From Bacteroidales bacterium (GTDB lineage: Bacteria; Bacteroidota; Bacteroidia; Bacteroidales; UBA932), in NCBI GenBank assembly GCA_012522855.1, contig JAAYJQ010000017.1, forward strand, positions 124,001 through 188,000: a stretch of 64,000 nt of DNA, written 5' to 3'. Below, in pieces: positions 1 through 64,000 of this stretch. The notes under the pieces are model-generated. The model worked only from the letters and a program-made list of their open reading frames with translations, did no database searches and was not told the DNA's origin. Numbering within the stretch: position 1 is the first letter of the stretch; each line of letters starts with the position of its first letter. A program made the translations under genes and the position numbers.

Positions 1-173
1 AGGAGATACTGTGTCAGCACCCCCATCCCCGGTCCGACTTCCAGGACGGGAATCTTGGTTTCCGGATCGGCGCCGGTAGTTTCAAAAACGGCGAACGCCC
101 CGACAATCCCCCGCGCGATGTTCTGATCCGTCAGGAAATGCTGCCCCAGCGACTTCTTTGCCCGTACATCCAT
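1..173 (-). CDS. rsmA: 16S rRNA dimethyladenosine transferase RsmA/KsgA, N-terminal part (runs off window)
   Basis: Reverse complement from 173 reads MDVRAKKSLGQHFLTDQNIARGIVGAF...VLEVGPGMGVLTQYLL, the typical RsmA N-terminus (KKSLGQHFL, EVGPGxGxLT). Not in the supplied ORF track because truncated. Confidence 0.9.
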   Translation of the reverse strand, partial: MDVRAKKSLGQHFLTDQNIARGIVGAFAVFETTGADPETKIPVLEVGPGMGVLTQYL

Positions 174-413
174 ACCTGCGAAGATACAAAAACCATCGCT
201 TTTTTGCTATCTTGATAAAAATTTCGGGAGCATTGCAACCTTTCGGGATCACTCTTCTCCCCTCCCTCAAAGCCCTGAACTCAGACTGAGTGCCGGGGCC
301 GGACAGCGCCGTCGCCGGGCGGCTACGGTTGTTTGGCTCTGCACCTGACAGGCTCCCGCTAACCCCACCGGCCCGGCACCTCACAGCCCCGGCTCGGCAC
401 CCGGCTGTTGCCG

Positions 414-569
414 GGGCATCCACGTACCTCTTTGCAAGTTCCTGACTGTAAAATGTTTGCACGGGCAGCCATGGAAGCCTACGTACAAAAACGACCAGGC
501 GTCCATGGGCATCGCTACAAATATCTGTCTCTGAGATGCTTGCAAAAGACCCCGTGGATGCCTGTCCGG
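414..569. repeat. REPIN-like dimer repeat (monomers 414-496 and 497-569), plus a solitary half-site near 618-634
   Basis: GGGCATCCACG...CAGCCATGGAAGCCTACGTAC.. then AGGCGTCCATGG...CCGTGGATGCCTGTCCGG; same two-monomer layout as 14308-14479 and 15547-15701. Half-site GGCATGGATGCCTGTCCC at 618. Confidence 0.7.
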
Positions 570-783
570 GAGAGCGACTGCCTTCTCCTCCATACCCCGC
601 CGTCCACAGAACCGCTGGCATGGATGCCTGTCCCGAGAAACAACCGCACCGTGTTTCCTACGTGTCTTCTAAATTACTATGGATGAACGAATTGATGATT
701 TCAATAGGTCAAAAATACGATGCGTTGAAATCACGAATAAGCTGACAATCAAGGAGTAAAACGCTGCTGTTTCCCGGCGGAGG

Positions 784-827
784 ATCCTTCACAAAGGTGG
801 CACTTCGGTGCCACCTTTGTGAGGGAT
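784..827. terminator. Long hairpin, 20-bp stem with TTCG tetraloop; possible terminator of the ATPase transcript
   Basis: ATCCTTCACAAAGGTGGCAC-TTCG-GTGCCACCTTTGTGAGGGAT, one G.T wobble. No clear T-tract on either side. Confidence 0.55.
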
Positions 828-1011
828 GAGCCAAGTCAGCAGCCGAACAGCGCTCGGCTCAGATGATGATCAGGTGCTTTCTGCAGCGGGTCCGGGGTGC
901 TGCAGGTGGAAGATTCCGCACCCCACCTGCAAACGGATGTTCCTGACCTGCCGCCCGATCCGCCCCGGGTGGACGCGTATTATTTCACCTGCAAAGGGCG
1001 ATGTGCGCGCT

Positions 1012-3630
1012 TTATCGGGAACCGGCCTTTTTCCGGGTAAAGAGCTTGAAGAATTCGCTCAGGGCAAGGACGCCGAATGACAAGCCGATGACAATCCACC
1101 ATTGCGTAGCGGTAAGGGGCGCTAACTTAAAGAGTGACTGCATGGAGGGAACAAGCATAACCAACAAGGTAAGCGCTATCACAAATGCGATGGTTGCCCA
1201 CAACCAACGGTTGCTGAAGAATCGCTCCGTGAACCAATTATCTCCGCTGCGAATGCTGAAAATCATTGTAAACTGGGAGAATATCATCGTAGCGAAGGTC
1301 ATCGTGCGCGCCGTAGCGACAGAGTGTTGCAAGCCTATCAGATAAGCCACGAGAGTGATTACTCCGATAATGAGTGCCTGTATGATAATCTTTGTTGAGA
1401 ATGACTTCGTGAAGATACCTTGGTTCGGGTCCACCGGCTTGCGACTCATGATGTCTTTTTCCGCATGGTCTATGCTTAATGCCAAGGATGGCAAACTGTC
1501 GCCGACAAGGTTGATGAACAGCAACTGTATCGGCAAGAGCGGTACGTCAAAATTGCACAATACGGCAACCAACAACAGATTAATTTCTCCGAGATTGGTT
1601 GAAATCATAAACTGGATGGACTTGATAAGGTTGTCGTAGATTCTGCGACCCTCCCGCACAGATTGTACAATGGTCGCGAAATTATCGTCGGCAAGCACCA
1701 TGTCGGCGGCCTCCTTCGCCACATCCGTACCCGTTATTCCCATAGCGACACCGATGTTGGCGAGTTTCAACGCCGGCGCATCGTTTACACCATCGCCTGT
1801 CATTGCCACAACATTGCCTTGTTTCTGGTATGCCTTGACAATACGGACTTTATGCTCGGGGGCAACGCGGGCAAAGACCGAGACAGAACCGACAATCTCG
1901 AGGAGTTCGCGATCGGACATCGTTTCCACATCCGCGCCTGTAAGCACTTTGTCCCCCTCGGACATGATGCCAAGACTTTTCGCAATTGCCGATGCGGTGA
2001 TTTTGTGGTCGCCCGTAATCATCACCGGTTTGATACCAGCCATTTTGCATTGCTCGACGGCAACCCTTGCCTCCTCGCGCGGAGGGTCGATCATGCCGAC
2101 CATACCGACAAACACAAGGTCTTGTTCGGCACTTCGCGTAATCTTGTTGAGTTTTCTCTCTGTGAGTTCGCCTTTGATCTCTACCTCCTTGTAGGCCATA
2201 CACAACACCCGCAGAGCCTTTTCCGCCATCGTCAAATTCGCTTGAGAGAGGGCTTCCTTGTCGGCGGCCGTCAGCTTTCGTACTTTGTCATCGTCCGCTA
2301 TGCGGTTGCATTGAGCAAGCAGCTCGTCGAACCCTCCCTTTGTAGCAATCATCAACGAGCGGTCGCCTGCGCGGTGGATCGTCGTCATCAGTTTACGCTC
2401 CGAATCAAACGGAATCTCCGCGATACGGGGAAACTTCTCGTTGCACTGTTCTTGCGCGCAAGAATATTTGTCCGCGAATTCAACGAGCGCTGTCTCGGTA
2501 GGGTCGCCGAACAATTCGTCATTGTCGCCATGATCGGTATCGTTGCACAAGGCTCCCACGGTAAGCAGCCTCTCGGACACGCCGGGAAACGACTCCACGA
2601 CCGTCATCTTGTTCTGCGTCAGCGTGCCCGTCTTGTCCGAGCATATAATGGTTGTACTGCCAAGGGTTTCCACCGAAGGCAGGTTGCGCACAATGGCATT
2701 TTGCTTGGCCAAGCGCTGAACACCCAATGCCAAGACGACAGTGGAGACGGCAGGCAATCCTTCGGGTATCGCAGCCACAGCGAGGCTTACGGCTGTCATA
2801 AACATGTCCATCAGACCTCGACCATAGCATAAACCGATCATAAAAATACAACCACAGACTATAAGACTGATGATGGCGAGCACCTTGCCTAATTTATCAA
2901 GCCGGATCTGCAAGGGCGTGCGCATCTCAGGCACTGACTGAATCATCGAGGCGATTTTTCCCACCTCGGTTTTGGGGCCTGTGGCAACAACCACTCCCCG
3001 TCCTCGTCCATATGTCACGCTGCACGAGCTGAAAGCCATGTTCACACGGTCGCCAATGGGCACTTCGCCCGACACGGCATCGGTGATTTTCTCAACGGGT
3101 ACGGATTCTCCCGTAAGCGCGGCCTCTTGTATTTTAAGGTTTACCGCCTCGATCAGGCGGAGATCGGCGGGCACGCTGTCGCCCGTATCTATTTCCACAA
3201 TGTCGCCGACAACCAATTCACGCGACTCGATAATATCATGCTCGCCATCGCGAACAACCTTGCAATGGGGCGCGGATAATTTTTCAAGGGCATCAAGCGA
3301 TTTCTCGGCTTTTGACTCCTGAAACACTCCGATGATCGCGTTGGCGATGAGAATAACCAAGATGATGAGCGCGTCGGTTATCCCTTCACCGTTCATATAA
3401 CCCGTCACGCCCGATATCGCAGCTGCTATCAGCAGCACAATAATCATAAAACTCTTGAACTGCGAAATGAACTTCTGCCACAGAGTAGTGTGCTTTTTCT
3501 TCGTAAACTCATTGTAGCCGTCGCGTTGTTGTCGTTCTGCTACCTCATCGCTACTCAAACCACTCTCCGGATCGGTACCGCATTGTCCAAGCACCTGCTC
3601 GATACTCTGTTGATATAACTCCTGTTCCAT
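1012..3630 (-). CDS. Calcium-translocating (PMCA-like) P-type ATPase
   Basis: 872 aa; DKTGTLTQNKM phosphorylation motif, TGES, MTGDGVNDAPAL, N-terminal cation ATPase domain and C-terminal TM helices. Confidence 0.95.
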   Translation of the reverse strand: MEQELYQQSIEQVLGQCGTDPESGLSSDEVAERQQRDGYNEFTKKKHTTLWQKFISQFKSFMIIVLLIAAAISGVTGYMNGEGITDALIILVILIANAIIGVFQESKAEKSLDALEKLSAPHCKVVRDGEHDIIESRELVVGDIVEIDTGDSVPADLRLIEAVNLKIQEAALTGESVPVEKITDAVSGEVPIGDRVNMAFSSCSVTYGRGRGVVVATGPKTEVGKIASMIQSVPEMRTPLQIRLDKLGKVLAIISLIVCGCIFMIGLCYGRGLMDMFMTAVSLAVAAIPEGLPAVSTVVLALGVQRLAKQNAIVRNLPSVETLGSTTIICSDKTGTLTQNKMTVVESFPGVSERLLTVGALCNDTDHGDNDELFGDPTETALVEFADKYSCAQEQCNEKFPRIAEIPFDSERKLMTTIHRAGDRSLMIATKGGFDELLAQCNRIADDDKVRKLTAADKEALSQANLTMAEKALRVLCMAYKEVEIKGELTERKLNKITRSAEQDLVFVGMVGMIDPPREEARVAVEQCKMAGIKPVMITGDHKITASAIAKSLGIMSEGDKVLTGADVETMSDRELLEIVGSVSVFARVAPEHKVRIVKAYQKQGNVVAMTGDGVNDAPALKLANIGVAMGITGTDVAKEAADMVLADDNFATIVQSVREGRRIYDNLIKSIQFMISTNLGEINLLLVAVLCNFDVPLLPIQLLFINLVGDSLPSLALSIDHAEKDIMSRKPVDPNQGIFTKSFSTKIIIQALIIGVITLVAYLIGLQHSVATARTMTFATMIFSQFTMIFSIRSGDNWFTERFFSNRWLWATIAFVIALTLLVMLVPSMQSLFKLAPLTATQWWIVIGLSFGVLALSEFFKLFTRKKAGSR

Positions 3631-3796
3631 TTTGACCTTAGTATATGATCATCAGGTAATTACTATTATAAAAAGATTGCAAATTTAGTGAATTCCATCC
3701 GATATTCTTATACTTTTTTAACAAAAGTACAAATCTGACAAGGAAAAAGGCTCTCGTCAGACGTTTTCAAAGAAGAAGAATACAGAGAGAATTTGC

Positions 3797-3804
3797 TACC
3801 TTTG
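3797..3804 (+). promoter_or_regulatory. Bacteroidota-type -7 box TACCTTTG upstream of aspS
   Basis: Matches TAnnTTTG consensus 39 nt before the aspS ATG. Confidence 0.55.
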
Positions 3805-3842
3805 TCAGTTGTAGAAACTTAAGAAATAATAATCCATCAGAT

Positions 3843-5645
3843 ATGTACAGAGATCACACTTGCGGAGAACTCCGCATCGGGAATGTCGGGCAAATCGTGA
3901 CCCTCGCCGGTTGGGTGCAGCGGTCCCGGAAACTCGGCGGCATGACGTTCATCGATTTGCGCGACCGCTACGGCATCACGCAACTTGTGGTCGAGGCGGA
4001 CGCCGCGGCTGAACTGGTGGACGTCGCCACCTCACTCGGCCGGGAATATGTCATTCAGGCCGTCGGAGAAGTGGTGGAACGCCAGAGCAAGAATCCGAAG
4101 ATGCCCACCGGTGACATCGAGATCAAATTACAGCGGATCCATATTCTCAATAAATCCGTCACGCCCCCGTTCACCATCGAAGACGAAAGCGACGGCGGCG
4201 AGGACCTCCGCGCCAAGTATCGGTACCTGGATCTGCGCCGCAGACCGCTCCAGCGAGCCCTGGCCCTGCGTCACCGGATCGCGCAGGAGGTGCGCAATTA
4301 CCTGGACGGACAGGGATTCATGGAGATCGAGACCCCGTATCTGATCAAGTCCACACCGGAGGGCGCCCGCGACTTCGTCGTACCTTCCCGGATGAACCCC
4401 GGCCAATTCTACGCCCTGCCCCAGTCGCCCCAGACCTTCAAGCAGCTGCTGATGGTCGCCGGTTTCGACCGCTATATGCAGATCGTCCGCTGTTTCCGCG
4501 ACGAAGATTTGCGAGCCGACCGTCAACCGGAATTTACCCAGATCGACTGCGAAATGTCCTTCGTGGAGCAGGAGGACGTCTTGAATATGTTCGAAGGCAT
4601 GATGCGGACCCTGTTCAAGAATGTCTTGGACGTGGATATTCCCAATCCCCTTCCGCGTATGAACTGGTTCGACGCGATGGACCGCTACGGTTCCGACAAA
4701 CCGGACATCCGCTTCGGCATGACCATTCACGAGATCACCCCGCTCGCGCAGGGAAAAGGTTTTGGCGTGTTTGACACGGCGAAGTATGTCGGAGGCATCT
4801 GTGTGCCGGGCGCGGCTGATTATTCCCGCAAGCAACTGGACGAACTGACCGAATGGGTTAAGCGCCCGCAGGTCGGTGCCAAGGGGCTGATCTACATCAA
4901 ATTCAACGAGGACGGGACCGTCAAGTCTTCCGTCGACAAATTTTTCTCTCCGGAAGATCTGTGGAAAATCGGTGAAGCCCTCGAAGCGAAGAAAGGCGAC
5001 CTGGCACTGATCCTGAGCGGGGACAGCAGCCGCAAGGTGCAGACCATGCTCGGCGTTCTGCGTCTTGAGATGGGGAGCCGCCTGGGCCTGCGCGACCCCA
5101 AGGTCTTCGCCCCGCTGTGGATCGTGGACTTCCCGCTCTTTGAGTGGGACGAGGAGGAGAACCGCTGGAATGCCATGCACCATCCATTCACGGCCCCGAA
5201 ACCGGAGCACCTGGACTGGTACCTCAGCGACAAGCAGGAGGACATCGCCAAGGTCTGCGCCAATGCCTACGACTTCGTGCTCAACGGCAACGAACTCGGC
5301 GGAGGCTCCATCCGTATTCACGACGCCAAGATCCAGCAGCGGATATTCGAGATTTTGGGTTTCAGTCAGGAAGAGGCGGAGTACAAGTTCGGCTTCCTGA
5401 TCCACGCCTTCCAGTACGGCGCTCCGCCCCACGGAGGTCTGGCCTTTGGTTTCGACCGTGTGTGCGCTCTCTTCGGCGGTTGTGACTCAATCCGAGACTA
5501 CATCGCCTTCCCGAAGAACAACCAGGGTCGCGACGTGATGATCGAGTCCCCTTCGAAGATCGACCAGATCCAGCTCGACGAACTCGAAATCGAACTACGC
5601 AAGCCGGAACAAGAATCGCTTCCTAGATCCCCTCGCCATCCTTGA
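3843..5645 (+). CDS. aspS: Aspartate--tRNA ligase
   Basis: 600 aa; [11 protein letters not shown]...[26 protein letters not shown]..., class II motifs ([27 protein letters not shown]). Confidence 0.97.
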
Positions 5646-6354
5646 AACGCGTCTCGTAGATCGCCTTGCTTTGATAGATTCTGGAATAGGGAGGCACGTC
5701 CCGCGTGAGCCAGACGTTACCCCCGATCACGGAATTGTGCCCGATCCGGACCCGCCCGAGTATCGAAGTGTTGGAGTAAACTGTCACGTGATCCTCCAAA
5801 ATGGGGTGGCGGGGATAGGCTTTCGGATTGCCGTGTTCGTCATAGAGGAAATTCTTCGCGCCGAGCGTCACGCCCTGATACAGCATAACGTGGTTTCCGA
5901 TTTCGCAGGTCTCCCCGATCACGACGCCCGTCCCGTGGTCGATGGCGAAATATTCCCCGATTTTGGCGGCTGGATGGATGTCGATGCCCGTGAGGGAATG
6001 CGCCCGTTCGGTCAGCCTGCGGGGAATCACCGGAATCCCGAGCCGATAGAGGACATGGGCCACGCGGTAATGCAGCATGACCTCCACCAACGGATAGCAG
6101 AGGATCACCTCCGCCCGGCTGTCAGCGGCGGGATCGTTCTGTGAAACCGCTTCCACGTCCGTCAGCAGCAAGCGTTTGATTTCGGGAAATTGTTGCAGGA
6201 ACGCTTCAGCGTGGCCATCTCCGCAGACTGCCGCGCTGCATTCCGCAAGCTGGGTTCCGTCAGCCTCAGGGTAATATTCGGGAAAAACTTCGGCGCGGAC
6301 CTCGTCCATGAACCGCCGCAAGGTATCGTTTGAAACCATCATCTCGTCAAGCAT
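5623..6354 (-). CDS. cysE: Serine O-acetyltransferase (EpsC/CysE type)
   Basis: [45 protein letters not shown] left-handed beta-helix acetyltransferase. Likely ATG at 6354 overlapping cysK stop; the ORF track extends to 6402. Tail overlaps aspS by 23 bp. Confidence 0.92.
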
Positions 6355-7261
6355 AAATTCCTGTGGAAAGATATCGCTCCCCGGTGTCCGGAAGCAGGGC
6401 AACGATCAGTTTGCCGGCATTCTCCTTCTTTCTGGAAAGGGCGTAGGCGACATGAAAAGCTGCCCCGGAAGAGATCCCGACCAGGAGTCCTTCCGTCCGG
6501 GCAAGCAACCGAGCCGCTGTCTCTGCTTCCTCGTCGGTGACCGTGAAGACGCCGTCCACAACGGTCGGATCATAGGTGTCGGGTACGAATCCGGCCCCGA
6601 TCCCTTGGATTTTATGCGTCCCGGAAACTCCCTGCGAGAGCACCGGGGAAGCGGCAGGTTCCACGACAAATGCTTGGATGGAAGCCTTGTGCTGCTTGAG
6701 TCCTTTGGCGGTCCCGCATGCCGTTCCGCCGGTGCCGACCCCGGCGACGAACACGTCCACCTGTCCTTCCGTGTCCGCCCAGATTTCCTCAGCTGTCGTA
6801 CGTTCGTGAATCGCGGGATTGGCCGGATTGTCGAATTGGCCCAGAATCACGGCACCGGGGATCCGGTTTCGCAATTCTTCCGCCCGCGCGATCGCTCCCT
6901 TCATTCCATCCTTACCGGGGGTGAGTTCCGGGCGGGCGCCGAAGGCCTTCAGCAGATTTCTGCGCTCCTGGCTCATCGTATCCGGCATGGTCAGGATGGT
7001 CTTGTAGCCCTTGGAGACGCCTACCCAGGCGAGCCCGACACCGGTGTTCCCGCTGGTCGGCTCGATGATCGTCCCTCCCGGGCGGAGATTCCCGTTCGTC
7101 TCGGCCTCCTCGATCATGGCCAAGGCGATCCGGTCTTTCACGCTGCCGCCGGGGTTGAAATATTCAAGTTTTACGGCGATCCGGGCGCATTGCCCTTCCC
7201 ATCCCGCGATTTCCAGCAAGGGGGTCTTGCCGATCAGTTCCGTCAAATTTCTGTATAGCAT
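6347..7261 (-). CDS. cysK: Cysteine synthase A
   Basis: MLYRNLTELIGKTPLLEI..., PGGSVKDRIA PLP-lysine motif, PTSGNTGVGLAW. Confidence 0.94.
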   Translation of the reverse strand: MLYRNLTELIGKTPLLEIAGWEGQCARIAVKLEYFNPGGSVKDRIALAMIEEAETNGNLRPGGTIIEPTSGNTGVGLAWVGVSKGYKTILTMPDTMSQERRNLLKAFGARPELTPGKDGMKGAIARAEELRNRIPGAVILGQFDNPANPAIHERTTAEEIWADTEGQVDVFVAGVGTGGTACGTAKGLKQHKASIQAFVVEPAASPVLSQGVSGTHKIQGIGAGFVPDTYDPTVVDGVFTVTDEEAETAARLLARTEGLLVGISSGAAFHVAYALSRKKENAGKLIVALLPDTGERYLSTGIYA

Positions 7262-7318
7262 TTGTCAAGTTCGTTTTGTTATAAATAGACTTGGGGAAAA
7301 GAGTCCGGTCGCGGGGGA

Positions 7319-8611
7319 TTACAGGGTCTTGATGCGAAGATTGCGCCAGCGAACCTTGATGCCGCCGCCATCGTGGATCTGGAGCGCGATGCGGCCGTGT
7401 CCGGCTCCGATCTTCGCGTCGGTCAGATCGACCATCTGCTGTCCGTTGAGCCAGGTCTGCACGTTGTCGCCCTTGACCAGGATCCGCATCTGGTTCCACT
7501 CTCCCTCCTTCAGGATGTCCTCTTTTTCTTCGGGAATCTGAACCAGCCAACCGCGGCCGTAGGATTCGTAGATGCCGCCGGTGTCCTGCCCCTTGGGCGC
7601 CACTTCGACCTGCCAGCCGCTTACCGTGGTCCCCTCAACGGTGGAGCGGATGAATACCCCCGAATTGCCGTTGGCTTCCTGCTTGAATTCCAGGGAAAGG
7701 TCAAAGTCGTCGTAGTATTCTTCCGTGGCGAAATAGCCGTAGCCCTTATCGGGACCGCTTTCGCAAACCAGCTCCCCGGTCGCTTCGTCCACGTACCAAA
7801 GTTCGGTGCCGTAGTTGATCCAGCCCGTCAGGTCCTTTCCGTTGAAAAGATCCTTTTCCACGCTCTTGACAGGCAGTTCCTTGATCTTGATGTTGCGGAA
7901 CCAGGCGGGATAGCCATGATCCTGAAGGCAAATCACACCGCGACGGGACAGACCGTATTCAGGGGCATTCTCCCATTTGCCGCTGTTTTTGCGCGCGAAC
8001 CAGTCGGGCGTCCAGGCATCGAATTCAACCGTCACCTTGCCGTTCAGGTAATAGATCACGTGGCCGTTGTCGAACACGATTTCAGACTGGTTCCACTCGC
8101 CGGCGGGCTTGAGGTCCCGAGTTTCGAAATCGGGTACATACATAGCGTAGTCGACGCCGCAGCGCTGCCAGTCTTCCAGGACATAGCCGTCGTTCATCTC
8201 GGCGAAGTTCTCGTCGTCGATCAGTTGATATTCAGGTCCCGTGACGTAGGGAACGGCAAAATCCGGACGCTCGACAACATGGTAGAGCACGCCGCTGTTG
8301 CCGCCCTTGCTGATCTTCCAATCCCATTTCAGATGGAAGTTGGCATATTCCCGATCCGTCACGATGTAGCCGCTGGCGTCGTCCCCGTGGCCTTCCGCCA
8401 AGATGGTCCCCTCAACGACCTTCCAGGGGCCGGTCAGGGAATCTCCGTTGTAGTCGCGCCAGCCCTCAAGGGTCTCGCCGTCGAACAGAAGCTGCCATCC
8501 GTCCGCTTCTTCCCGGGCGGTCAGGACGTTGTGCTTCGGACCGCATGAAACACACAACAAAGCGGCCAATGCTGCCGCGCTGAACCAAAAAATTTTCTTT
8601 TTCATATTCAT
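7319..8611 (-). CDS. DUF1080 (3-keto-disaccharide hydrolase-like) lipoprotein, two DUF1080 repeats
   Basis: Lipobox LLCVSCG; FDGETLEGWRDYNGDSLTGPWKVVEGTI and FNGKDLTGWINYGTELWYVDEATGELV. Confidence 0.88.
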   Translation of the reverse strand: MNMKKKIFWFSAAALAALLCVSCGPKHNVLTAREEADGWQLLFDGETLEGWRDYNGDSLTGPWKVVEGTILAEGHGDDASGYIVTDREYANFHLKWDWKISKGGNSGVLYHVVERPDFAVPYVTGPEYQLIDDENFAEMNDGYVLEDWQRCGVDYAMYVPDFETRDLKPAGEWNQSEIVFDNGHVIYYLNGKVTVEFDAWTPDWFARKNSGKWENAPEYGLSRRGVICLQDHGYPAWFRNIKIKELPVKSVEKDLFNGKDLTGWINYGTELWYVDEATGELVCESGPDKGYGYFATEEYYDDFDLSLEFKQEANGNSGVFIRSTVEGTTVSGWQVEVAPKGQDTGGIYESYGRGWLVQIPEEKEDILKEGEWNQMRILVKGDNVQTWLNGQQMVDLTDAKIGAGHGRIALQIHDGGGIKVRWRNLRIKTL

Positions 8612-8695
8612 TTGAATTAATATTGTTTCCGGTTATCATACAAATTTAATCATTCTTTCCGGGATAATCTTACTTCTATTGTGCGCTGATTTTTT

Positions 8696-8703
8696 TAAAT
8701 TTG
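8696..8703 (+). promoter_or_regulatory. Bacteroidota-type -7 box TAAATTTG
   Basis: TAnnTTTG match upstream of the M24 peptidase start. Confidence 0.5.
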
Positions 8704-8726
8704 TAAGATGAGCTAAATTTTTGAAT

Positions 8727-10166
8727 ATGTTTGACAAGAATATCTACATCAGAAGACGCCGGACGCTGCTGGAAAAGATGGCGGAGACGGCTCCGGAAGG
8801 CAAGCGCGGCATCGCCTTGTTCATAGGCAACGTGGAAGCGGCCGCCCAGTACAAGAACAACGCGTACAAGTTCCGCCAAGATTCCTCCTGGCTGTATTAT
8901 TTCGGACTCGACGAACCGCGCCTCGCAGCGATCATCGATCTGGACAACGGAGAAGAAACCCTCTTTGCGGACGACGTAGAGATCGAAGACATCATCTGGA
9001 TGGGACCCCAGCCCTCCGTCGCCTCCAAGGCGGCCGAAGTCGGGATCGCGAACTCCGCCTCCTACGGGACGCTCAATATTCTCGCGACCAAAGCGTTGGC
9101 GCAGGGAAGGCCGATTCATTTCCTGCCTCCTACCCGTTACTACAACACAATGAAACTTGCGGCATTGACCGGCCTCGGCAACGAAGCGGTTTCAAAAGTC
9201 GCTCCGATGGCTGCCGAAGGAGGCAGACACGCCTCCGAAGAATTGGTCAAGGCCGTGATTTCGATGCGGCTCGTCAAGGAAGACTGCGAGATCAAACAAC
9301 TCGACGACGCCGGGGCCCTCGGACAGGAAATGCACACGGTCGCCCGCAACGCGGTGAAAATCGGGATTCTGGAGCAGGAGATCGTCGGGAAGATGGAAGG
9401 CGTGACCCTCAGCAAAGGATGGGGCGTGTCCTTTCCGACCATTCTCACCCAGCACGGAGAAATCCTGCACAACCATGTGCACGACAAGCGGATCGAGCCG
9501 GGCAAGCTGCTTGTCATCGACGCAGGCGCGGAGAACAACATGCACTACGCCTCCGACTTCACGCGGACCCTGCCGACCGGCGGAAAATTCACACAAAAGC
9601 AGCGGGAGATCTATCAGATTGTCTGCGACTGCAACGAACTGGCTTTCAAGCTTACCAAGCCGGGCGTCGCCTACCGGGACGTGCACCTCGCCGCCGCGAA
9701 GTTGATGCTGGACGGTCTCCGCTCGCTGGACCTCGTCCGGGGCGATCTGGACAATATGGTGGACGCGGGCATCGCCGGGTTGTTCCAGCCGCACGGACTC
9801 GGACACAACATCGGTCTGGACGTGCACGACATGGAGGATCTTGGAGAAGATCTGGTGGGATACGATCCGGACCAGAAACGTTCCGACCAGCTCGGGCTGG
9901 GCAGTCTCCGGATGGCGCGCAAACTCGTTCCCGGGCATTTCATTTCCAATGAACCGGGCATCTATTTCATCCCGGCGCTCATCGAGAAGTGGAAGAGCGA
10001 GAAGACGGACAAGGGGTTCGTAAACTACCAAAAACTCGAGCGTTACTACGACTTCGGCGGTATCCGCTTGGAAGACGATGTGCTCGTGACCGAGGACGGG
10101 GCCCGCCTTACCGGGCCGAACCGCCTGCCGATCCAGCCCGACGATGTTGAAATGAGTATGGCATGA
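8727..10166 (+). CDS. Aminopeptidase P family (M24B) Xaa-Pro peptidase
   Basis: M24 metal-site motifs LVIDAGAENNMHYASDFTRTLP, GLGHNIGLDVHD, SNEPGIYF. ATG at 8727 preferred over the track's TTG at 8721. Confidence 0.92.
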   Translation: MFDKNIYIRRRRTLLEKMAETAPEGKRGIALFIGNVEAAAQYKNNAYKFRQDSSWLYYFGLDEPRLAAIIDLDNGEETLFADDVEIEDIIWMGPQPSVASKAAEVGIANSASYGTLNILATKALAQGRPIHFLPPTRYYNTMKLAALTGLGNEAVSKVAPMAAEGGRHASEELVKAVISMRLVKEDCEIKQLDDAGALGQEMHTVARNAVKIGILEQEIVGKMEGVTLSKGWGVSFPTILTQHGEILHNHVHDKRIEPGKLLVIDAGAENNMHYASDFTRTLPTGGKFTQKQREIYQIVCDCNELAFKLTKPGVAYRDVHLAAAKLMLDGLRSLDLVRGDLDNMVDAGIAGLFQPHGLGHNIGLDVHDMEDLGEDLVGYDPDQKRSDQLGLGSLRMARKLVPGHFISNEPGIYFIPALIEKWKSEKTDKGFVNYQKLERYYDFGGIRLEDDVLVTEDGARLTGPNRLPIQPDDVEMSMA

Positions 10167-10172
10167 GATCTC

Positions 10173-10291
10173 CCGGCTCCGTACGCCCCTGCAAAGCGTC
10201 TCGCTTCGCTCGACCCCTCCCAGCTTCGCTGGGCCCCTCCCTCTTACGGAGCCGAGGGTGGCTACGGCTTTGCAGGGGCGTACGGAGCCGG
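10173..10291. repeat. 119-bp element bounded by 25-bp perfect inverted repeats
   Basis: CCGGCTCCGTACGCCCCTGCAAAGC (10173-10197) is the exact reverse complement of 10267-10291; internal CCCAGCTTCGCTGGG hairpin. Confidence 0.85.
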
Positions 10292-10309
10292 AACATAGAT
10301 TCCAACTAA

Positions 10310-10804
10310 ATGAATACGCTGATCATCATACTAGCGGTACTGGCCGGGATCATCGGAATCATCGGAAGCGTCGTGCCGGCTCTTCCGGGGCCGCCCCTCA
10401 GCTGGATCGGTCTGTTGATCCTGTACCTCTGGGGCAGCGGAACCAACGGAGACGGGGAGCCCATGACACTGAAGTTCCTGGCCATCTGGCTGGGAATCAC
10501 GATCGTCGTCACCATTCTGGACTATTTCGTCCCCGCCTACTTCACCAGGCTCACGGGAGGCAGCAAACTGGCGGGACGCGGCGCGATCGCCGGCCTGATC
10601 GTCGGAATGATCTTTCCGCCGGTCGGCATCATTCTCGGGACCCTGCTCGGAGCCTTCCTCGCCGAACTCCTGTTCGACAGGAAAAGCGGGGTTGATTCCG
10701 CGAAATCGGCCTTCGGTGCCCTGCTGGGCTTTCTCTTCGGAACCGGAATCAAACTGATCGCCTCCGGTATCATGATGTACTACATTATCGTCTACCTGAA
10801 CTAG
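10310..10804 (+). CDS. DUF456 domain membrane protein
   Basis: 164 aa, Gly-rich TM helices, GIIGSVVPALPGPPLSWIGLLILYL typical of DUF456. Confidence 0.85.
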   Translation: MNTLIIILAVLAGIIGIIGSVVPALPGPPLSWIGLLILYLWGSGTNGDGEPMTLKFLAIWLGITIVVTILDYFVPAYFTRLTGGSKLAGRGAIAGLIVGMIFPPVGIILGTLLGAFLAELLFDRKSGVDSAKSAFGALLGFLFGTGIKLIASGIMMYYIIVYLN

Positions 10805-10811
10805 ACGCAAT

Positions 10812-29559: not shown

Positions 29560-31449
29560 ATGAAACAGAAGTTTGTTTCCAAAGTTCCTCTGTTTGGCTC
29601 CGTACTTCTCGGACTCATTTTCGCTTTCACTTCCTGCCAGAATGAAATTGAACAAGCAGGAACATGGGACGATAGTGTGGTCGGGACAGCCACGGTTTCA
29701 GGTGTCGTCATGGACACCTTCGACAACCTGCTTTCCGACGTGGACATTTCTTGCATGGGGACTGACACCCGAAGGGAGGTCCGTATGACGGGCACTTCCG
29801 GACCTGACGGTACGTTTTCACTTGCGGACGTTCCCTCGAATGCGCGTTACATTGCATTTGCAAAGGAGGGTTTCGCTACGGTTGCCTACACGATCGATCC
29901 CAAGAGATTTACCAGCGAGGACAACATTGTTCTCAATCCTGTCCTTGAGTTTTCGCAGGCGGTTATCACCGGCAAAATTATCGATGCCGCATCCGGCAAG
30001 CCCTATTCCGGCGTGCAGGTGACCAACGGTTCCAAGACCGTCACCGCGGATGCCGACGGGGTATTCACGATTGACGGCCAGACCCTCAATGACTACACCC
30101 TGACATATTCAACCGCGGACGGCACAACGTACACCAGAAAAGTATCGCTCAATGACTTTGTGGACGGTACCGCCACGGTACCTACCGTCAGGCTCGGTGG
30201 AGGGGACATCTTTCCCGGACTCAAGTGGCAGGACATGGCGGATTCCCAGGAATGGTACTTCAATGACTATCGCGGAAGCACCGGATTCGGCGGCAAAAAC
30301 CATTGGTCCAGCGTCTATCTGTCTGCAATGCCCAATAAAGGCTACTACAGGTACGAGGCTGAAGGAGTCGCATTCGAACTTCGCGGCCCCGGCCCTGACC
30401 GCGGATGGTGGGGAATGACCTCCGAAGGCGACCAAGACAACCTCAACGCGTTTGTCTACGGACGCAAGAAGATCTACGAAGGCAACAAGATTCTCAGTGT
30501 CCTTGTGCGTACCCACAATGCCTCGGCATCTTCTCCTGTCTATTTCGGCCTCCAGGTCGTCGACCTCACAGCCGGCTCCACAAAGGCTGTCAAGGTCGGT
30601 GACACCAAGACGCACGGAGACGGCAACTATTCTACCTATTCATTCGATATGAGCCCGTTCGTCGGACATGAGGTCGGTTTCGCTTTCGGCCCTTATCTTT
30701 ATAGGGGCACTTCCGGGAAGCATCTGCCGATCAGAAGAATGTGTTGGGCTCCACGCCAAGTCAACGATGATGACTGGCTTGCAGGAAGTGATGTCCCCGG
30801 TCTTCCCTCAGGGTTCCGCCTTACAAAGGAAAACACCACATCCATGGGCATCAATCCCGCTACATCATTCTCGGGCATGAACAAGGGAATGAACAGCGGA
30901 AACGGCGATATGGGCGCAAGAAGGGTTCACAATCCCGGCGGCCAGCAAGGCTATATGCCTTGGTTCGGTACCGACCACCTGATGATGTACTGGTCGCTTA
31001 TGTACATCAGCAAGGATGTTGAACCGGTCAATGGCGAAGGCTATACCATCAAGACAAGGAGCGATGTGGATCCAAATTACCTTGTCCCGGAATCTTACAT
31101 CTATTCGAGATTCAAGATCTCCGATGCCAATGATCAAATGACGATGCGGGTCCGTACATTTTCGAGCGCCAATCCGACGGTTTTCAAAGTAACCGCGGTT
31201 CCTGAAAACGGATCCGCTGTCGCTCTTTCTCCGTCTTCAAACACTGCGAAGGAAGCCAGCGCAGTCGCCGACGGTTGCTGGAAGTTCATCCACGAAAAAG
31301 GAGCTGGTGATCCGAGAGACTACGCAGCGTTTACTTACGATCTTTCTTCCTACAAGGGACAGAACGTTGTAATTGCCATCAGCGTCCACAAAGGCGATAC
31401 GAGAGGCGGCGAGCAGAAGATGTGCTTCTACGGAATAGAAATGAACTAG
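29560..31449 (+). CDS. Carboxypeptidase-regulatory-like domain lipoprotein (module 1)
   Basis: Lipobox FTSCQNE; two CarbReg-like repeats; paralogue of 40258-42120. Confidence 0.8.
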   Translation: MKQKFVSKVPLFGSVLLGLIFAFTSCQNEIEQAGTWDDSVVGTATVSGVVMDTFDNLLSDVDISCMGTDTRREVRMTGTSGPDGTFSLADVPSNARYIAFAKEGFATVAYTIDPKRFTSEDNIVLNPVLEFSQAVITGKIIDAASGKPYSGVQVTNGSKTVTADADGVFTIDGQTLNDYTLTYSTADGTTYTRKVSLNDFVDGTATVPTVRLGGGDIFPGLKWQDMADSQEWYFNDYRGSTGFGGKNHWSSVYLSAMPNKGYYRYEAEGVAFELRGPGPDRGWWGMTSEGDQDNLNAFVYGRKKIYEGNKILSVLVRTHNASASSPVYFGLQVVDLTAGSTKAVKVGDTKTHGDGNYSTYSFDMSPFVGHEVGFAFGPYLYRGTSGKHLPIRRMCWAPRQVNDDDWLAGSDVPGLPSGFRLTKENTTSMGINPATSFSGMNKGMNSGNGDMGARRVHNPGGQQGYMPWFGTDHLMMYWSLMYISKDVEPVNGEGYTIKTRSDVDPNYLVPESYIYSRFKISDANDQMTMRVRTFSSANPTVFKVTAVPENGSAVALSPSSNTAKEASAVADGCWKFIHEKGAGDPRDYAAFTYDLSSYKGQNVVIAISVHKGDTRGGEQKMCFYGIEMN

Positions 31450-31513
31450 TTCCATGAGAAGATTTGTAACAACTACGTTTCTGGACAAGATAAAATTTTA
31501 AATAATAGACAAT

Positions 31514-34500
31514 ATGAACAAACGTATTGCAACTATCCTGACAGTCTTTAGCCTTTTTATGACCACAGCGCTCTTGTTCGCCCAGACCCGGGTCGACGTG
31601 TCCGGTGTCGTCAAAGACGAGGCTGGACAGCCCGTGATCGGCGCCAGCGTTGTAGTCAAGGGCTCAACAACCGGTGCCGCCACGGATATTGATGGCCGCT
31701 ACTCCATTTCTGCTCCGAGCGAGGCGATCCTCGAATACTCGTATGTGGGGATGATCACTGTAGAAGAACCCGTTCGTGGAAGAACGGTCATTGACATCGT
31801 GCTCCGCGAGGACTACACCGCCCTTGAAGGTGTCGTTGTCGTTGGCTATGGCACACAAAAAAGAGGATCGATCACGGGATCCGTCGCTGCAGTGAGCGGG
31901 GAAGACGTCGTCAAGACCAAGACCGAAAATCCCCAGAATATGCTCACTGGACGCGTGCCGGGCGTTCGCGTGTGGCAAAGAACAGCTGAGCCCGGTTCTT
32001 ATGATGCCAGACTCGATATTCGAGGCCTGGGATCCCCGCTTGTTGTCATCGATGGTGTCCCCAGAGGGATGGACGACTTCCAAAGGCTTGCTCCCGGCGA
32101 CATTGAGAACGTCTCCGTCCTGAAAGATGCCGCCGCGGCCATCTACGGTCTCCGCGGAGGCAACGGTGTCATCCTTGTCACCACCAAAGCGGGCAAGGTC
32201 GGCAAGGCAAAGGTCAGTTATGACGGCAACTACACATTCCAGACCCCTGCAAGCTTGCCGCGCCAGATGGACGCCATCAGTTCCATGCGTCTCGTCAACG
32301 AACGCGGATCCGGAGGCCTCGAGGGCGGGGCACATGAATTCGATGCTGAAACCATCCAAAAGTACATTGACGGGGAACTTGTCGGAACCGACTGGAACAG
32401 TCTTGTCGTCCAGAATATTGCCCCTCAGTTCCGGCACGACTTCAGCATCAGCGGCGGATCCGAGAAGATTCAGTACTATGTGGGACTGGGTTACTTCTAC
32501 CAAGAAGGTTTCTGGAAAGGAGGTGATCTCAATTATAACAAGTACAATTTGAGATCCAACATCACCGCGGAAATGTTCGACGGGATGAAGTTCAATCTCA
32601 ATCTTTCCGCCTACTCGGACAGCCAGCATAATCCATACGATAATTCAGAGCTCATCATCCGCTACTGGTGGAAGCAGAGCACAATCTGGAAGGCGTATGC
32701 CGATCCGGAGCAGACGATGCTCAATTACCAAGATCTCGAACTAGACTGGAACTCTGCTGCCCGTGTCGATTCGGACATCTCCGGTTACCGCAGGAACGAC
32801 AGGAAGAACATGACCCTGACGACTTCCTTTGACTATGACTTTGGCGCGCTTAGCGATGCGCTGCAAGGACTTCACGCCAAAGGGATGTTCAGTTACGACT
32901 ATCTTTTCGCCCAGAATGAAACTTATAGGAAGGAATACTATCAGTACGCTTTCGACGAGAATACAGGCACTTATAACCAGAAACTTTATGCCGATTCTTC
33001 TCCCAACCAGCTGACGCGTGTTGACAACACATACGGCCAGTGGCTGGCCCAAGCCCTCCTTTCGTATGACAGGGATTTTGAGAAACACCATGTCGGAGGT
33101 GTCGTCGGCTGGGAAGTCCAAAGAATGGACAGCAACGGATTCTCCGGTTTTACGAACCTTGAATTCGCAACTCCATACTTCACGGCCTCTTCTATCGAAA
33201 ATCATCAGGTTTCGCAGGGATCTCTTTATGACTTTGCCTATAAATCGCTCTTCGGCCGTCTCAACTACGGTTATGACAACAGGTATCTCCTTGAAGGTCA
33301 GTTCCGCTACGACGGATCCTCCAAGTTCTATCAAGGACATCAATGGGGATTCTTCCCTTCCGTTTCTGCCGGTTGGCGCGTTTCGGAAGAGCCTTTTGTA
33401 AAGAATACTCCCGCGCTCGCCTTCATCAACAACCTCAAACTGCGCGTCAGTTATGGTGAAATCGGCGATGACGGCAATGCAAACTACGAGTGGGCGACAG
33501 GCTATGTCTATCCTGCGGCGTCCCTTACCAAACATGGTTTCTACACAAGCCGCGCGCCCGTTTACCACCTTGGTTCTTGGGTCATGAGGGCCAATCCGAT
33601 GGCGCTTGCCAACCACAATGTCACGTGGCTGACCAACAAGACATTCAATGCCGGTGTCGATTTCGAACTCTGGAAAGGTCTTCTTGGCGGGTCTTTCGAC
33701 TACTTCCGCCGCCACAGGACCGGTCTTATGGCCCGTAATACCGCGGCTCTTCCTACGATTATAGGCGCGACGGCTCCTCTTGAGAATATGAACGATGACG
33801 AACACAAGGGATTCGAACTCGAACTTTATCATCGCAACAGGGTCGGAGATTTCGACTATCAGGTAAAAGGGATGCTGACCATTACCCGTCAGGTTTGCCT
33901 TGATTACAACAAGGACCAACAATACGGAAATTCTTGGGACAACTGGAGAAACAACAATCTCTACCAGCGTTATCAAGGTATCCAGTGGGGCTACGAAGTT
34001 GTCGGCCGCTACGAGAGCTGGGAAGACATTTGGTCTTATGACAAATATAAAGACAACGGTATCAAGCCGGGAAATTTCAAGTATCTCGACTGGAACGGAG
34101 ACGGTGAAATCAACGGGCTTGACGTCCATCCTTACACTTTTAACCAGATTCCGTGGATGAACTTCTCTTTGTCCTTCGACGGAAGTTGGAAGAATTTGGA
34201 CCTCAGTATCCTGTTCCAAGGTTCCGCGCTCGGCTCGGTCCAATTTGGCGAACCGCAGCTCGGTGTCTGGGGACAGCACGGAGGCGGTATGCTCGAACAG
34301 TTTTACGACAGGTGGCATCCGTCTGAAGAGACCTTTGATACCTATGACCAGACCATCACTTGGATAAAGGGAACCTATGCCTACGGAGGAACGTCGGCGG
34401 ACGCCAATTCCGACTTCAATATCCAGCCGATAGACTACTTGAGACTCAAGTCCGTTGAAATCGGTTATACGCTTCCGAGAATACGCTCCATCCGTGATCT

Positions 34501-34645
34501 CGGTATCAGAATCTACGCCAATGCTTACAATCCATTCACGTGGACCGGCGTCAAGTACATTGATCCCGAACATCCGGCGGATTCCTATGGTCGCCTGTAT
34601 CCTTTGAACAAGTCATACACGATAGGCCTTAACCTTACTTTCTAA
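31514..34645 (+). CDS. SusC/RagA family TonB-linked outer membrane protein (module 1)
   Basis: 1043 aa; N-terminal CarbReg domain, VVVGYGTQKRGSITGSVAAV, GLRGGNGVILVTTK, C-terminal YPLNKSYTIGLNLTF. Confidence 0.97.
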   Translation: MNKRIATILTVFSLFMTTALLFAQTRVDVSGVVKDEAGQPVIGASVVVKGSTTGAATDIDGRYSISAPSEAILEYSYVGMITVEEPVRGRTVIDIVLREDYTALEGVVVVGYGTQKRGSITGSVAAVSGEDVVKTKTENPQNMLTGRVPGVRVWQRTAEPGSYDARLDIRGLGSPLVVIDGVPRGMDDFQRLAPGDIENVSVLKDAAAAIYGLRGGNGVILVTTKAGKVGKAKVSYDGNYTFQTPASLPRQMDAISSMRLVNERGSGGLEGGAHEFDAETIQKYIDGELVGTDWNSLVVQNIAPQFRHDFSISGGSEKIQYYVGLGYFYQEGFWKGGDLNYNKYNLRSNITAEMFDGMKFNLNLSAYSDSQHNPYDNSELIIRYWWKQSTIWKAYADPEQTMLNYQDLELDWNSAARVDSDISGYRRNDRKNMTLTTSFDYDFGALSDALQGLHAKGMFSYDYLFAQNETYRKEYYQYAFDENTGTYNQKLYADSSPNQLTRVDNTYGQWLAQALLSYDRDFEKHHVGGVVGWEVQRMDSNGFSGFTNLEFATPYFTASSIENHQVSQGSLYDFAYKSLFGRLNYGYDNRYLLEGQFRYDGSSKFYQGHQWGFFPSVSAGWRVSEEPFVKNTPALAFINNLKLRVSYGEIGDDGNANYEWATGYVYPAASLTKHGFYTSRAPVYHLGSWVMRANPMALANHNVTWLTNKTFNAGVDFELWKGLLGGSFDYFRRHRTGLMARNTAALPTIIGATAPLENMNDDEHKGFELELYHRNRVGDFDYQVKGMLTITRQVCLDYNKDQQYGNSWDNWRNNNLYQRYQGIQWGYEVVGRYESWEDIWSYDKYKDNGIKPGNFKYLDWNGDGEINGLDVHPYTFNQIPWMNFSLSFDGSWKNLDLSILFQGSALGSVQFGEPQLGVWGQHGGGMLEQFYDRWHPSEETFDTYDQTITWIKGTYAYGGTSADANSDFNIQPIDYLRLKSVEIGYTLPRIRSIRDLGIRIYANAYNPFTWTGVKYIDPEHPADSYGRLYPLNKSYTIGLNLTF

Positions 34646-34664
34646 CGTTATAAGTTGCAAGAAT

Positions 34665-36734
34665 ATGAAAAAAATTATATGCATTCTGTCAATCGCCTTC
34701 TTCGCCGCGGTCTCCTGCACGACCCTTGTCATTCCGCCGAAGAATATCGTCACGGACGATGACCTGATGTCCAGCCAGTCGGGCCTGAAAATCTATTTGA
34801 CAAGATTGTACAGTCAAATGCCTTGGGAAGACTTCAAGTACATGGCTCAGTGGGGTTTCAGCGGAAACTCGTGGTTGGGTTGCCTTGGTATTGAAGGGAC
34901 AGGGGAGGCAGTCAACAGGGACGGTATCTGCGCGTCATTTACAGGCGAGAACACACCGTGGTGGGGCCTTTCTTATACTTTGATTCATGATGCGAATCAT
35001 CTGATTGAGAAATTTCCCGACTACAAGGACAATTATCCGGAAATCGCTTACAACGAATTTCTCGGCCAGGCTTATTTTATCCGGGCGTACTCGTATTACC
35101 AGATGGCTCGCCGTTACGGTGGGGTTCCGATTATAAAGAACGAGATCAGTTATCCTTTCGAGGGAGAAATTGAAGTGCCGCGTTCTTCCGAAAAGGAAAC
35201 ATGGGATGCGATTCTTGAAGACTTCGATGCCGCCGTAGAACTTCTTCCGGCCAGCGCTACATTCAGCGGTACTGCCGACAAGTACGCCGCCCTTGCTTTC
35301 AAGGCGGAGGCGATGCTTTACGCAGGTTCCGTCGCCAAGTACAACGAACAAGTTTCCGGCCGCTTGACCGGTTTCGGTGAGAAAACGGGGGTCCGGGTCA
35401 TCGGTTTTGCAGAGGACGAGTGGCAGGCTTGCTCTAACAAGTATTTTTCGGAAGCGTACAAGGCCGCATCGGAAGTGATCAAGTCCGGCAGGTATTCCTT
35501 GTACATGAAGCAGTGGGCCGAAGGAGACAAGGAAGCGCAATACCAAAATATGAACGCAATGTGGAGAGATCCCGCAAGTCCGGAGAACATCCTCGTAATG
35601 AAGTATGAATATCCCACCCTTTCGCACGGTCTTGACGCATACAGCTCGCCTTGGATCTACAGAATGCCTCTTTCCGCAGGAACGTGTCCAACGGAAGATT
35701 TCATGGAACTCTTCGACGGGTTCGATCGCTATCCGAATGGAACCATCAGGGTTACCGACGGGACAGACCATTCCAACGGCAACTACATCCTTTATGAAGA
35801 ACCGTTGGACTTTTTTGCCAATGTGGAACCCCGGCTTCGCGCATATGTCATCTTTCCGGGAGATTTTTTCAAGAAAGATGTAATTGAGATCAGGGCCGGC
35901 ATCTATACGGGCAATCTTCCTATCAAGGTACTGAAGGCTGACTACAGCTACGCTCAGCGCGGTCGCGGGCATTGGGACCAAGACTGCTTCAAGGGGAGTA
36001 CGAAAACCCTGTTCATGAGCCCCAACGTCAACACGGAAAAGGTTACCTATAAAAATGCCACGACGGGCGAAGATGTCACGACCTATGCCTCCGGCGCAAA
36101 CGGCCCCTTCTATACGAATGCGGAATCTACGGTTACGGGCCTTTATCTGCGCAAGTACCTCGATCCCGACAGGGCGCTCGAAGACATCGGCGAAGGGAAG
36201 AGTGATCAGCCATTCATTCTTATGAGGTATGCCGATGTTCTCCTTGCCGCCGCCGAAGCCGGAGTTGAGCTATCCATCGCCGGTGTCGCTTCCCCTACAG
36301 GCGACAACATGTTACAGACCGCGACGGAGGCCATCCGGGCGATTCAAAAAAGAGCCGGGGCAAATGTCCTTTCTACAATGCTGAAAGGAGACACTGAGAG
36401 CCGCGATCTTGTTCGCAAGGAACGCCGCAAGGAACTGGCTTTCGAACACAAGTCCAAGTGGGACATTCGCCGCTGGCGGGTCGTGGACGAGCAGAACAGA
36501 AAAGGATTCTGGGGGGTTGAAAAGGATCTAACCACTTGGTCCGACGGAACTCAATTCGAATTCCAAGGGTTTTTCCCTTTCTATTCTTCACAGGCTGACA
36601 AGTGGTTCTTCGATATCGCTTTCATGGATTGCGCCCGCAAGACCTTCAGTTACTCCCCTGTCGACTACTACTTCGGAATTCCCGGAGGAGAAGTCACGAA
36701 GAGCAAGTACATTGATCAGCAGCCTAACAGATAA
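34665..36734 (+). CDS. SusD/RagB family nutrient-binding lipoprotein (module 1)
   Basis: Lipobox VSCTT; AYFIRAYSYYQMARRYGGVPII; RKERRKELAFEHKSKWDIRRWRV. Confidence 0.96.
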   Translation: MKKIICILSIAFFAAVSCTTLVIPPKNIVTDDDLMSSQSGLKIYLTRLYSQMPWEDFKYMAQWGFSGNSWLGCLGIEGTGEAVNRDGICASFTGENTPWWGLSYTLIHDANHLIEKFPDYKDNYPEIAYNEFLGQAYFIRAYSYYQMARRYGGVPIIKNEISYPFEGEIEVPRSSEKETWDAILEDFDAAVELLPASATFSGTADKYAALAFKAEAMLYAGSVAKYNEQVSGRLTGFGEKTGVRVIGFAEDEWQACSNKYFSEAYKAASEVIKSGRYSLYMKQWAEGDKEAQYQNMNAMWRDPASPENILVMKYEYPTLSHGLDAYSSPWIYRMPLSAGTCPTEDFMELFDGFDRYPNGTIRVTDGTDHSNGNYILYEEPLDFFANVEPRLRAYVIFPGDFFKKDVIEIRAGIYTGNLPIKVLKADYSYAQRGRGHWDQDCFKGSTKTLFMSPNVNTEKVTYKNATTGEDVTTYASGANGPFYTNAESTVTGLYLRKYLDPDRALEDIGEGKSDQPFILMRYADVLLAAAEAGVELSIAGVASPTGDNMLQTATEAIRAIQKRAGANVLSTMLKGDTESRDLVRKERRKELAFEHKSKWDIRRWRVVDEQNRKGFWGVEKDLTTWSDGTQFEFQGFFPFYSSQADKWFFDIAFMDCARKTFSYSPVDYYFGIPGGEVTKSKYIDQQPNR

Positions 36735-36751
36735 TACGGAAGATTACAACA

Positions 36752-37573
36752 ATGAAAAAGACAATTTATTACATTATGACGGCCGGCGTCCTGGCGCTCG
36801 GACTCCCGTCCTGCTCCTTCTTTGAGATTGACAATTACGCCCAACCTGAGGAAACGGTCAAGGGCGTAGTCATCGACGTCGCAACAGGCGAACCGGTCCT
36901 CACGGAGCAGAGTACCAATGGTATCCGTGTCAGGATGACAGAGCTTAGCTATGGCCCGAACGTCATACACAATCCGGACTTCTACTGCCGTGACGACGGT
37001 TCTTTCCAGAACACGAAGGTCTTCAAGGGCAACTATAACATCCGCGTCGACGGACCTTTCATCCCCATTGTCAGGGAGAACCCGGACGGCGAACTGATCG
37101 AAGACAACTCCATAACCTGCGATGTGAAGGGCACGACAGAGCTCAGATTCGAAGTTGAACCCTTCCTCAAGGTTGAGTTTGTCGGCGAACCCGTTGTCAG
37201 CGGAGGTAAAATCACGGCACAGGTGAAAGTCACCAGAGCCGTCTCTGTCGAAAGATTCCGGGAACAGGTCGAGCCGATGGGCGGCTACAATTCCAACTTT
37301 ACGAACGTAACGGATGTCAGGTTGTTCGTCAGCTATTCCTCAACCTGCAGCCAGCGAAGTCAGTACAGTGCATTGAGTTCCAAGATAGAGTATGGCGGGG
37401 CTTCTTTCGAGAGCCATCTCGGCGAACCGATCACGATGGTTTCGAGCGGGACCGCCAAGCCCAACAGGAAACTCTTTATCCGCGCTGCAGCGCGGATCAA
37501 CTACGGCACTCCCGCGGGCTCCGGAACCCGTCGCTACAACTATTCCGAAGTCAAGGAAGTCAATATTCCGTGA
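36752..37573 (+). CDS. DUF3823-type lipoprotein (module 1)
   Basis: SCSFFEIDNYAQPEETVKGVVIDVATGEPVLTEQ; position after susD. Confidence 0.85.
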   Translation: MKKTIYYIMTAGVLALGLPSCSFFEIDNYAQPEETVKGVVIDVATGEPVLTEQSTNGIRVRMTELSYGPNVIHNPDFYCRDDGSFQNTKVFKGNYNIRVDGPFIPIVRENPDGELIEDNSITCDVKGTTELRFEVEPFLKVEFVGEPVVSGGKITAQVKVTRAVSVERFREQVEPMGGYNSNFTNVTDVRLFVSYSSTCSQRSQYSALSSKIEYGGASFESHLGEPITMVSSGTAKPNRKLFIRAAARINYGTPAGSGTRRYNYSEVKEVNIP

Positions 37574-37575
37574 TT

Positions 37576-39768
37576 ATGTTGAAGCGAGCCTTTGTCGCAG
37601 CATGCATTTTTTTGCTATGCTGCTGCCAGAATACTGGCCAAGAAGCCGGTCAACGAAAGGATGCCAAGACTACTTTTCAAACGTCCAGCATCTGGAAACC
37701 GACCTTGGACAACCGGGCTGACGCAGTCATGATCTACGGTGTCGGCGGCAACCCTTCCGATCGTGTCCGGGGCAACAGACCCTCGTTCGAAGATCGGGCC
37801 CTCTCATGGAAGGAAAGGGGCTACGAGACTGACTTCATGACGGGAATCGCCTGGGGGTCTTATCAGGACTATTTTATCGGTCTTTGGGACGGGGAACCGC
37901 ATCTGGACGAAGGACAGGTCCAAGCCAATGGCGACACCATTTGGCACGGAAGAATGGTTCCCTACATTGTCCCGACCGAGAATTACCTCAAGTATTTCAA
38001 GGAACGGCATGTCAAGCGCGTGATTGACGCAGGCATTGACGATCTTTATTTCGAAGAGCCGGAATTCTGGAACAGGGCCGGTTACAGCGAAGCCTTCAAG
38101 CGTGAGTGGAAAGCCTATTACAACACGGATTGGCGTCCCCAGCACGAGTCTCCCGAGGCCACCTACCTGTCCAACAAGCTGAAGTATTTCTTGTACTACC
38201 GCGCCCTGGACGAAGTGAGCCGCTATGCAAAGGAATATGGTCGGACGAAGGGGATGGAGGTGCGCTGCTATGTGCCGACGCATTCCTTGCTTAATTATTC
38301 TCAATGGAACATCGTCAGCCCGGAAGCCAGTCTTGCTTCGCTTCCGGGCATCGACGGCTACATCGCGCAGGTCTGGACCGGAACCGCCCGCACCGCGAAC
38401 ATATTCAATGGAAAGAGCAAGGAAAGGACGTTCGAGACTGCTTTCCTGGAATATGGATGCGTAGCTTCCATGACGGAACCAACCGGTCGCAGGGTCTGGT
38501 TCCTGACCGATCCTATCGAGGATTGGCCCCGAGACTGGGAGGACTATCGCCGAAACTATCATGCAACCTTCGCTGCCCAGCTGCTTTATCCGAACATCGC
38601 GGACTATGAAATCATGCCGTGGCCGGAGCGTATCTATGAAGGCTTGTATCGCAAGAGCGCGGATAGCGAAGAACGGATCCGCATTCCGAAGGACTATTCC
38701 ACGATGATGCACGTAATGATCAATACGCTGCATGAAATGCCGGTGACGAACCAACGGCTTAACGGATCGCAAGGTATCGGTATCGTGATGGCGAATTCCC
38801 TGATGTTCCAGAGCCTGCCGACCCACGATGGTTACGAGGATCCCCAATTCTCCAATTTCTTCGGCCAAGCGATGCCGCTGCTCAAGAGTGGAATTCCGGT
38901 CAAGATCGTACACCTGGAGAATGTGGACTACAAAAAAACCTTGGCGGACATCCGCGTGCTGCTATTGTCCTATTCCAATATGAAGCCTATGGATCCGAAT
39001 GCGCATAAGCGATTGGCGGACTGGGTCAAGAAGGGAGGAATCATACTCTACTGCGGACGTGACAAGGATCCTTTCCAGAGCGTGTCCGAGTGGTGGAATA
39101 AGGATGGGAATGCCTTTGCCGCCGCTTCCGATCATCTGTTCGCTCTGATGGGAATCGATGCGGGGGCTCCCGAAGGGACCTATTCCTACGGCAAGGGAAC
39201 GGTGCGGATCCTCCGTGCCGATCCGAAAGAATATGTGCTGGAGAGCGGCGCGCACGCAAAACTGCTTGCGGTGGTAAAGGAATTGTATGAGGATCGCGCC
39301 CAAGCGGGAAGCCTCGAATCCAAAAACCATTTCTATCTGGAAAGGGGACCGTACACCATTGTGGCCGTGATGAACGAGAGCGTGAATGACGCACCCTTCC
39401 TCAAGGACGGAGTTTACATCGACCTGTTCGATCCTCAACTTCCCATTTTGTCGGAAATCCGCGTTGAGGCCGGTTCACAAGGATTTTTCTATGACCTCTC
39501 CGAGGCGGACCCTTCCCGTCCGCAGATCCTGGCGCAAGCTAGCAGGGCATACGAAGAGATTGTCGATGGAAAGACCTATTCCTTCTTGGCAAAAGGACCG
39601 CTTGAAACAATCAACGCTTCGCGTATCCTTCTTCCGTCCAAACCCGTCAGCGTAACGGTGAACGGAACGGAAAGCCTTGAAGAAGGCTGCTGGGACGAGA
39701 ACAGCCATACCTATCTGCTCGGATTTGATAACGATCCCGACGGTGTAGCCGTCCGCTTTGAATGGTAG
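37576..39768 (+). CDS. Putative secreted glycosidase-like lipoprotein, family not recognised
   Basis: Lipobox CCCQN; possible TIM-barrel segment (RVIDAGIDDLYFEEPEFW...) and a later glutamine-amidotransferase-like segment (LADIRVLLLSYSNMKPMDPNAHKRLADWVKKGGIILYCG). ATG at 37576 preferred. Confidence 0.55.
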   Translation: MLKRAFVAACIFLLCCCQNTGQEAGQRKDAKTTFQTSSIWKPTLDNRADAVMIYGVGGNPSDRVRGNRPSFEDRALSWKERGYETDFMTGIAWGSYQDYFIGLWDGEPHLDEGQVQANGDTIWHGRMVPYIVPTENYLKYFKERHVKRVIDAGIDDLYFEEPEFWNRAGYSEAFKREWKAYYNTDWRPQHESPEATYLSNKLKYFLYYRALDEVSRYAKEYGRTKGMEVRCYVPTHSLLNYSQWNIVSPEASLASLPGIDGYIAQVWTGTARTANIFNGKSKERTFETAFLEYGCVASMTEPTGRRVWFLTDPIEDWPRDWEDYRRNYHATFAAQLLYPNIADYEIMPWPERIYEGLYRKSADSEERIRIPKDYSTMMHVMINTLHEMPVTNQRLNGSQGIGIVMANSLMFQSLPTHDGYEDPQFSNFFGQAMPLLKSGIPVKIVHLENVDYKKTLADIRVLLLSYSNMKPMDPNAHKRLADWVKKGGIILYCGRDKDPFQSVSEWWNKDGNAFAAASDHLFALMGIDAGAPEGTYSYGKGTVRILRADPKEYVLESGAHAKLLAVVKELYEDRAQAGSLESKNHFYLERGPYTIVAVMNESVNDAPFLKDGVYIDLFDPQLPILSEIRVEAGSQGFFYDLSEADPSRPQILAQASRAYEEIVDGKTYSFLAKGPLETINASRILLPSKPVSVTVNGTESLEEGCWDENSHTYLLGFDNDPDGVAVRFEW

Positions 39769-39822
39769 CGCTGCGGCCACAAAGTCCGTGAATGCGGAGA
39801 ATTCTCGGGACGAATCCCTTCC

Positions 39823-39870
39823 AAAGCCCCCTTCAGATAATACTCATCTAGAGGGGGCTCTTTCTTTTAT
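39823..39870 (+). terminator. Intrinsic terminator between the two PUL modules
   Basis: GCCCCCT...AGGGGGC with TCTTTCTTTT tail. Confidence 0.7.
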
Positions 39871-39919
39871 GGCTATCCATATAATAGAATATTAAGAAAT
39901 TAATTCTTTTTCTTCGACG

Positions 39920-39966
39920 ATTAATCTTCTATTAACCTATAAATTAATCTGAAACGTTTTATTTTA
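39920..39966 (+). promoter_or_regulatory. Putative operator/promoter, duplicate of 27523-27569
   Basis: ATTAATC (39920) -11- ATTAACC (39931) -12- ATTAATC (39943), 9 nt, TTATTTTA (39959-39966). Confidence 0.55.
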
Positions 39967-39984
39967 TCTTCATCATTAAAAATA

Positions 39985-40212
39985 ATGAATAAAAAACTTC
40001 GATGACTCGTTTTAATCTTCTATCGGCAGTTGCTTTTCCTTTCGCCGCAGCGATCACGTTTTCTTCTTATAGCGCCACTGTGATGCACGGCCCGGGACGA
40101 ATTTGACGACAAGAAAGCGAGCGATACCGTTTCAATGTCAGGAACACATCCGGAGAATCAGAATAAAGTACCGTAAGGAGCAGACCTTGAAATTTCTCGC
40201 AACAGTCAAATA
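39985..40212 (+). pseudogene. Internally deleted remnant of a GxGYxYxP gene paralogous to 27597-29516
   Basis: 5' part ACTCGTTTTAATCTTCTATCGGCAG...TTTTCTTCTTATAGCG matches the start of the 27597 gene; 3' part GATGCACG...GACAAGAAAGCGAGCGAT..GAGCAGACCTTGAAATTTCTCGCAACAGTCAAATAA matches its end. Confidence 0.85.
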
Positions 40213-40257
40213 ACCTAACAATGAATCATTATCCTTATCGCAAAACCAATAAATAGT

Positions 40258-42120
40258 ATGAAACAGAAATTTGTTTCGAAGATTCCTCTGCTTTGCTCCG
40301 TATTTTTCGGGCTCATTTTCTTTTTTTGGTCCTGCCGGGACAAAGAAGAGGAAGTGACCTACTGGAAAGAAAGTGTCGTAGGAACAGCGGACATTTCCGG
40401 AAGGGTCACTGACAATTTCGGAACTCCGCTGGATGCGGTGACCGTCGACTGCTTGGGGACCGGTCTTAAGAAGGAAGTGTTTGCATCTGCCACCACAAAG
40501 GCTGACGGGACGTTCTTTATTTCGGCCGTGCCGTCAACCGCAAGGTACATCAGATTTACAAAAGAAGGCTACGCAAGCGCCTCTTGCACCCTTGAGCCAA
40601 AACGTTTTGCGGAAGAGAGTTCAATCTCATTGGAAGCCTCCCTCGAATTCTCGATGGCTAAGATCACAGGAACGATCCTGGATGCAGGTTCCGGAAAACC
40701 TATGTCAGGAGTCCTTGTCGCATCCGGGCTGTCCTCCTCAAGGACGGGAGATGATGGCGTATATTCAATAGAGGGCTTGACAATCAGCAATTATGATCTT
40801 ACTTTCACGTCTCCTGACGGATCCCGATATTCACGAAGCGTGAATGCTTCCGAGTTCGTTGATGGTGTGATCATGATGCCGGTTGTAAGGCTCGGCGGCG
40901 AGGATATATGGCCAGGACACAAGTGGCAAGAAATCGCTGACGCGCCATACTGGTATGGCAATGATTTCAGAGGGTCTACAGGTTTCTCCGGTCGATGGGA
41001 CTGGTCTGCCGGTTATATGTCCGCCTGGCCTTGGTATGGCGAGTTTCGCTATGAGGCTGAGGGCTGCGCTGTTGTATGCAACACGAATTACGGACAGCCT
41101 GGTGAAACAGACCATTTCAATGGTTATACCTATGGAAAGAAGTTCATCTACGAGGGCAACCATATTATGACGGTGGACCTTATGACCCACTTTGCAACCA
41201 CGCCGGAGACCGCCTTGCATTTTGGTGTAGAAGTGCTCGACCTTACCGCACAGGCAACGAAGGCTGTCAAGGTCGGTGAAGATACCCATTATGGAGACTA
41301 TGCCGCGCACAGTTTCGATCTTTCAGCATTTATCGGCCATGAGATTGTGATCGCATACGGACTCTATTGGTACGACGGGACAAATGGTCATCTTGCAACA
41401 AGACGTGTTTCATTTGCCAACAGGCCCATGAATAAGGACGAGGTGATTCCCGGAACCAAATTCGAAGGAATGGAGGCGTGGGACAGCTTCACTAAGGAGA
41501 ACATCCTTACCATGACCATCAACAACAATACTTCTTTCTCCGGGCTTAATTTCGGCCAGAATGCCGGTACTGAGGAAAACGGGGTCAGGCGCGTCCATCA
41601 TCCCGGTGAGCAGCAGGGCTACAGCGCATTTGCAGGCACAAACCACATCATCATGAACTGGACGCTCCAATATGTGAGAGGTGGTGTTGAGCCGGTTAAT
41701 CCTGACGGATATACGATCAAGTCTGCAGGTGATGGCAGCGCAAGATATGACAATCCCGACACCTATCTTGTCAATCGATTCCATATTGGGCCCACAAATG
41801 ACCGTATGCGAATTCTTGTAAGAAGTTACCATAAGACCTACAGAACCGTATTCAGAGTTACGGCTGTGACCGACGATGGTACCGCAGTCGCGGTGGATCC
41901 GGCTTCATACAAGGCCGACAAGACGGGTCCGGTCGACAACGGTAAGGGATGCTGGTATCTTGTCCACAACAGAGGGACGGGAAATCCTGCTGAATACGCC
42001 GAATTCGTCTATGACCTGAACAAATATCAGGGACAGAACGTCGCAATCGCCATAAGCGTGCATAGAGCGGATATGGGCGGCGAAGGCAAGCTTTGTATCT
42101 ACAGTATTGAAATGGATTAA
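40258..42120 (+). CDS. Carboxypeptidase-regulatory-like domain lipoprotein (module 2)
   Basis: MKQKFVSKIPLLCSVFFGLIFFFWSCRDK; collinear with 29560-31449. Confidence 0.8.
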   Translation: MKQKFVSKIPLLCSVFFGLIFFFWSCRDKEEEVTYWKESVVGTADISGRVTDNFGTPLDAVTVDCLGTGLKKEVFASATTKADGTFFISAVPSTARYIRFTKEGYASASCTLEPKRFAEESSISLEASLEFSMAKITGTILDAGSGKPMSGVLVASGLSSSRTGDDGVYSIEGLTISNYDLTFTSPDGSRYSRSVNASEFVDGVIMMPVVRLGGEDIWPGHKWQEIADAPYWYGNDFRGSTGFSGRWDWSAGYMSAWPWYGEFRYEAEGCAVVCNTNYGQPGETDHFNGYTYGKKFIYEGNHIMTVDLMTHFATTPETALHFGVEVLDLTAQATKAVKVGEDTHYGDYAAHSFDLSAFIGHEIVIAYGLYWYDGTNGHLATRRVSFANRPMNKDEVIPGTKFEGMEAWDSFTKENILTMTINNNTSFSGLNFGQNAGTEENGVRRVHHPGEQQGYSAFAGTNHIIMNWTLQYVRGGVEPVNPDGYTIKSAGDGSARYDNPDTYLVNRFHIGPTNDRMRILVRSYHKTYRTVFRVTAVTDDGTAVAVDPASYKADKTGPVDNGKGCWYLVHNRGTGNPAEYAEFVYDLNKYQGQNVAIAISVHRADMGGEGKLCIYSIEMD

Positions 42121-42131
42121 TGCCTGGAACT

Positions 42132-45100
42132 ATGAAGAGATTTATTGCAAGCCTTTTGGCGATTGTCAGCCTTACATTGATTTCCGCTACATCATTTGCC
42201 CAGAACATAATTACGGTTTCAGGAACCGTGGTTGACGAGAACAATGATCCTGTCGTGGGAGCCTTTGTGATCGTCCAAGGCACGAAGGATGGCACATCGA
42301 CCGATGCCGGTGGCAGATATTCAATCAACGCGCCGTCCAACAGCACGCTGGAGTTCTCCTTCTTGGGAATGAAAACCGCATCTGTGGTTGTCAACAACAG
42401 GGGCATCATTAACGTCATTCTCGAAAACGACACCAACCTCCTTGAGGAAACGGTCGTTATCGGATATGGAACCGTGAAGAAAGGTTCTATCACGGGCGCT
42501 GTTTCAGCAGTCGGTGGAGAGGACATGGTCAAGACAAAGACTGACAACACCCAGAACATGCTTACCGGTCGTATTCCCGGTGTCCGAGTATGGCAGAAGA
42601 CGGCTGAGCCCGGACAATATAACGCTGCTCTTGATATTCGCGGAATGGGTTCACCTCTTGTCGTTATTGATGGCGTGCCACGCGAAATGTCTGATTTTCA
42701 AAGACTTTCTCCTACTGATATTGAGAATGTGTCCGTCTTGAAGGATGCCTCTGCAGCCATCTATGGTCTTCGGGGCGGTAATGGTGTTATCTTGATTACA
42801 ACGAAGAGCGGACAGGTCGGCAAGATCAAAACCAGCTATGATGGCAGTTTCACTTTCCAGACTCCAGCCAGCCTGCCACGTCTGATGGATGCGATCAATT
42901 GCTTGGAACTGACGAACGAGCGCTGCTTGATGGGAATGGAAGGAGGAGCACCTGAATATCCGGAAACTCTTGTTGATCGTTATCGCAGCGGAGAGCTTCA
43001 GGGAACTGACTGGAATGGTCTTGTCATTCAAGATATGGCCCCTCAGTCCCGTCAAACCCTTAGCATCAGTGGGGGTACGGACAAGCTCCGGTTTTATTTC
43101 GGTCTTGGTTATTTTTACCAAGAGGGTTTCTGGAAGAGCCGTGATCTCAATGACACAAAGTACAACCTAAGGGCAAATGTCACCGCAGAGTTGCTCAAGG
43201 GCTTGACCTTCAACACAAATGTCTCCGGTTACTACGAGCACCTTCACAACCCTCTTGATGATCCTGAACTCATCATCCGTTTCTGGTATTCACAGAGTAC
43301 AATCTGGAAGGCCTATGCTGACCCGGAACAGACTATGCTTAACTACAAGGACTTGAACCTTGACTTGAACTCTGTGGCTCGTATCTACTCGGACATTTCC
43401 GGTCATAGGATTAATTACAGGAAGAATTTCAACCTCAACAATTCCCTGACCTACGATTTGGGTACCCTTTCCGATGTTCTCAACGGCCTATCCATCAAGG
43501 GCTTGTTCAGTTGGGATTACATCGGAACAGAATATGAGCAGTACCGAAAGGAATACTATCAGTATGCTTATAACGAACTCACCGGTGGCTATGACCAAAG
43601 GCTTTATGCGAAATCTTCTCCAAGCCAGCTGACCAGAGGCGACAATCACTATAAATCAATGTTGGCTCAGGCGCTTGTACAATACGACCGCAAGTTCAAC
43701 AAACACAATGTTGGAGCCACGGTCGGTTGGGAGATCCAAAAGAAGGGCGCCAACGGCTTCAATGCGTTCGGTGACCTCGTTTTCGCCACACCCTACTTTA
43801 CAGGTCTGGACGTCAGTGGACATCAGGTCAGCCAAGGCGCTCTTTACGATTATACGTATGAATCCCTTATCGGAAGGCTCAATTACTCATTTGACGACCG
43901 TTATCTTTTTGAGGGTCAGTTCCGTTATGATGGTTCATCACGATTCTACAAGGGACATCGCTGGGGATTCTTCCCTTCGGTTTCCGCCGGATGGAGAATT
44001 TCTCAGGAACCTTGGCTTAAGAACGGTTCCTTGAACTTCATCAACCAACTCAAACTTCGCGCGAGTTATGGCGAGATCGGCAGTGATGGATCTGACTATG
44101 AATGGGCAACCGGATACACCTACCCTGCGGGGGCTCTTAGAACCGATGGCTATTACACGGGGCAGGCTCCGATCTACTATCTTGGCTCGTGGGTGATGCG
44201 CGCGGATCCCAAGGCTCTGCCAAATGAAAACATCACTTGGTTCACCAACAGAACATTCAATATCGGTGTTGACTTCGAGGCATGGAATGGTCTGTTTGGA
44301 TTCACCTTTGATTTCTTCCGCCGTTTGAGACATGGGCTTCTTGCCAGAAATGCTTCTGAGATGCCGACCATTGTTGGGTCGGTTCCTCCTCTGGAGAATG
44401 CAAACAGTGACAGCCATCTTGGTTTTGAACTTGAACTATCTCATCGTAACCATATCGGAGACTTCCATTACCAGACCAAGGCGATGATTTCCATCACCCG
44501 AAACAAGGCCATCACTTACATCGAGACCACCAAGTACGGAAACTCCTACGACAATTGGAGGAACAATACCAGAAACAATCGTTATCAGGGCATTGTCTTC
44601 GGATATGAGACTGTTGGCCGCTATGATGGGTGGGAGGATATCTGGACTTACGACACCAATAAGAGCAATGGTATCCTGCCAGGTGACTTCAAGTATCTTG
44701 ACTGGAACGGTGACGGACAAATCAACGGACTTGACGTCCATCCTTACACCTTTGGGCAATCTCCCTGGTGCAACTTTTCCATCTCTCTCGATGCTCAGTG
44801 GAAGGGTTTTGACGCAAGCCTCCTCTTTCAGGGCGCGACCCTTGGATCCGTCGCTTACGGTCAATCTCAGCTCGGCGTCTATGGCCAGCATGGGGGCGGT
44901 ACGCTGCAACAGTACTTGGACAGATGGCATCCTCTTAATGTCAAGACTGATGTTTATGACCAATCCCTTGAGTGGGTAAAGGGCACCTATCTGTTCGGAG
45001 GCAATTCCGCATATTCAAACTCCGACTTCAACACCCAACCCGTTGACTACATCCGTTTGAAGTCAATTGAGATCGGCTACACGTTGCCGAAAATTCAGAG

Positions 45101-45257
45101 ACTGCAAGACCTCGGCGTCCGAATCTATGCGAATGCCTATAATCCTCTGACTTTCACGAAAGTCAAGTACATCGACCCTGAGCACCCTGCAGACTCCTAT
45201 GGGCGTCTCTACCCGCTCAACAAGTCTTACACAATCGGGCTGAGCATCAACTTCTAA
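42132..45257 (+). CDS. SusC/RagA family TonB-linked outer membrane protein (module 2)
   Basis: VVIGYGTVKKGSITGAVSAV, GLRGGNGVILITTK; collinear with 31514-34645. ATG at 42132 (MKRFIA) preferred. Confidence 0.97.
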   Translation: MKRFIASLLAIVSLTLISATSFAQNIITVSGTVVDENNDPVVGAFVIVQGTKDGTSTDAGGRYSINAPSNSTLEFSFLGMKTASVVVNNRGIINVILENDTNLLEETVVIGYGTVKKGSITGAVSAVGGEDMVKTKTDNTQNMLTGRIPGVRVWQKTAEPGQYNAALDIRGMGSPLVVIDGVPREMSDFQRLSPTDIENVSVLKDASAAIYGLRGGNGVILITTKSGQVGKIKTSYDGSFTFQTPASLPRLMDAINCLELTNERCLMGMEGGAPEYPETLVDRYRSGELQGTDWNGLVIQDMAPQSRQTLSISGGTDKLRFYFGLGYFYQEGFWKSRDLNDTKYNLRANVTAELLKGLTFNTNVSGYYEHLHNPLDDPELIIRFWYSQSTIWKAYADPEQTMLNYKDLNLDLNSVARIYSDISGHRINYRKNFNLNNSLTYDLGTLSDVLNGLSIKGLFSWDYIGTEYEQYRKEYYQYAYNELTGGYDQRLYAKSSPSQLTRGDNHYKSMLAQALVQYDRKFNKHNVGATVGWEIQKKGANGFNAFGDLVFATPYFTGLDVSGHQVSQGALYDYTYESLIGRLNYSFDDRYLFEGQFRYDGSSRFYKGHRWGFFPSVSAGWRISQEPWLKNGSLNFINQLKLRASYGEIGSDGSDYEWATGYTYPAGALRTDGYYTGQAPIYYLGSWVMRADPKALPNENITWFTNRTFNIGVDFEAWNGLFGFTFDFFRRLRHGLLARNASEMPTIVGSVPPLENANSDSHLGFELELSHRNHIGDFHYQTKAMISITRNKAITYIETTKYGNSYDNWRNNTRNNRYQGIVFGYETVGRYDGWEDIWTYDTNKSNGILPGDFKYLDWNGDGQINGLDVHPYTFGQSPWCNFSISLDAQWKGFDASLLFQGATLGSVAYGQSQLGVYGQHGGGTLQQYLDRWHPLNVKTDVYDQSLEWVKGTYLFGGNSAYSNSDFNTQPVDYIRLKSIEIGYTLPKIQRLQDLGVRIYANAYNPLTFTKVKYIDPEHPADSYGRLYPLNKSYTIGLSINF

Positions 45258-45269
45258 AAGGACGGAAAT

Positions 45270-47333
45270 ATGAAAAAGATAGTTTTCATTATAGTATCGG
45301 CAATACTTGCGGCGACATCCTGTGTAAGCCTCGATGTCCCTCCTAAAAACATCGTGACGGACGATGACTTGCTTTCAAGCCAGTCCGGAATGGCGATCTA
45401 TCTGGCGAGAATGTACTCACAGATGCCTTGGGAGGATTTCAAATATGTGGCAGCCAATGGTTTTGACGGAAGTACCTTCCTCGGGTGTCTAGGCATCGAG
45501 GGAACCGGCGAGGCCATTGAGCGCGACCCTATCACGAAAGCCTTCACAAATGAAAAAGCCTCTCTGTGGGGTAGAGCCTACACCTTGATTCATGATGCGA
45601 ACCACTTGATCAAGACTCTCCCTCAGTACAGGGACAATTATGTCGAGATGGCCTATAATGAGTTTCTCGGCCAGGCATATTTTGTGAGAGCCTTTGTTTA
45701 CTCGCAGATGGCAAAGAGATTTGGCGGAGTTCCTATTGTGAAGGAAATCATTTCTTATCCGTTCGAGGGCGATGTTGAGATTGCCCGATTTTCCGAGAAG
45801 GACACGTGGGATGCTATCCTTGAGGACTGGGACATGGCGATTTCTCTTCTTCCTCCAACGCCGACATTTGACTGTTCCGCACACAAATACGCAGCCCTTG
45901 CCTTCAAATCAGACGCTATGCTTTATGCCGGGTCCGTTGCAAAGTACAACGAGACTGTCACCGGACGTCTTACCGGTCTTGGCAAGAAGACCGGAATCCG
46001 CGTGATCGGATTTGAAGAAGAAGAATGGTTCGACTGTTCCAACAAATATTTCCTGGAGGCGTACAAGGCGGCGAAGGAAATCATTGACAGCGGCGTATAT
46101 TCACTCTATATGAAATCTTGGAAGGCCAATGATCCGGAAGCGCAGTACAAGAATATGGTCGATATGTGGAGGGATCTCTCAAGTCCGGAGAACATCCTCA
46201 TCAGAAGGTATGAATATCCATACCTCAGCCACGGGCTTGATGCCTACAGCTCCCCCTGGATATTCAGAATGCCTCTTTCTGCCGGCACCTGCCCGACCGA
46301 AGATTTCATGGAACTTTTCGATGGCTTCAACCGCTATCCCAGCGGCGGCATCCGTGTGACTGACGGCACAGACCACACGAACGGCAATTATCTTCTCTTC
46401 GACAAGCCGATGGATTTCTTCAAGGGTGTCGAGCCACGTCTTCGCGCCTACATTATCTTCCCGGGTGATGTGTTCAGAGGCCGTGAGATTGAAGTAAGAA
46501 TGGGTATCTACACCGGAGATGTTCCCATCGAGACACTGAAGGACAGCTACGAATTCTCTCAGAGGGGGCGTCTCTACCAACATCTGTCCATGTACAATGA
46601 TAAGAACAACAAGACGCTTTTCCTGAGTCCGAACGTTAACACTGAAGAAGTGACTTATTTGGACGAGAATGGCGATACGGTCACTTGTTATGCAGCCGGA
46701 GAGAATGGTCCGTTCTATACCAACACCGAGTCCACAATGACCGGTCTGCATCTTAGAAAATACCTTGATCCCGATCTTCAACTTAAGGACATCGGAGAAG
46801 GAAAGTCCGACCAGCCGTTCATCCTTACAAGGTACGGAGAGGTGCTCCTTAACGCTGCAGAGGCTGCTGTGGAGCTTTCTCTGGGAGGCATTCAATCTCC
46901 AGATGGAGATGACATGCTTCAGGTTGCTACCGATGCCGTCAAGGCCATTCAGACCAGAGCCGGCGCCAATGTGCTGACAGAAGATCTCAGCTCAGATATT
47001 GAAAGCCGGAACATCGTTCGGAAGGAACGCCGCAAGGAACTTGCCTACGAGCAGAAGAGCAAGTGGGACATCAGAAGATGGAGGGTCCAGGATGAGAACA
47101 ATCGTGATGGCTTTTGGGGCATGATAACAGATCACACCAAATACAGCGATGGAACAAGATACGGATTCAAGGGATTCTATCCGTTCTATTCAACAACCGC
47201 GCACAAATGGTTCTTTGACATCAGTTTCGAGGGAAGACAGACCTTTTCCTACTCTCCTCTCGACTACTACTTCGTTATCCCCGGCGGCGAGGTGACAAAG
47301 AGCAAGTACATTGATCAGCAACCTAACAGATAA
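45270..47333 (+). CDS. SusD/RagB family lipoprotein (module 2)
   Basis: TSCVSLDVPPKNIVTDDDLLSSQSGMAIYLARMYSQMPWEDFKY; collinear with 34665-36734. Confidence 0.96.
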   Translation: MKKIVFIIVSAILAATSCVSLDVPPKNIVTDDDLLSSQSGMAIYLARMYSQMPWEDFKYVAANGFDGSTFLGCLGIEGTGEAIERDPITKAFTNEKASLWGRAYTLIHDANHLIKTLPQYRDNYVEMAYNEFLGQAYFVRAFVYSQMAKRFGGVPIVKEIISYPFEGDVEIARFSEKDTWDAILEDWDMAISLLPPTPTFDCSAHKYAALAFKSDAMLYAGSVAKYNETVTGRLTGLGKKTGIRVIGFEEEEWFDCSNKYFLEAYKAAKEIIDSGVYSLYMKSWKANDPEAQYKNMVDMWRDLSSPENILIRRYEYPYLSHGLDAYSSPWIFRMPLSAGTCPTEDFMELFDGFNRYPSGGIRVTDGTDHTNGNYLLFDKPMDFFKGVEPRLRAYIIFPGDVFRGREIEVRMGIYTGDVPIETLKDSYEFSQRGRLYQHLSMYNDKNNKTLFLSPNVNTEEVTYLDENGDTVTCYAAGENGPFYTNTESTMTGLHLRKYLDPDLQLKDIGEGKSDQPFILTRYGEVLLNAAEAAVELSLGGIQSPDGDDMLQVATDAVKAIQTRAGANVLTEDLSSDIESRNIVRKERRKELAYEQKSKWDIRRWRVQDENNRDGFWGMITDHTKYSDGTRYGFKGFYPFYSTTAHKWFFDISFEGRQTFSYSPLDYYFVIPGGEVTKSKYIDQQPNR

Positions 47334-47345
47334 AACTATCGTAAA

Positions 47346-48170
47346 ATGAAAAGAATACTCTCATATATTATCGCCGCAGGAATCACAACCCTCGGATTCT
47401 CAGCTTGTTCTCTGTTCGAGATTGATAATTTCGACGCTCCGGAAGAAACCATCACCGGCAAGATCGTGGACATTGAGACGGGGGAGCCTGTTCTGACAGA
47501 ACAGAATGGAAGGGGAATCAGAATCCGCTTGACTGAGCTCAGCTGGGGAGAGAATGTGACCTACAATCCGGATTTCTACGCAAAAGATGACGGCACCTAC
47601 CGGAACACCAAGATCTTCAAAGGTCGCTACAATGTCCGCATTGACGGCCCGTTCATTCCGCTTTATCGTACAGCTCCAGATGGAACCGTGCTTGAAGATG
47701 CGACTGTCGAGACCGACATCAAGGGTGTCACCACTGTCGACTTCCTTGTCCAGCCTTTCCTGAAGGTTGAAATTATCGGCGATCCCATCGTCAGCGCCGG
47801 CAAAGTTACCGCTAATGTCCGTGTGACCCGCGCCACTACAAAGGAGGCGTTCCGCTCCAAAATTGAACCAATGGGGGGTTGGAAACCGGATTACATGAAC
47901 GTGACGGACCTTCGTCTTTATGTTGGATATTCTTCTACCTGCAACGGTGACAACCAGTATTCAAGCTGGTCAAATGTCATTGAGTATGGTGGAAACTCCT
48001 TCGAAGAAAAACTCGGAACCCTCGTCCCGATCACTTCGAAGGGAACGCTGAAACCCGGACGCAAACTCTTCATCCGAGCAGCGGCCAGAATCAATTACGA
48101 CACGCCCGCAGGAAGTGGTACCAGAAGGTATAACTTCTCTGAAGTCCGTGAAATTAATGTACCCGAATAA
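47346..48170 (+). CDS. DUF3823-type lipoprotein (module 2)
   Basis: SACSLFEIDNFDAPEETITGKIVDIETGEPVLTEQ; collinear with 36752-37573. Confidence 0.85.
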   Translation: MKRILSYIIAAGITTLGFSACSLFEIDNFDAPEETITGKIVDIETGEPVLTEQNGRGIRIRLTELSWGENVTYNPDFYAKDDGTYRNTKIFKGRYNVRIDGPFIPLYRTAPDGTVLEDATVETDIKGVTTVDFLVQPFLKVEIIGDPIVSAGKVTANVRVTRATTKEAFRSKIEPMGGWKPDYMNVTDLRLYVGYSSTCNGDNQYSSWSNVIEYGGNSFEEKLGTLVPITSKGTLKPGRKLFIRAAARINYDTPAGSGTRRYNFSEVREINVPE

Positions 48171-48216
48171 CATCTATTTTTCAATTCTTTAACATATGAT
48201 CCAATTTTTAACAATT

Positions 48217-50337
48217 ATGAAAAAAACAGCATTTTTCCTGGCGGCAATCTTGGCGATTGTTTCCTGTCAGAAAGAAATCCAAGTGTCAAGCGTCACTGTC
48301 GATCCTGCCAATGTCAGCATTGTTGTAGGAGGCAAGCAGCTTCTTAGAGCTACCGCAGCTCCTGCAGATGCTACTACAATCACAGAGACCGCATGGTCTT
48401 CTTCAAATGAGATGGTTGCCACTGTGGCTCCCACCGGTCTTGTAACAGCTGTTGCTCCTGGCGAAGCAACCATTTCCGCCGAGATTGGCGGTGTTGTCGG
48501 CACTTGCAAGGTTACGGTTACCGACACCGAGATCACAGGCATTGCCTTCAAGTCCTCTTCTGAGACAGCTATTGCTGTTACAGCAGGTGAAGAAAGGGAA
48601 CTTGAAATTATCTTCTCGCCGGATAACCCGACTAACAAGTCCGTCGAATGGAAGACGAGCGATTCAAAGATCGCTACTGTTACTCCCGGAGCGGACGGAA
48701 AGGCAACGGTTGTCTTTTCGGGATCCGGTGTTGTTGAGATCACGGCAACCACACAAGTGAGCAATCAGACCGCTTCCCAGAAATTCGTCATCCTCGGAGA
48801 TGCAAAACTTTATGTCATGGAAGAGACCATCTATGCCGGCAAGCCGGCTGTTTGGAAGGTCAATGCAGAGGCATATCCTGGAATTAAGGATGCGGTCTGG
48901 ACGGTAGGCGACAAGGAATACGAGGGCAATGAGGCCACATTCGCTGTCGATGTTGACCAGAGCTTCGAGGAAGCTGTCGAGGGAAAGGAATTTGGCAATG
49001 CAAGCGTCAAGCTTGTCGCCAAGATCGAGGGTGTTGAGGTCAGCGATGTCATTGATGTCCCCGTAGAGATCCTTTGGATCGAGAAGGATATCACAACTTG
49101 GTCAAGAAACGCCAACCCTGTATTCAACAAGGCCTGCACCAAGGTTTATTTCATCACTCGTAATCAGGATGGCGGCGGTCTTGCGGAAAGACATCTCATT
49201 CAGCTTGACCTTCAAACAAAGGAAATTGTTGAGGTCAACCTTAAGATGGACAAGGCTTCCATCAAAACCGACAATGGGGGTATGTTCTGCGTCAACCCGC
49301 TTAACGGAGACATCTATGCCTGCAATAACCAGGCTATCTATTGTTTTGCCGAGGCTGGACTCACGAAGAAGTGGCAATTTGATGTCCCTGTCGGTGATCC
49401 CAGCAAGATGCCGCCTTCTATTATGGTAGGAAGCGGCCCCGCGCTCAGCAACGACTGCTCAGTCCTCTTCGTGGCTTGCGGCAACAACATGTTCTATGCT
49501 CTCAACACAGCCACCGGCGAGAAACTTTCCGAACTCGACTTCAACGACAATGTTGAGACGTTCAACAGAAAGGGCAACAATTATACCAAGGGGCTTGGAG
49601 CATGCCAATTCGCTGTATGGGGTGATAACAACATCATTCTGCATAGAAATATCGGTCTCTCAAGCGTTGAATGGATCACTTTCAAGAACAACAAGCTCGA
49701 AATCGAGAAAGAATCCAATTCGGTAACAGGTTCAACGACCGATATCGCTTCCCCTATCATTGACAAGACCCAGACTTGGGTATATTTCATGGGCCACTCA
49801 ACAATCTGTTACATTCCTCTCAAGAGTTATGCGGATGCGCTTCATTTGACTGGAAGCGCTGACGGCAGAGGAATGCACATGAATGGTTGTCTCTCCGACG
49901 GTTACCTCTACACTCCAACCCAAAATGGATCTTGGATCATGCAGGTTGATGTTTCTGGAAGCTACCCGGTAAACGCTTATCGCAACATCTTTGAAGAAAG
50001 CGGCGGAAACAACAACAGAAACTATGATTCTGTATCTGCCGATGAGAATGGGTGCTTGTACTTTAACCACAGAGTGTCCGGCAGAATGTACCTGCTTAGA
50101 GGAACACCCAAGGAAGATGGTTCCTTCAATAACAGGGTTATTGCCAGCTTCCCCATGAACAACTATCAGGCATGTCTGAACGTCGGCGGCAACTATATGG
50201 TTACCTGCTGCCGTATCGACAACAGCATTTCAAGGATTTTCGTACGTTGCATCGGTGCAAACCGCGCATCCGGCTGGTCCGGAATGGGCGGCGATGTCTG
50301 TAGCACAAAGAACGCTAATCTCGTTTACGGAAACTAA
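48217..50337 (+). CDS. Ig-like (Big_2) domain lipoprotein with C-terminal beta-propeller-like region
   Basis: MKKTAFFLAAILAIVSCQKE; VSSVTVDPANVSIVVGGKQLLRATAAP...VTAVAPGEATISAEIGG repeats; propeller-like strands with ALSNDCSVLFVACGNNMFYALNTATGEKL. Confidence 0.75.
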   Translation: MKKTAFFLAAILAIVSCQKEIQVSSVTVDPANVSIVVGGKQLLRATAAPADATTITETAWSSSNEMVATVAPTGLVTAVAPGEATISAEIGGVVGTCKVTVTDTEITGIAFKSSSETAIAVTAGEERELEIIFSPDNPTNKSVEWKTSDSKIATVTPGADGKATVVFSGSGVVEITATTQVSNQTASQKFVILGDAKLYVMEETIYAGKPAVWKVNAEAYPGIKDAVWTVGDKEYEGNEATFAVDVDQSFEEAVEGKEFGNASVKLVAKIEGVEVSDVIDVPVEILWIEKDITTWSRNANPVFNKACTKVYFITRNQDGGGLAERHLIQLDLQTKEIVEVNLKMDKASIKTDNGGMFCVNPLNGDIYACNNQAIYCFAEAGLTKKWQFDVPVGDPSKMPPSIMVGSGPALSNDCSVLFVACGNNMFYALNTATGEKLSELDFNDNVETFNRKGNNYTKGLGACQFAVWGDNNIILHRNIGLSSVEWITFKNNKLEIEKESNSVTGSTTDIASPIIDKTQTWVYFMGHSTICYIPLKSYADALHLTGSADGRGMHMNGCLSDGYLYTPTQNGSWIMQVDVSGSYPVNAYRNIFEESGGNNNRNYDSVSADENGCLYFNHRVSGRMYLLRGTPKEDGSFNNRVIASFPMNNYQACLNVGGNYMVTCCRIDNSISRIFVRCIGANRASGWSGMGGDVCSTKNANLVYGN

Positions 50338-50351
50338 TTTTTGCTAACTTT

Positions 50352-50387
50352 GAGGCGGCGGCCATTTGTGCCGCTGCCTCATTTTTT
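50352..50387 (+). terminator. Intrinsic terminator
   Basis: GAGGCGGCGG-CCATTTGTG-CCGCTGCCTC followed by ATTTTTT; 10-bp stem with one wobble. Confidence 0.8.
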
Positions 50388-50394
50388 AAATTCT

Positions 50395-51741
50395 ATGAAA
50401 AAAGCGATACCCTTCATCCTGTTAACCGTCCTTTCTTTGGCTTCCTGCAAAAAAATGGTCATTGAAACCATCGACGAGACGATTATAAAGACCACTGTGG
50501 TCATGGATACCATTTACCAGACCACTGTTGTCAAAGACACGGTGTATATCAAGGATACAGTCATTGTTGACATACAGGCCTATTCCATCCAGTCCTTCGG
50601 CGTTCTTCCGACCAACACCCCAAGGCGCAACAGGCTGAATCTCCAGGAAGCCATCAATTGGGCTTCTTCACGCGGAGCCGCCCTGTTTGTGGAGCCTGTT
50701 GAAGGAGGGTATCCTGTTCAGAGCGGAATCGCTCTTCTTAAGAATGTTTCTCTCATTGGTGTGCATGGACCTACCGGACGGGGAACTGCCGGGCCCAACG
50801 GCCCTACAGGTTCCTTGTTCGTCATCACGGATACCAATTCTCCGTTCATCACGGTAGAATCTGCCACGCAGATTAGTGGATGCCAGTTCTATTATCCCGA
50901 ACAAGCGTACAAGAACAGTGATTCCGTCATCGAATATCCTCCGACAATCAAGGTCTCGCAAGCAACCGCTTGCCAAGGCGTGACGCTCCGTTGCCTTACT
51001 TTCTACGGAGAGACATTCGCGATGGACTTCGAAGCCACCAGGAATCTTCCTTGCGAGCAGATCCTTTTCGAGCATTGCTATGGCTATCCGCTCAGCGGCA
51101 AGTTTATTTCCATAGACCACTGTTATGACATTCCTCGCATCCTTCACTGCCATGTCAATCCGGCCAACCAGCGCGAATTCGGCAGAGGCTATCCATCAGA
51201 AATTTGCGACTATGTCATAAAGCAGAAAAACTATACCTACACAATCAACCACACCGACAACGCTCAATGCATAGACCTCTTCACTTTCGGCAACTATGGA
51301 GGAATATACTTGGGTCCTCAAACCTATGGCCAGCTCACGAACTTCAACTTAGACTGTGTCTGCATAGGTGTGCTGAAAGATGGCGATGGTCCGTTCAACC
51401 GCGTGTGGGAAGTCGCCCAGGGATCCATCATCGCCAATGCGTCACCTGACGGCAAGATCGAGGATATTCATCCTTTTTATGTCCGTGGAAAGGGTCATCT
51501 CAATCTTACGAACGTCGATTGCTTCTCCGGCAACAATCCTGCCGTTACCAGTATCGGCAACTCCTATGACTTCATGACGATAGACGGAACAGACTATGTC
51601 GTCGTGACCGGTGTCAACTGCCGTATGAGAAACTATCGTTGCGACAATCCGATCAACGTGAACAATCCGAAGGCTCAAGTGAGCTTTATCAACTGCGCCA
51701 ACAAAAACGGCGACATTTTCAACTATTCTTTCGGAATATAA
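50395..51741 (+). CDS. Lipoprotein with pectate-lyase-like right-handed beta-helix
   Basis: MKKAIPFILLTVLSLASCKK; FGVLPTN...NLQEAINWASSRGAALFVEPVEGGYPV... typical N-terminus of pectate-lyase superfamily beta-helices. The track start at 50341 crosses a terminator. Confidence 0.65.
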   Translation: MKKAIPFILLTVLSLASCKKMVIETIDETIIKTTVVMDTIYQTTVVKDTVYIKDTVIVDIQAYSIQSFGVLPTNTPRRNRLNLQEAINWASSRGAALFVEPVEGGYPVQSGIALLKNVSLIGVHGPTGRGTAGPNGPTGSLFVITDTNSPFITVESATQISGCQFYYPEQAYKNSDSVIEYPPTIKVSQATACQGVTLRCLTFYGETFAMDFEATRNLPCEQILFEHCYGYPLSGKFISIDHCYDIPRILHCHVNPANQREFGRGYPSEICDYVIKQKNYTYTINHTDNAQCIDLFTFGNYGGIYLGPQTYGQLTNFNLDCVCIGVLKDGDGPFNRVWEVAQGSIIANASPDGKIEDIHPFYVRGKGHLNLTNVDCFSGNNPAVTSIGNSYDFMTIDGTDYVVVTGVNCRMRNYRCDNPINVNNPKAQVSFINCANKNGDIFNYSFGI

Positions 51742-51742
51742 G

Positions 51743-54700
51743 TTACTCGAAAACGATCTCTCGAGCTGACACAAGCGCGTCGTGCGTGATGGTGAAGCCC
51801 GGCAAAGGCTTTCCGTCAACCACAATGCGTTTTGCACCCGCGCCTTCCGGGCACCCGCGCCTTATCGTGATGTCACGCCCATTCAAATGTAGGGTAATCT
51901 TTTCAAACAGAGGAGTGAACATCTCGTAACGGTCTGTACCCACGCAGAGCGGATAGAACCCCATCTGTGAGAACATATACCAGGCGCTCATCGCTCCATC
52001 GTCCTCATCCATTTCGGGAGCGTACCCGTCAACCTTGTTTTGGAACGCGCGTCCGACAAACGGCTGCGGAAATTCCGCGTTTCCGCCATAGATGTGAATC
52101 ATCCGGTCGTCCGTCAACAAGGCGTGAACAAGCTCGCCGGTACGTTCCGGGTGTCCAAACAAATTGAACATGAAAGGCGTCTGGATGTCCGGCTCGTTGC
52201 CCTGGTTGAATAGGTGCTTTTCAAAAAACTCCGCCAACTGTGAGGCAAGGGTCTCTTTCCCGACCCATTCAGCCATCTTATCAGCATACAAGGGCATTGC
52301 CCAGCGATATTGCCAGCGCGTGCCCTGGTACATTCCGTTGCCTTTCATGAGGGCGAACTCATCAGTGATGGTCATGAATTCCTTCTTCCAAGTTTCTTCA
52401 AAAAGACGTTCGGATTCCCGGCCATACTTTGTCGCAGCAGCATCGTTTCCGATTATTTCCGCAATCTTCGACATGGCCCACAGGTCATAGACGGTTTCCA
52501 TTTTCTGGTCAGGGGTATTCCTTGTCAATCCTTGGCCGGAACCCGGCGCCAACCCGTCTTCATATTCCTTCTCCATTCCCGGGAAGGCCTTATCGAGGTC
52601 GAATCCGCGGATTCCCTTGCTCCATGCGTCCAAAAGCGTGATCTGGGCATGCTCGGTGCGCACGGTCGGAGCGCATTCATGCATGGTCGCCCAGTTCTTC
52701 TTGCCTGTAACATAGAGGCTTACGAGGGACTTGCAGATATCGCTCATTTCTTCGGGCGCCATTAGGCTGATCATAGGGAATTTCGTCCTGAAAGTGTCCC
52801 ACATGCTCCAGCCGCTGTAATAGGTCCAGTTGTCGGCAGCATGGAGCTCCCCGTCTGTTCCACGATACTGTCCGCAAGAAGAAGTGGAATTGAAAGGACT
52901 TAGAAACACCCTGTACATACTTGTGTAGAAGAGGATTTTCTGCTCTTCAGTGCTACCTTCCACATCAGCCCTTGACAGGATATTCTCCCATTTTTCAGCA
53001 GTAACACGACGGATCTTGTCGAAGCTCATCCCATCTGCGAACTGAAGTTCTTTGGCTGCCGTTGCCTCGTCAACAGGGGAAAGCGCGACACGCGCTTCAA
53101 CCGACCTTGTCTTGTCAGGGAAGATCAATTCGACCTTGTCGCCATCAACCTTTCCGACAGTGAAAGGTCTGTTGGTACGGAGCCTGAAATACAGTTTATA
53201 TGCTCCGAAATTGCAGGTTGTGGAGGTCTGCGCCCAGCCTTCGATGTTGTTGGCGTCAAGAACCTTCCATCCGCATGCGCTGCGTCTTGGATCTATGGCT
53301 GAATTGACATCCAGAACAAGTCTTTTGGCGGCGTTTCCGGAGAATTGGAAATTCTCCACGGCAATATTCCTTGTGGCTGTGAGTTTTATTCCGACACCGT
53401 TGTTCAGACGAGCTTCATAGTAACCCGGAAACGCCGTCTCGGAACCTTTTATAATTTCAAGCTTCTCTTCGACAGCCGCCGGTCGTAGCCGCAGGTTGCC
53501 TCCGGTTCCATCTCCGCCGACACCATTGATCCGGGTCACAGAAATACCGGATATCTCGGCCTGGTTATAGTCATAACCGGCATGAAGGGGTTTGACTGCA
53601 TCCGGGCAGACCGATATAAGCCCGAAAGGTACCTGCGCGGCAGGGGAAACCTGACCATGGTCACCGGCGGTTCCCATGAAAAGGTTGACATAACCCAACT
53701 TGGTGGCTTTTTGAAGCCTTATGGCGAAACCGCCGCCCTGTACAAGCCGAAAGGACTTCTTATCTGTCGAACGAACCGTGAAGCGTTCGATCTTGTAGTC
53801 TGTGGGCGCCGCCCCTTCGACATCTTCAAAGGCTACAGCATCCCATTCGCCTTCGCCGAGGAAACTGAAGTCAACTTCGGTGTCGCGGGCATCAATTCCC
53901 GTGATACCTGAAACCACCCATTTGTCTCCGCTTCTGCGAGCCACGGTAATATATTCGCCCATCTTTGCTTCGAGCACCCTGGATTCGTCAAATTCACGCG
54001 GACATGCGGTGATGAAAGAGACGGTCTCCACATCCGCCTCGTAGTCTGTAGGAGAATCGCAGACCACGGACAATGGCATCTCATAGACCCCGAAAAGCGC
54101 TACCTGGTGAGCTCTGGTACCGTAGGATCCAGGTATGAAGCCTTCCGGTCCCGGATTGCCCGTGCCGTAATTGTGGAGGGCTCCAGGGGTATAGTCGCAC
54201 GGGCCGGCGAAAAGTCGCGTGAAAGGAATCATCACATCCTGCTTCATATAGCGCTTCCAGTCCTTGGGATCACGACAGTTCTCAAGGCCCCAGACACCCT
54301 CCATGTTGAGGATGTTAGGATAGGTTCGGTTCAATCCGGAAGGAGGGAATACGCCATGGACATTGATGAACAAGTGATTGCGGGCTGCAGCCTCAGCGAT
54401 TCTCGCGAGTCTTTCCACTGCTTTTTGGTCGTAGAGGTTGAGGAAATCAGGCTTGAAACCAGCCACGCCCTCCATCTTGCCATACATTTCGCAATACATC
54501 TCCGGGTCTTCAGAGAGCCTGTCGATCATGCACCACAGAATAAGGCCGACTCCCTTGGACTTTGCATAATGGGCAAGTCCTTCGAGATCGAAGCCCGGTT
54601 TTGGCTTAAGATAGTTCTGTCCGGGAGCGACTTTTCCCCATCCTTCATCGAGCAGAACGTATTGGATGCCCTGTTCGGCAGCATAGTCAATATGATACTT

Positions 54701-55621
54701 GTACGTTTCGAAATTGATTCCGCTCTCGAACCCAACACCTTCAAGACGCCAATCATTCCACCATTCCCAAGCGCTGAATCCCGGCTTTATCCATGAAATG
54801 TCTTCAATGCGGCTAGGTTCAGCAAGGGCATAGACGAGGTTGTCTGCGGGAATGTCACGATCGTCGGTCGAGAATTTAAGAATACGCCAAGGATAGTTCC
54901 TGCTTCCTGAACTTACGGCAATGAAATCCTTTTCAGGATAAGGAGGGAATTCGATGGCAAGCGTATTCTCGCCTGCAACGGAACGCGCGAAGGCACCCGG
55001 ATATGAAGATACTGATGATTCGGCGACGACGACTCTCAGTTGTGAAGGAAGTGTCAGGACAACGGGGATGAAGGCATATTTCTTCATTTCGGCGCTGAGC
55101 GGCGCATCCGTGTATGTATTCTCAAATGACGTGCGATAAGGGTTGGAATTATTTTCAAAAGGACTTGCCGAAGTAAGCACGGCATCGTCGCAGAACGCGA
55201 ACTTTCCGGTTTCGTTCTTGATGACTGTTTCACCCTCCCTGGTTGTGGAAAACCTGTAAGCAAGTCCGCAATCGCTGAGCCTCCATTCCATGCTGAATCC
55301 GTTCTTGAAATCCAGTACCATGGAATTATAGACATATTCGAAGGACTTCTGCTTGTAGAAGGTCGCGTCAATCTGCTCGCGCACCTTGCGTTTCTTTGAT
55401 ATCTTGACTTTTGCTCCCTCCTCCCATGCGAAACTGCCGTCGTAAAGCTCCAACTGGGCGACTGAGCCTGCCATGACTTGTTGTCCGTCATATTTTACAC
55501 TGTAGGTGCAGGTCTTCTTGTCAACGCGGAGATTTAATTTTCGGTCCGGTGAAGAGATGTTCTGTGAGAAGGCACATACTGAGAGTGCGGTTGCTAAAAT
55601 AATGGATACCAGGCGCTTCAT
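51743..55621 (-). CDS. GH97-GH92 fusion glycosidase
   Basis: 1292 aa; N-terminal GH97 (SPDRKLNLRV...YSVKYDGQQV, KPGFSAWEWWNDWR, YVLLDEGWGKVA, GFKPDFLNLYDQ) joined to GH92 (YVNLFMGTAGDHGQVSPAAQVPFGLISVCPD, GNEPDIQTPFMFNLFGHPERT). Confidence 0.92.
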   Translation of the reverse strand: MKRLVSIILATALSVCAFSQNISSPDRKLNLRVDKKTCTYSVKYDGQQVMAGSVAQLELYDGSFAWEEGAKVKISKKRKVREQIDATFYKQKSFEYVYNSMVLDFKNGFSMEWRLSDCGLAYRFSTTREGETVIKNETGKFAFCDDAVLTSASPFENNSNPYRTSFENTYTDAPLSAEMKKYAFIPVVLTLPSQLRVVVAESSVSSYPGAFARSVAGENTLAIEFPPYPEKDFIAVSSGSRNYPWRILKFSTDDRDIPADNLVYALAEPSRIEDISWIKPGFSAWEWWNDWRLEGVGFESGINFETYKYHIDYAAEQGIQYVLLDEGWGKVAPGQNYLKPKPGFDLEGLAHYAKSKGVGLILWCMIDRLSEDPEMYCEMYGKMEGVAGFKPDFLNLYDQKAVERLARIAEAAARNHLFINVHGVFPPSGLNRTYPNILNMEGVWGLENCRDPKDWKRYMKQDVMIPFTRLFAGPCDYTPGALHNYGTGNPGPEGFIPGSYGTRAHQVALFGVYEMPLSVVCDSPTDYEADVETVSFITACPREFDESRVLEAKMGEYITVARRSGDKWVVSGITGIDARDTEVDFSFLGEGEWDAVAFEDVEGAAPTDYKIERFTVRSTDKKSFRLVQGGGFAIRLQKATKLGYVNLFMGTAGDHGQVSPAAQVPFGLISVCPDAVKPLHAGYDYNQAEISGISVTRINGVGGDGTGGNLRLRPAAVEEKLEIIKGSETAFPGYYEARLNNGVGIKLTATRNIAVENFQFSGNAAKRLVLDVNSAIDPRRSACGWKVLDANNIEGWAQTSTTCNFGAYKLYFRLRTNRPFTVGKVDGDKVELIFPDKTRSVEARVALSPVDEATAAKELQFADGMSFDKIRRVTAEKWENILSRADVEGSTEEQKILFYTSMYRVFLSPFNSTSSCGQYRGTDGELHAADNWTYYSGWSMWDTFRTKFPMISLMAPEEMSDICKSLVSLYVTGKKNWATMHECAPTVRTEHAQITLLDAWSKGIRGFDLDKAFPGMEKEYEDGLAPGSGQGLTRNTPDQKMETVYDLWAMSKIAEIIGNDAAATKYGRESERLFEETWKKEFMTITDEFALMKGNGMYQGTRWQYRWAMPLYADKMAEWVGKETLASQLAEFFEKHLFNQGNEPDIQTPFMFNLFGHPERTGELVHALLTDDRMIHIYGGNAEFPQPFVGRAFQNKVDGYAPEMDEDDGAMSAWYMFSQMGFYPLCVGTDRYEMFTPLFEKITLHLNGRDITIRRGCPEGAGAKRIVVDGKPLPGFTITHDALVSAREIVFE

Positions 55622-55623
55622 GC

Positions 55624-56814
55624 TTACTTTGATAATGTTATATGCTCCCCGACATTGAGGGCGAGGAAGGAATGGATCTGTTTTTGTCTGTTTGGATTCG
55701 TGACTCCGTAGTCCTTGTGCTCAAGGAAGAACTTATAGCCGGGACGACCGTCCGGATCATGATTGATTTCGTTCTCATGGGTCAGCAGATAATAACTTTC
55801 AGTCTTGTCGGCCCCTACAGCCTCGCGTGCTTTTTGGGAGATGTCCCACGGTGATGCGACGTTCATACATACAATGTCCGGCGCTGTGAATCGCGTCATC
55901 CTAGCCGCTGCTTCATGATCGTTGTTGTCGCCGGCCGTCCAGATACAGAAGCCATCCAGTTCCACGCAATAGAGGAGGCAGGGAATAGGCGCTTGCGCCC
56001 CCATCATGGCTCTCACCTTGATGCCTCCTGCATCTGTCGCTTCCGTTTGATCTTCGCTCCACATATATTGAGTCGCTTTCTTCTTATCTTCGAAGCCGGT
56101 CATTTCCGGAAGCGTGGAATCCATGAACATAAAGGCTTCAGGCCTGTCAGACAGGGCTGCAAGAATACTGTGGTCGTAATGGTCGCCGTGCGCATGCGTT
56201 GTGAACAAGGCGTCAATCTTGGAACTGAACTGCACAGCCTGCGAGTTCGTCCCTGGCCACCAGATGTCAAAGGCCACGCAATGGTTGGCTGTACGCGCGA
56301 CGACTCCCATATTGATGAACTTGAAGACCTCCATCTTTCCTTGCGCGGGCGCCGGGGTATCCAGCCATGCTAAAAGCTTGCGCATAGCCTGCAAGTAATG
56401 GGTAGTATAAGCAGAAACGAAGTCCGCCTGACCCTTTTCACTGTGCATCGGATAGTCCTTGATGACCAAAAGATGGCGGCGTATCATGGCTGATTTCTTG
56501 TCGTCATCATTCAGGCTGGAGTCTCCTGTAGGAGGATAGATAAGCAATTGCTCATCAACGAAATTGAGGGTTTGCGCAATCCATGCGTACGGCTTGTTTT
56601 CAGCAGCGGCATTGACTTCCGTCACGAAGCGCTCGAGGTCGGTGTAAAAACGGTGGCCTGTGTATCTCAGTTGAACACTGCGGGCATAATCAATCATGTC
56701 CTTTCTCAGCCCTTCGTTTGGCTTGTTGTCAAAGTATGTCGCGGATCTTGCACACCTCGGACAAATCGCCATCAAAAGCACGACTGTTGTTATGAATTTC
56801 AGCACCTGTCTCAT
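55624..56814 (-). CDS. MBL-fold metallo-hydrolase, secreted
   Basis: THAHGDHYDHSIL metal motif, N-terminal signal sequence. Confidence 0.85.
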   Translation of the reverse strand: MRQVLKFITTVVLLMAICPRCARSATYFDNKPNEGLRKDMIDYARSVQLRYTGHRFYTDLERFVTEVNAAAENKPYAWIAQTLNFVDEQLLIYPPTGDSSLNDDDKKSAMIRRHLLVIKDYPMHSEKGQADFVSAYTTHYLQAMRKLLAWLDTPAPAQGKMEVFKFINMGVVARTANHCVAFDIWWPGTNSQAVQFSSKIDALFTTHAHGDHYDHSILAALSDRPEAFMFMDSTLPEMTGFEDKKKATQYMWSEDQTEATDAGGIKVRAMMGAQAPIPCLLYCVELDGFCIWTAGDNNDHEAAARMTRFTAPDIVCMNVASPWDISQKAREAVGADKTESYYLLTHENEINHDPDGRPGYKFFLEHKDYGVTNPNRQKQIHSFLALNVGEHITLSK

Positions 56815-57719
56815 TTGTAGATGATTGAATATATGTATTCACCAATCGTGACATTTCCGTACTTGACCTTCCTGTCGATGACGGCAACGCGCCCGTCCGC
56901 GTCTTTCCGGTAGGAATATTCCTCTTCTCGGAGGGTGATGAAGTCGTCGGACACGGTCTTGCGGGACGGCAGCTTCGCATTGGCAGGAAAGCCCTTCACG
57001 AACCATATTACGAAATCCGAGAGCGAAATGTCTGTGAACAAAACCCCGAGATTGAATTCATCATCAATGTCTGAATACTCAAACTCATAATTCAGGGTCG
57101 TCTTTCCCGTTGTGGTCGTCGTCGTGAATTCGGCCGCAGTGCCGCTTTCGACCTTCATCTTGGTAAGGTTGCCGCCGCGGTAGGTGAATGTCTTCACGCA
57201 GGTACGTGTCCCGGAATACTCCTTCGTTGTGAAGGTCCGCGTGGTCATCTGACTCGCAGGTTTCCCGTTGTCATCGAGTTGCAGAGGAATCGCGAGCGCC
57301 TCCCTCCAGCTGCCTTGATAGGAGAGTATGTTGCCGCTCCGGCTTAACGAAATCGTGCGGATGACGTCATCGGAGAAGGTGGCTTTGAGGCCGTCAGGGG
57401 TAACTTCTCCGAAATTGACCATCTTGCGAGTCCCTGTAGGGTAACTGTTGCCGAGCAGACGTCCCCCGTTTGGCTTGTCTGGATCGCCGTATCTGTAAGT
57501 GAGCGTATAGGCGGACTCTCCAAAAAGCGACATTTCTATTGACTCGATCCTGCTTGCCGATTCCGTTGGAGGAGGGTCATCTCCATCGTCGTTCGGATCC
57601 GTCGGATCTGTGATCGTCTCGGAATCATCGGGCGTAGGACTCTCCTGCTCTTCCGGTTTTGTACACGCGAAGAGCGCTAGAAGCATCATGACAATGAGAA
57701 TTGGTTTCTTGGTGATCAT
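56811..57719 (-). CDS. DUF4595-like lipoprotein
   Basis: Lipobox LFACTKP; acidic/Pro linker; repeated YEFEYSD / YSYRKDADGRV strands. Confidence 0.6.
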   Translation of the reverse strand: MITKKPILIVMMLLALFACTKPEEQESPTPDDSETITDPTDPNDDGDDPPPTESASRIESIEMSLFGESAYTLTYRYGDPDKPNGGRLLGNSYPTGTRKMVNFGEVTPDGLKATFSDDVIRTISLSRSGNILSYQGSWREALAIPLQLDDNGKPASQMTTRTFTTKEYSGTRTCVKTFTYRGGNLTKMKVESGTAAEFTTTTTTGKTTLNYEFEYSDIDDEFNLGVLFTDISLSDFVIWFVKGFPANAKLPSRKTVSDDFITLREEEYSYRKDADGRVAVIDRKVKYGNVTIGEYIYSIIYK

Positions 57720-57761
57720 CGTGCGTATTCTCCGGACGAATCCATTTCAAGGCAACCCTTT

Positions 57762-58979
57762 TCAGATGATACTCGTCGAGGAAAGCGCCTTTCTTCTTTG
57801 CGCTTCGCGGCGAAGAGCGGCAATGCTGCAGGAAGTTGAAATCATCCTGAAATATTCCAGGACAAGTTGGGCCAGAGCAGAATCCTTCGGTATTTGGGAG
57901 ACGTTTTCCAGCGCCTTGAGGGCTTCTTCCTCATTCCGGGCGAGTCCTGCCTCCTTGAGATAGCGCCTCAAGCCGGCCGCGGCGCCCACCGCTATGTAGG
58001 CGGGACAGATCCCTTCCTCCTCGGCAAGTTTCATCGACCCGGCAAGACGGTCATCAGGAGACAATTTCCTGGCAGGATCGCCTCCGACTCTCGCGCAAGT
58101 GTCCTTCAGCGTAATGTTGGCGAAACGACGGAGGAGATCGTTGATGTGGTCGAGCATCCAGTCCATGTCCACGCCGTAGCGCTTGACGAGGGCTTGGGCA
58201 CTCTCCATCATCGCATTTTGGACGATGAGGAGGATGTCCGGATTGTCAATGGCTTCATAGATATATTCCTTGCCGATCAGATCACCGAGATAGGCGGTCG
58301 TCGCGTGGGCCATATTGTGGATGAAGAGTTTCCTCTTGACGAAAAAGTCGAAGGGTTCGAACGGAACCATCCCTTTGATATCCGGAATGGTTCCCTTGAA
58401 AGCCGCCTTGTCTACCGGGAGAAAACCGTAGCTCTCGGTACAGATCCTGAGCGGCTCTCCGTCTTTCATCTCGTCAGTCTGTACCGGAACCATCCTGCCG
58501 ATGGAGGCCTCGACAAGGCCTACTGTCCGGTCAAACCGTTCGATCTCGGAAGCGGTCAGCTGTTCCTTGATCATTCTTTCTACGACACGGTTCGCATCAT
58601 TGAGATTCTCGCAGATGATGATGTTCAGCGGCTTGTCGTTTTCGCTCCAGCGTTTGCGCAGGCCGGAAACGATGTTCGGCATGATAAATTTCAAAACTCT
58701 TGCTCCGACCGCGGTCGCCATGATGTCGCAAGAAGCGATCACCGCCGCAACCTCTTCCCGGTTGTTCCCGTGAACGGCCGAAACGTTCTTGATTATCAGA
58801 TCTTCTTTGTTTTGTCCGTCGAGGATTCTAATCGGGTACGATTTCCTTTCATTGAGTTCTGTCACGATCGGCTCGGCCACATCGACAAAGGTGACGTGAT
58901 AGCCGGACTGGCTGAACAGGGCTCCTATAAAACCGCGGCCGATGTTGCCGCCGCCATACATTACTGCCTTTCGCATCAT
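57762..58979 (-). CDS. Mannitol-1-phosphate 5-dehydrogenase-like
   Basis: MMRKAVMYGGGNIGRGFIGALFSQSGYHVTFVDV Rossmann motif; MtlD-type C-terminus. ATGA overlap with upstream stop. Confidence 0.85.
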   Translation of the reverse strand: MMRKAVMYGGGNIGRGFIGALFSQSGYHVTFVDVAEPIVTELNERKSYPIRILDGQNKEDLIIKNVSAVHGNNREEVAAVIASCDIMATAVGARVLKFIMPNIVSGLRKRWSENDKPLNIIICENLNDANRVVERMIKEQLTASEIERFDRTVGLVEASIGRMVPVQTDEMKDGEPLRICTESYGFLPVDKAAFKGTIPDIKGMVPFEPFDFFVKRKLFIHNMAHATTAYLGDLIGKEYIYEAIDNPDILLIVQNAMMESAQALVKRYGVDMDWMLDHINDLLRRFANITLKDTCARVGGDPARKLSPDDRLAGSMKLAEEEGICPAYIAVGAAAGLRRYLKEAGLARNEEEALKALENVSQIPKDSALAQLVLEYFRMISTSCSIAALRREAQRRKALSSTSII

Positions 58980-59653
58980 TCGAGTTCCGGATATTCGTTG
59001 CACAGAAGGGTCTCGGGAGGGACATCTTCTTCAATCGCCGGGAAACGTCCGATCGGCTCGAGGAAGCGATTGTCGGTGGCGTCATCGTTGACCATTGAAA
59101 CCTCGCCGATCAGGCAAGTTCCGCCTTCGGCCCAGAAAGTGTGGTAGATGTAAGGCGTGTAGCAGACACTCTGCCCTTTTTTGATCCTGTAAGTCTTTCC
59201 GGCTTCGAACTCGGTCACGACACCGTCAACCTTGATCTTGACGATGCCGTCCGGGATGCATTCTTCGGTCTTGGGGTCGGCATTCCAGAGTTTCATGCAA
59301 AACTCTCCTTCTCCCTCACGGAAGATGATGTCTTCCATCTTGTTCCAATGGAAGTGGGTGGGCGTGACTTGCCCGTCGCGCACGATCATGATCTTCTCGC
59401 AATACGGTTTGCGGTCCCGCGCAGGATTGCCGTTGCGCAAGGTAATGAGAGAAAGGCCGATCTTGGCGAAATCTCCGCTGCCGAAGTCCGTGATGTCCCA
59501 TCCCATACAGTTGTTCTTGATTTCAGCGCACTCGACTCCCTTTCCGGCCCAATCCTTTGGAGTCCAGTCAGCCCAGGCGGGAAGCATAAAGTGATATTTC
59601 CGGCAAACTTCTTTGTTCTCGCGAATGATCGCATTGATTTCTGATCTTTTCAT
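58976..59653 (-). CDS. D-lyxose ketol-isomerase family (DUF1498) cupin protein
   Basis: MKRSEINAIIRENKEVCRKYHFMLPAWADWTPKDW; PTHFHWNKMEDIIFREGEGEF cupin metal motif. ORF track start at 59962 is upstream of the likely ATG. Confidence 0.85.
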   Translation of the reverse strand: MKRSEINAIIRENKEVCRKYHFMLPAWADWTPKDWAGKGVECAEIKNNCMGWDITDFGSGDFAKIGLSLITLRNGNPARDRKPYCEKIMIVRDGQVTPTHFHWNKMEDIIFREGEGEFCMKLWNADPKTEECIPDGIVKIKVDGVVTEFEAGKTYRIKKGQSVCYTPYIYHTFWAEGGTCLIGEVSMVNDDATDNRFLEPIGRFPAIEEDVPPETLLCNEYPELE

Positions 59654-59660
59654 AGGATTG

Positions 59661-60677
59661 CTATTGGTTTTGGTAGTAATTTTTAATTGTCTTGAGTGTG
59701 GGCGCGCCGCCGGTACTGGTGGCACTGAACAGGTTGAATCTGGCGCTTGCCGAGGCAAACTTGAGCATCTCTTCCAGTTCATAACCTTCGTGAATCGCAT
59801 ACAGGGCTCCTGCGCAGAAAGCATCTCCCGCTCCGACCGTGGAGACGATCTCATCGCGGGACAAGGTGAATGAAGGGGCGGCGATGACACGGCCGTCCTT
59901 CGATGCCGCGACACAACCTTCGGGATAATGGATGACAACCAGGCTCCCCACTCCTGCATCAAGCAATTCCCTAGACCCTTTCTTCACCTCTTCTTCCAGA
60001 ATGATTCCGTCCGTGTCACGCAGGGGTCTGCCGATGCAACCTCCTAACTCTACTTCATTGATAATCAAATAATCTATATACTTGAGACAGGGAAGAATGA
60101 CTTTGCGGTAGCGATCTCCTTCTTCAGAAACGATGTCGACCGAGGTCTTATAACCCATCTTCTGAAGGCCGGAGAGCGCGCGGGCGGCGGCTACTCCATA
60201 TTCAGGATCCGCTTTGTCCAGCTCATCCAGGAGAAGGAGGTAGCCGAGATGGAAAATTCTCGCGGAACAATTGCAAGAGAGCACGTGTTCGACCCCGAGG
60301 CGCGCGTTCGCGCCACGATAGTGAAAGAAAGTACGGGCGGCATCTCCCCCGATCTCCGTCATTACATCGGTGTACGAAGTGGCCTCACCCTTGAGGACGC
60401 GAAGGTTGGAAGCATCAATTCCGTTCTCGCGGCAGGCCTCCAGGCACATCTTCCCATAATCGTCGTCTCCGATGCATCCTCCGGCGTAAAGCGGAAGACC
60501 GCTCTGGAGACGGGCAAGATCAACAAGTACATTGTGAGCACATCCGCCAAGTCCCTCGTCAACCTTGCTGATTGACGTGAGGTTTCCCTTGGCGGGATAG
60601 ACATCTATGAATTTGATGGAATCGACCACCCAGTTTCCCACTGAGATGATCCCTTTTCTGTTTTCCGGTGAAGCCAT
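59661..60677 (-). CDS. PfkB family carbohydrate kinase
   Basis: STVGAGDAFCAGALYA ATP/anion-hole motif; GGCAHNVLVDLARL. ATG at 60677 preferred. Confidence 0.9.
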   Translation of the reverse strand: MASPENRKGIISVGNWVVDSIKFIDVYPAKGNLTSISKVDEGLGGCAHNVLVDLARLQSGLPLYAGGCIGDDDYGKMCLEACRENGIDASNLRVLKGEATSYTDVMTEIGGDAARTFFHYRGANARLGVEHVLSCNCSARIFHLGYLLLLDELDKADPEYGVAAARALSGLQKMGYKTSVDIVSEEGDRYRKVILPCLKYIDYLIINEVELGGCIGRPLRDTDGIILEEEVKKGSRELLDAGVGSLVVIHYPEGCVAASKDGRVIAAPSFTLSRDEIVSTVGAGDAFCAGALYAIHEGYELEEMLKFASASARFNLFSATSTGGAPTLKTIKNYYQNQ

Positions 60678-60706
60678 AGTATTGATTGTAGAGATTGGAA
60701 ATCGTG

Positions 60707-64000: not shown

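Follow-up and report, generated by a model that had tools for sequence, protein, structure and literature searches.

The three direct heptamers upstream of the second of two tandem SusC/SusD modules very probably serve as operator for a transmembrane one-component activator, which is encoded by the ORF diverging from module 1 (24994-27474). Within the window, that is, the whole stretch of 64,000 nucleotides of a Bacteroidales bacterium analysed here, arrays of the same 11-12-9 layout precede three operons, and we propose from their sequences that these constitute one three-promoter regulon. More broadly, we consider it likely that the protein belongs to a phylum-wide, hitherto undescribed class of PUL regulators in Bacteroidota, in which a periplasmic kelch sensor is joined by one membrane helix to a cytosolic SARP activator. 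Such regulators would work by sigma adaptation in the manner of SARPs, with an operator of fixed 11-12-9 layout taking the place of the -33 element, and the repeat letters, which vary among paralogues (TTAAYC, TTAAGG, TTAATR) at fixed spacing, would represent a readable specificity code.

Gene content of the locus

Modules 1 and 2 are tandem paralogous SusC/SusD modules flanked by GH92, GH97 and GH2 genes (Table 1). The neighbouring SusC and SusD genes together with glycoside hydrolases identify the locus as a PUL, and the enzyme families suggest that it is of the alpha-mannan type. The third putative operator-promoter immediately precedes the minus-strand operon led by a GH92 gene.

Several of the encoded proteins deserve mention. 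The 732-aa protein at the end of module 1 (37570-39768) matches no Pfam or NCBIfam family. Its identity across Bacteroidota is about 50-70%, and it occurs in 37 of the 80 kelch-SARP loci described below; it is probably a key component of kelch-SARP PULs. The gene at 51743-55621 (minus strand) encodes a 1292-aa protein in which GH97 and GH92 catalytic domains are fused, while that at 55624-56814 (minus strand) encodes 396 aa without a Pfam match, in which an HxHxDH-like motif, THAHGDHYDH, points to a metallo-beta-lactamase fold.

Table 1. Features of the locus, with positions in the window
Feature	Position	Strand	Composition
Putative regulator	24994-27474	-	826 aa, divergent from module 1; predicted signal peptide, beta-sandwich (~29-215), kelch propeller (~228-537), membrane helix (~545-585), SARP-type winged helix and BTAD (~598-826)
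Module-1 operator (putative)	27523-27552	+	ATTAACC 27523, ATTAACC 27534, ATTAATC 27546
Module-1 -7-like box	27562-27569	+	TTAATTTG
Module 1	27597-39768	+	GxGYxYP gene, CarboxypepD_reg lipoprotein, SusC, SusD, DUF3823, conserved 732-aa protein
Intrinsic-terminator-like hairpin	39825-39859	+	T-rich tail; -21.4 kcal/mol, z -3.5; between module 1 and module-2 promoter
Possible weaker fourth half-site	39899-39905	+	ATTAATT, 21 bp upstream of module-2 heptamer 1
Module-2 operator (putative)	39920-39949	+	ATTAATC 39920-39926, ATTAACC 39931-39937, ATTAATC 39943-39949
Module-2 -7-like box	39959-39966	+	TTATTTTA; TAnnTTTG-type, weak match, register +1 also possible
GxGYxYP pseudogene	39993-40210	+	internally deleted; 5' part 39993-40074, 3' part ~40090-40210
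Module 2	40258-50337	+	CarboxypepD_reg lipoprotein, SusC, SusD, DUF3823, Big_2 protein
Third operon	51743-62953	-	GH92 (ATG 62953), PfkB kinase, D-lyxose/D-mannose isomerase, mannitol-dehydrogenase family, two without Pfam match, GH97-GH92 fusion
Third operator-promoter (putative)	62978-63024	-	TTTAATC 63024-63018, ATTAACC 63013-63007, TATAATC 63001-62995
Third -7-like box	62985-62978	-	TATCTTTA

Three arrays of the same geometry

The heptamer array reported upstream of module 2 in the preliminary description was recovered exactly, with periods of 11 and 12 bp. The values 11 and 12 given there are start-to-start periods (gaps of 4 and 5 bp) and its 9 is a true gap, namely the 9 bp between the third heptamer and the -7-like box. 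The 28-bp block CTTCTATTAACCTATAAATTAATCTGAA is common to 27529-27556 and 39926-39953 without any difference, as had been stated. In both module arrays the heptamers follow each other by one helical turn (11, then 12 bp). With the -7 box assumed at about -11 to -4, simple arithmetic places heptamers 2 and 3 at roughly -39 to -33 and -27 to -21. The -7 consensus of Bacteroidota promoters was taken from the literature (PMC7366714); a sigma-70 promoter scan gave no match, as expected in Bacteroidota. At the third promoter, on the minus strand, repeats and spacing are those of modules 1 and 2 and the spacer letters are different.

A composite of three TTAAYC repeats and the -7 box was found three times in the window at ≤1 mismatch and not once in 20 block shuffles. 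Scanning the 2.64-Mb genome for TTAAYC-N5-TTAAYC-N6-TTAAYC-N9-TAnnTTTR at ≤3 mismatches returned three sites, each with one mismatch and all in the window, and the reversed composite pattern returned none. The three sites precede module 1, module 2 and the GH92/isomerase/kinase operon, all within one locus. The loose triple pattern lacking the -7 box (≤3 mismatches) showed no enrichment over the reversed control; discrimination requires the composite including the -7 box, or stricter matching.

The divergent ORF is predicted to encode a membrane-tethered SARP-like protein

Pfam annotates only kelch in ORF 24994-27474. In the full-length structure model, a beta-sandwich is followed by a kelch propeller, a helix and a SARP domain. 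Inspection of the sequence places the predicted membrane helix at about 556-576, with Arg and Lys residues on its flanks; the C-terminus is predicted to be cytosolic and the long part before the helix periplasmic. A single-sequence search of the PDB with the regulator domain gave no match and a profile search matched mostly TPR proteins; the assignment to SARPs needed a fold comparison. An AlphaFold model of the C-terminal domain based on 61 homologous C-termini reached a pLDDT of 96.9, and Foldseek matched it to six PDB chains at E<1e-3, all EmbR or AfsR, with both subdomains covered. Among the 61 homologues, the two Pfam families matched most were BTAD (21/61, best 3.6e-6) and Trans_reg_C (12/61), with the window's own domain falling below the Pfam threshold for both (E 0.19 and 0.11, respectively). 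The C-terminal domain is thus predicted to adopt the SARP fold, in which BTAD comes after an OmpR-like winged helix.

SARPs bind direct repeats with a spacing of 11 or 22 bp, and 8 bp separate the 3' repeat from the -10 element (PMC10936776); sites of three heptamers are common (PMC10972967). The order of winged helix and BTAD, as seen in AlphaFold and Foldseek and in the Pfam matches of homologues, was found here, as were repeats 11/12 bp apart that end 9-10 bp from the -7 box. The SARP domain of classical members is N-terminal in a cytosolic protein; in our protein it lies at the C-terminus behind a membrane helix, and we therefore class the protein as SARP-like and not as a classical SARP. 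Compared with AfsR, ActII-ORF4, DnrI and the mycobacterial EmbR, it shares the winged helix and BTAD in the predicted fold and the direct repeats of about 11 bp, often three, that end 8-10 bp before the -10/-7 element. It differs in that the domain is tethered to the membrane and joined to a periplasmic kelch sensor, and in its occurrence in Bacteroidota with a proposed role in glycan uptake instead of antibiotic synthesis. Domain and operator logic are those of SARPs, but architecture, phylum and role are not.

Membrane one-component regulators of the CadC/ToxR type carry an N-terminal OmpR-type DNA-binding domain on a single-pass membrane sensor and have no BTAD. The kelch-SARP protein resembles them in combining a winged helix of the OmpR type with a sensor that crosses the membrane once, but its DNA-binding domain is C-terminal, it does have a BTAD, and its sensor is a different one.

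Array and putative regulator gene are linked across Bacteroidota

A DNA similarity search against 60 relatives showed that the whole promoter is not alignable outside the source genome, and orthologues were therefore reached via proteins. We collected 80 loci from public genomes (1.65 Mb in total), chosen by the regulator protein alone, from Bacteroidales, Sphingobacterium, Dysgonomonas, Prevotella/Xylanibacter, Draconibacterium, Maribellus, Ohtaekwangia, Chryseolinea, Algoriphagus, Belliella and others. This comparison of orthologous loci, which had been proposed as a check, showed that the array recurs across the phylum beside one type of regulator. It adjoins the regulator gene in 66 of the 80 loci (58 as divergent promoter, 8 just downstream) and accompanies it in 27 of 30 clusters at 60% identity, and a SusC homologous to that of the window is present in 67/80. 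In the 1.65 Mb, the composite site was found 49 times at ≤4 mismatches and its reverse not at all; when the spacing was varied, a sharp peak appeared at 11/12/9 (43 matches at ≤3 mismatches). The logo of 30 non-redundant sites reads TTAACC-TTAACC-TTAAYC, with gaps of 9 or 10, and no others, before the -7 box, and up to 14 of these 30 sites have a weaker half-site 20-21 bp upstream (≤1 mismatch).

No array adjoins the gene in the other 14 relatives; two of these cases are explained, and others lie at contig ends or have degenerate sites. At loci of Algoriphagus and Ohtaekwangia that seemed to be without a site, the array precedes the lipoprotein gene of the SusCD operon and the regulator is encoded at the far end. 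Whole-genome scans of ten carriers gave eight sites, five beside the regulator, two at the far end of a SusCD operon and one elsewhere. The scanned genomes of 4-7 Mb contain the array once or twice at most, almost always at the regulator locus. In the same genus, genomes G013 and G026 carry regulator and array, and the orthologue of the module in G014 has neither; in G054, from another family of the order, the regulator is nearby and the array precedes a GH92 gene. The site lying elsewhere, a one-mismatch composite in Draconibacterium sediminis (G069:C1:1115399; L239 / L247, local 7400-7445), has no adjoining PUL and points to a gene for a GTPase similar to a hydrogenase maturation factor.

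The probable promoter of module 2 and its history

The first gene of module 2 has decayed, as described previously: about 30 5' codons (39993-40074, with an early stop) and the last ~54 codons of GxGYxYP are left, and ~1.65 kb is missing internally compared with the module-1 copy. The 3' remnant plus junction (40072-40336) is 84% identical to 29335-29638. The flanks of the array had been said to have drifted, which is partly right, since modules 1 and 2 agree at 39/48 positions upstream, 45/49 in the array and 58/82 in the 5' remnant. Protein identity between the modules is 65% for SusC, 70% for SusD, 49% for the lipoprotein and 60% for DUF3823, and identity at 4-fold degenerate sites (26-33%) is at or near the random level of 27.5%, i.e. 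saturated. From the array through the remnant and up to the next gene, the two copies are 71-84% identical; counted from the regulator start codon (27468) as far as position 29638, where the lipoprotein gene starts, the identity is 74-84% wherever module 2 retains the sequence. This stretch is far more alike than the saturated coding sites, so its copying or conversion must postdate the divergence of the modules, and because of this later homogenisation the 28-bp identity alone is no proof of selection. The earlier argument from retention to selection is thus weaker than stated where it relies on identity; selection is instead supported by the third promoter and the orthologues, in which hexamers and spacing are kept with differing spacer letters.

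The proposal that the block is the operator/promoter driving module 2 is borne out, and is extended by a candidate regulator, which the preliminary description did not name: the array looks like an operator overlapping a Bacteroidota promoter, is preceded by a terminator-like hairpin, has the geometry seen at two other operons and recurs throughout the phylum. The terminator-like hairpin was not listed by a simple terminator scan, probably because of an internal stem mismatch. As it lies between module 1 and the array, module 2 probably requires a promoter of its own. A stretch at 39801-39851, which overlaps this hairpin, is 77.8% identical to 57727-57780 (51-54 bp).

Alternative explanations

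The block could have been conserved merely by recent promoter copying or gene conversion from module 1, with module 2 silent or read through from module 1. This would agree with the high similarity of the stretch around the array and with the weak -7 box of module 2, but it is unlikely given the terminator hairpin ahead of the array, the genes of module 2, which are still intact long ORFs, and the layout shared with distant species and with a third promoter that did not arise as a copy. Direct repeats of 11 bp are also used by OmpR/PhoB regulators, whose winged helix is of the same type as that of SARPs, and another response regulator of this kind, encoded elsewhere, might bind the heptamers, the kelch-SARP gene being a mere neighbour. 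We regard this as quite improbable: the array tracks the kelch-SARP gene across the phylum, and a global regulator should have many sites, not one or two per genome.

Control by one of the described classes of PUL regulators, HTCS (AraC-type), SusR or an ECF sigma/anti-sigma pair, appears highly improbable, although alpha-mannan PULs of B. thetaiotaomicron are under HTCS (PMC3878776). HTCS are likewise single-polypeptide transmembrane sensor-activators encoded beside SusCD operons, but the kelch-SARP protein has no kinase, receiver or AraC domain, and its sites have a period of 11/12 bp compared with two sites ~21 bp apart in the HTCS motif (PMC3878776); an AraC/HTCS reading was rejected for this spacing and for the absence of any HTH_18 protein from the source contig. 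SusR, too, is membrane-bound, senses in the periplasm and binds DNA through its C-terminal part, but its predicted sites are 67 or 77 bp apart (PMC3878776). Four SARP-type genes were found in B. xylanisolvens with the A4 profile, none of them adjoining starch sus genes within the regions retrieved. As for ECF sigma/anti-sigma control, neither SusC shows an STN match and the scanned ORFs include no sigma-factor gene.

Proposed mechanism and implications

In the activator reading, the periplasmic beta-sandwich/kelch part would sense an alpha-mannan-derived sugar or a partner protein, and the signal would pass through the single membrane helix to release or dimerise the cytosolic SARP-type domain. 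SARP protomers would then occupy adjacent heptamers at their spacing of 11/12 bp, and the last protomer, 9-10 bp before the -7 box, would take the position of the usual -33 element; RNA polymerase would be recruited via sigma region 4 as in AfsR. In this way a single regulator would activate both modules and the GH92/isomerase/kinase operon at once.

The PUL regulators described to date are mainly HTCS, SusR, ECF sigma/anti-sigma pairs and a few cytosolic families (PMC3878776 analyses known classes), and in the open-access literature searched we found no description of SARP, BTAD or kelch regulators in Bacteroidota or of PULs. If our reading is true, the membrane-tethered SARP adds a class of PUL regulator, SARP-type activation operates in a phylum whose primary sigma factor and -7 element are its own, and a DNA signature becomes available by which regulators can be matched to PULs with no need for expression data, as does an inducible promoter part for Bacteroides engineering. 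Direct tests are feasible, since related genes occur in B. xylanisolvens and Dysgonomonas, which can be cultured.

Divergent paralogues

A divergent paralogous regulator of G014 is accompanied by TTAAGG-11-TTAAGG-12-TTAAAG-9-TATTTTTG (L154, 8000-8170, minus strand), which ends in a perfect TAnnTTTG, and a distant paralogue of G012 by TTAATC-12-TTAACC-12-TTAACT-9-TATTATTG. Judging from these two sites, the altered letters at kept geometry suggest that repeat and recognition helix co-evolve. In B. xylanisolvens XB1A, a truncated kelch-SARP gene (L259, 9564-10583) stands directly before a SusC/SusD/DUF3823/GH92 set, and the gap contains TTAATA-11-TTAATG-11-ATAATG-9-TACTTTCG. Two further membrane SARP-type proteins of 486 and 520 aa (L258, 8790-10247; L156, 5062-6621) are too short for a full kelch sensor and are apparently encoded outside PULs; the membrane SARP family may be wider than glycan control.
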